A stretch of 64,000 nucleotides of DNA. Source: Paludisphaera soli. Lineage in GTDB: Bacteria; Planctomycetota; Planctomycetia; Isosphaerales; Isosphaeraceae. Made by a program: the position numbers and the translations under genes. Location: the NCBI RefSeq assembly GCF_011064595.1, contig NZ_JAALJI010000034.1, positions 1-64,000 of the forward strand. The letters are read 5' to 3'. The notes under the pieces are model-generated. The model saw only the letters and a program-made list of their open reading frames with translations. It had not been told where the DNA came from and did not search any database. Shown here one piece after another: positions 1-64,000 of this stretch; positions within the stretch are counted from its first letter, which is position 1, and every line of letters begins with the position of its first letter.

Positions 1-1
1 C

Positions 2-646
2 CGAGAACGCACTCGCTCGGAGGCCTTCCGCGTGAGGGCGGGCGAGGCCGTCGACGTCCCGATGATGCACGTGGATTCGCACGCGCTCGCCCACGGCTAC
101 TATGACGGCGGGTCGTTCCAGGCCTTGCAACTGCCTTGCGGGTCCGGCGGCCAGTTCGAGATGGTGGTGCTGCTGCCTCGCCAGGACGGTGGGCTGGCCG
201 AACTCGAAGCCGGCCTGACGACGGAGACGCTGGAATCCTGGTGGCCCAGGTTTCGTCGGCCCGAGGAGATCCTCATCGCGCTGCCGAAATTCCGGATCCG
301 TGCGGAAGTGGCGCTCGATGTCTTGCTCTCGGAAATGGGTATGCCCCTGGCATTCGACGGCCGGGCCGACTTCTCGGCGATCAACGGCGAGAGCGGGGAT
401 CTCTTCCTCGCCGCGGCTCGGCATGCGACCCTGCTCGACGTTCATGAAGAGGGCATCGAGGCGGCCGCGGCGATGAACTTCATCAATCCCGACGCCTTCG
501 GGGACGAGCCGCCCGTCTTCCGAGCCGACCACCCGTTCGTCTTCCTGATCCGGGACACGCGATCCGGTTGCATCGTGTTCCTGGGCCGGGTCGTGGACCC
601 GTCCGAATCGGGCGATGTGGTGCCGGGCTCCGCAGACGGCCGCTGA
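2..646 (+). CDS. Serpin family protein, C-terminal part (5' end outside window)
   Basis: The reading frame is open from base 2 and lacks a start, so only the last 214 residues or so of a roughly 400-residue serpin are present. Visible family landmarks are the VPMMH strand near the left edge, the hinge EEGIEAAAA of the reactive-centre loop, and the C-terminal serpin signature around FRADHPFVFLIRD followed by FLGRVVDP. Serpins are suicide inhibitors of serine or cysteine proteases. The Ala-rich hinge is the pattern of inhibitory members, which suggests this one inhibits a protease rather than being a storage-type serpin. The P1 residue cannot be fixed: the loop is about two residues longer than in alpha-1-antitrypsin, so Ala, Phe or Gly near the PDAFGDE segment are all possible. 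Whether it is secreted cannot be judged because the N-terminus is missing. Confidence 0.93.
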   Translation, partial: RERTRSEAFRVRAGEAVDVPMMHVDSHALAHGYYDGGSFQALQLPCGSGGQFEMVVLLPRQDGGLAELEAGLTTETLESWWPRFRRPEEILIALPKFRIRAEVALDVLLSEMGMPLAFDGRADFSAINGESGDLFLAAARHATLLDVHEEGIEAAAAMNFINPDAFGDEPPVFRADHPFVFLIRDTRSGCIVFLGRVVDPSESGDVVPGSADGR

Positions 647-675
647 CCGAAGCGTCGGTAATCGGAGATGATGCC

Positions 676-1230
676 ATGGCCTCGCAACGCATCACGGTCG
701 CGAAGTTCGGCGGAGTGTCGGCTGGCGTCGTCATGCGGCGATTGCGGGACTGGAACATCGCGCGTCACCCCGCCTCGGCCGACGAATGGTCGAGCGACCA
801 ATGGCCGCCGGAGGTCCGCCTCCAGGTCGACGCCTTCGCCGACCGCTTGCGAGCCAACGCCGTCGGGCCTCCGGTCCTCGCGTACGTGGAGTGGTCCGAC
901 CTGTGGTCGATGGGCGACCTGTTCGTCCGCTGGCTCGCCCCGCCCGGCGGCCCTCCGCCCGTCGTCCTTTACGGCGACCGCTTCGAGGTCTACGGCTACG
1001 CCTTGCCCGACGACGGGCGATTGATCCGACACCTGGCCGCGGCCGGTCCGCAGCAGTTCCCGGAGTCCGACCAGTACGTCTCTCGGCTGCACGAGACGAT
1101 CGAAGCCTGGCGGGACTTGACCCGCGAGGCCGCGATCGTCGTACTCCGGGAGGTGGTCGGCGGACTCGTAACGGATGAGGAAGGCGATGAATCCTTGCGC
1201 GTCGTGCCGGAATGGCTCGCGGGGCCCTGA
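676..1230 (+). CDS. Hypothetical protein, 184 aa
   Basis: I do not recognise this family. The start chosen is the ATG giving MASQRITVAKFG; a GGAG at 664-667 sits 8 nt upstream, and the longer upstream frame overlaps the serpin. The protein is soluble-looking with no signal peptide or membrane segment, is rich in Trp and acidic residues, and ends shortly after LRVVPEWLAGP. It lies 29 bp behind the serpin in the same direction, so co-transcription is possible, but nothing in the sequence links the functions. GC-rich codon use matches its neighbours, unlike the next gene. Confidence 0.7.
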   Translation: MASQRITVAKFGGVSAGVVMRRLRDWNIARHPASADEWSSDQWPPEVRLQVDAFADRLRANAVGPPVLAYVEWSDLWSMGDLFVRWLAPPGGPPPVVLYGDRFEVYGYALPDDGRLIRHLAAAGPQQFPESDQYVSRLHETIEAWRDLTREAAIVVLREVVGGLVTDEEGDESLRVVPEWLAGP

Positions 1231-1344
1231 GTCCTGAGCGGCTCGACTTGAGGGCCGCCGAGCCGTCGTTTGGGGCCAGGACGCGGCACGACGGGGCCAA
1301 CCTCGACTCCGACGGGGCATCGCACCAGACACGCTTCAGGAGTC

Positions 1345-1950
1345 ATGCTAAACATGAAAACGTTCATTACGAACATTCATGGCCCCGTCGCACGTGCGGA
1401 CCCTGAGGCAGAACGATTGCAACTCGAAATCGAAAACTATGTCAAAGAGTTGTGCCTGGATCTGCAAGGCCTTTGCTACATCATTTGCGACCAAGATGCG
1501 GAGGTTCTCAGGCGGATTTCCGCGGGCCTGGGACAGCCCGTCGGAATCTGGGGCAACAGCGTTCCGGAGGTTGACGAAACGGGGCAACCATACCTCGAAC
1601 CCGAAGACAGCGATATCTCGAAGGATTTCAAGCTTTGGGCTGAGGGGGAGAATCAGGAGTATGCGTTAGAGCATGGGGCGTATGCGGGTATGGCATATTT
1701 CACTATGGTTATCCCCGCCTTTACCTCGATGGATATTCTTGCTACCATGTATTCCTCGTGTACGGGTTGCAATTGTTACGATTATGTCGTTTGCATGAAG
1801 CTCGTTAATCGATTTGTTTCCGTGTTGGATTGGATTTATGTGCCCATGGCCGACCGCGATCTCTCGCTTGTCGTTTCGTCCAGGTCGAATAGGCATTTCA
1901 TGTATCGCATCCACAGAATCCTTCGGCCGGATGTCGATCTCGCTGAGTGA
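1345..1950 (+). CDS. Hypothetical protein, about 201 aa, visibly lower GC
   Basis: The product begins MLNMKTFITN and has no family I recognise. An AGGAG at 1338-1342 is 2 nt from the ATG at 1345 and 11 nt from a second in-frame ATG at 1354, so the shorter start (MKTFITN) is equally possible. The base composition differs sharply from everything around it: many A/T-ending codons such as gaa, att, tat and gtt appear where the neighbours use almost only G/C endings. That suggests recent acquisition. Cys residues cluster in the middle (SSCTGCNCYDYVVC), which could bind metal or form disulphides; this is only a visible pattern. The 3' end abuts a broken HNH nuclease gene on the opposite strand. Confidence 0.72.
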   Translation: MLNMKTFITNIHGPVARADPEAERLQLEIENYVKELCLDLQGLCYIICDQDAEVLRRISAGLGQPVGIWGNSVPEVDETGQPYLEPEDSDISKDFKLWAEGENQEYALEHGAYAGMAYFTMVIPAFTSMDILATMYSSCTGCNCYDYVVCMKLVNRFVSVLDWIYVPMADRDLSLVVSSRSNRHFMYRIHRILRPDVDLAE

Positions 1951-2123
1951 CTGCGTAGCCGTTCACGCGCTGGCGGGATCAGCGAAGGCCACTCCCCGCC
2001 TGACCGGTGGGCCAGGATCGCCTCGACGAGGGAGTGGAGCAGGATGAAGGCGGAGGTGGGGCAGTACTCGCAACGGTCGCCGGCGCGCTCCCGGACGATG
2101 CGTTCAAGGGATGCAGGCGTCAA
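1951..2123 (-). pseudogene. Remnant of an HNH endonuclease gene
   Basis: On the minus strand the frame starts MTPASLERIVRERAGDRCEYC, the typical N-terminus of small HNH endonucleases found widely in cyanobacteria and planctomycetes. It continues as a degraded copy of the His-containing segment: where the family usually has a VEHI-type stretch this has VEAILAHRSGG. After about 45 codons similarity stops and the frame runs into the antisense of the low-GC gene. The catalytic HNH core is therefore lost. The ATG overlaps the stop of the upstream small gene by 4 bp (ATGA style), the usual operon arrangement for this pair, so this is most likely a true gene broken by the arrival of the low-GC segment. 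Confidence 0.6.
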
Positions 2124-2401
2124 GGCCGTTGGCCCGCCTTCTTCAGGGCGAGGAGGGCCTGAGCCCTGAGGATGGACAGGACGTTGTCCGCCTGGACGAA
2201 GGATTCCAGCTCTTCCCCCTCTTCGGCCGTGAGGGGGGCTTCCTGCTGCTTTGCCAGCAGGTCGAGGGCTCGACGTTTGTCCTCGTCCCGGATGCCGAGG
2301 TTCAGGATGAACCGAGCCCCGTCGGGGGGCATTTCGCCCCCCTTGGCCTCCAGGGCTCGGCTCAGGACGGACGCGCCGGTCGGGGCGTTTCGCGTCGGCA
2401 T
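2120..2401 (-). CDS. Small hypothetical protein, 93 aa, upstream partner of an HNH nuclease gene
   Basis: This starts MPTRNAPTGASVLSRALE and is a soluble, helical, acidic-and-Leu-rich protein with no recognised catalytic motif. Small proteins of this shape are commonly encoded directly before HNH endonuclease genes; here the stop overlaps the HNH start by 4 bp, which indicates translational coupling in the ancestral operon. With the downstream nuclease now degraded (see 1951-2123), this gene may have lost its partner. Function is unknown. It is separated from the VIT-vWA gene by about 60 bp, and the two are on the same strand, so it lies downstream of nothing but its own promoter or read-through from 2465-4831. 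Confidence 0.62.
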   Translation of the reverse strand: MPTRNAPTGASVLSRALEAKGGEMPPDGARFILNLGIRDEDKRRALDLLAKQQEAPLTAEEGEELESFVQADNVLSILRAQALLALKKAGQRP

Positions 2402-2464
2402 CGGATCCTCCTTACGAGTCGCTCCGTGTTCTCACCGCGCGAATTGTACCACGACCGGCCCCGT

Positions 2465-4831
2465 TCACCGCGTCGCCTCGGCCGGGTCGATGCGGTAGAC
2501 GGCGTCGGCGAGCTTGACGATCACGGGCTCGGTGAAGGTAAGGTACTGGTTCCAGTCGGACGACTGGGCGCGGGCGAGGTTGAAGTAGTCGTCGCTGAAC
2601 TGGCGGACGACCTTCGCGGCGGCCTCGTCCTCGGGCTTCACGGCCGAGTCCACCCAGCGGCCTTCCTTCAGGTAGAACGTCTTGGCGCCCACCTGGCGGA
2701 CCGTCTCCTTCGCCTCCGGGGCCGGGGCCTGGTCGCGCGGGCGGCCGCCCATGCCGGCCATCATCCCGCCCATTCCCATCATACCGGGGCCGCTAGAGCG
2801 GCGTCCCGGCGTGGCCTTGGCGGCGGACTGGCCCTGCTGGGCGGGTGCCTGGCCCACGCCCGCCATCGATCCCATCATGCCCGAGCCGGACGAGCTGAAG
2901 CCCCGGCTGAGGGCGGCGTCGGAGAGGGCGAGGGAGTCGACCTGCTGGGCCTCGCGGTAGTAGTTCTTCAGGCCGCGCTGGTTCACGCCCGACTCGCCGC
3001 TCACGGCGCTCAGCTCGCGGAGGGCCACGCCGGCGCGCGAGACGTTCTCGGCCCGGGCGTGCAGGGGGGTGGTCTCGTCGGCCAGGAACGAGGTGTAGGG
3101 GGTCATCACGCCGTACTGGGTGCTCAGCCGGACCAGCTCCTCGACCAGCTCCTTGTTCTCCCCCTGAAGGTCGATCTGGTCGATGAGGTCGCCGATCCGC
3201 CGCACGGCCCAGATCCGCTCGACGAAGCGGTACGTCGTCCCCCGGTCGGCCTCGGCCAGCTCGGCGGGGAATTCGAATGAACGCGACTCGCCGCCGACCT
3301 TGCCCGCCACCTTCAGCTTCGTCGGCCCCGAGCGGCGATAGCGACCGGCCAGGACGATCTGGCCGCCGTCGAAGAGGTCGGGAAGCTCGCGCGGGTAGGC
3401 GCGGTTCACGTCGGAGTCGGCGAACTCGATCTTCAAGGCGGTCAGCACGGGGCTGGTCATCTTGGAGTAGAAGCGGGCGACGTGGGCCTCGATGTCCTCG
3501 TCCGGCTTGACGTACTCGCTGGCGCCGCTGTTCCCGGCGCTCAGGCGGTCGAGGAGCCGGGCGTTCACGTCGAAGCCGACGCCGAAGCTGAACACCCGCG
3601 CCTTGCGGACGTTGGCCTTCTTGCAGGCGTCGGCGATCTTCAGCTCATTGGTCTCGCCGGCCGTGGGGAGGCCGTCGGTCAGGAACAGGACGTAGCTCGG
3701 CCGCGAGTCGTCGCGGATCAGGTCGACCGCCGTCCGCAGCGCGGCGTCGATGTTCGTGCTCCCCCCCTCGCGGATGTTGTCGACGAACCGCCGGGCCTCG
3801 GCGCGGGCCTCGGAGCTGTATCGCTGCAGCTCGGGCTTGTAGGTCTCCACCCGGTCGTCGTACACCACGATGTTGAACAGGTCGTCGTCGCGGAGGTTGT
3901 CGAGGACCGAGCCCAGGGCCTTGCGCGCCTGCTCGATCTTCTTGCCCGCCATCGAGCCCGAGCGGTCGAGCACGAAGACGACCGTCTTCGGAAGCGGCTT
4001 GGCGTCGGCCGCCTTGACCTCCGGGCTCGCCAAGACGAGGAAGTAGCCGTCGTCGCCGGCCGACGGCCGGTAGCTCAAGACCGAGGCCCCCAGCGCCCCC
4101 TCGGCGAGCGTGTAGACAACCCGGAAGTCGTTCGCCGACTCGACGTTCGACCGCTCCAGGCTCACGCGGACGTCGTGGTCGCCGGCGCGGTCGATCCGGG
4201 CGTCGTCGCTCGGGCAGAAGACCGATTTGATCGAGTCCTTGCTGCTGATCGCCACCCGCACGTTCAGCTTCTGGATCGCCTTCCCCGCGTGCTTCTGGGT
4301 CGAGAGCGGGTACGAGAACTCCACCACGTCCCGGTCGCGTCGGCAGAGCTGCGTGTAGCGGAGCAGCACCTTGCGCTCGGCCCCGGCCGGGATCGGGAAG
4401 ACGCTGGTCCGATAGAGGCCCCGGCCCATGTATTCGAGGAGCGCGGGGTCGCGCTTGCCCCGGACGATCTCCTCGTAGATGCGGCGGGCCTCGTCCTTGC
4501 CGAGCAGGCGGCCGGGCAGCTCCTTGCCGTCGACCATCAGTACGAGGTTCTCGACCACCGCGTCCTCGGGGATCGGGAAGAAGTACTCGGACTCCAGATC
4601 CGTCGACCCGGGGTTGTAGAACGTCTGCGAGACCCGCACCTCGGCCGCCTGGTCGCGCACCGTGGCGTCGACGGCGACCTCGCGGATCTCGAACGACCGC
4701 CGGATCGGCACCGTGGGGCGTCGGTCGATGATCCAGCCCTGCGCGTTCGCCCTCACGCCCGCCCCCAGCCCCGCCGCAAGCAGCAAGGCCGTCACCACCC
4801 GCCCCGATGCGACGTTCCGTCCCGCACTCAT
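2465..4831 (-). CDS. Secreted VIT and von Willebrand factor A domain protein
   Basis: The product is 788 residues. A signal peptide is clear (basic start MSAGRNVASGR, hydrophobic core VVTALLLAAGLGAG, cut near ANAQ). A VIT domain follows at about residues 38-165, then a vWA domain at about 285-460 with an intact MIDAS motif, DRSGSMAG (D289, S291, S293) plus a later TDGLPTAG loop. This is the arrangement of inter-alpha-trypsin inhibitor heavy-chain-like proteins, where the vWA domain binds ligands through a divalent cation. Residues near 635-700 are a low-complexity Gly/Met/Ser stretch containing MMGMGGMMAGMGG, an unusual insertion. The C-terminal segment (about 705-788) has a small globular look. 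It is divergent from the di-haem peroxidase gene across a 246-bp gap that should hold both promoters. Role is likely extracytoplasmic binding or adhesion; the partner is unknown. Confidence 0.9.
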   Translation of the reverse strand: MSAGRNVASGRVVTALLLAAGLGAGVRANAQGWIIDRRPTVPIRRSFEIREVAVDATVRDQAAEVRVSQTFYNPGSTDLESEYFFPIPEDAVVENLVLMVDGKELPGRLLGKDEARRIYEEIVRGKRDPALLEYMGRGLYRTSVFPIPAGAERKVLLRYTQLCRRDRDVVEFSYPLSTQKHAGKAIQKLNVRVAISSKDSIKSVFCPSDDARIDRAGDHDVRVSLERSNVESANDFRVVYTLAEGALGASVLSYRPSAGDDGYFLVLASPEVKAADAKPLPKTVVFVLDRSGSMAGKKIEQARKALGSVLDNLRDDDLFNIVVYDDRVETYKPELQRYSSEARAEARRFVDNIREGGSTNIDAALRTAVDLIRDDSRPSYVLFLTDGLPTAGETNELKIADACKKANVRKARVFSFGVGFDVNARLLDRLSAGNSGASEYVKPDEDIEAHVARFYSKMTSPVLTALKIEFADSDVNRAYPRELPDLFDGGQIVLAGRYRRSGPTKLKVAGKVGGESRSFEFPAELAEADRGTTYRFVERIWAVRRIGDLIDQIDLQGENKELVEELVRLSTQYGVMTPYTSFLADETTPLHARAENVSRAGVALRELSAVSGESGVNQRGLKNYYREAQQVDSLALSDAALSRGFSSSGSGMMGSMAGVGQAPAQQGQSAAKATPGRRSSGPGMMGMGGMMAGMGGRPRDQAPAPEAKETVRQVGAKTFYLKEGRWVDSAVKPEDEAAAKVVRQFSDDYFNLARAQSSDWNQYLTFTEPVIVKLADAVYRIDPAEATR

Positions 4832-5077
4832 GGCCGACTCCCCGGGCGACGCCCGTATCGGAAAGAGATCCAGAGGTCTTCCTCCCCGTTAGACGCACCA
4901 GCGTCCGGTTTCTGAGGAGCCGGTCCCCAGGATTCTCCGAATCTCCGTCGGCCGACTCGGGCGGACGAGGCCGCCCAGCTCCTTGAAGGATCACACCGAT
5001 TTCGCTAGGATGACCGACGCAGCGATTGAGACTCAGGTTCAACAAGGTTGGGTTCGGAGGCCGGCGGGAACCGCTTG

Positions 5078-6304
5078 ATGATGGAGCGCAGTCGAGTTCG
5101 CAAGGTCGGCCCGCGATCGTGGCCGATGTTCGTGGCGCTGGGCATGGGGGCGGCCGCGTCGCTCGCGAAGGGGGCCGAATCCCCGGCCGACCCGAAGCCC
5201 GTCCCGCCGCCGCCCGCCTCGGCTGAGGAGCGTCGGGCGAGGGCCGCGACGCTGCGGGAGGCCTACTTCAAGTCGTCGGGCGAATGGCCCGCGCCGCAGG
5301 TCGACCCGGGCGTCGATTGGCGGGAGTTGGGCCTCCTGCCGGCGCCACCGGCTCCGGCGGAGAACCCGCCGAGCCAGGCCAAGGCCGAGCTGGGCAAGAA
5401 GCTCTTCTTCGATCCCCGCGTTTCGGGCAGCGGCCAACTCGCCTGCGCCTCTTGCCACGACCCGGACCTGGGCTGGGCCGACGGCCGGACCACGGCTTAT
5501 GGCCACCGCCGCGAGCCGCTGAGGCGGAACTCGCCGAGCATCATGAACCTGGCGTTCATGCCGGCGCTGTTCTGGGACGGCCGGGCCGAGAGCCTGGAGG
5601 ACCAGGCGCGGCAGGTGATCCTCAACCCGTCCGAGATGAGCGCGACGCCCGAGTCGATCGTCGCGTCGCTGGCGGCCGTCCCCGAGTACCGCGAGGCGTA
5701 TCACGGGGCCTTCGGGTCCGACCGGGTCGACGTCGAGTCCACGGCCAGGGCGCTCGCCGCGTTCGAGCGGACCGTCGTCGGGGGCCGCAGCGCGTTCGAC
5801 AAGTTCCTGAAAGGCGATCGCGAGGCGCTCTCGGACGAGGCGGTGCTGGGGCTGGACCTCTTCCGGGGCAAGGCCCGGTGCCTCAACTGCCACAACGGCC
5901 CGGCCTTCAGCGACGGCAAGTTCCACGACCTCGGCCTCAGCTACTACGGCCGAGAGCTGGAGGACCTGGGGCGGTACAAGGCCACGGGGAAGCCCGAGGA
6001 CGTCGGCCGGTTCCGCACGCCGAGCCTCCGCAACATCTCGGCGACGGGGCCTTACATGCACAACGGCCTGTTCGAGCTTTCCGGCGTCCTGAACATGTAC
6101 AACGCCGGCATGGCGACCCTCAAGCGCAAGCCCGAGCAGGCCGACGACCCGCTCTTCCCGACCAAGTCCCCGCTGCTCAAGCCCCTGGGCCTGAACAAGC
6201 AGGAGCTGGGCGACCTCCGGGCCTTCCTGGAGTCGCTCGCCGAGCCCAGGCTCCGCGTCCGGGCCCCCGCGCTCCCCGGCCTCGAAGTCGCCCGCCCCCG
6301 CTGA
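5078..6304 (+). CDS. Di-haem cytochrome c peroxidase / MauG-family protein
   Basis: The product is 408 residues with an N-terminal signal sequence (WPMFVALGMGAAASLAKGAES), so it is periplasmic. Two c-type haem motifs are visible: CASCH (C123, C126, H127) and CLNCH (C268, C271, H272). The C-terminal domain has the family segment TPSLRNISATGPYMHNG, whose Met is the usual distal ligand region. Bacterial di-haem peroxidases reduce hydrogen peroxide with electrons from small cytochromes; MauG relatives instead carry out protein oxidations, and sequence alone does not separate them here. The start ATG at 5078 gives MMERSRVRK; a TTG at 5075 and a TTG at 5048 are in frame but less likely, and a GGAGG at 5056-5060 is somewhat distant. 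The gene is followed 24 bp later by the DUF1559 gene. Confidence 0.92.
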   Translation: MMERSRVRKVGPRSWPMFVALGMGAAASLAKGAESPADPKPVPPPPASAEERRARAATLREAYFKSSGEWPAPQVDPGVDWRELGLLPAPPAPAENPPSQAKAELGKKLFFDPRVSGSGQLACASCHDPDLGWADGRTTAYGHRREPLRRNSPSIMNLAFMPALFWDGRAESLEDQARQVILNPSEMSATPESIVASLAAVPEYREAYHGAFGSDRVDVESTARALAAFERTVVGGRSAFDKFLKGDREALSDEAVLGLDLFRGKARCLNCHNGPAFSDGKFHDLGLSYYGRELEDLGRYKATGKPEDVGRFRTPSLRNISATGPYMHNGLFELSGVLNMYNAGMATLKRKPEQADDPLFPTKSPLLKPLGLNKQELGDLRAFLESLAEPRLRVRAPALPGLEVARPR

Positions 6305-6328
6305 ACCCCCCGCCTTCGGAGATCGAGA

Positions 6329-7285
6329 ATGCCCGCCGGCCCGCACCGTCCCCCGTTTCGTCGCGCGTTCACGCTGATCGAACTGCTCGTGGTCATCGCC
6401 ATCATCGCCGTCCTGATCGCGCTTTTGCTGCCGGCCGTCCAGGCGGCGCGCGAGGCCGCCCGGCGCATGCAGTGCGCCAACAATCTCCGCCAGCTCGGGC
6501 TGGGGATGCACAACGTCCACACGGCGATGAACAGCTTCCCGATGAACGAGACGAGGCCCGTCACCCGCTACTGGGGGGCGCAGATCATCCCGTACATGGA
6601 GCAGGTGAACCTGTTCAACCTCTACAACATCGACGTCAACTACAACACGCCGCCGAACAGCACGGCGATCTCCTATCCGTTGGCGGTCTTCATGTGCCCG
6701 TCCACGCCCGAGTCCCCCCGGATGAACCCGGCGTTCCTCGCCGTGCCGGGGCCGGGGATGGACAAGTGGCCGGCCGCGGCGGCCGACTACGCGGCGAGCA
6801 CCGGGATCTCGTCCAACCTATGGGCGGCGCCCTCGGTCATGAACAGCGGCCCGCCCTTCAGCACCGACGGCGTGCTCCAGGGGAACAATACGGCCGGCCG
6901 GCGGAACGTGGCCGAGATCACCGACGGCACCAGCAACACGATCCTGATCGTGGAGTCCGCCGGGCGTCCGCAGATCTGGCGGGCGGGGTTGAAGAAGGTG
7001 CCCGGCTCCGGGCTGACGACCGCCAACAGCTCGATCCTCTGCGGCTGGGGCGAGCCCAACGCCTTCAGCATCCGCGGCTACGACCAGGGGGGCGTCGTCA
7101 ACAAGGGCCGATGCGCCGTCAACTGCTCCAACGTCTACGCCACCTACGCCTTCCACCCCGGCGGGGCCAACATCCTCCTGGCCGACGGCTCCACCCGATT
7201 CATCAAGGAGACCGTGGCCATCGAGACCTACGCCGCCCTCCTCACCCGCTCGGGCGGCGAGATCATCTCGGCGGACGCGCACTGA
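6329..7285 (+). CDS. DUF1559 prepilin-like protein
   Basis: The 318-residue product has a class III/type IV-pilin style leader: basic [12 protein letters not shown] followed by [25 protein letters not shown], cut before Phe with Glu at mature position 5. The [19 protein letters not shown] segment directly after and the C-terminal [18 protein letters not shown] are hallmarks of the DUF1559 family. This family is hugely expanded in planctomycetes, with dozens of copies per genome. Members are thought to be pseudopilins or surface proteins processed by a prepilin peptidase; individual functions are unknown. It follows the peroxidase gene by 24 bp in the same direction, so they may be co-transcribed. 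It converges with the SixA-type gene. Confidence 0.95.
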
Positions 7286-7334
7286 CGTCGAGATCGCGCG
7301 GTCCGGACCGCCGCCCGAGGCCCTCCTTCCCGGC

Positions 7335-7835
7335 TTAATCCTCCCGCTTCCGCAGGAGCCGGGGCGTCGCCAGCCAGCGGAGGGCGTGGCGGTCGGCGTC
7401 GCGCGAGGGGCGGCGGAGGGCGGCGACGGCGCCCTTCTTGAAGGTGAAGGGCATGGCGTGGGGGTCTCCCAGCAGGAGCAGGCCGAGCAGCTCGTCGAGC
7501 GTCGGGTTGTGGCCGACGATCATGAGCGGGGCCTCGGGCTGGAGGCCCAGCCATTCGGCCACGTCGCGCGCGGTCGAGTCGGCGTGGAGCACGGCGGCGA
7601 CCTCGATCACGCCGGCCATGCCCAGGCCCTCGGCGAGGATCTCGGCCGTCCGCTTCGCGCGGGGCAGGGGGCTCGTGACGATCCGGTCGACGGGGAGGTC
7701 CAGGGCGGCCAGGCCGCGGGCGACCTCGCGCATCCGACGCTCCCCCTTGGCGGTCAGCGGGCGCTCGTCGTCGGGGATCCCGGGGGTCCCGTGCTCGACG
7801 GCGATCCCGTGGCGGACGATGTACAATTCCCACAT
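7335..7835 (-). CDS. SixA-type histidine phosphatase
   Basis: The product is 166 residues starting MWELYIVRHGIAVEHG. The RHG catalytic motif with the phospho-acceptor His at residue 8 lies right at the N-terminus. A second family marker, PLPRAKRTAEIL, and the second catalytic His in the MIVGHNPTLDELL segment are present. Short single-domain members of the phosphoglycerate-mutase-like superfamily with this layout are SixA phosphohistidine phosphatases, which dephosphorylate histidine phosphotransfer proteins. The length matches SixA (about 160 residues). The actual substrate is not evident; no two-component genes lie nearby. A longer upstream frame exists but runs through non-coding-looking sequence, so the start at MWEL is preferred although its ribosome site is weak. 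Confidence 0.88.
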   Translation of the reverse strand: MWELYIVRHGIAVEHGTPGIPDDERPLTAKGERRMREVARGLAALDLPVDRIVTSPLPRAKRTAEILAEGLGMAGVIEVAAVLHADSTARDVAEWLGLQPEAPLMIVGHNPTLDELLGLLLLGDPHAMPFTFKKGAVAALRRPSRDADRHALRWLATPRLLRKRED

Positions 7836-8488
7836 GATGACGTCTTTCTTGTTTCCCGGGAAATCGGCGTGATCGACGCCGTTGGACGACGCGACATCGG
7901 ACGAGGCGAGCGAGGAGGCCGCGGTGGCCGGACGCGCACGCCCGTGGTTTCCGAAGGCTAGTGGACGAAGCGCCGCGACGATAGGAGGCAGGAGGATCCT
8001 AGCCCCTGAGGCGCTGCAGGGGAAGGATCGGGAGGGGGCCTTGGCCTGACGCTCCGGGACGAAGGAAGCCGCGGCCGAGCCCGCGACGGTCGTTTCCGAA
8101 CTGACAAAGGCCACCCGGTTTCGATCCAATCTCGGTAGGCGGTGATTGAGTCGGCTCTCCCGAAGCGAAAGGACGCCGCTCCAGGAGGTTGCAGCCATGG
8201 CCCAGGCCGTCCCACGCACGGCCGGCGATGGACGCGACCTTCTTCGTGCTCCGCACGGGGGGCCGGTGGAAAGCCCCGGACGCTGCCGGTCTCTGAACCA
8301 GCAGCTCGGCCCGCCGCCGCTTCCGGGAGTGGGCGGAAGTGGGCGTCTTCCAGGGGTGGAAGGCCGAATGCGAGCGGAAGAGGGCAGGACCCTGTCGGAT
8401 CGCCAGGCCGCTGGTTGGCCGAAGCGTCGATCGAGACCGCGACGGGCCACGCTCGCTTTTCCAGGAGTTCTCTTCGGCCGTGAATGAG
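7836..8488. other. Intergenic region, no gene seen
   Basis: About 650 bases between the SixA-type gene and the terminator hairpin. Several frames are open here simply because stop codons are rare at this GC content. None has a convincing start, ribosome site or recognisable protein pattern. The segment next to 7835 should contain the promoter for the SixA-type gene. Confidence 0.5.
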
Positions 8489-8522
8489 AACGGCCCCGGG
8501 CTTTTCGAAGCCGGGGCCGTTT
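8489..8522. terminator. Hairpin terminator between convergent or tandem transcripts
   Basis: An AACGGCCCCGG(g)CTT arm pairs with AAGCCGGGGCCGTT across a TTCG tetraloop, giving a stem of about 14 bp with one bulged G. It sits 24 bp past the stop of the minus-strand PEP-CTERM gene. The T-rich side (TTTGCCTTTCC) is on the plus strand, so it could stop transcription from either direction. Confidence 0.65.
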
Positions 8523-8545
8523 GCCTTTCCCGGACGACCGGGAGG

Positions 8546-9502
8546 TCAACCGCGTCGCCGAGCGCGGCCGACGGCCAGGGCGCCCAGGGCCCCGGTCGCG
8601 AGGAGGAGGCACCCGCCGGGTTCAGGGACCGGCGTGATGAACCCGTGGGTGACGCCGTTCACCACGTAGCTGCCGACCAGCTGGCCGCGGTCGTTGATCC
8701 CCGAGACGTACGTCGAGGAGCCTCCCGGGACGACGACGCTCGTGATCGCGCCGTCGACGTCTCTGATGAGGCCGGTGGCGATCGTCACGAATCCGCTGCT
8801 GGTGAAGAAGCTCACGACCGAATATCCCACGGCCGTCCCGACGTCGTTGAGACCGGTCCCGAAGGTCGCCATGCTCTGCTCGACGGCGTACGTCGTGATG
8901 CCGCCGTCGCTGGCGCGAAGGTAGCCGTAGAACGTCAGGCCGTCGAAGTAGAAGCCCGACACTTCCCCCTGGTCGTTGATGCCCTGCGCGTACGTCCAGG
9001 ACGCGCCGGGGACGTCGAACGTCGAGAATGTGCCGTCCGCCGCGCGAATGAAGCCGTGGAAGTCGAAGGCGCCGCTGAGCGAATAAGTCCCGGCGATCTG
9101 CCCGAGGTTGTTCACGGCCCCGGCGTAGGTCGCGACCGCCCCCGGGACGACGAAGGGGGTGATCGTCCCGTCGACGCCCCGCTCATACCCGCCGAATCCC
9201 AGCCCGGTGTCGAAATAGCCGACGACGGTCCCGCCGTCGTTGATCCCCTTCCCGTAGGTCGACAGGGCTCCCGCCACGTCGAAAGCGGAGATCGAGCCGT
9301 CGGCCAGGCGGATGAAGCCGTGCGAAGTCCCGCCGACCGCGTAGGTGCCGACAGCGACCCCCATCTCGTTCACCCCCTCAAGGACGGTCGACGTGGCCCC
9401 CGGGACGTCAACGGTCGTGAACGACCCGCCTTGCGCCCCCCGCGCCCCGAGAATGCCGGAAACGATCAACAATCCTTTCGCAACCGCGAGCGCACGATTC
9501 AT
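8546..9502 (-). CDS. PEP-CTERM protein with six HAF-like repeats
   Basis: The product is 318 residues: a signal peptide (MNRALAVAKGLLIVSGILGARGAQG), about six tandem modules of roughly 45 residues, and a C-terminal PEP-CTERM sorting signal (VPEPGG, hydrophobic stretch LLLATGALGALAV, then RARRRG). Each module carries a GIND-x-G-xx-VGxY element, an aromatic GFI/GYL element, a DG turn and a VPGAxST element. The pattern resembles the extracellular HAF repeat. PEP-CTERM proteins are recognised by an exosortase and delivered to the cell surface or exopolysaccharide. The start is fixed by an AGGGAG 8 nt upstream of the ATG at 9502; the longer frame upstream is rejected. Specific ligand unknown. Confidence 0.88.
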   Translation of the reverse strand: MNRALAVAKGLLIVSGILGARGAQGGSFTTVDVPGATSTVLEGVNEMGVAVGTYAVGGTSHGFIRLADGSISAFDVAGALSTYGKGINDGGTVVGYFDTGLGFGGYERGVDGTITPFVVPGAVATYAGAVNNLGQIAGTYSLSGAFDFHGFIRAADGTFSTFDVPGASWTYAQGINDQGEVSGFYFDGLTFYGYLRASDGGITTYAVEQSMATFGTGLNDVGTAVGYSVVSFFTSSGFVTIATGLIRDVDGAITSVVVPGGSSTYVSGINDRGQLVGSYVVNGVTHGFITPVPEPGGCLLLATGALGALAVGRARRRG

Positions 9503-10438
9503 CGAGGATGCTCCCTGAAGGCCCGGGCCGATGGGCTGAGGCGGGACCGGTCGGTTTCGCGGTCGACGACCGCTCGGGGATGGGGAAGCGAGGGCTTCCG
9601 GAAACTCCGCCGCGAGGCGAGGCCGCGCCCCGCAGCAGAGCCTAGGGGCACGAACAAGTTCCTCATCCTCCCCTTGCGATCGCAAATGCACAATTGCAAC
9701 CACCGCCCCCGCTGTCAAGCCGACGCGGCCCGAACCTGGCACCAACCCAAGCGTGACGATCTGGCAGGGTCATTTTAGTCGAACTCGGGCAACCTTCGAT
9801 GCAAAATCTCCCCTTGCAGGTGTTTTGGGCGACCGGGCGGTTCGAAAACCCCACGCGGTCGGGCGGTCGGCAGGCGGAATCGCCGACGACGGGCCCAGGG
9901 GCGGGCACCCCGGTCGGCCGCCGCGGGGCCGCGTTCGATTCCGCCAGTCCGAAGCGTTCGGAAAAGAAATCCGGCGTTTCGAAATAAAAGTTAGATTTCG
10001 TTTGACTCGCCTCGGGCGCGACGATTAACTGATCAGTCGATATGCCTGATGAGGAAACATGCTGGTCCCTTGATAGCCTGATTCGCTCAGACATGATGAG
10101 TCTTATGGAATCAGGACATATTGGAAACTAATTCCTTTCGACGAGGATCGGGACCTCTCGGTCGGACGAGTCGCAAGGGCGAAGCGCGCCTGAAGACACC
10201 TTGACGAGCGGCCGCCCGCACCTCCCTTCGCGGGCGAGGCCGCCGATCCATCGCAGGGGGAGGCCCCGCCGCGCCGAGGCTGCGCCGGGCCTCTCGCCCC
10301 GTACTCGCGACGACCGAGCGAGGCGCATGGTCGCGCCTGCGTCCGGCCCGGATCCTGTCGGTCGATCCAAGGAAGGAGGCGTCCCCAGACGAGCAGCGGT
10401 TCGGCCGGCGTCGGCCGAGGTCACAAGGAGATCCTCCC
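9503..10438. other. 936-bp intergenic region upstream of the giant repeat gene
   Basis: No supportable gene. It lies between divergent genes, so it should hold the promoters of both the PEP-CTERM gene (minus) and the giant repeat gene (plus). The stretch from about 9960 to 10140 is clearly more A/T-rich than its surroundings, which fits a regulatory region. The part from 10140 to 10430 would then be a long leader of the giant gene. Confidence 0.55.
10002..10030 (+). promoter_or_regulatory. Candidate sigma-70-type promoter for the giant repeat gene
   Basis: TTGACT (10002-10007) and TTAACT (10025-10030) are separated by exactly 17 nt inside the A/T-rich part of the intergenic region. If used, the transcript would have a leader of about 400 nt before the ATG at 10439. 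This is motif matching only; planctomycete promoters are poorly defined. Confidence 0.3.
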
Positions 10439-13400
10439 ATGTCCCTTTCCGTTTCCCGGCGGCGTCAGGGCGGCTCGTCACAGGCTCGTCGCGGAGGCTC
10501 TCGTGGCGACCGGGCCAGGGCCGCGGGCGGGTTCCGGCCGATCCTGCTCGATCTCGAGGATCGGACCCTGATGGCGACCTTGATCGTCACCAGCGTCGCG
10601 GACGCGGGCCCGGGGTCCTTGCGGGGCCAGATCGCGGCGGCGGCCGCGGGGGACGTGATCCGGTTCGACAACGCGCTCGTGGGCCGCACGATCACGCTCA
10701 CCACCGGCGAGCTGGTGATCTCCCGGGACGTGTCCATCATCGGCCCGGGGTCGAATCGCCTGACGATCAGCGCGGCGTTGAATTCGCGGGTGATCCTCGT
10801 CGCCCCCGCGCAGCCGGCGCCCGGGATCGCGGCGACCGCCCTGATCGACGTGACGATCGCCGGCCTGACGATCACCCAGGGGCGGGCGACGAGCAGCTCG
10901 CCGAACGGGAGTCGGGGGGGCGGCGTCTACGCCAGCTCGGCCGACCTGAGCCTGACCGACGTGATCCTCGTCGGCAACGAGGCCAAGGGCTCGCCCGGCT
11001 CGATCGGCGCCGCCGGGGCCAACGGGGTCGACGGGACCGACAGCACGCAAGGCAACGGGACGAACGGCACGAGCGGCGGGAGCGGGGGGGCGGGCGGCTC
11101 CGGCGGCCAGGCCTTCGGGGGCGGGATCTTCCTGACCGGGGGGGACCTCACGCTGACCGACAGCACCCTGGCGTCGAACGCCTCGTACGGCGGCCCGGGG
11201 GGCTCGGGCGGTGCCGGCGGCAACGGAGGCGCCGGGGGCGACGGCACCCTGAGCCTGACGACGGCCGGCGCGGGGGGCAACGGCGGCGACGCCGGCAACG
11301 GAGCCAACGCGGGCTCGGGCGGCTCCGGCGGCTCGGGATACGGCGGCGGCGTCTATTTCGCGGGCGGGTCCCTCACGGCGACCCGGACCCTGGTCACGTC
11401 GAACCTGGCGGTCGGCGGGCCGGGGGGCCACGGCGGGCTCGGCGGCGCGGGGGGCGCCGGGGGGGTCGGCTCGCTCTCCGCGAACATCGCCGACCGGAGC
11501 GGGAGCAGCCAGGGGGGCAACGGCGGCGACGCCGGCCGCGGCGGCAACGGGGGGTCCGGCGGCGCGGGCGGGTCGGGCCTCGGCGGCGGCATCTACGTCG
11601 CGAGCGGGAACCTGTCGGCGGCCGCGAGCATCATCTCGGCCGACCAGGCCCGGGGCGGGGCCGGCGGGCGCGGCGGGAACGCCGGCGCCGGCGGGGCCGG
11701 CGGATCGGGGACGCGGTTCGAGGTCGCCTTCTCGTTCGTCGTGAACACCCTGGCCGACCCGATCAACGGCGCGGGGGGCCACGGCGGCAACGGCGGGGCC
11801 GGCGGATCGGGGGGCGCCGGGGGCGCGGCGCTCGGCGGCGGGATCTTCTCGGCCGGCGGCAACGTCGTGATCGCGGGGTCGCAGATGACGGCGGACCAGG
11901 CCGTCGCCGGGGCCGGCGGCGCCGCGGGGTCCGGCGGGAACGCCGGGGCCGGCGGCGGCGGCTTTGACTTCTCGCTGACCGTGAACGTCACCGTGAACGT
12001 CGACATCAGCGTCGGGGCCGACGCCGAGCAGGTCTGCGACCTGCTGGTCGCGGCCAACGGCGTGCAGGAGGTCCGCAATCGGGAGACGGGCGAGATCTGC
12101 ACGGACTGCATCTCGGACTTCGACTTCTCCGTCCAGTCCGCGGACCGGAGCGGGAAGGGGGGCAACGGCGGGAGCGGCGGCGCGGGCGGGGCCGGTGGGG
12201 TCGGGGGCCGGGCCGAGGGCGGGGCCGTGTACGTCTCCAACAACGAGACGAGCGCGAACGTCGTCGCGATCAACGGCACGACGATCGCCACGGCCCAGGC
12301 GGTCGCGGGCGCGGGGGGCACCGCGGGGAACGCGGGTTCGGGCGCCGGCGGCGGTTTCGGGGCCCAGATCCTCGACACGATCACGGTCACGGTCGACGTG
12401 AACGTGGACATCACCGTGGTCGTGGAGTTCTGCCTCTTCGTGCCCGTCGGGACGAGCGTGGAGACCAAGGTCACCACCAACACGACGATCACCGACAACC
12501 CGATCATCAACGGCGTCGGCGGGATCGGCGGGGCCGCCGGGACGGGCGGTCGCGGCGGCGACGGCGGCGACGCCCGGGGCGGGGCGGTGTTCGCCTCGGG
12601 GCGGGGCGTCGGCTTCGTGAACAGCCAGATCAGCGGCTCGCAGGCCGTCGGCGGGTCGGGCGGCGGGGGCGGGGCCGGCGGCTCGGCGGCGAACGACGGG
12701 CTGACGATCCTGGCGTTCAAGACCCTCGCGGTCGGCAACGGCGGGGCGGGCGGCGTCGGCGGCGTCGGCGGCGACGCCTCGGGCGGCGGGCTCTACGTCG
12801 TGAGCGCGCCGCTCGTCGTATCGAACAGTACCATCGGCACGTCGTCGGCCCTGGCCGCCTCGGGGGGCTCCGGAGGTGCCGGCGGCGCCGGCAACTTCGC
12901 CGTCAACAGCAGCACCACGGCCGCCGACGGCGCGAGCGGCGGGGCCGGCGGCCGGGCCGCGGGGGGCGGGATCTACTACTCCGGGCCGCAGCTCGCGATC
13001 GGCGGGTCGACCCTGTCGAACGACGCGGCGGCCGGCGGGGCCGGCGGGGCCGGCGGGCAGGGGGGCTCGGGGGGCGTGGTGCTCCTCTTCGACGGCACCA
13101 CCCAGATCGCCCGCAACGGCGACGGCGGGCTCGGCGGCGCGGGCGGGGCCGGCCTCGGCGGCGGCCTCTTCAACGACGCCGCGGCCGCGACGGTCTCGGC
13201 CAGCACGTTCCAGGCGAACGCGGCGACCGGCGGGGCCGGCGGCGCGGGGGGCGGCGGGGGCGGCTTCGGCCTCCTGATCAACAGCTCGCCCGAGCCCGCC
13301 GCGATCAATCCGGGCGTCCAGGCGGGCGTCGGCGGGAACGGCGGCGTGGGCGGCCTCGGGGCCGGCGGCGGCATCTACAACGTCGCCAACTCCCGGCTGC

Positions 13401-16400
13401 CGGCGACGCTGGTGCTGTCCCTGCCGGTCTCGATGACCGGCAACGCCGCGACCGGCGGGGCCGGCGGCGCGGGGGGCGCCGGCGGCGCGCTCAACATCAA
13501 GGTGAACGCGGGGGCGGCGAACGGCTCCGACGGCGGCCTCGGCGGGGCCGGCGGCTCGGGGCTCGGGGGCGGGCTGTACAACCCCACGTCGCTCGTCACC
13601 TTCTCCACGGCGGTCGCCCCGGCGGCGACGGCTGCCGCGACCCCGGCGATCTTCACCCTCACCGGCAACCGCGCGACCGGCGGGGCCGGCGGCGCGGGGG
13701 GCTCGGCGAGCTTCCTCGGCGGCGTGGTCGTCGGCGCCTCGGCGAACGTCCTGGGGGCGACGGGGGGCCGGGGAGGCTCCGGCGGCGCGGGGCAGGGGGG
13801 CGGGATCTGGAACGCGCCCGGCAATTTCGCGTTGCCGGCCTCGTCCGTCGTGACGACCAACGCGGCGACCGGCGGGGCCGGCGGCGCGGGGGGAGGCGGC
13901 GGCACCCTGAGCAGCATCTCGACGAATCCTACGAATCAGGCCGCCGGGATCGTCGTCTCGGGCGGGTCCGGCGGGCTCGGCGGGCTCGGCGGCGCGGGCC
14001 AGGGGGGCGCGCTCTACAACACCGGGGCCAATCTCCAGATCTTGGCACTGAGCGGGGCGACCGGGAACACGGCGACCGGCGGCGCCGGCGGCGCGGGGGG
14101 GCTCGGCAGCCTGATCGGCAGCCTGCTGGGGACGCCCTTCGTCGTGGCGATCGGCGGGGCCGGCGGCGCGGGGAACCGCGGCGGCGACGGCTCGGGCGGA
14201 TTCGTCTTCAACACGGGCTCGGGAATGCTCGTCCAGTTGAGCGAGCTGAGCGGAAACTCGGCGACCGGCGGCGCCGGCGGCTCCGGCGGCGCGGGGAGCC
14301 TCGTGGCCAGCCTCATCAGCATCCCTTTCAGCAGCGGGATCGGGGGCGCCGGCGGGGCCGGCGGGGCCGGCGGGCACGGCTCGGGCGGCGCGGTCTTCAA
14401 CTCGGGGACCGGCCTGCGGATCGTCCAGAGCACCCTGGCGAACGACGCGGCGACCGGCGGGGCCGGCGGCGCGGGGGGGCTCGGCGGCACGGGCGCGATC
14501 ATCAACATGGGCGACATCCCCAACGGCTTCACGCTCGGCAGCGCCAACGCGGGCGCCGGCGGCGCGGGGGGGCGGGGAGGCGATGGCCGCGGCGGGGCGC
14601 TGTACAACACGGCGTCGGGCCTGGCGATCACGAACGGCCTGTTCACGGGAGATCGGGCCGCGGGCGGGGCCGGCGGCGGCGGCGGGCTCGGCGGCTTCGG
14701 GGGATCGATCGCCATCCTCGCGCAGTCCGGCAACGCCTCGGGCGGCAACGCGAACGGCGGACGGGGCGGGGCCGGCGGCGCCGGCGGCGACGGCCTCGGC
14801 GGCGCGATCTACAATACGTCTTCCGCCGCGGTCATCCTGAACAGCCCCCTGAATGCGAACTCGGTGATCGGCGGAGCCGGCGGGAGCGGCGGGCTCGGCG
14901 GCTTCGGGGGCTCGATCGGCGTCACGGCCTATCGCGGCAACGCGGCCGGCGGCTCCGCCCTCGGCGGCGACGGCGGCGACGGCGGGGCGGGCGGCGACGG
15001 CCTCGGCGGCGCCCTCTACAACACCGGCGCCAACCTGATCTACAACATCGCACCGCCGGCCGAGGGCATCCCCAGCCCGATCGGCCAGGCGACGCCCGGG
15101 GCGAAGTTCGACCCGGGCAACCTCAATTTCCTGATCGGAAACGCGGCGACCGGCGGGGCCGGCGGCGCGGGGGGCGCCGGCGGGGCCGGCGGGACGGTGG
15201 CCGTCCAGTCGTTCGTCGGGACGATCAGCCGGGGCTCGAGCGACGGCGGAGACGGCGGTGGCGGGGGGGCCGGCGGCGACGGCCTCGGCGGGGCGATCCA
15301 CAACACCGGGTCGACCTTCACGGTCTCGGCGTTCACCCCGCTCGGGGGGGCGCCGGCGGCGGGCCCTGGCGCGCTCGGGTCGTCGATCCTGCTGAACCTC
15401 CTGAACGCCAACACGGCGACCGGCGGGGCCGGCGGCGCGGGCGGCGGCGGGGGCAACGACGGCTCCCTGAGCTTCATCGGGACCGAGGCCAACGGCCCGG
15501 TCGGCGGCGACGGCGGCGACGGCGGATGGGGAGGAGCGGGCGCCGGCGGCGCGATCTACAATTCCGCCTCGTCCTTCGCCGTGCTGGGATTCAGCTCGCT
15601 GAGGACGACCGCGACGATCGATCTCGGCCCGCCGATCCTGCTCGCCCAGAGCCTGGCGTCCGGCCTGTCCTTCTCGGTCCAGTACAACGCGCTGGACGAC
15701 AACACGGCCCGAGGCGGCGCGGGGGGCGCCGGCGGGGCCGGCGGCGGCAACGGCGGGCTCAGCACCTCGGGCGGCAACGCCAACGGCAGCAACCGCCGCG
15801 GCGGGAGCGGCGGCGATGGCGGCGGCGGCGGTTACGCCGCCGGCGGGGCCGTCGAGAACTTCGGGTCCAACTTCACCGTCGCGGCGTTCAGCACGCTCGC
15901 GGGCTCGCGCGGCCCCAACAACAGCGCGCTCGCCACGCGGGCCGTCGCGGCGACCCCCAGCCCGCTCACGTTCCTCACGGTGGGGGTCCGCTCCCTCTCC
16001 GGGAACAAGGCGATCGGCGGGGCCGGCGGCGCGGGCGGTGCCGGCGGCGGCAACGGCGGGCTCACGGCGAGCCTCGGCAACGCCGACGGCGGCGTCGGCG
16101 GCGACGGCGGCTGGGGGGGGGACGGCGGCGACGCCTACGGCGGGGCCGTCGCCAACTCCGGCGCGAACTTCCTCTCGACGATCTTCAGCGCGACCCCGTG
16201 GTCCGGCGGCGGGGGCGCGAGCGTGCCCGCCGTCTCCAGCCCGCTCGTGCGGCTCTTCTCGCTGACGGTCAACGTCACCGACCTGTCCGACAATTCGGCC
16301 CAGGGAGGCGCGGGGGGCGTCGGCAGGGCCGGCGGCGGAAACGGCGGCGTCGCGGTTATCGGCCAGGCCCGAGGCGGGCGCGGCGGCGACGGCGGCGGCG

Positions 16401-19400
16401 GCGGCTGGGGCGGCGACGCCTACGGCGGGGCCGTCGACAACGACGGCGTGAACTTCCGCTCGCTCGTCTTCAGCGCGGTCGACGGCCGGTTCGACTCGCA
16501 GTCTTCGATCCAGAAGCTCTTCGTGGACTTCGCGACCTTGAACGTGCGCAACCTCTCCGGCGACTCCGCCGTGGGCGGGGCCGGCGGCGCGGGCGGGGCC
16601 GGCGGCGGCGACGGCGGCGTCTATCTGCAGAACCCCGGAACGCCCAACCCCGGCCCCCCGATCTCCCTCGACGTGCCGGGAGGCTTCGGCGGCCACGGCG
16701 GCGCGGGGGGATCCGGCGGCGACGCCTACGGCGGGGCGATCGACAACTCCGCCGACGGCTTCCTCATCGCGGTCTTCAGCACGGTGATGAACTCCTCGAA
16801 CGGGTCGAGCACCGCCGCGACGGTCGGGCCCGAGGTCTTTATGAGCGGGCTGACCGTCAACCTCACGACGCTGTCGGACGACTCGGCGATCGGCGGGGCC
16901 GGCGGGAACGGCGGCCTCGGCGGCGGCAACGGCGGCGTGACCCTGACCACGCTGCACGCCAACGGCGGGGTCGGCGGCGACGGCGGCGCGGGGGGCGACG
17001 GCGGCGACGCCGCGGGCGGTGCCGTGAACAACAGCGGCGACGGCTTCATCGTCGCCAAGTTCAGCACCCTGGCCGTGGCGGCCTACACCACGCCCCGGAT
17101 CAACATCTCGATCGGCACGGCGAACATCGTCATCCGCGAACTCTCCGGCGACAAGGCCGTGGGCGGGGCCGGCGGCGTCGGCGGCGGCGGCGGGGCCAAC
17201 GGCGGAGTGGGCGACGCCGACGGCGGGATCGGCGGCGACGGCGGCGCGGGCGGGGACGGCGGCGACGCCCTCGGCGGGGCCATCCGCAACGGCGGGCTCA
17301 GCCGGGAGGACGGCGAAGGGACCGGCGACTTCCCCGGCGGCGACGGCTTCACCATCGCCGACTTCAGCTCGATCACCATGGTCAAATCGGGCGGGGTGGT
17401 CGTGGCCGGACGGGTCGCCGCGACGCCGTACAGCCCGCTGTTCAACGTCTCGGTCGCCAACCTGACCATCGCCGACGCGAACCTCGTGAACGACCAGGCG
17501 ATCGGCGGGGCCGGCGGCGCCGGAGGGCTGGGCGGCGGCAACGGCGGCCAGAACCTGGGCGTCGGCAACTCGAACGGCGGCGTCGGCGGGGCCGGCGGCG
17601 CCGGAGGAGACGGCGGGGACGCGTCGGGCGGGGCGATCGACAACACGGGCGACGGCTTCGTGATCGCGAAGTTCAGCACCCTGAGCAACGCCTATCCGAC
17701 CGAATACGTCGGGGTCGCCAACGTGGTCCCGGTCTCCATCTATCAGCGGGTCAACATGAGCATCACCCTCGGGCTGCTCACCGACGACTCGGCGATCGGC
17801 GGGGCCGGCGGCGCCGGGGGCCTCGGCGGCGGCAACGGCGGGGTCACCGCCGGCAAGAACGTCAACGGCGGCACGGGGGGCGACGGCGGGGCGGCCGGCG
17901 ACGGCGGGTCGGCCCGCGGCGGCGCGATCCGCAACCATCCGGTGGTCGACCAGACGCCGCTGCGGATCGTGGTGGGCGACGTGGTCACGGCGGTCGCCAG
18001 CGGCAACCCCATCAACAGTTTCTACACGACCGTGTTCAACATCGCGGCGCGGTTCGACGCCCTGTCGCGCGACTCGGCGATCGGCGGGGCCGGCGGCAAG
18101 GGAGGTCAGGGCGGCGGCAACGGCGGCCAGACCGCCTCGGGCAACGCAAACGGCGGCATGGGCGGCAACGGCGGGGCCGGCGGCGACGGCGGCTCGGCGA
18201 CCGGGGGCGCCCTGGACAACACGGCCGCGAACTTCGTGATCCCGGCCTTCTACAAGCTGGTCGGCAACCGGGCGAACGGCGGCGCCGGCGGCGCCGGCGG
18301 CGACCACGGCGGCAAGGGGGGCTTCACCTTCTTCACCGGCTACAACGACCCCGGCGTCGGCGGGAACGGCGGCGACGGCGGCGACGGCGGCTCCGCGACC
18401 GGCGGGGCGATCTTCAACCAGGGAGCCGGGTTCTCGGTCGGGGCGCAGGCGGCGTTCACGAACGACCAGGCCAACGGCGGCGCGGGCGGCGCCGGCGGGG
18501 CGGGGGGCGCCTACTGCGGCGACTCCCGGATCCGCGGCGACGGCGGCGACGGCGGGAACGGCGGCGCGGCCGGAGGGGGCGCGATCGCCAACCAGGGCGA
18601 CGGCTTCACCCTGGCGGCCCCCAGCTCGTTCAGCAGCGACCGGGCCGTGGGCGGGGCCGGCGGGAACGGCGGCAACGGCGGGCCCTCGCCGCAGGGGGGG
18701 ACGAACGGCGGCGACGGCGGGGACGGCGGCGACGCCAGCGGCGGCGCCATCCTGAACGTCGCGCTCAACTTCAAGGCCACCACCGCCAGCTTCCTCTTCG
18801 ACGACGCGATCGGCGGCAACGCCGGCAACGGCGGCCGGGGCTTCGGCGCGGGCGTGGGCGGCGACGGCGGCGACGGCGGCGACGCGCTGGGCGGGTCGGT
18901 CGCCTCGCTGGGGTCGATCACTTTGGCGGAGGGCTCGATGTCGCTCGGCAACGCCAACGCCGGCAACGGCGGCTCCGGCTGGACCGGGGGGGCGGGCGGC
19001 TCGGCGATCGGCGGCGGCATCCTCGCGGCCGGCGGGCTCCGCCAGGGGGGCGGCCTGAGCCTGAGCAAGTTCACGGTCACCTTCACCGCGGCCCGAGGAG
19101 GCGCGGGGGGAGCCGGCACGATCAAGGCCGGCGGGGCCGGCGGGGCCGCGGCCGGCGGGGGCGTGGCCATCCTCTCGGGCGTGGCGACGATCGACGCCTC
19201 GTCCCTGGGCAACAACCAGGCGCTCGGCGGCTCCGGGGGGAGCGGCGGGGCGGGGATGGCCGGCGGCGCCGGCGGCTCCGCGACCGGCGGCGGCCTGGCC
19301 TCGGCCGGGACGACCACGGTCACCGGGACCACCGTCTCCGGGAACGTCGCGCAGGGGGGCAACGGCGGCGGCGCGGCCACCGGCGGGACCGGCGGCGCGG

Positions 19401-19807
19401 GCGGCGACGCCCTCGGCGGCGGCATCGGGGTCGCCGGCGGCAGGCTGACGTTCAAGGGGGGCTCGGTCGTGTCGAACACGGCCCGGGGGGGCAATGGCGG
19501 GAGCGCGGCCTTCAAGGGCGTCGGCGGCGCGGGGGGCAACGGCTACGGCGGCGGCGTGCACGTCTCCGGGGTCGCCGCGGTCGACCTGATCGACGCGGCC
19601 ATCGGCGCGTTCTTCGCCGGCAACCAGGCGATCGGCGGCTCGGCCGGCTCCGGGGGCTTGCTGGGCGTGAACGGCGCCGGCGGCAAGGGCGTCGGCGGGG
19701 GCCTGTTCCTGACCGTCGCAGGGTCGACGAAGAAGAACACGACGGTCGCCTTCAACGCGGCGTCCACGAGCGACAACGACATCCACGGTCCCATCACCAA
19801 CCTGTGA
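10439..19807 (+). CDS. Giant Gly/Ala-rich repeat surface protein, 3,122 aa, LEPR-XLL-type N-terminus
   Basis: The start ATG has AAGGAG 8 nt upstream. Residues 1-36 are basic and Gly-rich, then LLDLEDRTLMA matches the LEPR-XLL-type N-terminal motif of giant planctomycete proteins. VTSVADAGPGSLRGQI and the next 120 residues look like the start of a right-handed beta-helix (CSLREA-like). From about residue 150 to 3,050 the protein is built of dozens of modules in which NGGxGGAGGxGG runs alternate with short beta-type segments. Early modules carry GGGIYxASG-like pieces; later ones carry GGAIxNxGxxFxVxxFSTL and DDSAIGGAGGAGG. The composition resembles mycobacterial PE-PGRS and polyglycine-II adhesins. 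No transmembrane or PEP-CTERM tail is seen; it ends in a small non-Gly segment (VAFNAASTSDNDIHG). A surface adhesin or matrix protein is inferred. Confidence 0.85.
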   Translation: MSLSVSRRRQGGSSQARRGGSRGDRARAAGGFRPILLDLEDRTLMATLIVTSVADAGPGSLRGQIAAAAAGDVIRFDNALVGRTITLTTGELVISRDVSIIGPGSNRLTISAALNSRVILVAPAQPAPGIAATALIDVTIAGLTITQGRATSSSPNGSRGGGVYASSADLSLTDVILVGNEAKGSPGSIGAAGANGVDGTDSTQGNGTNGTSGGSGGAGGSGGQAFGGGIFLTGGDLTLTDSTLASNASYGGPGGSGGAGGNGGAGGDGTLSLTTAGAGGNGGDAGNGANAGSGGSGGSGYGGGVYFAGGSLTATRTLVTSNLAVGGPGGHGGLGGAGGAGGVGSLSANIADRSGSSQGGNGGDAGRGGNGGSGGAGGSGLGGGIYVASGNLSAAASIISADQARGGAGGRGGNAGAGGAGGSGTRFEVAFSFVVNTLADPINGAGGHGGNGGAGGSGGAGGAALGGGIFSAGGNVVIAGSQMTADQAVAGAGGAAGSGGNAGAGGGGFDFSLTVNVTVNVDISVGADAEQVCDLLVAANGVQEVRNRETGEICTDCISDFDFSVQSADRSGKGGNGGSGGAGGAGGVGGRAEGGAVYVSNNETSANVVAINGTTIATAQAVAGAGGTAGNAGSGAGGGFGAQILDTITVTVDVNVDITVVVEFCLFVPVGTSVETKVTTNTTITDNPIINGVGGIGGAAGTGGRGGDGGDARGGAVFASGRGVGFVNSQISGSQAVGGSGGGGGAGGSAANDGLTILAFKTLAVGNGGAGGVGGVGGDASGGGLYVVSAPLVVSNSTIGTSSALAASGGSGGAGGAGNFAVNSSTTAADGASGGAGGRAAGGGIYYSGPQLAIGGSTLSNDAAAGGAGGAGGQGGSGGVVLLFDGTTQIARNGDGGLGGAGGAGLGGGLFNDAAAATVSASTFQANAATGGAGGAGGGGGGFGLLINSSPEPAAINPGVQAGVGGNGGVGGLGAGGGIYNVANSRLPATLVLSLPVSMTGNAATGGAGGAGGAGGALNIKVNAGAANGSDGGLGGAGGSGLGGGLYNPTSLVTFSTAVAPAATAAATPAIFTLTGNRATGGAGGAGGSASFLGGVVVGASANVLGATGGRGGSGGAGQGGGIWNAPGNFALPASSVVTTNAATGGAGGAGGGGGTLSSISTNPTNQAAGIVVSGGSGGLGGLGGAGQGGALYNTGANLQILALSGATGNTATGGAGGAGGLGSLIGSLLGTPFVVAIGGAGGAGNRGGDGSGGFVFNTGSGMLVQLSELSGNSATGGAGGSGGAGSLVASLISIPFSSGIGGAGGAGGAGGHGSGGAVFNSGTGLRIVQSTLANDAATGGAGGAGGLGGTGAIINMGDIPNGFTLGSANAGAGGAGGRGGDGRGGALYNTASGLAITNGLFTGDRAAGGAGGGGGLGGFGGSIAILAQSGNASGGNANGGRGGAGGAGGDGLGGAIYNTSSAAVILNSPLNANSVIGGAGGSGGLGGFGGSIGVTAYRGNAAGGSALGGDGGDGGAGGDGLGGALYNTGANLIYNIAPPAEGIPSPIGQATPGAKFDPGNLNFLIGNAATGGAGGAGGAGGAGGTVAVQSFVGTISRGSSDGGDGGGGGAGGDGLGGAIHNTGSTFTVSAFTPLGGAPAAGPGALGSSILLNLLNANTATGGAGGAGGGGGNDGSLSFIGTEANGPVGGDGGDGGWGGAGAGGAIYNSASSFAVLGFSSLRTTATIDLGPPILLAQSLASGLSFSVQYNALDDNTARGGAGGAGGAGGGNGGLSTSGGNANGSNRRGGSGGDGGGGGYAAGGAVENFGSNFTVAAFSTLAGSRGPNNSALATRAVAATPSPLTFLTVGVRSLSGNKAIGGAGGAGGAGGGNGGLTASLGNADGGVGGDGGWGGDGGDAYGGAVANSGANFLSTIFSATPWSGGGGASVPAVSSPLVRLFSLTVNVTDLSDNSAQGGAGGVGRAGGGNGGVAVIGQARGGRGGDGGGGGWGGDAYGGAVDNDGVNFRSLVFSAVDGRFDSQSSIQKLFVDFATLNVRNLSGDSAVGGAGGAGGAGGGDGGVYLQNPGTPNPGPPISLDVPGGFGGHGGAGGSGGDAYGGAIDNSADGFLIAVFSTVMNSSNGSSTAATVGPEVFMSGLTVNLTTLSDDSAIGGAGGNGGLGGGNGGVTLTTLHANGGVGGDGGAGGDGGDAAGGAVNNSGDGFIVAKFSTLAVAAYTTPRINISIGTANIVIRELSGDKAVGGAGGVGGGGGANGGVGDADGGIGGDGGAGGDGGDALGGAIRNGGLSREDGEGTGDFPGGDGFTIADFSSITMVKSGGVVVAGRVAATPYSPLFNVSVANLTIADANLVNDQAIGGAGGAGGLGGGNGGQNLGVGNSNGGVGGAGGAGGDGGDASGGAIDNTGDGFVIAKFSTLSNAYPTEYVGVANVVPVSIYQRVNMSITLGLLTDDSAIGGAGGAGGLGGGNGGVTAGKNVNGGTGGDGGAAGDGGSARGGAIRNHPVVDQTPLRIVVGDVVTAVASGNPINSFYTTVFNIAARFDALSRDSAIGGAGGKGGQGGGNGGQTASGNANGGMGGNGGAGGDGGSATGGALDNTAANFVIPAFYKLVGNRANGGAGGAGGDHGGKGGFTFFTGYNDPGVGGNGGDGGDGGSATGGAIFNQGAGFSVGAQAAFTNDQANGGAGGAGGAGGAYCGDSRIRGDGGDGGNGGAAGGGAIANQGDGFTLAAPSSFSSDRAVGGAGGNGGNGGPSPQGGTNGGDGGDGGDASGGAILNVALNFKATTASFLFDDAIGGNAGNGGRGFGAGVGGDGGDGGDALGGSVASLGSITLAEGSMSLGNANAGNGGSGWTGGAGGSAIGGGILAAGGLRQGGGLSLSKFTVTFTAARGGAGGAGTIKAGGAGGAAAGGGVAILSGVATIDASSLGNNQALGGSGGSGGAGMAGGAGGSATGGGLASAGTTTVTGTTVSGNVAQGGNGGGAATGGTGGAGGDALGGGIGVAGGRLTFKGGSVVSNTARGGNGGSAAFKGVGGAGGNGYGGGVHVSGVAAVDLIDAAIGAFFAGNQAIGGSAGSGGLLGVNGAGGKGVGGGLFLTVAGSTKKNTTVAFNAASTSDNDIHGPITNL
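11080..19720 (+). repeat. Coding tandem-repeat region of the giant protein
   Basis: The DNA is a long series of GGCGGGGCCGGCGGCGCGGGG-like blocks encoding GGAGGAGG, interspersed with unique stretches of 60-200 bp. The blocks are imperfect but similar enough to allow recombination and misassembly. Copy number in the chromosome should be treated with caution. Confidence 0.75.
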
Positions 19808-19953
19808 GGTTTCGATCCTTTGATGAACCGTGAGACGTTGCGAAGGAAAGCGGTCGCGCCGACCCGAGTCGTCTCGTCCCCCCGCGGCCGCGCGTGTCGG
19901 CCGGCCCGGGGGGATCGAGAGGTCGGGGTGCTCATCGAAAGGCGGCGAGGACA

Positions 19954-22900
19954 GTGAAGAACACGCCGGACTTCGATTGGATGGTGCTGACTCCCGGAGG
20001 ATCCCCGGACCCGTCGCTGGCGATCGCCGGCGGCCGGGCCGGGGCCGTCGGGGTCCTGAACCTCGAATTCATCGACGAAGCGGGGCCTGCCCTGTCGGCC
20101 CTGGATCGCCTGGCGACGCTCGGGCGAGGCCGGCTCGGCGTCCTGCTGGACGCGGGATCGGCCGAATTGCTGCGGGCGATCTTGGCGCGGCGGCCGGCCG
20201 GGCTGGAGTCCATCCTGCTAGCCGGCGGCGGCACCGACCCGGACGGGCTCAAGCCGCTCGTGGGGCCGATCCACGAGGCCGGACTGCGGGCGATCCTGGT
20301 GGCGACCTCGCTGGAGGAGGCCCTGGCGGGGCAGGAGGCCGGCGCGGACGCCGTGGTCGCCAAGGGGAATGAGGCCGGCGGCTGGGTGGGGGATGAAACG
20401 ACCTTCGTCCTGCTCCAGCGGCTGATCCCCCGCCTGGGAGTTCCGGTCTGGGCGTGGGGCGGCGTCGGCCCGTGCACGGCGGCCGCCTGCCGGGTCGCCG
20501 GGGCCGCGGGCGCCGTGCTGGACGGCCAGCTGCTCTTGACGCGGGAGTCGCCCGCGTCCGACCGCCTGCGGGAGCGCCTCGCGAGCATGGACGGCAGCGA
20601 GACGGCCTGCGTCGGGGGCGCGTTCGGGGCGGGGTTCCGGGCCTACTCCCGGCCCGACCTGCCGAGTCCGGCCGAGCTGCGGCGGCTGGAGGCCACGGCC
20701 CTGGTCGCGGAGCGACCGGCGACGGCGGTACGCCACGCCTGGCGAGCCGCGATCCGACGCCGGGTCGACTGGCGGACGCCCGAGACGTCGCTCCTCGCCC
20801 TGGGCCAGGACGCGGCCTTCGCCGCCGGCCTGGCGCAGCGGTTCGGCACGGTCGGCGGCGTGCTGACCGGGCTCGATGCGGCCGTCCGCGAGGCGTTCGC
20901 GGACGGCGGCGGATGCGGGGCCTTCGCCGAGGGATCGCCCTGGGCGCGGGCGCACGGGACGCGGTTCCCGATCGCCCAGGGGCCGATGACTCGGGTCAGC
21001 GACCGGGCCGAGTTCGCCGCCGCGGTCGCGGAGGCCGGCGCCCTGCCGTTCCTGGCCCTGGCCCTGATGCGCGGCCCGGAGGCGCGGACGCTTCTGGAGG
21101 AGACGCGGAGCCGCCTGGGCGGCCGCCCCTGGGGGGTCGGGGTCCTCGGCTTCGTCCCGCCGGAGTTGAGGGCGGAGCAGCTCGAGGTCGTCCGCGCCAA
21201 CAAGCCCCCCTTCGTCCTGATCGCCGGAGGCCGGCCAGATCAATCGAAGGCCCTGGAGGAAGACGGGATCCCGAGCTACCTGCACGTCCCGTCGCCGGGC
21301 CTGCTGCGCATCTTCCTCAAGCAGGGCGCGCGGCGGTTCGTCTTCGAGGGGAGGGAGTGCGGCGGCCACGTCGGGCCGAGGACGAGCTTCGTGCTGTGGG
21401 AGAGCCTGATCGAGGTGCTCGCCGAGCACCTGACGCGCGGGGTCGACGCCTCGGCGTATCACGTCCTGTTCGCCGGCGGCGTGCACGACGGGCTCTCGTC
21501 CGCGATGGTCGGCGCGCTGGCTTCGCCGCTGATCCGCCGCGGGGTGCGCGTCGGGGTCCTTCTGGGGACGGCTTACCTGTTCACCCGCGAGGCGGTGCAG
21601 ACGGGCGCGATCACGGCCGGCTTCCAGCAAGCGGCCCTGGCCTGCGACCGCACGGTCCTGCTGGAGAGCGGCCCGGGGCACGCGACGCGTTGCGCGTCGT
21701 CGCCGTTCGTCGCGGACTTCGAGGGGGAGAAGCGGCGGCTGATCCGCCGGGGCCTCCCGGCGGAGGAGCTGCGGCGGGGCCTGGAGGAGCTGAACATCGG
21801 CCGCCTCCGGGTCGCGTCGAAGGGGCTCGACCACAACCCCCGATTCGGCGAGGACCCCGCGGCGCCCAAGCTCGTCGAGCTGGGGGACGAGGAGCAGTGG
21901 GCGCGAGGGCTGTACATGATCGGGCAGGTCGCCGGCCTGCGCGACGGCGTCTGCACGCTGGCCGAGCTTCACGCCGACGTGGCGGCCGGGCGCGGCCGAT
22001 CTCCGGCGGCGTCGCCCCGGCCGGCCGAGGCCGCCGCGGCGAAGTCGCCCCCCCCCGCCGCGATCGCGATCGTCGGGATGGCCTGCATCCTGCCCGGCGC
22101 GCCCGACCTGAGGACGTTCTGGTCCAATATCCTCAACAAGGTCGACGCGATCACGGAAGTCCCCGCCGACCGCTGGGACTGGCGGCGGTACTTCGACCCC
22201 TCGCGGTCGGCGAGGGACAAGATCTACTCGCGCTGGGGGGGGTTCATCGGCGACGTGGCGTTCGACCCGGCGGACTTCGGGATGCCCCCCAGCTCGCTCC
22301 GCTCGATCGAGCCGTTCCAGCTCCTGGCGCTGGCCGTGGTGCGGTCGGCCCTGGATGACGCGGGCTACCTGGACCGGCCGTTCCCCCGCGAGCGGACGTC
22401 GGTGATCCTCGGGGCGGGGGGGGGAGGGTCCGACCTGACGGCCGGTTACATGGTGCGCTCGTGCCTGCCGTCGCTGTTCAACGGCGAGGCGGCGGCCGTC
22501 ACCGAGCGGCTGGGCGGCCTGCTGCCGGAATGGACCGAGGACTCGTTCCCCGGGATCCTGATGAACGTGGCGGCGGGGCGGGTGGCCAACCGGTTCGACC
22601 TGGGTGGGGTCAACTACACGGTGGACGCCGCCTGCGCGTCGTCGCTGGCCGCGGTGAACCTGGCGGTGCGCGACCTGGAGGCGGGGACGAGCGACGTGGC
22701 GATCGTGGGGGGCGTGGACGCGATCCAGAACCCGTTCGCCTTCCTCTGCTTCAGCAAGACCCAGGCGCTGTCGCCCAACGGCCGCTGCCGCACTTTCGAC
22801 GAGGAGGGGGACGGGATCGCCATCAGCGAGGGCTTCGCCGCCGTGATCCTCAAGCGGCTGGACGACGCCGAGCGCGACGGCGACCGGGTCTACGCGGTGA

Positions 22901-25900
22901 TCCGGGGCGTCGGCGGCGCGAGCGACGGCCGCGACCGCGGGCTGACGGCCCCCCGGCCCGAAGGGCAGGTCCGGGCCCTGCGGCGGGCTTATGCACAGGC
23001 CGGGTTCTCGCCCGCGACCGTGGGGCTGATCGAGGCCCACGGCACCGGGACGGTGGCCGGGGACCAGGCCGAGATCAAGGCCCTCACCATGTTCTTCGGC
23101 GAGGCTGGCGCGGCGAGGCAAGGGTGCGCGGTCGGCTCGATCAAGTCGATGATCGGGCACACGAAGGCCACCGCCGGGGTGGCCGGGCTGATCAAGGCCG
23201 CGCTCGCGCTGAACCATCGGGTGCTCCCGCCGACCCTGGGCGTCAGCCGGCCCAACCCCAAGGCGAACTTCCCGGAAAGCCCGTTCTACGTGAACACCGA
23301 GCCCCGGCCCTGGATCCACGCCGAGGGCCTTGAGCCGCGACGGGCCGGCGTGAGTGCGTTCGGCTTCGGGGGCACGAACTTCCACGTCGCCCTGGAGGAG
23401 TACACGGCCGATTTCGTCGCCGACCGCGCCGCGTCGCGGGACCCCTGGCCGGCCGAACTCTTCCTCTGGCGCGGCCGATCGCGGGGGGCGATCCTCGAGG
23501 CGATCGGACGCGTCGCCGGCCCGCTGAAGTCCGGCGCCCGGCCCGACCCGGGCCACCTGGCCCGCTCGCTGGCCCGGGCGGCGGAGGCGGAGGCGCCGGG
23601 GGGGCCGTCGCTGGCGATCGTCGCCTCCTCGCTCGACGACCTCGCCGCGAAGCTCGACGCGGCGCGGGACCTGCTCGGCTCCGATGTCGAGCGTCGCCAC
23701 GACCCCGGCGGCGTCCACTTCGCGGAGCGTCCGCTCGCGGGCGACGGCCGGATCGCCTTCCTCTTCCCCGGCCAGGGCTCGCAGTACGTCAACATGACGC
23801 GGGACATGGCCCTGGCGTTCGACGAGGTGCGCGAGGGCTTCGAACGCGCCGACCGCGTCCTGGCCGACGAACTGGGAGGCCCGCTCAGCCGCTGGATCTT
23901 CCCCCCGCCGGTCTTCGACGCGGAGGACGAGAAGAACCTCCAAATTGCCCTGACGGAGACGCGGATCGCGCAGCCGGCGCTGGCGGCGACCGACCTGGCG
24001 GTCCTCCGTCTGCTCCGGGGGCTGGGGATCGCGCCCGACATGACGGCGGGCCACAGCTTCGGCGAGTTCGTCGCCCTGTGCGCCGCGGGATCCCTCGGCG
24101 AGCAGGAGCTGCTGGAAATCGCGGCGGCCCGCGGCCGCTTCATCGGGGAATGCACCACCGATGAGAGCGGGGCGATGGCGGCGATCGTCGCCGCGCCGGA
24201 CGAGCTGGGGCCGCTCCTACTGGCCGACGCCGGCCTGACGCTCGCCAACCTCAACGCCCCCCGGCAGACGGTCGTGGCCGGGACGCGGGCGGCCGTGGAC
24301 AAGGCGATGGCGTGGTGCCGGGACAGGGGCCTGCAGGCTCGGCGTCTCCCCGTCGCCTGCGGCTTCCATTCCCCGCTCGTCGCGCCGGCGCAACGGAAGC
24401 TCTCCGAGCGGATCCGCCGGCTGACGATCGCCGCGCCCCGCATCCCGGTCTACTCGAACACCACGGCGGCCCCGTATCCCGAGGCCCCCGCCGCCATCGC
24501 CGACCTGCTGGCCGACCATCTGGTCCGCCCGGTGGAATTCGTGCGGCAGGTCGAGGCGATGTACGAGGCCGGCGCCCGCCTCTTCGTGGAAGTGGGGCCG
24601 CGACAGGTCCTGAGCGGGCTCGTCGACCAGATCCTCGGCGACCGCCCCCACGCCTGCGCCTCGTTCGATCGGCCCGGATGGGACGGCCTCGCGGCCCTGC
24701 TCCATGGCCTCGCGACCCTGGCGGCGGAGGGCGTTCCGCCGCGAGCCGAGGCGCTCTTCCGGGGGCGTTCGTTCCGCCCGGGGGATCCTCTGATGCGGGC
24801 CGAGGGGGCCGGGCCCGAGCCGCTCTCGCCGACGGCCTGGCTGGTCAACGGCGGCTCGGCCCGCCCCGCACGCCCCAAGGCGGACGAGGTCCGGACCACG
24901 GCCTCGCCGCCCGCCGGGACGTCGGTCGTCCCAAGGGCTCCTCTCTCCCCGTCGCCGGCCGGGGGGGATGGTCGTCGTCCTCGCGAGGCGCCCCCGGAGG
25001 CCCCGCCTCCGAGGGCGCCCCAGCAACCAGGGAAACCGCCTCGGCACGACCTGCCGAACGGCGATGGGGTCACCCGGGACGAATCGGGCGCCCGCGCCCG
25101 ATTCGCGATTCATCGAGGTTCCGCGAACGAGGGAGGGTCCATGTCTCGATCATCCGTCCACAGCCCCCGTTTCAACGGGGAGGTGCCGCCGTCCCACTCG
25201 GAGCCGGCCCGTCCTCGGGATTACCCGGAATCCGCGCCGCCGTCCGCCCCGAACGGGCACGGTTCGGCCGACCTCGCGCGTCAATTTCAGCAGGTCATGA
25301 TGCGTTTCCTCCAGACCCAGGAGACCGTGATGCATGACCTGCTCGTGTACCTCGGCTCCCAGCCGACGCTCGCGTCGGACCCTCATCGGGCCGAATCGAA
25401 CGGCGACTCCGCCGCGGCCCTCGACGGCGCGGCCCACGCCTCGTCGTGGGCCCCGACCGCCGCCCCGGGCCTCCTTGACGGCCTCGCGCCGCCCGCTCCG
25501 GCCTGGCTGGCGAGCCCGACCGAGGCCGCCGCCCCGAAGGCCGCCGTCGCTCCGGCTCCCGTGCCGGACGCGACGCATGGCGGCCGGAACGGGTCGACGC
25601 TCGACGCCGGCGCGCACGCCCCGGCGTCCGATCCAACCGCGACCGAACGGCCTGCCGCCGACGCGGCCGATCGCCGGGCCATCACGGCCCGTCTGCTGAG
25701 CATCGTCGGCGAGCGCACCGGCTATCCCGAGGAGATGCTCAATCTCGACGCCGACCTGGAGGCCGACCTGGGGATCGATTCGATCAAGCGGGTCGAGATC
25801 GCCGGGACCCTGATCGGCTCGCTGGCGATGCCCCCGGGCCGCACGCCCGACATCGAGAACCTGACCTCGAGCCGCACACTCCGCCAGGTCGTCGACCATC

Positions 25901-28530
25901 TGGCTTGCTTCCTCGAAGGGGACGGCGACGGCCGTGGGCGCGCGACGGAGGAGGATCGTCGCCCTTTTGACGGTGCGCGGACCGGACACGGCGTCGGCCG
26001 GTTCGCGCTGAAGGCGGCCCTCGCCCCCCCCATCGGGGCGATCGCCGACCTGGCCCCCGACGGCCTCGTCGTCATCGTGGACGACGAGGACGGCGCGGGG
26101 CGACGCCTGGCGAGCCTCCTGGGCGGACGGGGTCGCGAGGTCGTCCGGATCGTCTCGCGGGCCGCCGGATCGGCCGACGAGATGACCGCCGACCTCGGAG
26201 ATCCCGACGGGGCGGCCCGCCTGATCGACGAGATCCACGACAGGCGCGGGCCCGTGGCCGCCCTGATCCACCTCGCGGCGCTCCGGGAAGGCCGCGGGAG
26301 CGACGACCTGACGTCGCTGTACCTGCTGGCCCGCGCCCTGGGCCCGGACCTGGAGCGGGCGGCGGCCCGCGGCGGGGGCGTGATCCTCGGGGCCTCGCGG
26401 CTGGGAGGGGCCTTCGCCGTCGAGCGGCCCGCGCCCCGGGGCGCCTTCGAGGCGGGGGGGATCGCCGGGTTCCTCAAGTCGCTCGCCCACGAGTGGCCCG
26501 CGATCCGCGTCAAGGCGGTCGACCTCCCGCCGGCCGACCCGGACGTCGTGGCCGATTGGCTGCTGGACGAACTGATGGCGGACGACCGCCTGGTGGAGAT
26601 CGGCTACCGCGACGGACGGCGGACGATCCTCGACCTGATCCCCGCGCCCCTGCCCGCCGGGCTGGGCGGCCTGCCGATCGACTCCGAGTCGGTCGTCCTC
26701 GTGACCGGCGGGGCCCGGGGGATCACGGCCAGGGCGGCGATCGCCCTGATGGAGGCCGCGCCCTGCCGCCTCGTCGTGGTCGGCCGCACGCCGCCGCCGA
26801 CCGGCCCGGAGTCGGCCGAGACTTCGGGGATCGAAGAGCCCAAGGCCCTCCGGCGGGCGATCCTGGAACAGTTCCGCGTCGCGGGTCGGCAGGCCGTCCT
26901 GGCGGAGGTCGAGGACCGCTGCCGTCGACTCCGGCTCGAACGCGAGGTCCGCGCGAATCTCGAACGGCTGGCGAAGGCCAGGGCGCGCGTCGAGTACGCG
27001 GCTTGCGACGTGCGCGACGCGGAGGCGTTCGGGACGCTGATCGACGCGACTTATCGGGCCCACGGCCGGATCGACGGCGTGATCCACGGGGCCGGCGTCA
27101 TCGAGGACCGGCTGGTCAAGGACAAGACGCTCGAATCGTTCCGGCGGGTGATCGAGGCCAAGGCGGGGAGCGCGAGGACCCTCGCCGAGCGACTGCGGCT
27201 GGACTCGCTCCGGTTCCTGGTCTTCTTCAGCTCGGTCTCCGGGCGCTTCGGGAACCGCGGCCAGGCGGACTACGCGGCCGCCAGCGAGGTGCTCAACAAG
27301 CTGGCGCAGGATCTGGACCGGCGGTGCCCGGGTCGGGTGGTCTCGATCAACTGGGGACCCTGGCTGGAGACCGGGATGGTCTCGCCGGAGGTCCAGCGCC
27401 AGTTCGCGGATCGGGGCGTCGTCCTCATCCCCCCCGACGTGGGCTGCGGCATGCTCCTGGACGAGCTTCGCTCCGGGCGCAAGGGAGAGGTGGAGGTCCT
27501 CATCGGCGGGGCCGGGGGGATGGGCCCGTCGTCGGACGCCCCGAACGGGCGCGCCGCCGAGCCCGCCGCGCCGCCGAAGCCGCCGCTGATCGCGGCCGCC
27601 GGCGTGCTGTCCCGGCGCGAGGGCGTGGTCGAGCTGGAGCGTCCCATCGACGTGACCGTGGACCGCTACCTGAAGGACCACTGCCTCGACGGCCGCCCCG
27701 TCTTCCCGTTCGCCATGGCGATGGAGCTGATGGCCGAGGTCGCCGCCGCGGCGGTGCCCGGCCTGGAGTTGCTGGGGATCGGCGACTTCCGGCTTCATCG
27801 GGGTGTCGTGCTCCGCGACGAGCCGGAAGACGTGCGGGTCGTCGCCCGCGCCCGGCCCGTCGCCGGCGCGCGGGGGGACGACCCCGGATCGTCCCAAACG
27901 CTGGACGTGTCGATCCAGGGCGCCCAGAGCCCGCCTCGGATCCACTATCAGGCCGCGGTCCGCCTGGGACGCCGGGCGGTCGAGGCCGCAGGTCGCGGAT
28001 TCGCGCAAGACCCCGGCCTGCTGGAAGGAGAAGGGCTCAGGTCGATTCGCGTCGAGGAGGCGTACCGCGAATGGCTGTTCCATGGGCCGCTCTTCCAGGG
28101 CATCGCCGCCATCGAGGCGATCGGGCCGCGAGGCGCGCGGGCGATCCTTCGGCCCTCGTCGCCGCGGGCCTGCCTACGCGGCGGCGGGCCCGGAGCCTGG
28201 CTGATCGACCCGGTCGTGGTGGACAGCGCGCTGCAGATGCAGGTCCTCTGGGCGAGGCTCCACTGGGACGTGACCCTGCTCCCGGCGCGGATCGCGGAGT
28301 TCCTCCTCTTCGGCCCGGGGGTCTCGGCCCCGGCCGGGCCGCCCGGCGGCGAGGGCCTCGCGCCGGGGATCCGTTATGAGCTGCGGATCCGGCCCGAGAG
28401 TCGGGTCCCGACCTGCCACGCCGACCATCACTTCTGGGGCCCCGACGGCCGCCTGCTGGGGGTGCTGACGGGGGCGGAGGGGACGGGGAGCAAGGCCCTG
28501 AATCGACTGGCGGGCGCCCGTCGCGGTTGA
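19954..28530 (+). CDS. Type I PKS/PUFA-like synthase: (PfaD-like)2-KS-AT-ACP-KR-DH, 2,858 aa
   Basis: GTG start with GAGG just upstream; 146 bp after the giant gene. Two FMN-type nitronate-monooxygenase/PfaD-like barrels come first (about residues 5-230 and 330-650; AKGNEAGGWVG and EGRECGGHVGPRTSF mark them). Next are a ketosynthase at about 704-1150 (C894 in DAACASS, H1029 in EAHGTGT, H1069), an acyltransferase at about 1265-1580 (S1368 in GHSFGEF), and an Ala/Pro-rich linker at about 1620-1910. The ACP follows with S1943 in GIDSIKRVEI, then a ketoreductase at about 2245-2500 (Y2440 in QADYAAA) and a double-hotdog dehydratase at about 2550-2840 (H2576 in LKDHCLDG). It should make a reduced acyl chain. 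The domain set matches Pfa and heterocyst glycolipid synthases, with the enoyl reductase fused in cis and only one ACP. An in-frame ATG at 25141 has its own ribosome-like site. Confidence 0.9.
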   Translation: MKNTPDFDWMVLTPGGSPDPSLAIAGGRAGAVGVLNLEFIDEAGPALSALDRLATLGRGRLGVLLDAGSAELLRAILARRPAGLESILLAGGGTDPDGLKPLVGPIHEAGLRAILVATSLEEALAGQEAGADAVVAKGNEAGGWVGDETTFVLLQRLIPRLGVPVWAWGGVGPCTAAACRVAGAAGAVLDGQLLLTRESPASDRLRERLASMDGSETACVGGAFGAGFRAYSRPDLPSPAELRRLEATALVAERPATAVRHAWRAAIRRRVDWRTPETSLLALGQDAAFAAGLAQRFGTVGGVLTGLDAAVREAFADGGGCGAFAEGSPWARAHGTRFPIAQGPMTRVSDRAEFAAAVAEAGALPFLALALMRGPEARTLLEETRSRLGGRPWGVGVLGFVPPELRAEQLEVVRANKPPFVLIAGGRPDQSKALEEDGIPSYLHVPSPGLLRIFLKQGARRFVFEGRECGGHVGPRTSFVLWESLIEVLAEHLTRGVDASAYHVLFAGGVHDGLSSAMVGALASPLIRRGVRVGVLLGTAYLFTREAVQTGAITAGFQQAALACDRTVLLESGPGHATRCASSPFVADFEGEKRRLIRRGLPAEELRRGLEELNIGRLRVASKGLDHNPRFGEDPAAPKLVELGDEEQWARGLYMIGQVAGLRDGVCTLAELHADVAAGRGRSPAASPRPAEAAAAKSPPPAAIAIVGMACILPGAPDLRTFWSNILNKVDAITEVPADRWDWRRYFDPSRSARDKIYSRWGGFIGDVAFDPADFGMPPSSLRSIEPFQLLALAVVRSALDDAGYLDRPFPRERTSVILGAGGGGSDLTAGYMVRSCLPSLFNGEAAAVTERLGGLLPEWTEDSFPGILMNVAAGRVANRFDLGGVNYTVDAACASSLAAVNLAVRDLEAGTSDVAIVGGVDAIQNPFAFLCFSKTQALSPNGRCRTFDEEGDGIAISEGFAAVILKRLDDAERDGDRVYAVIRGVGGASDGRDRGLTAPRPEGQVRALRRAYAQAGFSPATVGLIEAHGTGTVAGDQAEIKALTMFFGEAGAARQGCAVGSIKSMIGHTKATAGVAGLIKAALALNHRVLPPTLGVSRPNPKANFPESPFYVNTEPRPWIHAEGLEPRRAGVSAFGFGGTNFHVALEEYTADFVADRAASRDPWPAELFLWRGRSRGAILEAIGRVAGPLKSGARPDPGHLARSLARAAEAEAPGGPSLAIVASSLDDLAAKLDAARDLLGSDVERRHDPGGVHFAERPLAGDGRIAFLFPGQGSQYVNMTRDMALAFDEVREGFERADRVLADELGGPLSRWIFPPPVFDAEDEKNLQIALTETRIAQPALAATDLAVLRLLRGLGIAPDMTAGHSFGEFVALCAAGSLGEQELLEIAAARGRFIGECTTDESGAMAAIVAAPDELGPLLLADAGLTLANLNAPRQTVVAGTRAAVDKAMAWCRDRGLQARRLPVACGFHSPLVAPAQRKLSERIRRLTIAAPRIPVYSNTTAAPYPEAPAAIADLLADHLVRPVEFVRQVEAMYEAGARLFVEVGPRQVLSGLVDQILGDRPHACASFDRPGWDGLAALLHGLATLAAEGVPPRAEALFRGRSFRPGDPLMRAEGAGPEPLSPTAWLVNGGSARPARPKADEVRTTASPPAGTSVVPRAPLSPSPAGGDGRRPREAPPEAPPPRAPQQPGKPPRHDLPNGDGVTRDESGARARFAIHRGSANEGGSMSRSSVHSPRFNGEVPPSHSEPARPRDYPESAPPSAPNGHGSADLARQFQQVMMRFLQTQETVMHDLLVYLGSQPTLASDPHRAESNGDSAAALDGAAHASSWAPTAAPGLLDGLAPPAPAWLASPTEAAAPKAAVAPAPVPDATHGGRNGSTLDAGAHAPASDPTATERPAADAADRRAITARLLSIVGERTGYPEEMLNLDADLEADLGIDSIKRVEIAGTLIGSLAMPPGRTPDIENLTSSRTLRQVVDHLACFLEGDGDGRGRATEEDRRPFDGARTGHGVGRFALKAALAPPIGAIADLAPDGLVVIVDDEDGAGRRLASLLGGRGREVVRIVSRAAGSADEMTADLGDPDGAARLIDEIHDRRGPVAALIHLAALREGRGSDDLTSLYLLARALGPDLERAAARGGGVILGASRLGGAFAVERPAPRGAFEAGGIAGFLKSLAHEWPAIRVKAVDLPPADPDVVADWLLDELMADDRLVEIGYRDGRRTILDLIPAPLPAGLGGLPIDSESVVLVTGGARGITARAAIALMEAAPCRLVVVGRTPPPTGPESAETSGIEEPKALRRAILEQFRVAGRQAVLAEVEDRCRRLRLEREVRANLERLAKARARVEYAACDVRDAEAFGTLIDATYRAHGRIDGVIHGAGVIEDRLVKDKTLESFRRVIEAKAGSARTLAERLRLDSLRFLVFFSSVSGRFGNRGQADYAAASEVLNKLAQDLDRRCPGRVVSINWGPWLETGMVSPEVQRQFADRGVVLIPPDVGCGMLLDELRSGRKGEVEVLIGGAGGMGPSSDAPNGRAAEPAAPPKPPLIAAAGVLSRREGVVELERPIDVTVDRYLKDHCLDGRPVFPFAMAMELMAEVAAAAVPGLELLGIGDFRLHRGVVLRDEPEDVRVVARARPVAGARGDDPGSSQTLDVSIQGAQSPPRIHYQAAVRLGRRAVEAAGRGFAQDPGLLEGEGLRSIRVEEAYREWLFHGPLFQGIAAIEAIGPRGARAILRPSSPRACLRGGGPGAWLIDPVVVDSALQMQVLWARLHWDVTLLPARIAEFLLFGPGVSAPAGPPGGEGLAPGIRYELRIRPESRVPTCHADHHFWGPDGRLLGVLTGAEGTGSKALNRLAGARRG

Positions 28531-28582
28531 GGATCGGCGGCCCCCTCGCGGCTTCGATGAACGACCTGGAAGGGACATCATC

Positions 28583-31500
28583 ATGTTCGACCTGAGTTCC
28601 CGAGGGCCGGACCCGACGACGGGTCGCGACGAATTCCAGGGCCGGTCGGAGGGGGCCGCCCCCGCGACCGACGACCGCCGCGCGGCCTCGAAGGCCGTGG
28701 CGATCGTCGGCATGTCGTGCCTCTTCCCGGGCGCGGACGGGCTCGACGCCTACTGGCGGAACATCCTGGGGAAGGTCGACGCGGTGACGGACCCGCCGCC
28801 GGAGGCCCGCGAGACCGGGCGGTACTTCGACCCCGACTCGCTCGAAGGCGACCGGGTGTACTGCAAGCGCGGGGGGTACCTCGGGGCGACGGCGACCTTC
28901 GACCCGCTGCCCCACGGCATCCCCCCCGTGGCCGTCGGCGGCGAGCCCGACCAGTGGCTGTCGCTCCAGCTGGCCCGCGACGCCCTGGCCGACGCGGGAT
29001 GCCTGGAGCTGCCGGAGGACGTCCGCCGCCGGACGGCGGTGATCCTGGGCAAGGGGACGTACCTGAACGGCGGCAACGCGATCGCCGTCCAGCACGGCCT
29101 GGTCGTGAACCAGACGCTGGAGATCCTGAAGACGCTCCATCCGGAGTACACGGACGACCGGATGCAGGCGATCCGTCGCGAGCTGAAGAGCGCCCTGCCG
29201 CCGTTCAAGGCCGAGACGATGCCGGGGCTGGTCCCGAACGTCATCGTGGGCCGGATCGCCAACCGGCTCGACCTGATGGGTCCCAGCTACACCGTGGACG
29301 CCGCCTGCGCGTCGTCCCTGATCGCGATCCAGCAGGCGGTCGACGGCCTGGCCTCCGGCTCCTTCGACCTGGCGCTGGCGGGGGGGTCGCAGGTCTGGAT
29401 CCCGATGCCGACGCTCAGCATCTTCTGCCAGCTCGGGGCGCTCTCCCGCCGCCAGCAGATCCGCCCGTTCGACGAGGAGGCCGACGGCACGCTGCTGGGC
29501 GAGGGGATCGGCATGGTCGTTCTCAAGCGGCTGCGGGACGCGGAGCGCGACGGCGACCGGATCTACGCCGTGGTCCGAGGGGTGGGGGTCGCGAGCGACG
29601 GCCGGGGCCTGGGGGTGATGGCCCCCCGCGTCGAGGGCGAGGAGTTGGCCCTCCGACGCGCCTACCAGGCGGCCGGCGTCTCGCCGCGGACGGTGGGCCT
29701 GATCGAGGCCCACGGCACCGGCACGCCCGTCGGCGACGTGGTGGAGATCCAGGCGCTGGCCCGGGTTTTCGGGGCCCGCGAGGGGGACCTCCCCCGCTGC
29801 GCCCTCGGGACGGTCAAGTCGATGATCAGCCACACCATCCCCGCCGCCGGGGTGGCCGGGGTCATCAAGACGGCCCTCGCCCTCCATCACAAGGTCCTGC
29901 CGCCGACGCTCCACTGCGAGAAGCCGAACCCGAAGCTCGAGCTGGAAAGCACCCCCTTCTACCTCTGCACCGAGACCCGGCCCTGGATCCAGGGGGGCCG
30001 CGAGCCGCGAAGGGCGGGCGTCAACGCCTTCGGCTTCGGCGGCATCAACGCGCACGCGGTCCTGGAGGAATACGCGCCGGAACCCTCGAAGGTCCGGCGG
30101 CGGGACGAGGCCCGGCCGGGCCCGCAGGCCCCGTCCGACCACCTGCCGGACTGGGAGGCCGAGGCCTGCATCCTCGGCGCCGAGACTCCCGCGGAGCTGC
30201 TTGAGAAGGTCCGGCGGCTGGCGAGTCGGCTCGATCCCGCCGCGGCCGCGCCGCCCCGGCTCGCCGACGTCGCCTACACCCTCAACCACGACCTGACGAC
30301 CTCGGGCGACGGCTCGCCGTGCCGGCTGGCGCTGGTGGCCGCCTCGACGGCCGACCTGCGGGAGAAGCTCGGACGCGCGGCGGGGAAGCTGGAGTCGGCC
30401 GGCGGCTGCCGCCGGATCCGGGACGTCTCGGGCATCTACTACGACGCCGAGCCCCTGGGCCGTGAAGGGAAGCTGGCTTTCCTGTTCCCCGGCGAAGGGT
30501 CGCAGTACCCCAACATGCTGGCCGACCTCTGCCTCCACTTCCCGGAGGTCCGGGAGTGTTTCGACCAGATCGATCGCGTCTACTTCGACCACCCGCGAGG
30601 CTACGTCCCCAGCGACCACATCTTCCCCCGGCCGGCGTCCTCGCGGGGGGGCGGGGCGCGCGTCGAGGACCGGCTCTGGGAGATCGCCGGCGCGGTCGAG
30701 GCCGTCCTCACGGCCAACCAGGCGACGCTCAAGCTGGTGACCGGCCTCGGGCTCCGGCCCGACGTGATCCTCGGGCACAGCACGGGCGAGTTCTCCGCCT
30801 TCCGCGCCGCCGGCCTCTTCGAACCGGGCGAGGAGCAGTTCTCCGAGCTGATCCTGAAGCTCTATCGGAACTACGAGGAGGCGGCGCGCGTCGGCGTCCC
30901 CCGCGCGGTGCTGCTGGCGATCGGGGCCGATCGGGAGCGTGTCGAGGCGATCGCCCGGGAGGTCGGCGGCGCGATCTACGTGGCGATGGACAACTGCCCG
31001 CACCAGGCGGTCCTCGTCGGCGGCGGCGAGGTCGCCGAACGGGCCCTGGCGATCGTCCGCCGCGAGGGCCTGATCTCCGAGCAGCTCAATTTCGACCGCG
31101 CCTACCACACGCCCCTGTTCGCCCCCTACGTCGACCACCTGCGCCAGATCTTCGAGGAGGCCGCGATCCTCCCCGCCCGAGTGCCGATCTACTCGTGCAC
31201 GACCGCCGCCCCCTACCCGGACGACGCCGACGCCATCCGCAAGCTGATGGTCGACCACTGGCTGCTCCCCGTCGAGTTCCGCAAGACGATCGAGACCCTC
31301 CACGACGACGGGGTTCGGCTCTTCGTCGAGGTCGGGCCTCGCGGCAACCTCAGCTCGTTCGTCGACGACATCCTGCGGGGCAAGCGGTTCTGCGCCGTGC
31401 CGGCCAATGTGCAGCGACGCTCCGGCGTCCTGCAGCTCAACCACCTCGTCGCGATCCTCACCGCGCACGGCGTGGACCTGGACCTGGGCTTCCTCCACCG

Positions 31501-33682
31501 CCGCCGCCGCGTCGAGCGCGTCGACCTCGAAACCGCCGCGGCCGCAGCGACCCGGACGCCCGCGCGGGCCCCGATCAAGCTCGTCACGGGATTCCCGCCG
31601 ATGCGGATCTCCGACGAGTTCGCGAGCCGCTTCCGCGCCGAGGCCGCCGCAGCCGAGCGGGACGAGGCCGTCGGGGTCGCGACGGCCCCGGCCCGCGAGA
31701 ACGGCCGCCCCCACGCCGAATCGACGCCGGCCGCCGCCCCCGTCGCGACGGTCCGCCCGCCGGCCGACTCGATGATCCTGGACTTCCTGCGGACGATGGA
31801 CGAGTACCCGGACGCGGGCGTTCGCGGCGGCGACGAGCCCGAGCCCCCGGCGCGGAAGCCGCCCCCCGATCGGCCCTCGAAGAAGACCCCGTTCCCGCTG
31901 CTGGGCGAGGTCGTCTCGGCGAAGGCCGGGGAGGAGCTGATCGCCCGTCGCGTCTTCGACCCGGCGATCGACGTCTACCTGCGCGACCACACCCTCGGCC
32001 GCGACGTCTCCCGAGACGACCCGGAACTGCTGGCGCTCCCCGTCATGCCCCTGACGATGAGCATGGAGGTCATGGCGGAGGCTGCGGCCTTCCTGGCGCC
32101 GGGCCGGACGGTCGTGGGATTTCGAGGCCTCCGGGCCTTCCGCTGGATCGCGTTCGACGACGGCCCGCAGGAGCTGCAGGTCACCGCCCGCCGACCGGCC
32201 GGGGAGCCGGACCGAGTCGTCGTGCAGCTCCGAAACCTCACGGAAGACCGTCGCGGGAACCCGCCGGCCGCCAGCCCGGCGATCGAGGCGACCGTCGTCC
32301 TCGGCGACGCCCACCCGGCCCGGCCCCCCTCGGCGGCCGCAAAGCTGCGCGACGGTCGGCCGTCGCGGATCGAGCCCGATCGGCTGTATGCGGACGTCAT
32401 GTTCCACGGCCCGGCCTGGCGCGGCGTGGCCTCGATCGAGAGCGTGGGCGACGAGGGCTCGCTCGCGAGGCTCCAGGTCCTCCCCCTCGACCGCCTGATC
32501 GTCGGCCTGCCGGACCCCGATTTCGTCCTGGACCCGGTCCTGCTCGACGCGGCCGGCCAGGTGATCGGCTTCTGGACGGCCGAGCGGCTGGCCAGGGGCA
32601 AGGTGATCTTCCCCTCCGGGCTGGAGGCGCTGCACCTCTTCGGCCCGAACCTGCCGCCGGGCTCGACGGTCGCCTGCGAGGCGACGATCCGGCCGGAAGG
32701 GGACCGTCGGCTCCGCTCCGACATCGAGATCGTCGCCGACGACGGCCGGCCGCTGATGCGGCTCACCGGCTGGGAGGACTGGCGATCGGACCTCCCGGCG
32801 GCGTTCCTTCCGCTCATCCGGCCGAGCGGAGGCGACTTCTCCGAGCCCTGGCCCGAGCCGATCGAGGCGTTCCCCAGCCCGCGCTCGTTCGCCTGCCGCC
32901 GGCTCGGCTCCGGCCTGCCGTCGGACCTCGGCCTCTGGCGCCGGGTCTGGGCGCAACTGGTCCTCGGCCGCGCCGAACGCGAGGAGTTCCGCGGCCTGGC
33001 CGCCCCGGAGTCGCGCCAGGTCGAATGGCTCGTCGGCCGGACGGCGGCGAAGGAGGCCGCGCGGGACCTGCTCCGCGCCCACCTGGGCCTGGAGCCGCCG
33101 CTGGCCGACATCGCGATCCGACGCGACGAGGACGGTCGTCTGACGGCCGGGGGCGCCTGGGAGGGCGATCTGGACGGCGAGATCGTCGTCTCGATCTCGA
33201 TGGACGTCCACCTGGCGGTGGCCCTGGCCGGCATCCTTCCCGGTCGCGCGGGGGTCGAGAGCGAGCCCGACTCCTACCTGGCGATCCACGCCGAGTCGGC
33301 GCCTTCCCGGCGCGAGGAGGCCGAGGAGCCGGTCCTGACGGCGGCGGACATGGACCTGCTGCGGGACCGGCCCGTCGGCCGCCTCGAAGAATGGTGGTTT
33401 CGCTGCCGGTGCGCCAAGAAGGCGGTCGTGAAGGCGCTGGGGGGGCGGCGGGCGGGGGCGCTCCGTTCGCTCGCGATCGCCGCGGTCGCCCCGGAGGACG
33501 AGACGGTCCACGTCCGGCTGACCGACCGCCTGGCCGGGGACCACCCGCGGCTCGCGGCCGCGCCGGTCGTCGTCTTCACGACGCTCCACGGCCGCTCGGT
33601 GGTGGCGATGACGTTGTGCCAGCAGGGGGTCGGCTCGGCGGACGCGCCGGCGCTCGCGGGGGCGGATCGCGTGATCGAATGA
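28583..33682 (+). CDS. Second PKS/PUFA-like synthase: KS-AT-DH-degenerate PPTase, 1,699 aa
   Basis: AGGGA lies 7 nt before the ATG; 52 bp behind the first synthase. Domains in order: ketosynthase at about residues 36-500 (C242 in DAACASS, H377 in EAHGTGT, H417 in SMISHT, all catalytic residues intact); acyltransferase at about 630-960 (S733 in GHSTGEF); a linker at about 975-1110; a hotdog dehydratase-like region at about 1120-1410 (H1136 in LRDHTLG, with FHGPAWRG and DPVLLDAAG); and a C-terminal phosphopantetheinyl-transferase-like domain at about 1460-1690. There is no ACP motif, so it must act on the free ACP that follows or on that of the first synthase. The PPTase part keeps LVGRTAAKEAARDL but has SISMD (M1540), GVESE (E1559) and CAKKA (K1613) where active enzymes have SISHD, GVDxE and xxKEA, so it is probably inactive. 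Confidence 0.87.
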   Translation: MFDLSSRGPDPTTGRDEFQGRSEGAAPATDDRRAASKAVAIVGMSCLFPGADGLDAYWRNILGKVDAVTDPPPEARETGRYFDPDSLEGDRVYCKRGGYLGATATFDPLPHGIPPVAVGGEPDQWLSLQLARDALADAGCLELPEDVRRRTAVILGKGTYLNGGNAIAVQHGLVVNQTLEILKTLHPEYTDDRMQAIRRELKSALPPFKAETMPGLVPNVIVGRIANRLDLMGPSYTVDAACASSLIAIQQAVDGLASGSFDLALAGGSQVWIPMPTLSIFCQLGALSRRQQIRPFDEEADGTLLGEGIGMVVLKRLRDAERDGDRIYAVVRGVGVASDGRGLGVMAPRVEGEELALRRAYQAAGVSPRTVGLIEAHGTGTPVGDVVEIQALARVFGAREGDLPRCALGTVKSMISHTIPAAGVAGVIKTALALHHKVLPPTLHCEKPNPKLELESTPFYLCTETRPWIQGGREPRRAGVNAFGFGGINAHAVLEEYAPEPSKVRRRDEARPGPQAPSDHLPDWEAEACILGAETPAELLEKVRRLASRLDPAAAAPPRLADVAYTLNHDLTTSGDGSPCRLALVAASTADLREKLGRAAGKLESAGGCRRIRDVSGIYYDAEPLGREGKLAFLFPGEGSQYPNMLADLCLHFPEVRECFDQIDRVYFDHPRGYVPSDHIFPRPASSRGGGARVEDRLWEIAGAVEAVLTANQATLKLVTGLGLRPDVILGHSTGEFSAFRAAGLFEPGEEQFSELILKLYRNYEEAARVGVPRAVLLAIGADRERVEAIAREVGGAIYVAMDNCPHQAVLVGGGEVAERALAIVRREGLISEQLNFDRAYHTPLFAPYVDHLRQIFEEAAILPARVPIYSCTTAAPYPDDADAIRKLMVDHWLLPVEFRKTIETLHDDGVRLFVEVGPRGNLSSFVDDILRGKRFCAVPANVQRRSGVLQLNHLVAILTAHGVDLDLGFLHRRRRVERVDLETAAAAATRTPARAPIKLVTGFPPMRISDEFASRFRAEAAAAERDEAVGVATAPARENGRPHAESTPAAAPVATVRPPADSMILDFLRTMDEYPDAGVRGGDEPEPPARKPPPDRPSKKTPFPLLGEVVSAKAGEELIARRVFDPAIDVYLRDHTLGRDVSRDDPELLALPVMPLTMSMEVMAEAAAFLAPGRTVVGFRGLRAFRWIAFDDGPQELQVTARRPAGEPDRVVVQLRNLTEDRRGNPPAASPAIEATVVLGDAHPARPPSAAAKLRDGRPSRIEPDRLYADVMFHGPAWRGVASIESVGDEGSLARLQVLPLDRLIVGLPDPDFVLDPVLLDAAGQVIGFWTAERLARGKVIFPSGLEALHLFGPNLPPGSTVACEATIRPEGDRRLRSDIEIVADDGRPLMRLTGWEDWRSDLPAAFLPLIRPSGGDFSEPWPEPIEAFPSPRSFACRRLGSGLPSDLGLWRRVWAQLVLGRAEREEFRGLAAPESRQVEWLVGRTAAKEAARDLLRAHLGLEPPLADIAIRRDEDGRLTAGGAWEGDLDGEIVVSISMDVHLAVALAGILPGRAGVESEPDSYLAIHAESAPSRREEAEEPVLTAADMDLLRDRPVGRLEEWWFRCRCAKKAVVKALGGRRAGALRSLAIAAVAPEDETVHVRLTDRLAGDHPRLAAAPVVVFTTLHGRSVVAMTLCQQGVGSADAPALAGADRVIE

Positions 33683-33714
33683 CTGACGGTCGAACAACCC
33701 ATTGAGGAGCAACC

Positions 33715-34020
33715 ATGCCGCTCACCCACAAGCAGATCCTCGACGCGGTGCTGGAGCTGATGACCGAGCTGTCGGGGGACTGGGAATACTCGGGCGCGAT
33801 CACGGCCGAGACGCGCCTGCTGGGCGACCTCGCGATGGATTCGCTCGACCTGGTGATCCTCGGCGGCGAACTCCAGGAACGGTACGGCCAGCTGCCGTTC
33901 TCCGAGTTTCTCGCCGAGCTGGGCAAGCAGGAGGCCGAGGCCCGGGACGTCACCATCGGCGAGCTGGTGGATCTGATCAGCCGCCAGCAGCGGGCGACGG
34001 CCCCCGGAGGGGTCGCATGA
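33715..34020 (+). CDS. Free-standing acyl carrier protein, 101 aa
   Basis: The ATG is preceded by GAGGAG. The protein has the four-helix ACP look with a DLAMDSLDLVILG motif; S43 is the expected phosphopantetheine site. A Phe/Glu-rich loop between helices II and III is slightly longer than in the fatty-acid ACP. It lies 32 bp after the ACP-less second synthase and its stop overlaps the next start (ATGA), so it belongs to the same transcript. It most likely carries the chain for the second KS-AT-DH protein or for a downstream tailoring step. Confidence 0.9.
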   Translation: MPLTHKQILDAVLELMTELSGDWEYSGAITAETRLLGDLAMDSLDLVILGGELQERYGQLPFSEFLAELGKQEAEARDVTIGELVDLISRQQRATAPGGVA

Positions 34021-35642
34021 CGCCGAAGACGATCCTCATCGGGCTCGACGGGGCCACGTTCACCGTGCTCGACCCCCTGATGGCCGGCGGGGTGATGCCG
34101 CACCTCCGCGACCTCGTCGCCGACGGCGTCCGGGCGACCCTGCGCTCGGTCGTCCCGCCGCTCACCCCGCCGGCCTGGACGTCGCTGATGACGGGCAAGC
34201 GGCCGGGCGAGCACGGCGTCTTCGACTTCTTCCAGAAGGAGACGCCCGACAGCCGGTACTTCCGCTTCACCTCGTCGCACGACGTCCAGTCCGCCACGAT
34301 CTGGTCGATCGCCGGCGACTGCGGGCTGCGGAGCAACGTGCTGAACTTCCCGCTGATGTTCCCGCCGCCGGCGCTCGTCGGCTGCCTGGTCCCGGGGGGC
34401 TGGATGCCCTGGCGGCAGCTCCGGCTGGGCTGCCGGCCGGCGGGCCTCTTCGACCGCCTGAAGGAACTCCCCAGCTTCAACCCCCGCGAGCTGTCGCACG
34501 ACATGGCCCTCGAGGAGAAGGTGCTCGAAGGCTGCGCCGCCGAGGAGTATCTGGACTGGATCACGCTTCACACCCGCCGGGAGCGTCGCTGGACCGAGGT
34601 CTTCCTCTACCTGATGCGCGAGGAGCCGGCGGACTTCGGCGCGATCCTCTTCGACGGCGTCGACAAGCTCCAGCACCTCTGCTGGCGGTTCCTCGACCCG
34701 GCGCTCGCGCCTAAGGACCCGACGCCGTGGGAGCGTGACGTGCGGGCGGCCTGCCTGAACTACTTCCGCGAGCTGGACGGGCTGATCGCCGAGATCGTCG
34801 CGGCCGCCGGGCCCGACGCGACGGTCCTCTTCGCGTCGGACCACGGCTTCGGGCCGACCTCCGACATCGTCTACCTCAACACCTGGCTCGAACGGCGAGG
34901 GCTCCTGGCCTGGGCCGGCGACCGGGGCGCCCGCCCGGACGCCACGCACCAGGTGGGCATCAACCAGATCGCCCGCCACGTCTTCGAGATGGACTGGGAC
35001 CGGACGCTGGCCTACGCCGCCACGCCGAGCAGCCAGGGCATCCACATCGTCCGCCGCGCGCCGGGCGGATCCGGAGGCGTCGCCGACGAGGACTATCACC
35101 GATTCCGCGACGAGCTGGCGGCGGGCCTGATGGGGCTCCGCCATCCCGAGACCGGCCGCCCGGTCGTGGCCGAGGTCTGGCCGCGCGACGAGGTCTTCGC
35201 CGGCCCGTTCGAGCCCTGGGGGCCCGACCTGACGGTGCGGCTGGAAGGGGACGCGGTGGTCTCCATCCTCCGCGCCGACGCCGTCGTCGGGCGGCGGCCC
35301 GAGCCCGCCGGCACCCACCGCCCCGAGGGGATCTTCCTGGCGAAGGGCCCGGGGGTCAGGCGGGGCGAGGCCGTCGCGGAGATGTCGCTGCTGGACGTCG
35401 CCCCCTTCGTGCTCCACAGCCTGGGCCTGCCGATCCCCGACGACGTCTCGGGACGCCTGCCGGTCCAGACGCTGGAACCGGGATGGGCACCGCCGCGGCT
35501 CGCGGAGCCGGTGGAGGCGGCCTCTCGCCCGCTGGTCGGCGCCTCGGTCGCGGCGGATCCGATCGGCGCGGGGGTCGCCCTCGACGCGGAGGAGGAGCGG
35601 CTCGTCCTGAAGCGTCTGTCGGCCCTCGGATACCTGGAATAA
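34017..35642 (+). CDS. Alkaline-phosphatase-superfamily phosphodiesterase/phosphotransferase
   Basis: The product is 541 residues; the start overlaps the ACP stop by 4 bp. The N-terminus ILIGLDGATFTVLDPL, the nucleophile region PPAWTSLMTGKRPGEHGVFDF (Thr or Ser as nucleophile), the metal-ligand segment FDGVDKLQHLCW and the C-terminal ASDHGFGPTSD are the four hallmarks of type I phosphodiesterase/nucleotide pyrophosphatase-like members. No signal peptide is seen, so it should act in the cytoplasm. Its placement directly behind an ACP, with translational coupling, suggests it acts on the acyl product or on a phosphorylated intermediate; the exact substrate is unknown. The family also contains sulfatases and phosphoethanolamine transferases, but the formylglycine motif CxPxR is absent. 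Confidence 0.85.
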   Translation: MTPKTILIGLDGATFTVLDPLMAGGVMPHLRDLVADGVRATLRSVVPPLTPPAWTSLMTGKRPGEHGVFDFFQKETPDSRYFRFTSSHDVQSATIWSIAGDCGLRSNVLNFPLMFPPPALVGCLVPGGWMPWRQLRLGCRPAGLFDRLKELPSFNPRELSHDMALEEKVLEGCAAEEYLDWITLHTRRERRWTEVFLYLMREEPADFGAILFDGVDKLQHLCWRFLDPALAPKDPTPWERDVRAACLNYFRELDGLIAEIVAAAGPDATVLFASDHGFGPTSDIVYLNTWLERRGLLAWAGDRGARPDATHQVGINQIARHVFEMDWDRTLAYAATPSSQGIHIVRRAPGGSGGVADEDYHRFRDELAAGLMGLRHPETGRPVVAEVWPRDEVFAGPFEPWGPDLTVRLEGDAVVSILRADAVVGRRPEPAGTHRPEGIFLAKGPGVRRGEAVAEMSLLDVAPFVLHSLGLPIPDDVSGRLPVQTLEPGWAPPRLAEPVEAASRPLVGASVAADPIGAGVALDAEEERLVLKRLSALGYLE

Positions 35643-35665
35643 CGAACTACGGCCCGGAGGATGGA

Positions 35666-36511
35666 ATGCCGAAAGCGACCCTTCCCAGCGGATTGACGCT
35701 CCACTATCAGCGCGCCGGTCGCGGCCCCGACCTGGTGATGATCCACGGGCTCACCGGCAACCTGGCCGTGTGGCACCTGAAGATCGTCCCGATGCTCGCC
35801 GACCATTTCCGGATCCTCACCTACGACCTCCGGGGCCACGGCTACAGCGACATGCCCCCGGACGGCTACACGGCGACCGACATGGCCGCCGACCTGGAAG
35901 GCCTGCTGGATCATCTGGGGGTCGAGCGAGCCAACCTCGTGGGGCACAGCTACGGCGCGGACATCGCGCTGTACTACGCGTTCCGCAATCCCGGCCGCGT
36001 CCTCCAGGTCGGTGCGATCGAGGCCGCGCTGCCCGCCCTGATCCACCTCCGCACCCGCGAGGACTGGGTGGGGTGGACCTACTGGGTGCAGGTGCTGGAG
36101 CGCTCGGGCGTGACGGTGCCGCCGGAGCATCGCTGCGACCTGGAGTACATGGTCCGCCAGAGCATGAGCATCCCCAAGAAGTGGGGCCCCCTGAAGGGCC
36201 TGCCGCGCAACCCCGAGAAGTTCCTGCGGGTGCTGGATTCGACCCCGTTGACCCGCGATTACGAGGTCGTGGGCGACCTGCCGCTGGAGAACATCCCGCG
36301 GATCGAGGCCCCGGTCCACCTGATCTACGCCGAGGGTTCGGCCTTCCTGGGGAGCCACGACTACCTGCTTGAGCACCTGCCCAACGCCCGGTCGGTCATG
36401 CTCCCGTCGTCGGAGTGGGGGCATTTCGGGCCGCTCGAACAGCCCGAGGTCGTCGTCGACCACCTGATCGAATCCCTGGCCTCGCCGACGGCGGCGGGGG
36501 CGCGAGCATGA
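35666..36511 (+). CDS. Alpha/beta hydrolase
   Basis: The product is 281 residues; GGAGG lies 5 nt upstream of the ATG, which rules out the longer upstream frame. Fold markers are the oxyanion segment MIHGLTGN, the nucleophile elbow GHSYG (S95), and the catalytic His in SEWGHFGPLEQ (H253). The cap region is short. There is no signal peptide. In a synthase operon lacking any in-cis thioesterase, a hydrolase of this type could release the acyl chain from the ACP or edit misprimed chains; esterase or lactonase roles are equally possible. The stop is followed within 12 bp by the SDR start. Confidence 0.88.
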   Translation: MPKATLPSGLTLHYQRAGRGPDLVMIHGLTGNLAVWHLKIVPMLADHFRILTYDLRGHGYSDMPPDGYTATDMAADLEGLLDHLGVERANLVGHSYGADIALYYAFRNPGRVLQVGAIEAALPALIHLRTREDWVGWTYWVQVLERSGVTVPPEHRCDLEYMVRQSMSIPKKWGPLKGLPRNPEKFLRVLDSTPLTRDYEVVGDLPLENIPRIEAPVHLIYAEGSAFLGSHDYLLEHLPNARSVMLPSSEWGHFGPLEQPEVVVDHLIESLASPTAAGARA

Positions 36512-36522
36512 GGAGCCCTCAC

Positions 36523-37497
36523 ATGGACAGCGTGTTGGTCACCGGCAGCTCGACGGGCCTGGGGCTGGAGACGTCGCTCCACCTCGCCGGGCGCGGGTTC
36601 AAGGTCTTCGCGGGGGTCCGCGACCTCGGCCATCGCCCGGCCGTGCTCGAGGCCGCCGAGGAGCGGGGCGTCGACCTTACCGTCGTCCAGCTCGACGTCA
36701 CCGACCCGGCGAGCGTCGACCGGGCGGTCGAGGACGTCGTCGAGTCCGGCGGGGGGATCTACGGGCTCGTCAACAACGCCGGCGTGGGCCTGCGGGGGTG
36801 CTTCGAGGACCTGGAGCCGTCCGAGATCCGCGACGTCTTCGAGGCCAACGTCTTCGGCACGATGAACGTGACGCGGCGGGTGCTCCCGCACATGCGGGCC
36901 GCCGGGCGGGGGCGGATCGTGACCATCTCGTCGGTCGGCGGCCGGATCGCCACGTTCGGCCTGAGCGCCTACTGCTCGACCAAGTTCGCGCAGGAGGGCT
37001 TCGGCGAGTCGCTCGCGCTGGAGGTCCGGCCGTTCGGGATCCGGGCGGTCCTGATCGAGCCGGGGATCATCAAGACCTCGCGATGGTCGGTCAACCGGGG
37101 GAACGCGGCCCACGCGCTCGACCCGGCGAGCCCCTACCACGCGATGTTCGTGAAGCACGAGGAGCTGGCCGACCGCTTCGTGGAGACCCGCAAGACCCGG
37201 CCGGTGCACGTCGCGATGGCGGTGCACAAGGCGCTGACGAGCCGACGCCCCCGGATGCGATACGTCGTCGGCCGGCCCGCCTGGTTCGCCCTCGCCCTGC
37301 GCGGGCTGCTCCCCGACCGGGTCTTCGACGGGCTCTATTTCGGGGCCTTGATGCGGCGGATCCAGGCCGACCCGGGGGCGGGCCCCGCCGGGCCCGATCG
37401 CGGTCCGGAGCGGGGGACGCCCCTCGCCTCGGCGAGCCGGAGGGCCGCGCGGGCGGCCATGGCCGAGGCGACGACCGACGGGATCGACACCGAATAG
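36523..37497 (+). CDS. Short-chain dehydrogenase/reductase
   Basis: The product is 324 residues from the ATG at 36523, which has AGGAG 7 nt upstream; an in-frame ATG at 36508 overlapping the hydrolase stop is the alternative. The nucleotide site is TGSSTGLG, the structural motif is NNAG, and the active site is S-x12-Y-x3-K with Y150 and K154 in SAYCSTK. A C-terminal tail of about 80 residues beyond the Rossmann core (FALALRGLLPDRVFDG) is typical of SDRs that act on lipids or retinol-like substrates. In the operon it probably reduces a keto or aldehyde group on the acyl chain; HglG-type reductases play this part in heterocyst glycolipid synthesis. Confidence 0.9.
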   Translation: MDSVLVTGSSTGLGLETSLHLAGRGFKVFAGVRDLGHRPAVLEAAEERGVDLTVVQLDVTDPASVDRAVEDVVESGGGIYGLVNNAGVGLRGCFEDLEPSEIRDVFEANVFGTMNVTRRVLPHMRAAGRGRIVTISSVGGRIATFGLSAYCSTKFAQEGFGESLALEVRPFGIRAVLIEPGIIKTSRWSVNRGNAAHALDPASPYHAMFVKHEELADRFVETRKTRPVHVAMAVHKALTSRRPRMRYVVGRPAWFALALRGLLPDRVFDGLYFGALMRRIQADPGAGPAGPDRGPERGTPLASASRRAARAAMAEATTDGIDTE

Positions 37498-37506
37498 GAG
37501 GGGGGG

Positions 37507-38835
37507 ATGGCGCGCTACCTGTTCACCGTCTGGCCGTTCGTCGGCCACATCAACCCGTTCATGAGCGTCGCCCTCGCGTTGAAGGCCCGGGGGCACGAGG
37601 TGGCCTTCTACACCAGCGAGAGCACGCGGGCCGTGGTGGAGCCCCAGGGCGTCGTCCTCTTCCCGTTCCGCCACCTCCACGAAGAGCCCATCTGGGCGGC
37701 CGTGCAGGCGGCCGAGACCCGCGCGACGCTGGGCTGGCACTCGCCCCGCCTGCTGCTCCGCGCCTTCCGCGACTGGCTGGCCGGCACGCTCCCCGAGCAG
37801 GTCGCCGACATCCGGGAGATCGTCGACGAGTGGCGGCCCGACGTCATCGTCACCGAGACCGGGATGTGGGGCCCGATCGTGGTCCTGGGAGAGACCGCGC
37901 CCGTGCCGGTGGCGATCCTGACGACGCTGATGGGGTGCCTCATCCCCGGCCCCGAGGCCCCGCCGGGCGGCCCGGGCCTGCCGTCGCCCCGGAACTTCCG
38001 CACACGCCTGCTGGCGAAGGCCGTCACGAAGCTGGGCGACGTGCTGGCGATCGGCGTGCGGCGGGAGGTCAACCGAGTCCGCGCGGCGAACGGGCTGCCG
38101 CCGATGGAAAGCTCCGTGAACGCGCACATGGCGAAGCTGCCCCTCTACCTGATCCCGAGCGTCCGCGAGATCGACTACGACCGCCACGACCTGCCGCCGA
38201 GCGTCCACTACGTCGGGCCCTGCATCTGGAACAAGGTGCAGGACGCGCCCGCCCCCGCATGGCTCGACCGGCTGCCGACCGACCGGCCCTGGGTGCACGT
38301 CACCGAGGGGACGGCCCACTTCCAGGAGCCCGTCGTGCTGAAGGCCGCGGCCCGGGGGCTGGCGGACCTCCCCATGCAGGTCGTCCTGACCACCGGCTCC
38401 CAGCGCGACCCGGACGAGCTGGGCCTCGGCCCGATCGCCCCCAACATCCGCGTCGAGCGCTGGGTCAGCCACAGCGACCTGCTCCCCCGATGCTCGGTCC
38501 TGGTGACGACCGGGGGCGCCGGCACCGTGCTGACCGCGCTGCAACTGGGCGTGCCGCTGATCATCGTCCCCACCCACTGGGACAAGCCGGACAACGCCCG
38601 TCGCGTCGTGGAGGCCGGGGCCGGCCTGCGCCTCACGCCCCGGCGCTGCACGCCGGAGGGCCTCCGCGCGGCCGTCGAGCGGGTGCTGACCGAGCCGAGC
38701 TTCCGGGCCCAGGCCCGGCGGATCGCCGGGATCATGGCCGAACATCCCGGGCCCGACGGGGCCGCCGCCTTGCTGGAATCGCTCGCCGAGCGGTCCCCGA
38801 ACGCGGCCCGGCCGGCGACGACCCTCGTCCACTGA
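37507..38835 (+). CDS. GT1/MGT-family glycosyltransferase
   Basis: The product is 442 residues, starting 10 bp after the SDR stop behind a GGAGGGGG ribosome site. The N-terminal segment YLFTVWPFVGHINPFM is the classic GT-B acceptor-binding start. The C-terminal nucleotide-sugar site reads ERWVSHSDLLPRCSVLVTTGG followed by GVPLIIVPTHWDKPDNARRV, matching UDP-glycosyltransferases of the macrolide/zeaxanthin type. It has no membrane segment. It should transfer a hexose from a UDP-sugar to a hydroxyl of the lipid or polyketide made by the upstream synthases, in the same position as HglT in heterocyst glycolipid synthesis. It is distantly similar to the second GT at 51415. Confidence 0.9.
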   Translation: MARYLFTVWPFVGHINPFMSVALALKARGHEVAFYTSESTRAVVEPQGVVLFPFRHLHEEPIWAAVQAAETRATLGWHSPRLLLRAFRDWLAGTLPEQVADIREIVDEWRPDVIVTETGMWGPIVVLGETAPVPVAILTTLMGCLIPGPEAPPGGPGLPSPRNFRTRLLAKAVTKLGDVLAIGVRREVNRVRAANGLPPMESSVNAHMAKLPLYLIPSVREIDYDRHDLPPSVHYVGPCIWNKVQDAPAPAWLDRLPTDRPWVHVTEGTAHFQEPVVLKAAARGLADLPMQVVLTTGSQRDPDELGLGPIAPNIRVERWVSHSDLLPRCSVLVTTGGAGTVLTALQLGVPLIIVPTHWDKPDNARRVVEAGAGLRLTPRRCTPEGLRAAVERVLTEPSFRAQARRIAGIMAEHPGPDGAAALLESLAERSPNAARPATTLVH

Positions 38836-38861
38836 ACGTCGAGCCCAGGAGGCGAACCGCG

Positions 38862-39737
38862 ATGAGGATCCGATTGCCCAACGGGATGGTGATCCACGGC
38901 CCCAGCCGGGGCGAGACGCGCCTGCTCTTCGACGAGATCTTCCGCGAGCGGGTCTATCTCCGCAACGGCGTCGAGCTGGGCGAGGGGGACGTCGTCCTGG
39001 ACGTCGGCGCGAACCTGGGGCTGTTCTCGCTCTTCCTGGGCGAGACCCTCCGCGACGTCACGGTCCACGCCTTCGAACCCATCCCGGACATCTTCGCCTT
39101 CCTGCGGCGCAACACGAGCGGCATGGGGGCGCGGATCGTCGCGTCGAACGTCGGGCTTTCGGACCGGGAGGGACGGGCGGCCTTCGCCTACTACCCGCAC
39201 CTCCCTTGCTTCTCCACCTCCTGCCCGGAACGCCTGGAGAAGCGCTGGGCGGACCTGCGCGACATCTTGATCCGCCTGGCCGACGGGGGCGGCGCTCGAG
39301 GACGTTTCCGAGGCCTGCGCGACAGGGTCCGCTCCTGGGGCGTGGGGGGGCTGCTGTACTACGCCTCGCGGAAGAAGGAGCGCGTCTGCACGCTCACCCG
39401 GCTCTCCACGGTCGTCGCCGAGCGAGGGATCGACCGGATCGACCTGCTCAAGATCGACGTGGAGGGGAGCGAATGGGACGTCCTGCGGGGGGTGGACGAC
39501 GCGGATTGGGGGAAGATCAAGCAGCTGGTGGTGGAGGTCCACGACGTGGAGTCGGGGTCGACCGGCATGGCCGAGTGGCTCGAAGCCCGGGGCTATGAGG
39601 TCGCGATCGACCGCACGAACGAGGATCGCCGGTCGCCCGTGTCGCTCCTCTACGCGCGTCGTCGGACGACGGAGGCCGACGCGACGGGGCGGTCGTCGCG
39701 GTCGGTCGGCCGGACGGGCGGGCCCGTGGCGGTGTAG
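38862..39737 (+). CDS. FkbM-family methyltransferase (copy 1)
   Basis: The product is 291 residues; AGGAGG lies 9 nt before the ATG. The SAM site is VLDVGANLGLFSLFLG, with the acidic FEPIPDIFAFLRRN strand and the family signature DLLKIDVEGSEWDVL. FkbM enzymes methylate hydroxyl groups of macrolides, sugars and glycolipids. Placed straight after the glycosyltransferase, it probably O-methylates the sugar or the chain. The N-terminus MRIRLPNGMVIHGPSRGETR is shared with the second FkbM gene at 46486, so the two are paralogues. The C-terminal 30 residues are a Ser/Arg/Thr-rich tail. A 219-bp gap follows with no gene, where an internal promoter could lie. Confidence 0.9.
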   Translation: MRIRLPNGMVIHGPSRGETRLLFDEIFRERVYLRNGVELGEGDVVLDVGANLGLFSLFLGETLRDVTVHAFEPIPDIFAFLRRNTSGMGARIVASNVGLSDREGRAAFAYYPHLPCFSTSCPERLEKRWADLRDILIRLADGGGARGRFRGLRDRVRSWGVGGLLYYASRKKERVCTLTRLSTVVAERGIDRIDLLKIDVEGSEWDVLRGVDDADWGKIKQLVVEVHDVESGSTGMAEWLEARGYEVAIDRTNEDRRSPVSLLYARRRTTEADATGRSSRSVGRTGGPVAV

Positions 39738-39956
39738 GAGGCGTCCCCATCGTTCGGCGGGCCCCAGAGGCCCGAGACGGGAGGTGTCGACCGCGAGACG
39801 AAGCTCATCGCCGACGTCAGGACCCCGAGACGGCCCGTCGCCCTCGCGCCGAGGCCGTCGACCCGCGCTCCACGGCGGAGCGTGGGAGCCCTTCATTCGG
39901 TCTCATCAGCGCGAGTCGGCCGCGGATCGCGGGGCTCGCGATGCCAGGAGTTCGCC

Positions 39957-42317
39957 ATGCCACATCTCGCCCGTCCGGCCGCCCCGTCGCGGCCGGGCCA
40001 CGCTCGTCGGATCTGGGGGCTCGCGGCGGTCGCGCTCCTCCTGGCGACGCCCGCCGTCCGGGGCCAGCTGACCCGGACCGACTTCGCGCGGACGAACCTC
40101 CCCGGGTTCGGCGACCGCCACAACAGCTACCCCTGGTCGATGCGATGGTTCCAGGGGAACCTCTACGTCGGCACGAACCGCGACTTCCAGTGCGTCGAGA
40201 ACGCGACGATCGCCTTCTATTATCCTTTCATCCTGGCGTTCCAGGCGATCTTCGCGGATCCCCTGGTGCCGTGCCCCCTGAACCCCGCCGAGCTGGACCT
40301 CCGCGCCGAGGTCTGGCGCTACTCCCCCGCCGACAAGCTCTGGACGAGGGTCTACCGATCGGACGTGGTCCCGGGGACGAACCTCGCCCGCGACATCGGC
40401 TATCGCGACATGGCCGTCTTCCGCGAGGCCGACGGGACCGAGTCCCTCTACCTCGTCGGCTGCACGGCTCGCGAGTTCAACCCGGGGGCGCCGCCGCCGA
40501 GGATCCTCCGCATGACGATCGTCAAGGACCCGATCACGGGGAAGCCCCGCGAGGTCTTCCAGCCCATCCCCCAGAATCCCGGCACCGTGATGGGCGACAC
40601 GAAGGCCGTGACCTTCCGCGCGACGGCCGTCTACAAGAACAGGCTGTACGTGTCGGCGAGCGTCGGGCTGACCGGGAACGGGTTCGTCCTGGAATCGTCC
40701 AACCCCCGGCTGGGCGACAACAGCTTCCGCCAGGTGACCCCGCCGGCGCTCCAGGTCTATGAGATGGCGGTCTTCAACAACGCCCTCTACATCGGCGCCG
40801 GCGACCAGGCGACGGGCTACTCCGTGTGGAAGACCGACGCCTCGGGGAGCCCGCCGTACGCGATCACCCCGGTCGTGACCGGCGGTGCGGGCCGGGGGCC
40901 GATCATGACCTCGGTCGTCAGCATGTACCCCTTCCAGGGGAGGCTCTACGTGGGGAGCGCCGGGTGGTATTCCACGCTGCTCCCTTCGTCCGAACTGATC
41001 CGCATCAACCCCAACGACACCTGGGAGCTGATCTCCGGGAACGTCCGGCTCACGCCCCGAGGGCTCGTCTTCCCGCTGAGCGGGCTGGGCGACGGCTTCG
41101 GCAACCCGTTCAACGCCCACATCTGGCGGATGGAGGAGCACGACGGGGTGCTCTACGCGGGGACGAACGACGACAGTTGGGCCCTGCGGTCGACCCCGCT
41201 GGCGCCCTTCTTCCGCTCCGAGTTCGGCTTCGACATCTTCGCCAGCCGCGACGGCGTCGCCTGGTCGCCGCTCACGCGCAACGGCTTCGGCAACATGTAC
41301 AACTTCGGCCTCCGCACGTTCGCCTCGACGCCCCACGGCCTGTTCGCCGGTGCCGTCAACTACGTCCAGGGGACGGAGGTGTGGCTGGGCGGCTCCGGAT
41401 CCAGCTCGGCCCCGACGCCGGCCGCGGCCGGCGCGTTCGCCCTGGCGCCGGCGTCGCCGGGGTCCGGGCCGTCGGGAGCCCCCTCGCGGATCGCCCGCGT
41501 GGACGCCGCCCCCGACGAGGAGGACCTCCAGGCGGAGGCGCCGCGGCCGCCGTCGCCCCCCGAGGCCGTCGAGGTCGAGGCGCGGCGCGGGCGGGCCCTG
41601 GTCTCCTGGGGCCCTCGCCCCGGGGCCGTCCGCTACCGCGTCTTCCGCTCGACGTATCGCAAGACCGACCTCGGCTTCCTGCTCGGGATCGTCCCGGCGG
41701 AAGAGGGGGAGGAGGACCCGTTGCGTCCCGGCGAGAAGCCGGGCGTCTTCTCCCTCCCCGGGGAGTTCGTGGAGATCGGGACCGCGACCGGGCCGGTCTT
41801 CGAGGACCGCGACGTGGCGCCCGGCGGCGCGTACGCGTACTACGTCCAGGCCGAGGACCGGAAGGGGAATCTCTCGCCCCCCTCGAACGTCAGGACGGTC
41901 CCGGACCTCGGCCCGGAGGCGACGTTCGCGCGGGTGCGTTCGGAGCTGGTCGCCTTCCTCGCAGCCGACGGGGCGCGGGCGAAGCGGCTGTCGGGCGTGA
42001 CGGGCCTGCTGGACGAAGGCCGGGCCGCGGCGGCCGGCGACGACCTCGCCACCGCCAAGGCTCGGGTCGAGGCGGTCCGGGATCGGCTGGCGCGCGCCCG
42101 GAACGAAGGCCCCTCGGCGCCCCCCGCCGGGCCCCTGGACGTGCTGATCGCCAGGCTCGCCAGGCGACTCGACCTCGCCCTCTCCGGGGCGACGTCGGGC
42201 GACGACCTGAACCGGGGGCGGGGCGACGCCCCGGCGCGCTCGCGGACGAAAGCCGCCGCGGCCCGCCCGCCACGGCACCCGACGGTCACCAGCCGACCGC
42301 GTGGCGAGGACCGCTGA
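39957..42317 (+). CDS. Secreted propeller-like protein with C-terminal fibronectin III-like domain
   Basis: The product is 786 residues; AGGAG lies 6 nt before the ATG. The signal peptide is IWGLAAVALLLATPAVRGQ. Residues 40-500 consist of repeating blades with motifs such as GNLYVGTN, NRLYVSAS, NALYIGAG, GRLYVGSA, GVLYAGTN and GLFAGAV, a beta-propeller pattern. An Ala/Pro-rich linker comes next, then a fibronectin type III-like domain at about 530-655 (ALVSWGPRPGAVRYRVFRS and GAYAYYVQAEDRKGNLSPPS). The last 130 residues are helical, Ala/Arg-rich. It is exported and is the only extracytoplasmic non-transport protein of the operon. Function is unknown; carbohydrate or lipid binding, or docking to the cell surface, is inferred. 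Confidence 0.82.
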   Translation: MPHLARPAAPSRPGHARRIWGLAAVALLLATPAVRGQLTRTDFARTNLPGFGDRHNSYPWSMRWFQGNLYVGTNRDFQCVENATIAFYYPFILAFQAIFADPLVPCPLNPAELDLRAEVWRYSPADKLWTRVYRSDVVPGTNLARDIGYRDMAVFREADGTESLYLVGCTAREFNPGAPPPRILRMTIVKDPITGKPREVFQPIPQNPGTVMGDTKAVTFRATAVYKNRLYVSASVGLTGNGFVLESSNPRLGDNSFRQVTPPALQVYEMAVFNNALYIGAGDQATGYSVWKTDASGSPPYAITPVVTGGAGRGPIMTSVVSMYPFQGRLYVGSAGWYSTLLPSSELIRINPNDTWELISGNVRLTPRGLVFPLSGLGDGFGNPFNAHIWRMEEHDGVLYAGTNDDSWALRSTPLAPFFRSEFGFDIFASRDGVAWSPLTRNGFGNMYNFGLRTFASTPHGLFAGAVNYVQGTEVWLGGSGSSSAPTPAAAGAFALAPASPGSGPSGAPSRIARVDAAPDEEDLQAEAPRPPSPPEAVEVEARRGRALVSWGPRPGAVRYRVFRSTYRKTDLGFLLGIVPAEEGEEDPLRPGEKPGVFSLPGEFVEIGTATGPVFEDRDVAPGGAYAYYVQAEDRKGNLSPPSNVRTVPDLGPEATFARVRSELVAFLAADGARAKRLSGVTGLLDEGRAAAAGDDLATAKARVEAVRDRLARARNEGPSAPPAGPLDVLIARLARRLDLALSGATSGDDLNRGRGDAPARSRTKAAAARPPRHPTVTSRPRGEDR

Positions 42318-42341
42318 ACGACCCATCGCGGAGATCCAGCT

Positions 42342-43172
42342 GTGTCAACGATCCAGGAGCGACGCGAGGCCGCGCCCAGGCCGGCGGACGAGGTTCCGCC
42401 GGCCGAGGAGGCGGCCGCGCGCGACGCCGCACCGCCGAGGGGCAGGCCGCTCACGGCCGACGGCCGTCGCCGACGCGCCCGGGCGACGGGGAGGGCCGGG
42501 CCGCTGCTGGTCCTCTGGGCCGTCGTCGTCCTGGACGTCCAGGGCCTGCTCTGGCTCTCGGGGGCGAAGTCCCTGGCGCTGAAGCGGGCGGTGGAGCAGG
42601 GGGTCGCCCGCGCCGAGTCACGGGGGGTCGGCGAGGTCGCCGAAGGCCAGGTCCAGAAGGCGATCCGGGACCAGCGAGCCGGGCTCCGCTTCTGGACGGC
42701 CCTGGCCCTGATCGGCGATTTCGGCGTCGAGCCCCTGGCGCCGACCGTCCGGGCCGTCCTGGCGGCGACCTTGCTGGGCGCGCTGGCCGCCCTCGCCGGC
42801 CGGCCGGTCGGCTTCCCGCTCGCGCTCGACGAATGCGCCGCGGCGCAGGGCTACTGGGTCCTGGGCCTGACGCTCCAGGCGGCGCTGGTGTTCGCCCTGC
42901 CGACGCGCGAGGCCGACGCCTCGTTGGCGCTCCTGCTCCCGCCGGGGACGTACCGGGCGGCCTCGTGGATCGCCTGGCGGCAGGTCGACGCCTTCGCGCT
43001 GCTGGGCTGGCTCGCCCTGATCCGCGGCGGCCGGCGTCGCGGCCAGGTGAACCTGGCGACGGCGATCGTCGCCTGCTCGGCCCTGGCGGCGGCCGAGGCG
43101 GCCTTCCGGGTCGGCTCGACGCTCCTCGTGGGCTCCGCGATGCGGTTGACGTTGATTCCCGTCCGGTTCTAG
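42342..43172 (+). CDS. Multi-pass membrane protein, 276 aa, unknown function
   Basis: GTG start with GGAG 8 nt upstream. The first 48 residues are polar and charged, likely cytoplasmic. Hydrophobic segments are visible at about 52-75, 132-152, 166-186, 213-230 and 238-260, giving about five membrane spans. Between the first and second lies a helical hydrophilic loop. It resembles Yip1-like membrane proteins that often precede HlyD/ABC exporter genes in planctomycetes, but no diagnostic motif fixes this. It lies 27 bp before the HlyD gene and is presumably part of the export module. Confidence 0.75.
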   Translation: MSTIQERREAAPRPADEVPPAEEAAARDAAPPRGRPLTADGRRRRARATGRAGPLLVLWAVVVLDVQGLLWLSGAKSLALKRAVEQGVARAESRGVGEVAEGQVQKAIRDQRAGLRFWTALALIGDFGVEPLAPTVRAVLAATLLGALAALAGRPVGFPLALDECAAAQGYWVLGLTLQAALVFALPTREADASLALLLPPGTYRAASWIAWRQVDAFALLGWLALIRGGRRRGQVNLATAIVACSALAAAEAAFRVGSTLLVGSAMRLTLIPVRF

Positions 43173-43199
43173 GACGGTGTCGAGGCTCGGGAGGGACGC

Positions 43200-44489
43200 A
43201 TGCTCCGGTTCATCACATGGTTCGGCCTTGTCGGATCGATCGCCGCCGCCGTGACCGTCGCCAAGCTCCATCAGGACCCCGGCTCGATCGTGGTCGACTG
43301 GCGGGTGGTCGACGAGCCCCCGATCGACGTGCGCGTGGAGCCCCCGTCGCGGGGCCGGATCGTCCGCAAGATCACCGCGCCCGGGGTGGTCGAGGCGGTC
43401 GAGGAGGTGAACATCGGCTCGCAGATCCTCGGCCGGGTCGTCTCCGTGGAGGTCAAGGAAGGGGACGCCGTGAAGGCGGGCGACGTTCTGGTGAAGCTCG
43501 ACGACACCGACGCCAACGCCCGGCTCCTCTCCGCCCAGGCCCGGTTCGAACGCCACCGCTCGGCGATCGACCGGGCCGAGGACGACCTGGCGAAGGCCGC
43601 CCGCGACGAGGCCCAGCACGGCCGCCTCGCCGAGCGCGGGTTCTCCACGCCGACCGAGCTGGCCGACGCCCGGACCAACTTCCACAAGGCCGAGGCCGCG
43701 CTCCAGATGAGCCGCCGCGAACTGCTGGAGAGCGAGGCCCTGCGCACGATCAGCCTGGAGGAGGTCAAGCGGACGGAGATCCGATCGCCGATCGACGGCG
43801 TCGTGACCGACCTCTCGGTGCGGGTCGGCGAGGTGGTCATCGCCGGGACGATCAACCTGCCGGGGACGGTCCTGATGACGATCACCGACCCGGGCCGGAT
43901 GCGGGTGGTCGCCGACGTCGAGGAGTCGGACATCCCCCTGGTCCAGCCCGGCCAGGCGTCGCTCATCTATCTCCAGGCCGACGCCCGCACCGCGGTCGAG
44001 GGGGTCGTGGAGAAGGTCACCGCGAAGGGGAGGAAGTCGGGCGAGTCGGTCGGGTTCGAGACCCGGATCCGCGTCGACCGGCCCCCCCCCTCGCTCCGCG
44101 CCGGGATGTCGGCCACGGTCGAGATCGAGGTGAGGCGGATCGAGGACGCGCTCGGGGTGCCGACCCACGCCGTGGTCCATCGCCGTCGCAAGGACCTCCC
44201 CGCCTCGGCCGCCGTGCGCGCCTGGGCCGAGCGCGAGTCCCGGTCGCCGGGGGGCGTAAACGGCGGGGCTCGCGCCTCGGGCTCGCGTTACGTGAAGGTA
44301 GCCTTCGTGGTGCAGGGGGGGATGGCCCGCGCCCGGCCGGTCGAGCTGGGCCTGACCGACGAGCACCGCGTGGAGATCCTCTCCGGCGTGGAGGCCGGCG
44401 AGGAGGTCGTCGTCGCCCCGTTCCGCGCGCTGGATCAGCTCACCGACGGCCAGCCCGTGCGCGTCGTGGACGAGGAGCCCTCGCCATGA
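43200..44489 (+). CDS. HlyD/MacA/DevB-type periplasmic adaptor
   Basis: The product is 429 residues. An N-terminal membrane anchor (ITWFGLVGSIAAAVTVA) is followed by the first lipoyl-like half (GVVEAVEEVNIGSQILGRV and GDAVKAGDVLVKLDD), a coiled-coil hairpin at about 100-185, the second half (IRSPIDGVVTDLSVRVGE), and a beta-barrel plus membrane-proximal domain (LRAGMSATVEIEV, VEILSGVEAGEEVV). This order is that of MacA and DevB adaptors of MacB-type ABC exporters. Its stop overlaps the ATPase start by 4 bp. It should bridge the inner-membrane permease to the outer membrane; no TolC gene is in the window. Confidence 0.92.
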   Translation: MLRFITWFGLVGSIAAAVTVAKLHQDPGSIVVDWRVVDEPPIDVRVEPPSRGRIVRKITAPGVVEAVEEVNIGSQILGRVVSVEVKEGDAVKAGDVLVKLDDTDANARLLSAQARFERHRSAIDRAEDDLAKAARDEAQHGRLAERGFSTPTELADARTNFHKAEAALQMSRRELLESEALRTISLEEVKRTEIRSPIDGVVTDLSVRVGEVVIAGTINLPGTVLMTITDPGRMRVVADVEESDIPLVQPGQASLIYLQADARTAVEGVVEKVTAKGRKSGESVGFETRIRVDRPPPSLRAGMSATVEIEVRRIEDALGVPTHAVVHRRRKDLPASAAVRAWAERESRSPGGVNGGARASGSRYVKVAFVVQGGMARARPVELGLTDEHRVEILSGVEAGEEVVVAPFRALDQLTDGQPVRVVDEEPSP

Positions 44490-45256
44490 CGGGCCGTGAC
44501 GAGCCGGTCATCCGGCTGGAGCGGGTGACGAAGGAGTATCGCGTGGGGGAGGAGACCGTCCGGGCCCTGCGGGGAGTCGACCTGCGCATCGAGGCCAACG
44601 AACTGCTGGCGATCATGGGACCCTCGGGATCGGGCAAGTCGACCCTGATGAACATCCTGGGGTGCCTCGACGTCCCCAGCTCGGGACGCTACCTGCTGGA
44701 GGGCCGCGACGTGGCCGGGCTCTCGGCGTCGCAGCTGGCGAGGGTGCGGGGCGATCGGATCGGCTTCGTCTTCCAGACCTTCGAGCTGCTCCCCCGCCAG
44801 ACCGCGCTGAGGAACGTGGAGCTTCCGCTGATCTACTCCGACGCCCGCGCCCGTCGCGCGCGAGCCGCCGAGGCGCTCCGGAGGGTGGGCCTGGCCGATC
44901 GGATGGAGCATCGCCCCTCGCAGATGTCGGGGGGCCAGCGTCAGCGGGTCGCGGTCGCGCGGGCGCTGGTGCACGACCCCTCGCTGCTCCTCGCCGACGA
45001 GCCGACCGGGAACCTGGACTCCCGGACCGGCGAACAGATCCTCGACCTGTTCGCCGAGCTGCACGCCCAGGGGCAGACGATCGTGATCGTGACCCACGAG
45101 CCCGACGTCGCCGCGCGCTGCCGCCGCGTGGTCCGGGTCCGCGACGGCCGGATCGAGTCCGACGACGCGGACGCCGAGCCGACCTGGGAGCCCGCGAGGG
45201 CCCCCGTCTCCGCCTCCCCCCTCTCCCATCGCGAGGAGCGGCCATGTCCCTGGTGA
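44486..45256 (+). CDS. MacB/LolD/DevA-type ABC transporter ATPase
   Basis: The product is 256 residues. Motifs are intact: Walker A GPSGSGKST (K51), Q-loop GFVFQTFELLP, signature MSGGQRQRVA, Walker B LLLADEPTGNLD, and switch His in IVTHEPD. The MNILGCLD segment after Walker A is typical of the MacB/LolD subfamily, whose members drive export or extraction of lipids and peptides by mechanotransmission. The C-terminal 30 residues are a polar extension. The gene overlaps the adaptor by 4 bp upstream and the permease by 13 bp downstream, showing tight translational coupling of the three-part exporter. Confidence 0.95.
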   Translation: MTGRDEPVIRLERVTKEYRVGEETVRALRGVDLRIEANELLAIMGPSGSGKSTLMNILGCLDVPSSGRYLLEGRDVAGLSASQLARVRGDRIGFVFQTFELLPRQTALRNVELPLIYSDARARRARAAEALRRVGLADRMEHRPSQMSGGQRQRVAVARALVHDPSLLLADEPTGNLDSRTGEQILDLFAELHAQGQTIVIVTHEPDVAARCRRVVRVRDGRIESDDADAEPTWEPARAPVSASPLSHREERPCPW

Positions 45257-46458
45257 GGAACGTCCCGATCGCGATGGAGCAGCTCTGGACGAGCAAACCC
45301 AAGTCCCTGCTGACGATGGTGGGGATGGTCATCGCCGTGGCCTCCACGATCACCGTGGTCAGCGTGGTCCTGGGGTTCTCGCGCTACGTCGCCGTGTTCC
45401 TGAAGGGGTGGGGCACCAACGCGGTCTGGGTCGCGCCCGAGCGACCTGCCGGCGACGCGGGGCGGACCCTCGGCCGCGCCGAGATCGACGTCCGCGACGT
45501 GGAGAGCGTCCGCGAGCGCTGCGAGGCCCTGCGGCTGGTCTCGCCCGACCCTCGACAGGCGGCGGTCTCCGTCCGCTACGGCCGGGACGAGGTGAGCGCG
45601 CCGCTGGAGGGGGTGTCGGTCGAGTATCACGCGATCCGCAAGTTCGAGGTCGACGTCGGCCGACCGCTCGCCGTGGCCGACGTCGACCAGGCGCATCAGG
45701 TCTGCCTCGTCGGCCGCGACGTCCTGCGCAAGCTCAACGTCGACGAGGGCCTGGTCGGGCAGTCGCTCCTGCTGGACGGCCGCCGCTTCCTGGTCGTCGG
45801 CCTCCTCAAGGAGAAGGGCTCGCTCATCGGCACCAGCCAGGACGACGTGGTCCTCGTCCCCTACACGATGGCCCTGAAGATGTACCCCTCGCAGCGCCGA
45901 AAGCTGGCGTTCGTGGCGATGGCGGCGTCCGAAGAGCAGGTGCCCGAGGCCCGCGCCCAGATCACCGACCTGCTCCGGCGACGACACGGCCTGGAGGCCC
46001 ACCAGCCGAACGACTTCAGCATCCGGACGCAGGACGAGATCCTGGAGGCGTTCAACGCCATCAGCCTGGCGGCCACCGCCATGCTCGCGGGGATCGTCGG
46101 CATCTCCCTGCTCGTCAGCGGCATCGGCATCATGAACATGATGCTCGTCAGCGTCAGCGAGCGGACCCGCGAGATCGGCCTGCGCAAGGCCGTCGGGGCC
46201 GGCCGCCGCGACATCCTGGCGCAGTTCCTGGCCGAGGCCGTGACGCTGAGCATGCTCGGCGGGGGGATCGGCGTCGCCCTCGGGTTCGGCCTCTGCGCCC
46301 TGGCGAGCCTGCACCCGAAGATGGTCGACGTGGTCGTCCCCTGGTGGGCCGTCGCCCTGGGATTCGGCATCTCCGCCGGGACCGGGACGCTCTTCGGCAT
46401 GCTTCCCGCCGTCAAGGCCGCGCTGCTCAATCCGATCGACGCCCTGCGACACGAGTGA
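45244..46458 (+). CDS. MacB/DevC-type ABC transporter permease (FtsX family)
   Basis: The product is 404 residues. The start at 45244 lies inside the end of the ATPase gene and has a GAGGAG ribosome site. Topology is that of MacB-type permeases: one N-terminal span (LLTMVGMVIAVASTITVVSVVLG), a large periplasmic domain at about 50-270, and three C-terminal spans starting at IVGISLLVSGIGIMNMMLVSV, then SERTREIGLRKAVGAGRRDI (the conserved coupling loop), and a last pair ending at NPIDALRHE. Unlike MacB it has no fused ATPase; that split form is the DevC arrangement known from heterocyst glycolipid export. The substrate is inferred to be the product of the upstream synthases. Confidence 0.93.
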   Translation: MSLVRNVPIAMEQLWTSKPKSLLTMVGMVIAVASTITVVSVVLGFSRYVAVFLKGWGTNAVWVAPERPAGDAGRTLGRAEIDVRDVESVRERCEALRLVSPDPRQAAVSVRYGRDEVSAPLEGVSVEYHAIRKFEVDVGRPLAVADVDQAHQVCLVGRDVLRKLNVDEGLVGQSLLLDGRRFLVVGLLKEKGSLIGTSQDDVVLVPYTMALKMYPSQRRKLAFVAMAASEEQVPEARAQITDLLRRRHGLEAHQPNDFSIRTQDEILEAFNAISLAATAMLAGIVGISLLVSGIGIMNMMLVSVSERTREIGLRKAVGAGRRDILAQFLAEAVTLSMLGGGIGVALGFGLCALASLHPKMVDVVVPWWAVALGFGISAGTGTLFGMLPAVKAALLNPIDALRHE

Positions 46459-46485
46459 AGAGGAAGGCCCCCGAGGAGGATCGCG

Positions 46486-47343
46486 ATGAAGGTTCGCCTG
46501 CCCGACGGCCTGAGCGTCCACGCCCCCAACCGGATCGACGCCCGGTTCCTTCACCACGAGATCTTCGTCCAGAACTGCTACCTGCGCCACGGCGTCGAGC
46601 TGCGCGAAGGGGCGACGATCTTCGACGTGGGGGCGAACATCGGCATGTTCGACGTGTTCCTGGCGCGGGCCCTGCGCGACTTCACCCTCTTCGCCTTCGA
46701 GCCGATCCCCCAGACCTTCGAGCTGCTGCGGCGCAACGTCGCCCCGTTCGCCGAGAAGGTCCGGCTCTCCGAGTCGGGGCTGTCCGACCACCTCGGCGAG
46801 GCGACGTTCACGCGATACCCCCGGGCGTCGGCCCTTGCGACCTGCTCGCCCGGCCACATCCCGAGTCTGCGGGCGGTCCGCAACGAACTCGTGGCGAGGG
46901 GCCTCCCGCGCGAGGGCCGGGGGCCGCGGCGGAGGCTCCGCGACTGGCCGCGCAGAGCCCTCGCGAAGCTGCTCGACCTCTATTTCTTCTCGGGCGCCGA
47001 GACGGTCCGCTGCCGGCTCCGGACGATCAGCGACGTCATCAAATCCGAGGACGTCGAGACGATCGACCTGCTCAAGATCGACGTCGAGAACAGCGAGTGG
47101 GAGGTCCTCGCGGGGATTGACGAAGCGGACTGGCCCCGGATCCGCCAGGTCGTCCTGGAAGTCCACGACATCGACGGCCGGCTGGGGCGGATCGTCGAAC
47201 TGTTCGCCCGCCACGGCTTCGAGGTCGTCGCCGACCAGGAGGAATGGAGCCGCGAGTTCGGCGTCTTCAACGTCTACGCCCGCCGCGTCGCCGACCCCGT
47301 CGCCGCAGGACGGTCGCAGGCCCTCCGACGAGACGCCGAGTGA
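46486..47343 (+). CDS. FkbM-family methyltransferase (copy 2)
   Basis: The product is 285 residues; GAGGAG lies 7 nt before the ATG. SAM-binding IFDVGANIGMFDVFLA, FEPIPQTFELLRRN and DLLKIDVENSEWEVL correspond one for one with copy 1 at 38862. The start MKVRLPDGLSVHAPNRIDAR also matches it, so the pair arose by duplication and diverged. In copy 2 the family VEGxE site reads VENSE. Being last in the block and 27 bp after the permease, it should be co-transcribed. It may methylate a second position of the same product. Confidence 0.9.
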   Translation: MKVRLPDGLSVHAPNRIDARFLHHEIFVQNCYLRHGVELREGATIFDVGANIGMFDVFLARALRDFTLFAFEPIPQTFELLRRNVAPFAEKVRLSESGLSDHLGEATFTRYPRASALATCSPGHIPSLRAVRNELVARGLPREGRGPRRRLRDWPRRALAKLLDLYFFSGAETVRCRLRTISDVIKSEDVETIDLLKIDVENSEWEVLAGIDEADWPRIRQVVLEVHDIDGRLGRIVELFARHGFEVVADQEEWSREFGVFNVYARRVADPVAAGRSQALRRDAE

Positions 47344-47461
47344 GCTCGCCCCGCTCGCCCGACGCCCAGGCGGACCAGGTCGTCCTGGCGGAGCTTGAGA
47401 AGGCCCCGCCTTGAACGCCTGCTCGACCGATCTCCGCGAGCGTCGCCTGGCTCCGCGAGAG

Positions 47462-47492
47462 GGGGCGGTACGAGCTGTCGTCGCACCGCCCC
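47462..47492. terminator. GC-rich hairpin between convergent genes
   Basis: GGGGCGGT (47462-47469) pairs with ACCGCCCC (47485-47492), and inside it ACGA pairs with TCGT around GCTG, giving a near-continuous stem. It lies between the convergent ends of the lipid operon (47343) and the Ig-like surface protein (47512). There is no T-run, so it is at best a rho-assisted or bidirectional stop. The remaining bases 47344-47461 look like degraded coding sequence but match nothing I recognise. Confidence 0.4.
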
Positions 47493-47511
47493 AGGACGCC
47501 TCGGAAACCGC

Positions 47512-50500
47512 TCAGGCCGAGCTCGTGTCGCCGAAGCGTAGGCCGGCCCACCGACCGATGCGGGTCGCCGGCGACTTCCGCACGGCGAGACGGGAGAGGA
47601 CCTCGGCCTGCGCCGCGAGCCGGGCGGCCCGTCGCGCCCGAACAGGGGGCGACGTCCGCTCGGGCTCGGGCCGGGCTTGCGTCGGGGCGTCGGGCGTCGC
47701 CGCCGACGACGCGGCGACCGAGGTCGTGAAGGCGGCCGCCGAGACCGGCCCGCCGGGGAGAGCCCGCTGCGACGCCGGGGGGTTTGCGCTCGTCCTCGCG
47801 TTCAGGGCCGGCGGGACTGGGGCGGGCGCGACGACCTGGCCCAGGTGTTGCGACTGGCTCGTCCCGAATCCCGGGGAGCCCAGGTAGACCGCCGTGATCA
47901 GGTAGCGGCTCGCGACGTCGAAGCGGGCCGGGAGCGTCGCCCGGCCGGTGACGTCGATCGGAACCTCCGCCACCGGGTTGAGGCCGACGTAGAAGCGGAC
48001 CAGGCCCGAGTTCGCCCAGGGGGCGCCGTTGGTCGCCCGGACGTCGGCGTGGAACTCCATCATGACGCCCGCCGTCGCGGGGTTCGCACTGCTGGTCAGC
48101 GTGGTGACCGTGTCCGATGCGACGATGAGCTGGGAGTAGCGGTTCGACATGCCCGCCTGGAAGTTCCCCGATCCCTTGTAGACGGCCGTGACGACGTGCT
48201 CGCCCAGGGGGAGCGTCGTGGTGGCGAACCGGGCCCGGCCGTCCGCGCCGACCTCGGCCTCGCCCAGCAGGGCGGCGCCGACGTAGAACTGCATGACGCC
48301 GGACGTCGGGTTGTAGTCCGGGGCCGCCGAATTGAACACGACCGCCGTGAAGACGACCTCCTGGCCGAGCCCCAGGACCGACCGGTTCGACCGCAGGACG
48401 AGAGAGGTGGGCGCCTTATAGACGCCGAAGCCCGTCGTGAAGCTGGACGGCCCGAATTCGTCCGTCCCCAGGTAATTGAACGTGACCGTGTGCCCGCCCG
48501 GAGCCAGGGGGGCGGGCAGCGCCACTCCGCCGCGGCCCTGGGGCCCGAGGGTCAGGTCCGGGATGGGCGGGCCGTCGTAGCCGGCGACGGTGACGCTCAC
48601 GGGCCCCGGCGCCGGGCGCTCGTAGAAGCCCGTCGCGGCGACCTGGTAGGTGGGCACGACCCCGTAGTAGAAGATCCCGCTCCCCTCGGGGTAGGCGCTG
48701 ATCGTCGTCGACGCGCGCTGGACCTCGATGATCACGGGGGCGGAGGCCGCCGCCTCGTACCAGGCGTCGCCGGAGTACGTCCAGGAGATGCTGCGCGTAC
48801 CGGCCCCGTCGAACTTCCGCAGGATGGCCGCATAGGCCAGTTCCAGCGGGTCGCCCGCCCCGAGCACCCGGGACGATCCCAGGTAGGTGTCGCCCTCGTA
48901 GAACGCGATCAGGCCGGTCGGCGGCGGGAAGGCGCCGAACGTGTCCGCCGGCCTGAGCCGCGCCATGATCACGACGTCCTGCCCCGAGATGGGCGAGGCG
49001 GGGTCGACCAGGGTCTCCGTCGAGAGGACGGTCTTCAACGTCACCTGGACCAGCGACCCCGCCGCCGGCCCGAACGTGGGGTCGGCCGCGCCGTCGTAGG
49101 CCGCCGTGACGACGTACGCGCCCGGCGCCGCGAGGTCCCCCCTCAGCTCGAACGTCGCCACCCCGTCGCGGACCTCGCCGGTGTACTGCACGCCTCCGGC
49201 CGTCAGCGTGACGACGCCGCCGTCGGGCGTGTTCGGCGTCGAGCCGTCGGAGGAGACCCGCACCGTCAGTGTCAGCCACTGCTCGCGGAGCCTGGGGTTG
49301 TGATTCGAGTCGATGACGACGATCGGCGTCGCCTTCCGGACGGTCATCGTCGCGGGGCGGGTGATCGCTTCCCCGCCCTCGCCGTCGGTGAAGACGGCCC
49401 GATACCGCTGCCCGGAGTCCGCCAGGGTCGGGACGACGGTGTACCAGTCGAACACGGCCCCGGGGAGGTCGGACCAGGCGACGCCGTCCTCGCTGACCTG
49501 CCAGCGGACCGATAGCCCGTCGGCCCCGGCCGCGCCGGCCAGGAACGTCGTCGGCGTCAGCGGGCTGGTCGTCGCATCGGCCGGGTCGAGGATCACTTCC
49601 AGGCCGGCCGGTCGATGGTAGACGTGGATCGAGCCGGCTTCGTCCAGGCTCCTCGGCCCGCCGTGGGCCGCGAAGACGTCGGCCCCGGTCGCGACGACGG
49701 GGACCGCGAACGTCCCGTACGGTCCGGGCGAATCCGATGCGAACGACGCGATCGGGCCCCAGACGCCCCCCGTCGAGCCGTACATGTAGGCCGCGGCCCG
49801 TTGGTTCTGCAACCCGGGCGCGGCGACGGCCGCCGTCAGGCCGTCGGGCGACAGGGACACCGACCGCGCGAAGGCCGCCTCGTCGCCCCCGCCGGGCGAC
49901 ACGAAACGCGCGGTCTGCGTCCAGCCGGGGCCGTCGGCCTCGTAGACGTACGCGGCCCCCCGGGCCTCGAGGATCGGACCCGGCGCCACCTCCACTCCGG
50001 AGATCAGGAGCGTGGCGCCGTCGCCGCTGAGGGAGACCCAGGAGCCGAAGTTGCTGCCGTTCGGCGCGGCGTCGATCCGCTCCGGGACGCCCCAGGCCCC
50101 GGCCGCCTCGCGGTAGACGTAGACCGCCCCCGCGTCCGAGCCCTGGACGAGGTCGCGCTCCGCCCCCACGGCCAGGGTGCCGCCGTCGGCCGAGAGCGCG
50201 ACCGAGGCCCCGAAGGTGCGCCCGGCCCCCGCGTCCGGCGGGGCGAGCTCCGCCGTGACCGACCAATCCTCGACCCCGCGCGTGAGGACGCGGACCACGC
50301 TGGGCTGCGTCGGCAGCCCGTAATCGTTCGGCGAGCCCACCGCGATCACGTCGCCGTCGCCGCTGACGGCGAGCCGAGAGAAGCGCTGCACGCCGTTCGA
50401 CGAGTAGCCGTACTCCAGGTCGACCCGCTGGGTGAAGGTCCAGTCCGCCGCGTCCCGCTCGTAGATGAACAGGGTGTAGGGGGAGGACGGCTGTCCGCCC

Positions 50501-50973
50501 CCGCCGACGACCAGGGTCGAGCCGTCGTCGCTCAGGGCGACCTGCACGCCGAAGAGGTAAGGCGCCGTCTCTGGGCCCGGGCGAGTGAGCACGGCCGTCT
50601 CGGCCCACTCGCGACCGGTGCGCTCGTAGATCGCGACGTTCCCCACGCCGACCTGGCCCGACACCGGCGCGCCCGGCGACGCGACGGCGACGACGTCGCC
50701 GTCGGCCGTCGCGTCCAGGGCCCAGCCGAAGAACGTGCTCCCGGCCGTCTCGGCCCCGCCCAGCCTGGCTTGCAGGAAATAGGGGTCGCTCGAGACGTCG
50801 AGGAACGGGGCGCCGAATCCCCCCGTCAGCGCCAGGCGCGGCTCCAGCGCCTCGATGAGGAGGTGCCGCCGGCCCTTGCGGCGCGGTCGCCCCCGCCCGA
50901 GGATCGACCCGATCCGAAGTCCGACGCGCGGAGCGGGGGCGGCGTCCCCCGCCCGGGAACCGACGTGGCTCAT
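47512..50973 (-). CDS. Large surface protein: LEPR-XLL motif, FG-GAP-like propeller, Ig-like repeats
   Basis: The product is about 1,153 residues from the ATG at 50973 (MSHVGSRAGD); in-frame starts at 51057 and 51084 also exist and none has a strong ribosome site. LIEALEPRLALTGGF at about residue 40 is the LEPR-XLL N-terminal motif of giant planctomycete secreted proteins. Residues 60-470 carry about seven blades with repeated VALSxDGxTLxVG and VYVYExxGxxW elements, an FG-GAP/integrin-like propeller. Residues 490-1,090 hold several bacterial Ig-like domains with GxVxFYxGxxxLGxxxVxxxGxAxF and HVVTAVYxGSxNF patterns. The tail is Ala/Pro/Arg-rich and ends without an anchor. A surface or matrix role is inferred. 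It converges with the lipid operon. Confidence 0.86.
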   Translation of the reverse strand: MSHVGSRAGDAAPAPRVGLRIGSILGRGRPRRKGRRHLLIEALEPRLALTGGFGAPFLDVSSDPYFLQARLGGAETAGSTFFGWALDATADGDVVAVASPGAPVSGQVGVGNVAIYERTGREWAETAVLTRPGPETAPYLFGVQVALSDDGSTLVVGGGGQPSSPYTLFIYERDAADWTFTQRVDLEYGYSSNGVQRFSRLAVSGDGDVIAVGSPNDYGLPTQPSVVRVLTRGVEDWSVTAELAPPDAGAGRTFGASVALSADGGTLAVGAERDLVQGSDAGAVYVYREAAGAWGVPERIDAAPNGSNFGSWVSLSGDGATLLISGVEVAPGPILEARGAAYVYEADGPGWTQTARFVSPGGGDEAAFARSVSLSPDGLTAAVAAPGLQNQRAAAYMYGSTGGVWGPIASFASDSPGPYGTFAVPVVATGADVFAAHGGPRSLDEAGSIHVYHRPAGLEVILDPADATTSPLTPTTFLAGAAGADGLSVRWQVSEDGVAWSDLPGAVFDWYTVVPTLADSGQRYRAVFTDGEGGEAITRPATMTVRKATPIVVIDSNHNPRLREQWLTLTVRVSSDGSTPNTPDGGVVTLTAGGVQYTGEVRDGVATFELRGDLAAPGAYVVTAAYDGAADPTFGPAAGSLVQVTLKTVLSTETLVDPASPISGQDVVIMARLRPADTFGAFPPPTGLIAFYEGDTYLGSSRVLGAGDPLELAYAAILRKFDGAGTRSISWTYSGDAWYEAAASAPVIIEVQRASTTISAYPEGSGIFYYGVVPTYQVAATGFYERPAPGPVSVTVAGYDGPPIPDLTLGPQGRGGVALPAPLAPGGHTVTFNYLGTDEFGPSSFTTGFGVYKAPTSLVLRSNRSVLGLGQEVVFTAVVFNSAAPDYNPTSGVMQFYVGAALLGEAEVGADGRARFATTTLPLGEHVVTAVYKGSGNFQAGMSNRYSQLIVASDTVTTLTSSANPATAGVMMEFHADVRATNGAPWANSGLVRFYVGLNPVAEVPIDVTGRATLPARFDVASRYLITAVYLGSPGFGTSQSQHLGQVVAPAPVPPALNARTSANPPASQRALPGGPVSAAAFTTSVAASSAATPDAPTQARPEPERTSPPVRARRAARLAAQAEVLSRLAVRKSPATRIGRWAGLRFGDTSSA

Positions 50974-51414
50974 GTGTGGCTCGCACGACCCGAGTGGATG
51001 GACGCGATCGCGCCGGACCGATGCCGTCGCGAGGGCGTAGGGATCCGATCTCATCATTGTGCACGGTCGCAAACATGAATCCAAGCCGAAAGCCGAATTC
51101 TTTAGGCTTCCACGCCCCCGATCGCCGTCGGCGGTGAAAGGACGCCACTGACCAGCCTCTCCCGGTGGGGGCGGAGTCCACCAAGGCGGCGGTCGTGTCG
51201 CACAGGGATGAATCAGGGACCGTCAATGTCTCCAAAGCGGACGATCCTGGTGCGAGGGGCTCGCGCCCGTGGAGGCCCCTCGGGCGAGGTTGCGGCGCGG
51301 CGGCCGCCGAGGCGAGCCCGATGGACGAGGGACGGCCGGCAGGCGACAATCGGCCCCGAGTTCTGGGCGCGTGCCCAGGCCGTCGAGAGCCTACCGACAG
51401 TCGAGAGCGAACGC
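50974..51414. other. Divergent intergenic region
   Basis: About 440 bases between the minus-strand surface protein and the plus-strand glycosyltransferase. It includes a short A/T-richer stretch near 51090-51115 (GAATTCTTTAGG) that may hold promoter elements. An in-frame upstream extension of the glycosyltransferase from 51208 is open but Arg/Gly-rich and not protein-like. Confidence 0.45.
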
Positions 51415-52677
51415 GTGGATCATGTCGGCATCGTCTGCCCGAATGCGCCGGGGCACGTCAACCCGATGATCGCCCTGGCCGATGCGATCCGCACCCGCGG
51501 CCGTCGCGTCACCTTCTTCCTGCTGGGCGACCCGCCCGCGTCGGTGACGGCCGCCGGCTTCGAGGTCGTGCCGTTGGGCGGGTCCGTCTTCCCGGCGGAC
51601 GAATATCGGGCGGAGTTCGTGCGGCTCGGCTCGCTTCGGGGCCGCGCGGCCCTGGAGCACACGATCGCCGTGTTCGACCGCTCGGCCGAGGCTGCGCTGA
51701 CCGTCGGGCCGGGCGCCTTCCGCGACGCCGGGATCACCCACCTGGTCGTCGACCAGGCTTCGTCGGCTTCCGGCACCGTGGCCGACCAGCTCGGCCTGCC
51801 GTCCGCGACCATCTGCAACGCGTTGATCCTGCACCCGGACCCGGACGCCCCGCCGTACTTCACCCCCTGGCTCCCCGCCAGGGGCGCCTGGTCGCGGCTA
51901 AGGAATCGGGCCGCGTGGAGGGGGCTGGACTGGAAGGCCAGGCCGATCCTGGCACGGATCCGCCATCACCGCCGGCGTCACGGGCTGTCCCTCCCGCGCC
52001 GGCTCGCCGACACCTGGTCGAGCCGGCTCCAGATCAGCCAGCAGCCGGAGGCCTTCGAGTTCCCCCGGTCGAAGCTGCCGGCGTCGGTCCGGTTCGTGGG
52101 CCCGCTCCGGCTCCCCTGCGGCTACCCGCCGGTGGACTTCCCCTGGGACCGGCTGGACGGCCGACCGCTGATCTACGCCTCGCTCGGCACGCTCCAGAAT
52201 CGGATCGCGGCCGCCTTCCGGACGATCGCCGAGGCGTGCGTCGGGCTCGACGTCCAGCTCGTGATCTCGACCGGCCACGGGGTCGCGCCGGAGGCCCTCG
52301 GCGACCTGCCGGGCCGACCCGTGGTGGTCTCGTATGCACCTCAGCTCGAGTTGCTCGGCCGCGCCGCCCTGGCGGTCACTCACGCCGGCCTGAATACGGT
52401 CCTGGACGCCCTGAGCGTGGGGGTGCCGATGGTGGCCGTGCCGGTCACCAACGAACAGCCCGGGACCGCCGCGCGGGTCGCCTGGGTTGGCGCCGGGGAG
52501 TCTCTCCCCCCGCTCGGACGGCTCACGCCCGAGGCGATGCGCGCGGCGATCTCCCGGGTGCTCCGAGATCCGTCCTATCGGCAGGCGGCCCGGCGGATCC
52601 AGTCGTCCATCCGCGAGGGGGGCGGAGCCCCGAGGGCCGCCGAGTTGATCGAGACCGCCTTGGCTGTCGGGGCCTGA
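51415..52677 (+). CDS. CrtX-like GT1 glycosyltransferase
   Basis: The product is 420 residues from a GTG at 51415, read as VDHVGIVCPNAPGHVNPM, which matches the usual N-terminal strand of zeaxanthin glucosyltransferase-type enzymes (DHxGIxxPxxxGHxNPM). An ATG at 51208 would add 69 Arg-rich residues without family support. The C-terminal sugar-nucleotide site reads VVSYAPQLELLGRAALAVTHAGLNTVLDALSVGVPMVAVP and EQPGTAARV, with the His and Gln/Glu contacts of UDP-glycosyltransferases. It should glycosylate a carotenoid-like or other lipophilic alcohol. No carotenoid genes are in the window. It is distinct from, and only distantly similar to, the operon glycosyltransferase at 37507. Confidence 0.85.
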   Translation: MDHVGIVCPNAPGHVNPMIALADAIRTRGRRVTFFLLGDPPASVTAAGFEVVPLGGSVFPADEYRAEFVRLGSLRGRAALEHTIAVFDRSAEAALTVGPGAFRDAGITHLVVDQASSASGTVADQLGLPSATICNALILHPDPDAPPYFTPWLPARGAWSRLRNRAAWRGLDWKARPILARIRHHRRRHGLSLPRRLADTWSSRLQISQQPEAFEFPRSKLPASVRFVGPLRLPCGYPPVDFPWDRLDGRPLIYASLGTLQNRIAAAFRTIAEACVGLDVQLVISTGHGVAPEALGDLPGRPVVVSYAPQLELLGRAALAVTHAGLNTVLDALSVGVPMVAVPVTNEQPGTAARVAWVGAGESLPPLGRLTPEAMRAAISRVLRDPSYRQAARRIQSSIREGGGAPRAAELIETALAVGA

Positions 52678-53156
52678 GCCGAGGGAGGCCCCCCGCATCC
52701 CAGTCGACGGCTAGCCAGGGTGGTGCGGCGCCCGCGGGCTCGGGCTTCGCTGCAACCGGCGACTGCGCGCCGCGGTGCCTCCCGTCGTCGGGCGCGGACC
52801 CCGCGACGACCGGACGAGTCTCACAGGCTGCACGTCCGTCGTCCCGCCGCATCGCGAGCGGCGCGACGGATGGGACCCTGCAGGATTGCCAGGAAAGGCC
52901 GAAACTCGATCCGCGTCGGCGAGTTAAGCCGGCGTTCCGGTCGGCTTGCTCGCCCTGGCTCGACGTGGATCGCACGATTCCCACATGGCATGATGGAAGG
53001 AGCCTCGCGGACTGGGAGAGGCTGCCTGTGCAAGGCTTTACAGCCTCCGACAGTCCGTATACCATAAAAGCCGACAAATCTCAGGCGACGAGTCCCGCCG
53101 CGATTCCGTTCTCGTGTGACGAATCCGAAACCCCACGCCGAAAACGAGGTCCCGTC
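52678..53156. other. Intergenic region upstream of the WXG100-like/FtsK locus
   Basis: About 480 bases with no supportable gene. Open frames here lack starts with ribosome sites. The right part (53030-53110) is A/T-richer and is the likely control region of the secretion-like locus. Confidence 0.5.
53037..53063 (+). promoter_or_regulatory. Candidate promoter of the WXG100-like/FtsK locus
   Basis: TTTACA (53037-53042) is followed after 15 nt by TATACC (53058-53063), in the only A/T-rich patch upstream of 53157. The spacing is shorter than the ideal 17 nt; CATAAA at 53064-53069 is an alternative -10 with long spacing. Motif match only. Confidence 0.3.
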
Positions 53157-53429
53157 ATGGCCCAGGCCATCGCGAATCCCGAGGAGATCCGCCGCTTCGC
53201 CGCGCGGTTGAAGCAATTCAACAACGACCTTCTCACGCAGCTGGGCGCGATCCACGGCCAGGTCTCGGGCCTGGGCCAGACGTGGCGCGACCGCGAGCAC
53301 GACAAGTTCGTCGAGGAGTTCGACCAGACGCTCCAGGTGGTCAAGCGGTTCGTCGACGTGACCAATCAGCACATCCCGTTCCTGCTCCGCAAGGCCGAGC
53401 GCCTCGAAGAGTACCTCCAGCAGCGCTGA
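53157..53429 (+). CDS. WXG100-like small helical protein, 90 aa
   Basis: The ATG has GAGGT 6 nt upstream. The product is a 90-residue helical hairpin with the WXG100 size and shape. Around the turn it has W43-R-D followed by F51 (WRDREHDKF) in place of the canonical W-x-G, and a long amphipathic second helix (DQTLQVVKRFVDVTNQHIPFLL). There is no signal peptide. WXG100 proteins are substrates or structural partners of type VII secretion ATPases. Its position as first gene of a set ending in an FtsK/SpoIIIE-type membrane ATPase supports that role. Distant relatives in Gram-negative-type bacteria are poorly studied. Confidence 0.78.
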   Translation: MAQAIANPEEIRRFAARLKQFNNDLLTQLGAIHGQVSGLGQTWRDREHDKFVEEFDQTLQVVKRFVDVTNQHIPFLLRKAERLEEYLQQR

Positions 53430-53532
53430 GCCGAGCCGATCGGGGCCGATCCGTCGGCGGGCCGGGCCGTGACCGGAGCCCGCCGCATCCCGGCCCCTCC
53501 TCCTCCCTCTTCGCCGCGCAGGAGCCAGCATC

Positions 53533-54174
53533 ATGAGCCAGGACGCGAGAGTCCTTTCGGTCCAAGCCCTGAGGGACTTCAAGGTCTCGATGATCAAGTT
53601 CGTCGAGGAGGCGCGCGGCGCCCTCTCGGGGGTCGACATGGAGCTGCGGCGGATGCGCGACTGGCTGGAGCGCGACCAGCTCGGCTACTGGACGACCCAG
53701 GTCAAGAAGCGGCAGGAAGCCCTCATGAACGCCCGGTCCGACCTGGCCAAGCGGCACATCGCCGCCCAGGGGAACAGCTCGATCTCGGACACCGACCAGA
53801 AGGAAGCCGTCCGCCTCGCCCAGAAGCGGCTCCACATCGCCGAGGAGAAGGTGCAGGTCGTCAAGCGGCTGATCCCGGTCCTGCACCACGCGATCGCCGA
53901 CTACAAGTCGTGCGCCTCGCCGATGACCGACCACCTCTCGGGCGGCATGGAGAAGTCCATGGGCACGCTGGAGAAGATGGTCCGCTCGCTGGAGGACTAC
54001 CTGGCCCTCCAGGCCCCGACCACCGGGCGGCTGGACCCCGTCGGCGGCGCGGCCCGCTCCGCCGAGGGCACGACCGCCTCCTCCGGCTCGGCCGCCCCCG
54101 CGGCGTCCGCCGACGCCCCGACCCCGGCGGCGACGCCCGAGCCCGCCGAGGCCCCCGCCGCCGCCGACCGCTGA
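53533..54174 (+). CDS. Coiled-coil protein with Ala/Pro-rich tail, type VII-like locus
   Basis: The product is 213 residues. Residues 1-160 are almost entirely helical with heptad-like spacing (VKKRQEALMNARSDLAKRHIAA, QKEAVRLAQKRLHIAEEKVQVV), and the last 50 are a disordered Ala/Pro/Glu tail. A MRDWLERDQLGYW segment near residue 42 places Trp residues at a helix turn. There is no signal peptide or membrane span. It lies between the two small WXG100-like genes and is presumably a longer helical partner, comparable in outline to LXG or EspB-like substrates, though no motif proves this. Confidence 0.75.
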   Translation: MSQDARVLSVQALRDFKVSMIKFVEEARGALSGVDMELRRMRDWLERDQLGYWTTQVKKRQEALMNARSDLAKRHIAAQGNSSISDTDQKEAVRLAQKRLHIAEEKVQVVKRLIPVLHHAIADYKSCASPMTDHLSGGMEKSMGTLEKMVRSLEDYLALQAPTTGRLDPVGGAARSAEGTTASSGSAAPAASADAPTPAATPEPAEAPAAADR

Positions 54175-54274
54175 CCCGACCCGATTCGATTCGACCCAAC
54201 GCGACCACCGCCCGACCGACCGTCCCCGCCCGCGTTCGGCGTCCGACCGCTTGCGGGGGGAGGAGGCCCCGACC

Positions 54275-54490
54275 ATGAGCAGCCATTCCGCCCGCCTTCA
54301 GCACGCGATGAAGGACCTGCGCGAGAAGTGGGACGTCACCAAGGAGGCCTGGACCGACCAGGTCGCCAAGGACTTCGAGAAGAACCACCTCGACCCGGTC
54401 GAGGGCCTGGCCAGGCGGGCCATGATCGGCATGGACAAGCTCGCGGAAGAGCTGGCCAAGATCCGCAAGGCCTGCGACGAGAACGCCTGA
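54275..54490 (+). CDS. Second WXG100-like small helical protein, 71 aa
   Basis: The ATG has GGAGGAGG about 8 nt upstream, which favours it over the in-frame start at 54251. The product is a very short helical protein with W26-T-D and F34 (WTDQVAKDF), the same W-x-D-x5-F pattern as the 90-residue protein at 53157. A second amphipathic helix follows (MDKLAEELAKIRKA). It is 104 bp before the FtsK-type gene. The shared motif and location suggest it forms a hairpin or dimer with the first protein and is handled by the same ATPase. Confidence 0.75.
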   Translation: MSSHSARLQHAMKDLREKWDVTKEAWTDQVAKDFEKNHLDPVEGLARRAMIGMDKLAEELAKIRKACDENA

Positions 54491-54594
54491 ACGGCCTCGC
54501 CCGGCCGCCCGGTCGGTCCGGCCGCCGCGCGTCGCGACGAGGCGCGCGCCGTCCCCTTGATCCTGCCCACTCCCGAACACCGGATATCGCGAAC

Positions 54595-57500
54595 ATGCCC
54601 GAGTCACCGCTGGTCCAGAAAGAAGTCGCCGCGCTGACCGACCTGGAGGGCCTGATCGCCCGAAGGGCCAAGGTCGAGACGGAAGTCGAGCAGACCTTCA
54701 AGCGGCGTCGCGACCGCGAGGAGCAGGAGCACCGGCAGGCCGTCCAGGAGTTCTCGACGCGGACCAAGGCCGAGGCGGCGGCCCTCCAGGCCGAGTACGA
54801 CAAGGTCCGCGCCGCGATCGCGCGCAAGGCCCAGGCCGACGCGCAGGCGACCGAGGCCGAATACGCGCAGGTCAAGCAGAAGCTGGAGGCCCAGTTCAAG
54901 TCCGAGCGGGCCAAGGCGAAGAAGGCCAGCGACGAGTCGCGCTGGCAGTCGCTGGCGATGTACGAGGCCGCCCGCGACAATACGGTGAAGCGGAAGAAGG
55001 TCCACGACGAGGCCCTGGTCGCCACCCGGGCCGACCTGGAACACCTGACGGAAGCCGCCGAGGTCGCGCTGGCCCGCGTCGCCCGGCTCGCCGGGCCCGC
55101 GTTCGAGGTCGAGCCCACGACCACCATCACCCCCCCCGCGGCCCCCGAAGGCCCGGCCGCCGACGGCGCGGAGCTTCTGGCCCCCCCCGAGCCCAAGGGG
55201 GACCCCACCAAGCTCGACCTGCTCCAGGAGGTCGTCCACAAGATCGACGAGGAGCTGCTGGCCCTCGAATCGCTCAAGCTCCCCAACTTCCTGCGGCCGT
55301 CCAACTTCGTCTGGCCGTTCCTGCTCCTGGGCGCGGCGGTCGGCGGCGGCCTGGCGATGGTCGTCGCCCCGGCCATCGCCGCGGGCGCGGGGGTCGCCGC
55401 CGCGGTGCTCGTCGGCGCGGGGGCGTTCGTCGCCCTCAAGAAGAAGGCCCAGCCCCAGGTCTCGCGGCACTACCACACCCTCAAGTACCGCGTGGAGGAG
55501 GGGACGCGGCTGCTCGAAGAGGCCAAGGAGTGGATCAAGGTCGACTTCGAGGACCGCCAGAAGCAGGCCGACGCCAAGCGCGAGGAGAACTACAAGGCCG
55601 CCGAGGACAAGATGAACGCCCGCGTGGCCGAGGCCGAGCGGCGGATCGGCCAGTCGGTCGTCGAGGCCGACGCGATCTTCCCCAACCGCCTCGCCGAGAT
55701 CAAGCAGAAGCGCGACGACGACCTGAAGAAGGCCGACTCCCACTACCCCCCCCGGATCCAGGCCCATAAGGAGAAGACCGAGCGCGAGGGCGCCGAGCTC
55801 CAGGAGCGGATCCGCAAGGAGAAGGAGGCCACCAAGGCCGCCTACGACGCCGCCTGGGCCGAGCTGGTCCAGACCTGGACCGAGGGCCTCGCCCGCGTCG
55901 GCGCGATCGCCGACGAGGTCAACGCCGAGGCCTCCCGGCGGTTCCTGGACTGGGACGACAAGTCCGACGTCGACGGCTGGCAGCCCCCCGAAGAGGTCCC
56001 CGCGGCCTTGCCCTTCGGCCGCTTCAAGTTCGACCTGTCCGAGTTCCCCCACGGCCGGCCGACCGACGACCGCCTCAAGCAGGCCGGGCCCACCGAGTTC
56101 GACCTGCCCGCCTTCGTCCCGTTCCCCTACCAGAGCAGCGTCCTCATCAAGACCGGCGAGTCCGGCCGGGCCGAGGCCAACCGGCTCCTCCAGAGCCTCA
56201 TGCTCCGGTTCCTGACCTCGATCCCCCCCGGCAAGGTCCGGTTCACCATCTTCGACCCCGTCGGCCTCGGCGAGAACTTCGCCGCCTTCATGCACCTGGC
56301 CGACTACCAGGAACTCCTCGTCACCAGCCGCATCTGGACCGAGGCCCGCGACTTCGACCAGCGCCTGGAGGACCTCTCCGCCCACATGGAGAACGTCATC
56401 CAGAAATACCTGCGCAACGAGTTCGAGACCATCGAGGCGTACAACCAGCACGCCGGCGAGGTCGCCGAGCCGTTCCGCATCCTGGTCGTCGCCAACTTCC
56501 CCAGCAACTTCAACGAGACCGCCGCCCGCCGGCTCCAGAGCATCGTCTCCAGCGGCGCCCGCTGCGGCGTCTACGCCTTGATCTCGGTCGACCCCAAGCT
56601 GCCGATGCCCTCCGGGCTCCAGCTCAAGGACCTGGAGGCCGACTGCATCAACCTGAGCTGGCGCGACGGCAAGATGGGCTGGCGCGACGACCACTTCGGC
56701 CGCTTCCCGCTCCAGCTCGACTCGCTCCCCGAATCCGGCTTCTACAGCAAGCTCATGCACTACATGGGCGAGGCGTCCAAGAACGCCAACAAGGTCGAGG
56801 TCCCGTTCGACTTCATCGCCCCCAAGCCGGACAAGTTCTGGAGCTGGGACAGCGGCAAGATCATGGAGGTCCCCCTGGGCCGCGCCGGGGCCACCAAGCT
56901 CCAGCCGCTGTTGCTGGGCCGGGGGACCTCGCAGCACGCCCTCGTCGCCGGCAAGACGGGCTCCGGCAAGTCGACCCTGCTCCACGCCCTGATCGTGAAT
57001 GCGGCGCTGCGGTACAGCCCGGACCAGTTGGAGCTGTACCTGATCGACTTCAAGAAGGGCGTCGAGTTCAAGGTCTACGCCGAGAAGGAGCTGCCGCACG
57101 CCAAGGTCATCGCCGTCGAGTCCGAGCGCGAGTTCGGCCTCAGCGTCCTCCAGCGGCTCGACGCCGAACTGAAGTACCGCGGCGACCTCTACCGCGACTT
57201 CGGCGCTCAGGACCTGAAGGGCTTCCGCGAGGCCAAGCCCGACATGGTCATGCCCCGCATCCTGCTGGTCGTCGACGAGTTCCAGGAGTTCTTCGTCGAG
57301 GACGACAAGATCGCGCAGGAGGTCTCGCTGCTGCTCGACCGCCTGGTCCGCCAGGGTCGTGCGTTCGGCGTCCACGTCATCCTGGGCTCGCAGACGCTCG
57401 GCGGCGCCTACTCGGTCGGCCGGGCGACCCTCGGCCAGATGGCCATCCGCATCGCCCTGCAATGCTCCGAGGCCGACGCCCACCTGATCCTCAGCGAGGA

Positions 57501-58800
57501 CAACAGCGCCGCCAGGCTCCTCACCCGCCCCGGCGAGGCGATCTACAACGACGCCAACGGCATGCCCGAGGGCAACAACCTCTTCCAGGTCGTCTGGCTT
57601 TCCGACAAGCGCCGGATCGAGTACCTCCAGGACATGCTGGACCTCGCCAAGGCCCAGAACCGGCCGCCGGCCACCCCCATCGTGTTCGAAGGCAACCTGC
57701 CGGCCGACACCCGCAAGAACACCCTGCTCAACCACCTGTTCGACGCGACCGAGTGGCCGGCCGAGGCCCCGCGCTACGAGCAGGCCTGGCTGGGCGACGC
57801 CATCGCCATCAAGGACCCGACGGTCGCCGTCTTCCGGCCCCAGTCGGGCGCCAACCTCCTGATCATCGGCCAGGGGGGCGAGTCCGCGCTGGCGATGATG
57901 CTGATGTCCGGCATCGCCATCGCCGCCCAGCACCCGCCCAAGAAGCGGACGGGCGTGAAGTTCTACATGGTCGACGGCTCGCCGGTCGACTCGTGGCTGG
58001 CGGGCAAGCTCGGCCAGTTCGCCGACTGGGTACCTCACAACGTCACCAACGTCACCCAGCGCAACCTGGCCTCGTCGATCAACGCGATCGCCCGCGAGCT
58101 GGACCGCCGCCGCGACAACCCGGACGCCGACGCCCACGCGCCGATCTACCTGTTCATCTACGACCTCCAGCGCTTCCGCGAGCTTCGCAAGGCGGACGAC
58201 GACTTCGGCTACTCCTCCAGCTTCGGCGAGGAGAAGCCGCCGTCGCCCGGCAAGCAGTTCGGCGACATCCTCCGCGAAGGCCCGAGCTTCGGCGTGCACA
58301 CGATCGTCTGGATCGACAGCGTCAACAACATGAACCGGATGTTCGACCGCGGCACCCTCCGCGAGTTCGAACTCCGGATCCTGTTCCAGATGAGCGCCAA
58401 CGACTCCAGCACCGTGATCGACTCCCCCGCCGCCGGCAAGCTCGGCGAGAACCGGGCCCTCTTCTACAGCGAGGAAGAGAATCGGGTGGAGAAGTTCCGC
58501 CCCTACAGCCTCCCCGACGCCGCGTGGGTCGAGGAGGTGAAGGCCAAGTTCACCTCCCGCCCCGCCCCCTTCGAGCCCGAGGCCCCGCCCGAGCCGGAGC
58601 CTTCCGACGAGCCCGCTCCCGCACCCCGCGAGAACGGCTCGCGGAGCCGGTACGACGACGGCCCGCCGCCGTTCCCCAAGTTCGACGACGGCGACATCCC
58701 GCCGTTCCCGAAGTTCGACGAGATCGAGGTGCCGCCGTTCCCCAAGTTCGACGACCTTGGCGACGCCCCCTCCGAAGAACCCAGGCCCGACGAGTCCTGA
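54595..58800 (+). CDS. FtsK/SpoIIIE-type membrane ATPase of a type VII-like locus, 1,401 aa
   Basis: Residues 1-170 form a charged coiled coil, about 240-285 hold two membrane spans (FVWPFLLLGAAVGGGLAMVVA, then AAAVLVGAGAFVAL), and about 295-470 a second coiled coil. Three P-loop-like domains follow: the first at about 500-720 with a broken site (KTGESGRAE), the second at about 760-1,030 with intact Walker A GKTGSGKST (K792) and Walker B LLVVDEFQEFF (D894, E895), and the third at about 1,070-1,330 with GQGGESA and IYDLQ in place of functional motifs. This is the three-ATPase layout of EccC/EssC, the type VII secretion motor. The tail repeats PPFPKFD three times. A strong terminator follows. 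Confidence 0.88.
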   Translation: MPESPLVQKEVAALTDLEGLIARRAKVETEVEQTFKRRRDREEQEHRQAVQEFSTRTKAEAAALQAEYDKVRAAIARKAQADAQATEAEYAQVKQKLEAQFKSERAKAKKASDESRWQSLAMYEAARDNTVKRKKVHDEALVATRADLEHLTEAAEVALARVARLAGPAFEVEPTTTITPPAAPEGPAADGAELLAPPEPKGDPTKLDLLQEVVHKIDEELLALESLKLPNFLRPSNFVWPFLLLGAAVGGGLAMVVAPAIAAGAGVAAAVLVGAGAFVALKKKAQPQVSRHYHTLKYRVEEGTRLLEEAKEWIKVDFEDRQKQADAKREENYKAAEDKMNARVAEAERRIGQSVVEADAIFPNRLAEIKQKRDDDLKKADSHYPPRIQAHKEKTEREGAELQERIRKEKEATKAAYDAAWAELVQTWTEGLARVGAIADEVNAEASRRFLDWDDKSDVDGWQPPEEVPAALPFGRFKFDLSEFPHGRPTDDRLKQAGPTEFDLPAFVPFPYQSSVLIKTGESGRAEANRLLQSLMLRFLTSIPPGKVRFTIFDPVGLGENFAAFMHLADYQELLVTSRIWTEARDFDQRLEDLSAHMENVIQKYLRNEFETIEAYNQHAGEVAEPFRILVVANFPSNFNETAARRLQSIVSSGARCGVYALISVDPKLPMPSGLQLKDLEADCINLSWRDGKMGWRDDHFGRFPLQLDSLPESGFYSKLMHYMGEASKNANKVEVPFDFIAPKPDKFWSWDSGKIMEVPLGRAGATKLQPLLLGRGTSQHALVAGKTGSGKSTLLHALIVNAALRYSPDQLELYLIDFKKGVEFKVYAEKELPHAKVIAVESEREFGLSVLQRLDAELKYRGDLYRDFGAQDLKGFREAKPDMVMPRILLVVDEFQEFFVEDDKIAQEVSLLLDRLVRQGRAFGVHVILGSQTLGGAYSVGRATLGQMAIRIALQCSEADAHLILSEDNSAARLLTRPGEAIYNDANGMPEGNNLFQVVWLSDKRRIEYLQDMLDLAKAQNRPPATPIVFEGNLPADTRKNTLLNHLFDATEWPAEAPRYEQAWLGDAIAIKDPTVAVFRPQSGANLLIIGQGGESALAMMLMSGIAIAAQHPPKKRTGVKFYMVDGSPVDSWLAGKLGQFADWVPHNVTNVTQRNLASSINAIARELDRRRDNPDADAHAPIYLFIYDLQRFRELRKADDDFGYSSSFGEEKPPSPGKQFGDILREGPSFGVHTIVWIDSVNNMNRMFDRGTLREFELRILFQMSANDSSTVIDSPAAGKLGENRALFYSEEENRVEKFRPYSLPDAAWVEEVKAKFTSRPAPFEPEAPPEPEPSDEPAPAPRENGSRSRYDDGPPPFPKFDDGDIPPFPKFDEIEVPPFPKFDDLGDAPSEEPRPDES

Positions 58801-58809
58801 TGACCCGCA

Positions 58810-58840
58810 ACGCCCGAGGGCCGACCCTCGGGCGTTTTTC
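58810..58840 (+). terminator. Rho-independent terminator of the FtsK locus
   Basis: A perfect 11-bp stem, ACGCCCGAGGG with CCCTCGGGCGT, closes a CCGA loop and is followed by TTTTTC. It begins 10 bp after the FtsK-type stop codon. Confidence 0.93.
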
Positions 58841-58916
58841 GTTTCGAATGCGATCCGTCGTCGCGACGAGCCCAGTCCGTATCAGCCCGGCGAGCCGGTC
58901 CCAGGCCACGAGGGCG

Positions 58917-59354
58917 TCAGGTCCCCGCCACCCTCGTGAGCAGGCCGACCGCGACCGCCGTCGCGACGACGAGGGTCAGGGTGATCAGGACGAACCGCAG
59001 CGAGCCCCACAAGCCGGGGAACGGACTCCGCGTGATCCCCCGAAAGGCGACGACCAGCAGCCCGAAGGCCAGGCAAAGGCCGAGGACGATCAGCATCGCG
59101 GCGATCATGAGCAGCGAAACGCCCCCCGCGATCGCCCTCGGCTCCTTCATCGCGAGCATCTCGAACAGGAAGCCGGCGGTCAGCACGAACCAGCCGGGGG
59201 CGAGCAGGAAGGCGAACACCAGCCCGGCCCCGGCGAGCGCCAGCAGGCCGACGGCGAGCCTCGCGGCCGCCTCCAGGGAGGATCGAACCTCGGTCGGGCT
59301 CGCCGGGGCGGCGAGGTCGCCGGGCTCGATCGCGTCTTCGAGTCGATGGTTCAT
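58917..59354 (-). CDS. Small integral membrane protein, 145 aa
   Basis: This begins MNHRLEDAIEPGDLAAPASP. After a polar start of about 30 residues there are four hydrophobic stretches at about 33-55, 58-70, 74-102 and 118-140, so three or four membrane spans. No catalytic motif or known family is visible. No clear ribosome site precedes the ATG at 59354. It converges with the FtsK locus and is divergent from the small membrane gene at 59481. Function unknown. Confidence 0.68.
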   Translation of the reverse strand: MNHRLEDAIEPGDLAAPASPTEVRSSLEAAARLAVGLLALAGAGLVFAFLLAPGWFVLTAGFLFEMLAMKEPRAIAGGVSLLMIAAMLIVLGLCLAFGLLVVAFRGITRSPFPGLWGSLRFVLITLTLVVATAVAVGLLTRVAGT

Positions 59355-59480
59355 GGAGGCAGACTCGGAAGGTGTGGATTCGGCGTCACTTTCCTCTCAT
59401 GACCAATCGGGCCTCGGTCGTGCCAGCCGACGGCCTCCCCCGCGTCGAGGATCCCGGTCCCAGGCCCCGCGAGCCGAATC

Positions 59481-59825
59481 ATGCATTCGGACCAACTGCT
59501 CGACTTCCTCCACCACCGCTGGTGGACGTACTCGCCCCGGTCGGCGACCTGGATCGAGCACGCGACCCACGGCTTCAACCTGTTCGAAGGCGCGGCCTGG
59601 ACCGTCTTCGCCGCCCTGGTCCTGGCCCGGTTCGTCCGCCACCGTCGATCCTGGGTCGAGGTCCCCTATGCCCTGGCCTTTCTCACGTTCGGGCTGACCG
59701 ACTTCCGCGAGGCGTCCGCGCTCGACTCCTGGCTGATCGCCCTCAAGGCGGTCAACCTCGTCGCGCTGTTCGGGTTGCGACGTTGGGTCATCCGGCGATG
59801 CTACCCGGAGAGCCGGGTCTACTGA
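59481..59825 (+). CDS. Small hypothetical membrane-associated protein, 114 aa
   Basis: The product starts MHSDQLLDFLHHRWWTYSPRS. Hydrophobic segments at about 38-52 and 62-78 suggest two short spans or membrane association. Trp, His and Arg are abundant. I do not recognise the family. Its stop overlaps the end of the convergent WD40-like gene by 7 bp, so transcription of the two probably interferes. Confidence 0.62.
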   Translation: MHSDQLLDFLHHRWWTYSPRSATWIEHATHGFNLFEGAAWTVFAALVLARFVRHRRSWVEVPYALAFLTFGLTDFREASALDSWLIALKAVNLVALFGLRRWVIRRCYPESRVY

Positions 59826-60706
59826 GCCGCGCGAGGGGCGGCCCAATCGTCCAGGTCCCAGACCACGATGGCTCCGCCTGTCCCGCCGACGGCGGCACGG
59901 GCCCCTTCGCGGGAGAAGACGGCCGCGATCGGCGTCGGCACGTCCCATTCGTAGCTTCGGAGCCGGACGCCGGCTGCGTCCCACAGCGTCACCCCGCCCT
60001 CGAGGTCCCCGGTCAACACGCGCTGGCCGTCGGCGGAGATGGCCAGCGCGGACACCGTCCCCTCCACCTGGAAAGTGGCCGTCGCCGACCTGGCGGCCAG
60101 GTCCCAGACGGACACGGAGCCCTTGTCCGCCCCGGTGACGACGGCCGTGGGCCCGTCGGCGACGTCGGCGAGGAAGTAGCCGGGCGTGGGGATGCGGGCG
60201 ATCGCCTTGTAGCGAGCGTCGCGATCGAACACGCGGAAAGCCCGCTCCCCTTTCTCGGTCAGCCAGCGGCCGCCGGGCGAGAATTGCAGGTCGAACGCCC
60301 ACCCGGACTTCACCCGGGCCACCGCTTCGCCCCCCGGCAGGGCGCTGACGAGCGTCACGGCGCCCTCCATCCAGGCCACCGCGACCCCGCCCGGGGCGAC
60401 GGCCGTCCAGACGTTGCCGGCCCCCCCGTCGCGGCTCAGGACGGACGCCGGGCCGCTCGCCCCGACCCGGGTGACTCGCACCTCGCCGGACTTCTCATCG
60501 AAGGTGGACGCCCACTCGCCGTCCGGGGAGAGGTGCAGGACGCGCTCCGTGAGCATCCAGCCGGGGGGCGTTTCCAGACCGTCCCAGGCGGCGACGGTGA
60601 ACGGATCCCACTGCGTACCCCAGCGCGCGACCAGGGCCGGGCCGGCCGTCGGGAGGGCCAGTTGCAGGTAATCGATCCGCTCGGTCGGCATCTCGATGCG
60701 CGTCAT
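59819..60706 (-). CDS. WD40-like beta-propeller protein, 295 aa
   Basis: The start ATG at 60706 has GGAGAGGCGG directly upstream. Five to six WD-type blades are visible, with elements such as HLSPDGEWAST, LQFSPGGRWLTE, DKGSVSVWDLAAR, LAISADGQRVLTGDLEGGVTLWD and VVWDLDDW. There is no signal peptide, so it is cytoplasmic. WD40 propellers act as docking platforms for other proteins; no partner is evident from the neighbourhood. The first 100 residues are more divergent than the rest. Confidence 0.85.
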   Translation of the reverse strand: MTRIEMPTERIDYLQLALPTAGPALVARWGTQWDPFTVAAWDGLETPPGWMLTERVLHLSPDGEWASTFDEKSGEVRVTRVGASGPASVLSRDGGAGNVWTAVAPGGVAVAWMEGAVTLVSALPGGEAVARVKSGWAFDLQFSPGGRWLTEKGERAFRVFDRDARYKAIARIPTPGYFLADVADGPTAVVTGADKGSVSVWDLAARSATATFQVEGTVSALAISADGQRVLTGDLEGGVTLWDAAGVRLRSYEWDVPTPIAAVFSREGARAAVGGTGGAIVVWDLDDWAAPRAAQ

Positions 60707-60930
60707 CCGCCTCTCCGAAGGGTGCTGCTGGGGCGGGGCCTCTTCGCACCGGGAACCATACCTTGCCAGGGGCCGCCTCGACCCGCGACCCACGGATTCG
60801 TCGCCGGGCCTCGTCCCCATTGGGCGATCCCGGCGCATCCTCTCTTCAAGCGATGCCGCGCGTCGCGGCCGTCGCGAGGTCGCCCCGCCGGCGTTCGAGG
60901 ACGTGACGCGAGACCACGAAACGCGCCGAA

Positions 60931-61031
60931 CGAAGCCAATTGCGAGGGCTGTTTTGGAATGTCAAGTTGATTCTGGGTTGAGAGTTGCGTCAAATGGGTT
61001 CGTTTTCGGGTCGGCGCGGACGAAGCCAATT
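60931..61031. repeat. Short intergenic direct repeat, two copies 90 bp apart
   Basis: CGAAGCCAATT occurs at 60931-60941 and again at 61021-61031, each within a GCGC-rich flank. Between them, AAATGGGTTCG near 60992-61002 is an imperfect inverted copy. The 350-bp gap between the WD40-like gene and the methyltransferase gene otherwise shows no gene and is less GC-rich than its surroundings. Similar short motifs are scattered in planctomycete genomes, to my knowledge; copy number here cannot be assessed from one window. Confidence 0.5.
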
Positions 61032-61053
61032 CTCGGGCGCTCTCGGCTCGGGG

Positions 61054-62304
61054 TCACCGGGCGGCGGCGGCGGCCTTGCGCGTCACGATCGCCCGCCCGG
61101 GGCCGGCTCCGCCGGTGAGGAAGAGGACGGCGGGGGAGTCGCCGTGGTGGCGGAGCAGGGGACGGAGGGCCTCGGGCTTCAGGTCGGTGGTCCGGTGCTT
61201 GACGGAGACGGGGCCGAGAGCCTCGACGTCGATCAGCTTGCGGAGCCGCTTCAGGTCCAGGGGGTGGACGCCCTGGATCTCGAAGGCTTCGAGCCAGGGG
61301 GTGGCGAGGTAGTCGTCGGAGGTCAGGTACGGCAGGTCGGCGGCGATCCGGCCGAGGTCGTGGGCGCGGGCGAAGGAGTCGAGCAGGCCGGACCGCGAGA
61401 GGGCCGGGTCGGGGTCGTAGAGCCATCGGCCGATGGGGGCGACGATCGGGTAGTCGCTCCAGGGCTGGTCGCCCATTCGGTCGGTCCAGGTGACGCCCTC
61501 GGGGAGCCGGGTCGCGCGGCGGCGGCACGAGGCGGCGGCGCCGAACCAGACGGTGGCCTCCTTGGCCTCGCCCCCCAGGCTGATGATCTCGACCTCGCAG
61601 TCGAACGCCTCGGCGAACCGGTCGAAGTCGCTCGCCGGGCCGAGCTTGATCGCCCCGCCGGGGATCCGCCTCATCAGGCCGTGGAGGAACTCCGGGCCGG
61701 GGGCGTAGCCGTCGGCGTCGACGGCCCGGCCCTTCCGGGAAGTCCGACGGTCAGGGTCGATGTGGACCCAGGCGCCGGCGGGGATCGGGAAGGTCTCGGC
61801 CCGGGCGCGGCAGGGGAGGACGCGGTCGCCCCGGTCGTAGACGTCGGCGTTCCAGGCCACGCGCCGGCCCATCCCCGCATCGAGGTCGACGGCCAGGACG
61901 TGGGACCGCTCCGCCAGCGCGACCGCGTCGCCGCCGATGCCGGAGCAGAGGTCGACGACCGCCGCCGCCTCGAACCGGCGGGCCTTGTGGACGGCGACCG
62001 CCTCGGCCGTCGCCTGCTCCAGACCGACCGGATCGAGCCACATCCGCTCGCCCCGCGAGAACTTGGGCGTCGCCTTGCGCCGGGCTTCCGCCAGCCGGAG
62101 GGCCGCCGCGACGGACTCCTGGTCGTGGAGCTTCCGCCAGCGGGACAGCTCGGCCGGGCCGGGCGACTTGACGGCCTGGGCCTCGGCGATCAGGGCCCGG
62201 CCGGCCTCGGAGGTCAGCAGCCGGAACTCGGCGTCGGAGCCGTCCGGGGCGCGGACTCGGCGATCCTGGGTCGAGCGTCCGGCGGCGTTTTCGTACAATG
62301 TCAT
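61054..62304 (-). CDS. Class I SAM-dependent methyltransferase with THUMP-like domain
   Basis: The product is 416 residues from the ATG at 62304 (MTLYENAAGRS). The SAM-binding motif I is VVDLCSGIGGDAVALA at about residues 114-130, followed by a VLAVDLDAGM acidic loop and HIDPDRR in the motif IV position. The C-terminal third (DLPYLTSDDYLATPWLEAFEIQG onward, with VSVKHRTTDL) matches the THUMP-like domain that accompanies RNA-directed methyltransferases. The N-terminal 90 residues are helical. The likely substrate is tRNA or rRNA. It is divergent from the dihydrouridine synthase gene, another RNA-modifying enzyme. Confidence 0.86.
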   Translation of the reverse strand: MTLYENAAGRSTQDRRVRAPDGSDAEFRLLTSEAGRALIAEAQAVKSPGPAELSRWRKLHDQESVAAALRLAEARRKATPKFSRGERMWLDPVGLEQATAEAVAVHKARRFEAAAVVDLCSGIGGDAVALAERSHVLAVDLDAGMGRRVAWNADVYDRGDRVLPCRARAETFPIPAGAWVHIDPDRRTSRKGRAVDADGYAPGPEFLHGLMRRIPGGAIKLGPASDFDRFAEAFDCEVEIISLGGEAKEATVWFGAAASCRRRATRLPEGVTWTDRMGDQPWSDYPIVAPIGRWLYDPDPALSRSGLLDSFARAHDLGRIAADLPYLTSDDYLATPWLEAFEIQGVHPLDLKRLRKLIDVEALGPVSVKHRTTDLKPEALRPLLRHHGDSPAVLFLTGGAGPGRAIVTRKAAAAAR

Positions 62305-62340
62305 GGTGATATCGCGAGAGCGGAAATCGTTTGCCGTATC

Positions 62341-62507
62341 CCCTTCCCCCCTGGTGGTGGAAGGTGGCCCGCAGGGCCGGATGAGGGGGACCATCAAGGC
62401 GGACGACGCGAGGTTTCGTCGGCGTCCCTGCCCGAAGCGGTCGCCGCCGGTCCCCGTGCTCGTGCCTGTCCCGCCCCTTCGAGCCACCTTCCCTCCGGTG
62501 GGAAGGA
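62341..62507. mobile_element. 167-bp inverted-repeat (MITE-like) element
   Basis: The ends form imperfect inverted repeats of about 25-28 bp: the left end runs CCCTTCCCCCCTGG and closes with GGAAGGTGGC at 62359-62368; the right end has GCCACCTTCC at 62483-62492 and closes with GGTGGGAAGG. The interior includes GTGGCCCGCAGGGCCGGATGAGG, split here as a GC-rich palindrome (GGCCCGCAGGGCC). It has no coding capacity. It sits exactly in the promoter gap between the divergent methyltransferase and dihydrouridine synthase genes. Confidence 0.6.
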
Positions 62508-62524
62508 CGTTTTGGAGTCGATCT

Positions 62525-63613
62525 TTGAGCGTCCCGCCATTGTACCCGCCGGTCCCGCCGATCGCCCGCGAGCCGCTCCGGATCGGCGGCGTCGCCATCC
62601 CCTCGCGGTTCTTCCTCGCGCCGCTGGCCGGCTACACGAGCCTGGCCTTCCGGCTGGCCGTGCGCGACCAGGGGGGGCTGGGGCTGGCGACGACCGACCT
62701 GGTCAACGCCCGCTCACTGATCGAGAAGCGCCGGCGGGCGCTGGAGCTGGCCGAGACGTCCGACGCGGACAAGCCGCTCTCGATCCAGATCTACGGCCAG
62801 GTCCCGTCGGAGATGGAGCAGGCTGCTCGCTACGTCGCGGAGAACGGGGCGACGATCGTCGATATCAACATGGGTTGCCCCGTCCGCAAGGTCGTGCGGA
62901 TCGGAGGCGGCTCGGCCCTGATGGGCCAGACGGAGCTGGCGGTGGAGCTGGTCTCGGCCGTGGTGAAGGCCGCGGGCGTGCCCGTCACGGTCAAGATGCG
63001 GCTGGGCTGGGACGAGGAGACGCTGTCGGCACCCGGCCTGGCGCGGGCCTTCGAGCAGATCGGCGTGGCGGCGGTGATCGTCCACGGCCGGACCCGCGCC
63101 CAGGGCTTCTCGGGCTCGGTGAACCGCTCGGGGATCAAGGCGGTGGTCGACGCCGTGGACACCATGCCGATCGTGGCCAACGGCGACGTCCGCTCGATCG
63201 CCGACGCGGCCTCGATGATCGCCGACACCGGCTGCGCGGCGGTCTCGATCGGCCGCGGGGCGCTCGCGAACCCGTTCTTCTTCCGCCAGCTCGACCACTG
63301 GGTCCGCACCGGCGAGCCCGGCCCCGACCCGACGTTCGAGCAGCGGTTGGACTTCATGAGCGTCCACTTCCACGGCCTGCTGGAGCGCCGGGGCGAGCAC
63401 TACGCCTGCCTCCAGTTCCGCAAGATCCTCAAGTGGTACTACCACTTCACCCGGATGCCCAAGAAGTTCTACCTGGAGCTGATCAACCTCCGATCCTCCG
63501 AGGTCTTCGACCGCGCCGTCGCCCAGATCCGCGGCGAAGGGCCCAGCTCCCCGCTCCCCGGCCACTTCGAGGCCCACGTCCCGGTGCCGTCCGGGCCGAT
63601 CGAGGCGTGGTGA
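62525..63613 (+). CDS. dus: tRNA-dihydrouridine synthase (DusB-like)
   Basis: The product is 362 residues. The start chosen is TTG at 62525, with GGAG at 62514-62517 and a 7-nt spacer; no ATG fits. The TIM barrel has the FMN-binding start RFFLAPLAGYTSLAFR, the active-site NMGCPVRKV (C118), the VKMRLGWD strand, VHGRTRAQGFSG, IVANGDVRS and GCAAVSIGRGALANPF, all in the DusB order. It reduces specific uridines in tRNA to dihydrouridine using FMN and NADPH. The C-terminal helical domain (RKILKWYYHFTRM) binds tRNA. The gene begins 18 bp past the inverted-repeat element, which therefore may provide or disturb its promoter. Confidence 0.92.
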   Translation: MSVPPLYPPVPPIAREPLRIGGVAIPSRFFLAPLAGYTSLAFRLAVRDQGGLGLATTDLVNARSLIEKRRRALELAETSDADKPLSIQIYGQVPSEMEQAARYVAENGATIVDINMGCPVRKVVRIGGGSALMGQTELAVELVSAVVKAAGVPVTVKMRLGWDEETLSAPGLARAFEQIGVAAVIVHGRTRAQGFSGSVNRSGIKAVVDAVDTMPIVANGDVRSIADAASMIADTGCAAVSIGRGALANPFFFRQLDHWVRTGEPGPDPTFEQRLDFMSVHFHGLLERRGEHYACLQFRKILKWYYHFTRMPKKFYLELINLRSSEVFDRAVAQIRGEGPSSPLPGHFEAHVPVPSGPIEAW

Positions 63614-63640
63614 GGCGGGGGCGGATCGACTTCGCGATGG

Positions 63641-64000
63641 TTAGGCGGCCTCTCCGCCCGGCGGCATCGGGATCCGACCGACCGCGTCGCTGGTCGTCAT
63701 GAGCCAGTCGGGGTCGTCCGATCCGTAATCGCAGTAGGCGATCGGGAAAGCCCCTCGCTCCGCCGCCCCGAGCATCTCGACGTACCAGCCGGCGTAGGCC
63801 CAGTCGCGACCCAGCCCGGCGCGGGCGATTTCGGGGCACCTCTCCAGGAACCGGGCGGCCAGGGCCTGCACCGTGTCGTGCCGGGCGTCCTCCCAGCCGA
63901 AATATGCGTCTTCCTGGCCGCTGCCGTAGTGGATGCTGTCTCGGTGGAAGTCCCGCATCATCGCCCCGTGGGACTTCAGGATGTTCCCCGCGTGGGTGAC
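63641..64000 (-). CDS. Hypothetical protein, 5' end outside window
   Basis: The frame is open to the right edge: upstream of an internal Met pair (63961) it continues protein-like as VTHAGNILKSHGA, so the start is probably outside. About 119 residues are visible, rich in Trp, Tyr, Asp and His (YGSGQEDAYFGWED, DWAYAGWYVEMLG, YCDYGSDDPDW). I do not recognise a family. No membrane segment. It converges with the dihydrouridine synthase gene with a 27-bp gap. Confidence 0.6.
   Translation of the reverse strand, partial: VTHAGNILKSHGAMMRDFHRDSIHYGSGQEDAYFGWEDARHDTVQALAARFLERCPEIARAGLGRDWAYAGWYVEMLGAAERGAFPIAYCDYGSDDPDWLMTTSDAVGRIPMPPGGEAA

What the first reader, a model, noticed from the sequence alone, without database searches (positions are those of the whole stretch)
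53157..58800. A minimal type VII secretion-like locus in a planctomycete
Seen: two WXG100-size helical proteins, a coiled-coil protein and a membrane FtsK/SpoIIIE-type ATPase with three P-loop-like domains, all in one direction and closed by a strong terminator. Known: type VII systems of Actinobacteria and Firmicutes pair WXG100 proteins with an EccC/EssC ATPase but also need EccB/D/E or EsaA/EssA/EssB. None of these is present. Inference: a reduced or different WXG100-handling machine in a Gram-negative-type envelope.
Basis: partly seen in the sequence, partly recalled or inferred. Interest (0 to 1): 0.8.

Follow-up and report, generated by a model that had tools for sequence, protein, structure and literature searches.

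The report
Planctomycete WXG100 protein with motor ATPase
Four neighbouring genes encode small hairpin proteins and a membrane-anchored motor enzyme distantly related to the tuberculosis-type protein export machine; many planctomycetes inherit the motor and hairpin genes together even when the genes have moved apart, but what they move is unknown.

Summary
Window 53157-58800 encodes, on one strand, a 90-aa WXG100-superfamily protein (PF06013 above cut-off; W-R-D instead of W-x-G), a 213-aa predicted helical hairpin, a 71-aa WXG100-like protein with W-x-D, and a 1401-aa apparently membrane-anchored FtsK/EccC-type ATPase, then a terminator. Only the central of three ATPase domains keeps Walker A and B.

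It is not a canonical type VII system. EccB and EssB are absent from the genome, EccC scores fall far below cut-off, and the YxxxD/E export motif is absent (0/54). The kind is already in print: Zhang 2012 noted solo WXG proteins with a three-domain, middle-active ATPase in planctomycetes; Bell 2024 described the cassette in CoCoNuT loci.

New here: the planctomycete version carries a hydrophobic anchor and is inherited like core genes. In 294 sampled genomes the ATPase occurs in 41 and the WXG100 gene in 40, all among those 41, one copy each, including 11 where the two are far apart or on different contigs. The WXG100 gene is present in 41 of 45 genomes of the order.

Most likely an ATP-driven machine that acts on or exports its hairpin partners. 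Export itself is inferred.

The parts
53037..53065 (+). sigma-70-like promoter candidate upstream of the WXG100 gene (weak)
   Evidence: 9 of 12 matches, 1 found vs 0.2 expected
53157..53429 (+). WXG100-superfamily protein P0002, 90 aa, W43-R-D45, conserved C-terminal PFLxRKAxRxxEYLxQR
   Evidence: PF06013 34.8 bits over cut-off; best solved relative HP0062 E 7e-11; conservation
53533..54174 (+). P0003, 213 aa, long antiparallel helical hairpin (helices 8-78 and 87-158) with a disordered tail
   Evidence: AlphaFold2 model, mean pLDDT 85.9; family of 78 members, Y156 99% conserved
54275..54490 (+). P0004, 71 aa, second WXG100-like protein, invariant W26-x-D28
   Evidence: cross-match to the P0002 profile above shuffled controls
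54595..58800 (+). P0005, 1401-aa FtsK/EccC-type ATPase
   Evidence: FtsK_SpoIIIE 112.8 bits; EccCa 102.7 bits; PDB 4nh0 EccC E 8e-31
55357..55413 (+). hydrophobic segment (residues 255-273) between two charged helical stretches of P0005, predicted membrane anchor
   Evidence: Kyte-Doolittle 2.27 over 19 residues; 102 of 107 relatives have one to three such segments in the N-terminal part
55957..56799 (+). degenerate ATPase domain D1 (about residues 455-735)
   Evidence: no Walker A/B across 107 relatives; domain fold in model
56806..57609 (+). active ATPase domain D2 (about residues 738-1005)
56950..56976 (+). Walker A GKTGSGKST of D2
   Evidence: 93-100% conserved at eight of nine positions, K787 74%
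57262..57279 (+). Walker B LLVVDE of D2
   Evidence: D and E 98% conserved
57772..58569 (+). degenerate ATPase domain D3 (about residues 1060-1325)
   Evidence: no Walker motifs; fold
58666..58755 (+). C-terminal PPFPKFD repeats of the ATPase, peculiar to this species and its closest relative
   Evidence: tandem repeat; motif found in 2 of 107 ATPases
58809..58836 (+). intrinsic terminator
   Evidence: 12-bp stem with T-rich tail

Best explanation
A four-gene, membrane-anchored WXG100/ATPase machine of the 'solo WXG' type. The ATPase sits in the inner membrane by a short hydrophobic hairpin between two coiled coils, is expected to form a hexamer, and has one working motor domain (D2) flanked by two dead domains (D1, D3). 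The WXG100 protein P0002, alone or paired with P0004, docks on a dead domain by its conserved C-terminal tail, as EsxB docks on EccC ATPase3, and switches the motor on. The motor then threads the hairpin proteins (P0002/P0004 and the long hairpin P0003), or a client bound to them, across the inner membrane. Shown: gene content, domain anatomy, motif conservation, strict co-inheritance. Inferred: hexamer, docking, direction and cargo.
For: WXG100 identity. Three-domain EccC-like architecture: 4nh0 is the best Foldseek hit, E 4.8e-32, over the whole model, and sequence profiles score far higher for EccC/EssC than for FtsK. Only D2 is active. Hydrophobic anchor in 102 of 107 relatives. Four-gene order conserved and no other widely recurring neighbour. 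ATPase and WXG100 co-inherited: 40 genomes with both, 1 ATPase only, 0 WXG100 only, 253 neither, including 11 genomes where they are far apart or on different contigs. The hairpin family was found in 15 of 17 ATPase-bearing genomes searched and in 0 of 3 without the ATPase. P0002 is the most constrained component against both near relatives, dN/dS 0.13-0.16.
Against: No transport was measured. No pore-forming partner (EccB/D/E-like or EssB-like) is linked, and EccB and EssB are absent. The T7SS signal YxxxD/E is missing from P0002 (0/54). The active domain is structurally as close to the FtsK DNA motor. No larger protein carrying this WXG100 domain was found in the genome, so no dedicated cargo family is visible.
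Confidence: 0.5

Rival explanations
1. An intracellular stress or anti-invader module. The ATPase is a remodelling motor controlled by WXG100 sensors, as proposed around TerY-P and CoCoNuT loci; nothing is exported.
For: The ATPase groups with plasmid-borne ATPases next to TerY-P (vWA, PP2C, kinase) and CARF genes, TerD genes, or Hsp70/GrpE genes (support 93/94). The P0002 profile finds WXG100 proteins in several of those loci. PADLOC's SspH and mads_8 models match the ATPase domain.
Against: No vWA, kinase or nuclease gene recurs near the planctomycete loci. The WXG100 gene is single-copy and present in 41 of 45 genomes of the order. Distribution is coherent within genera and the genes are co-retained when dispersed, unlike typical mobile defence islands.
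Confidence: 0.25
2. A DNA translocase accessory to FtsK, used for chromosome movement in FtsZ-less budding cells.
For: The D2 fold matches FtsK motor domains best (Z 31.8, 276 residues, rmsd 2.5). The planctomycete Planctopirus limnophila is FtsZ-less and buds (PMC6952346).
Against: A normal FtsK is encoded separately. Sequence profiles favour EccC/EssC (102.7 vs 25.4 bits; 109.7 vs 42.1 bits). Two extra degenerate domains in EccC/EssC arrangement. Full-length relatives are absent from 253 of 294 genomes of the phylum.
Confidence: 0.13
3. A true type VII secretion system whose remaining components are encoded elsewhere in the genome.
For: WXG100 and EccC-like ATPase present. A YukD-family protein exists elsewhere in the genome.
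Against: EccB and EssB absent. The YukD-like gene lies beside E2 and ThiF/E1 genes. EccC/EssC cut-offs are missed widely. No YxxxD/E.
Confidence: 0.07

Closest known systems
Solo WXG domains with a YueA-like ATPase of three HerA/FtsK domains, only the middle active (Zhang et al. 2012, PMC3482391, table footnote)
   Same: Same two core parts, same active-site pattern, planctomycetes named explicitly
   Different: Described there as mobile; here single-copy, coherent within genera and strictly co-inherited. The membrane anchor, long hairpin and second WXG100-like protein are not mentioned in the passage read.
EssC-like ATPase cassette of type III-A CoCoNuT / TerY-P loci (Bell et al. 2024, PMC11090510)
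   Same: Three ATPase domains with only the central active, N-terminal coiled coil, two WXG100 proteins (one without WxG), separate coiled-coil protein
   Different: No TerY-P, CARF or nuclease partners here; the coiled-coil protein lacks a nuclease domain; the ATPase has a hydrophobic anchor whereas theirs is reported to lack transmembrane domains
Helicobacter pylori HP0062 / HP0066 WXG100-FtsK pair (PMC4978471, PMC3397514; PDB 3fx7)
   Same: HP0062 is the closest solved relative of P0002, with the same W-R-D bend, and is encoded near an FtsK/SpoIIIE-domain gene in a Gram-negative cell
   Different: HP0066 itself was not compared here; gene set and order differ
Type VII secretion systems T7SSa-j (PMC11217815)
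   Same: WXG100 protein plus EccC/EssC-related ATPase
   Different: T7SSa-j are reported from Gram-positive phyla, with further components and, for T7SSc-j, ATPases of four predicted NTPase domains; here three domains, one active, no linked T7SS membrane partners and no YxxxD/E signal

Membership tests
WXG100 superfamily (P0002) | Match to PF06013 above the gathering score | tested here: met
   34.8 vs 27.3 bits
WXG100 superfamily (P0002) | W-x-G motif in the hairpin bend | tested here: not met
   W-x-D in all relatives aligned, W-R-D in 95%; HP0062 shows the same variant (PMC3397514). Hence called a superfamily homologue, not a typical member
WXG100 superfamily (P0002) | Helical hairpin that dimerises | tested here: inconclusive
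   End-to-end profile match to the solved hairpins HP0062 and EsxB; P0002 itself was not modelled and dimerisation was not tested
WXG100 superfamily (P0004) | Match to a WXG100 model above the gathering score | tested here: not met
   WXG100_2 15.9 vs 27 bits; relationship suggested only by cross-profile scores
Type VII secretion system | EccC/EssC ATPase above the curated cut-off | tested here: not met
   EccCa 102.7 vs 509, EssC 94.6 vs 778, EccCb 86.4 vs 347 bits
Type VII secretion system | WXG100 protein TsxA/EsxA | tested here: met
   with the motif caveat above
Type VII secretion system | EccB (T7SSa) or EssB/YukC (T7SSb) | tested here: not met
   No match in the whole genome
Type VII secretion system | EsaB/YukD-type ubiquitin-like protein belonging to the system | tested here: inconclusive
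   One YukD-family protein at 54.3 bits on another contig, beside E2 and ThiF genes
Type VII secretion system | C-terminal YxxxD/E signal | tested here: not met
   0 of 54 P0002, 1 of 78 P0003, 2 of 81 P0004 homologues in the last 30 residues
Type VII secretion system | Secretion of the WXG100 protein | not testable with these tools
   needs cell fractionation
Solo-WXG / three-domain ATPase system (Zhang 2012, Bell 2024) | Three FtsK/HerA domains, only the middle one active | tested here: met
Solo-WXG / three-domain ATPase system (Zhang 2012, Bell 2024) | Accompanying solo WXG100 protein | tested here: met
   One per genome, co-inherited with the ATPase
Solo-WXG / three-domain ATPase system (Zhang 2012, Bell 2024) | ATPases form one group apart from EccC/EssC and FtsK | tested here: inconclusive
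   Grouped at 93/94 support, below the starred level, with long branches
CoCoNuT / TerY-P cassette (Bell 2024) | Linked TerY-like VWA genes, nuclease-fused coiled coil, ATPase without transmembrane segment | tested here: not met
   No such recurring neighbours; hydrophobic anchor in 102 of 107; P0003 is a bare hairpin
FtsK/SpoIIIE DNA translocase | Match to the FtsK model above the curated cut-off | tested here: not met
   25.4 vs 1566 bits
FtsK/SpoIIIE DNA translocase | FtsK-type motor fold | tested here: met
   Z 31.8 over 276 residues; fold shared with the EccC/EssC motors

The most novel reading that the evidence does not exclude
A vertically inherited WXG100 export machine of a Gram-negative-type (diderm) phylum that works with only a membrane-anchored one-motor ATPase and its hairpin partners, without the EccB/D/E or EsaA/EssA/EssB membrane complex. 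It would be a core physiological system rather than a weapon.
Probability: 0.3. Interest if true: 0.75.

Novelty: new variant of a known kind. Interest (0 to 1): 0.48.

Why it matters
WXG100 export is studied mainly in Actinobacteria and Firmicutes, and the solo-WXG ATPases have been noted mostly as mobile accessories of defence loci. Here the pair is co-inherited across at least a dozen families in one phylum, even when the genes are far apart, and the WXG100 gene is single-copy and conserved across an order. That makes a direct test possible in culturable planctomycetes: what does an EccC-like motor do with one WXG100 partner and no T7SS pore? An answer would bear on the minimal type VII motor and on where the system came from.

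Tried and rejected
Canonical T7SS membership: rejected on absent EccB/EssB, cut-offs and signal motif. A second WXG100 protein elsewhere in the genome: the weak PF06013 hit on contig C113 falls in a helical ExbB/MotA-like protein, and the family model finds only the one gene. The YukD hit as an unlinked T7SS part: set aside because it sits beside E2 and ThiF genes. Fold search with P0003 gave only generic coiled coils, no match with E <= 0.001. P0003 as an elongated WXG100 paralogue: profile comparison weak; scores exceed shuffles, but shuffling destroys heptad patterns, so left open. P0002-P0004 homology by hhalign is only 30.7% probability. PADLOC defence hits match only the shared ATPase domain. 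A first phylum search failed and was repeated. Anantharaman et al. 2012 was not held. No planctomycete-specific paper on this system turned up in the searches made.

Full report
WHAT IS THERE. The window is a stretch of contig C126 of an 8.0 Mb genome. The relatives kept by the genome-contig scan (80 of 255) carry planctomycete names, apart from one record titled only 'bacterium'. Four genes run in one direction: P0002 (53157-53429, 90 aa), P0003 (53533-54174, 213 aa), P0004 (54275-54490, 71 aa) and P0005 (54595-58800, 1401 aa), followed by a 12-bp stem terminator at 58809-58836.

THE SMALL PROTEINS. P0002 passes the Pfam WXG100 gathering score (34.8 vs 27.3 bits). Its family is strongly conserved: W43-R-D45-x-E47, F51, L76 and a C-terminal PFLxRKAxRxxEYLxQR, with 50 of 54 members ending in QR. 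The best solved relative is H. pylori HP0062 (3fx7, E 7e-11), then EsxB and EsxA proteins. HP0062 has the same W-R-D in the bend and lies near an FtsK/SpoIIIE-domain gene (PMC3397514). P0004 has an invariant W-x-D. It misses the Pfam cut-off, but the clean P0002 profile scores above 10 bits on 21 of 81 P0004 homologues and on none of the shuffled copies. P0003 is modelled as a long helical hairpin (8-78, 87-158), pLDDT about 97 in the helices, with a disordered tail. Its structural matches are generic coiled coils.

THE ATPASE. Sequence profiles place it nearest to EccC/EssC (EccCa 102.7, EssC 94.6, EccCb 86.4 bits) and well away from FtsK (25.4 bits), though far below every curated cut-off. 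PDB sequence search agrees (EccC 4nh0 109.7 bits, FtsK 42.1 bits). In 107 relatives only the central domain has Walker A and B. The AlphaFold2 model of residues 455-1330 (pLDDT 87.9) matches three-domain EccC best in Foldseek (E 4.8e-32). The second look by VIA-align gives the central domain Z 31.8 to FtsK over 276 residues, against Z 28.9 to EssC over 491 and 27.4-27.8 to EccC, so the fold of the active domain alone does not tell a protein motor from a DNA motor. A hydrophobic stretch near residues 255-273 lies between two charged helical stretches; 102 of 107 relatives have one to three such segments in the N-terminal part. This is a Kyte-Doolittle estimate only.

CONSERVED UNIT. Iterated profiles show the order WXG100, hairpin, small protein, ATPase in dozens of planctomycete loci. 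Because the iteration let the two small-protein profiles cross-match, the independent check was made. All-against-all comparison of flanking genes finds these genes in 54-81 loci and nothing else in more than 14, apart from opposite-strand reading frames of the same genes. The window's genome has a second, paralogous locus (hairpin, small protein, ATPase P0006 at 46% identity over 1124 aligned positions) without the first WXG100 gene.

CO-INHERITANCE. In an evenly drawn sample of 294 genomes of the phylum, full-length or nearly full-length ATPase relatives occur in 41. I took matches with E of 2.7e-34 or better as this family; the next match is 8.9e-18, in the range of ordinary FtsK, so there is a clear gap. 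The WXG100 model, run on the same sample, finds 40 genomes with one copy each. All 40 are among the 41; the exception, G219, is a fragmented assembly. The 2x2 table is 40/1/0/253, Fisher p about 1e-48; the p-value ignores shared ancestry, but the 41 genomes fall in more than a dozen families. In 26 of 37 genomes whose positions I compared the two are neighbours; in 11 they are on different contigs or far apart. In G024, a single chromosome, the ATPase is at 5.92 Mb, the WXG100 gene at 2.50 Mb and the hairpin gene at 4.30 Mb. The hairpin family was found in 15 of 17 ATPase-bearing genomes searched and in none of three without it. Of 16 genomes whose ATPase locus lacked adjacent small genes, 15 have the WXG100 gene elsewhere. 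Within the order, 41 of 45 genomes have the WXG100 gene, always single-copy. P0002 is the most constrained of the four proteins against two close relatives, dN/dS 0.13 and 0.16.

RELATIVES OUTSIDE PLANCTOMYCETES. Plasmid searches found three-domain relatives in Caballeronia, Rhodococcus, Deinococcus and Helicobacter. The Caballeronia locus has a WXG100 gene, a coiled-coil gene, a small gene and the ATPase between TerY-like VWA, CARF, PP2C and kinase genes. The P0002 profile recognises small proteins in the Caballeronia, Helicobacter, Rhodococcus L121 and Deinococcus loci. In a tree of active domains these ATPases group with the planctomycete ones (93/94) apart from EccC/EssC and from FtsK/SspH; several branches are long and the grouping is not at the starred level. 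Those ATPases show no strong hydrophobic segment (maximum 1.4-1.7), but the Deinococcus and one Rhodococcus locus have a separate small protein with a C-terminal one.

WHAT IS KNOWN. Zhang et al. [quoted passage not shown] Bell et al. 2024 (PMC11090510) describe the same cassette in CoCoNuT loci, with an N-terminal coiled coil, two WXG100 proteins and no transmembrane domain, and cite Anantharaman et al. 2012 for stand-alone copies. The H. pylori pan-genome paper calls WxG plus FtsK a minimal type VII set (PMC4978471). The system type is therefore not new. What this work adds is the anchor, the long hairpin as a co-inherited partner, and the evidence that in planctomycetes the pair is inherited like core genes, not like a mobile element.

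MECHANISM. Most likely the hairpin proteins engage a degenerate domain of a membrane-anchored motor, as a signal-sequence peptide engages EccC in structure 4n1a (listed; that it is the EsxB signal on ATPase3 is from general knowledge), and the single active domain drives their movement or that of a bound client across the inner membrane. Gene content, domain state and co-inheritance are shown. Membrane insertion is predicted. Oligomer, docking and transport are inferred. The main rivals are a cytoplasmic stress or defence motor and a DNA translocase.

LIMITS. The topology estimate is crude. P0002 and P0004 were not modelled. Paper coverage is open-licence only. Absence of EccD/EccE, EsaA and EssA was not tested genome-wide; only EccB, EssB and YukD were.

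Noticed in passing
window 10439-19807 (+): A 3122-aa open frame, very rich in GGAGGxGG repeats, in a stretch of 74-78% G+C; no Pfam match. It looks superficially like glycine-rich PGRS proteins; the opposite strand is also open for 3102 codons.
   Followed up: partly
L127 (contig C134) about 4200-7937: A YukD-type ubiquitin-like gene followed by an E2-like (UQ_con), a ThiF/E1-like and an apparent JAB-peptidase gene: a bacterial ubiquitin-like conjugation operon.
   Followed up: partly
L008 5413-10257: Second copy of hairpin, small protein and ATPase in the same genome, without its own typical WXG100 gene; similar WXG100-less loci occur in several other Isosphaeraceae.
   Followed up: partly
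L148 4863-5888, L149 8583-9608, L152 6400-7407: A DnaJ-type gene lies near the unlinked WXG100 gene in three genomes, divergent and within about 600 bp in two. One plasmid relative (L124) has Hsp70 and GrpE genes beside the ATPase, and a DnaK homologue is listed with a WXG100 gene in H. pylori (PMC4978471).
   Followed up: no
window 58666-58755: A 33-bp tandem repeat encoding PPFPKFD repeats at the ATPase C-terminus; the motif is found only here and in the closest relative (L011).
   Followed up: partly
P0004 homologues, residue 67 of the window protein: A cysteine near the C-terminus is 88% conserved, without an obvious role.
   Followed up: no
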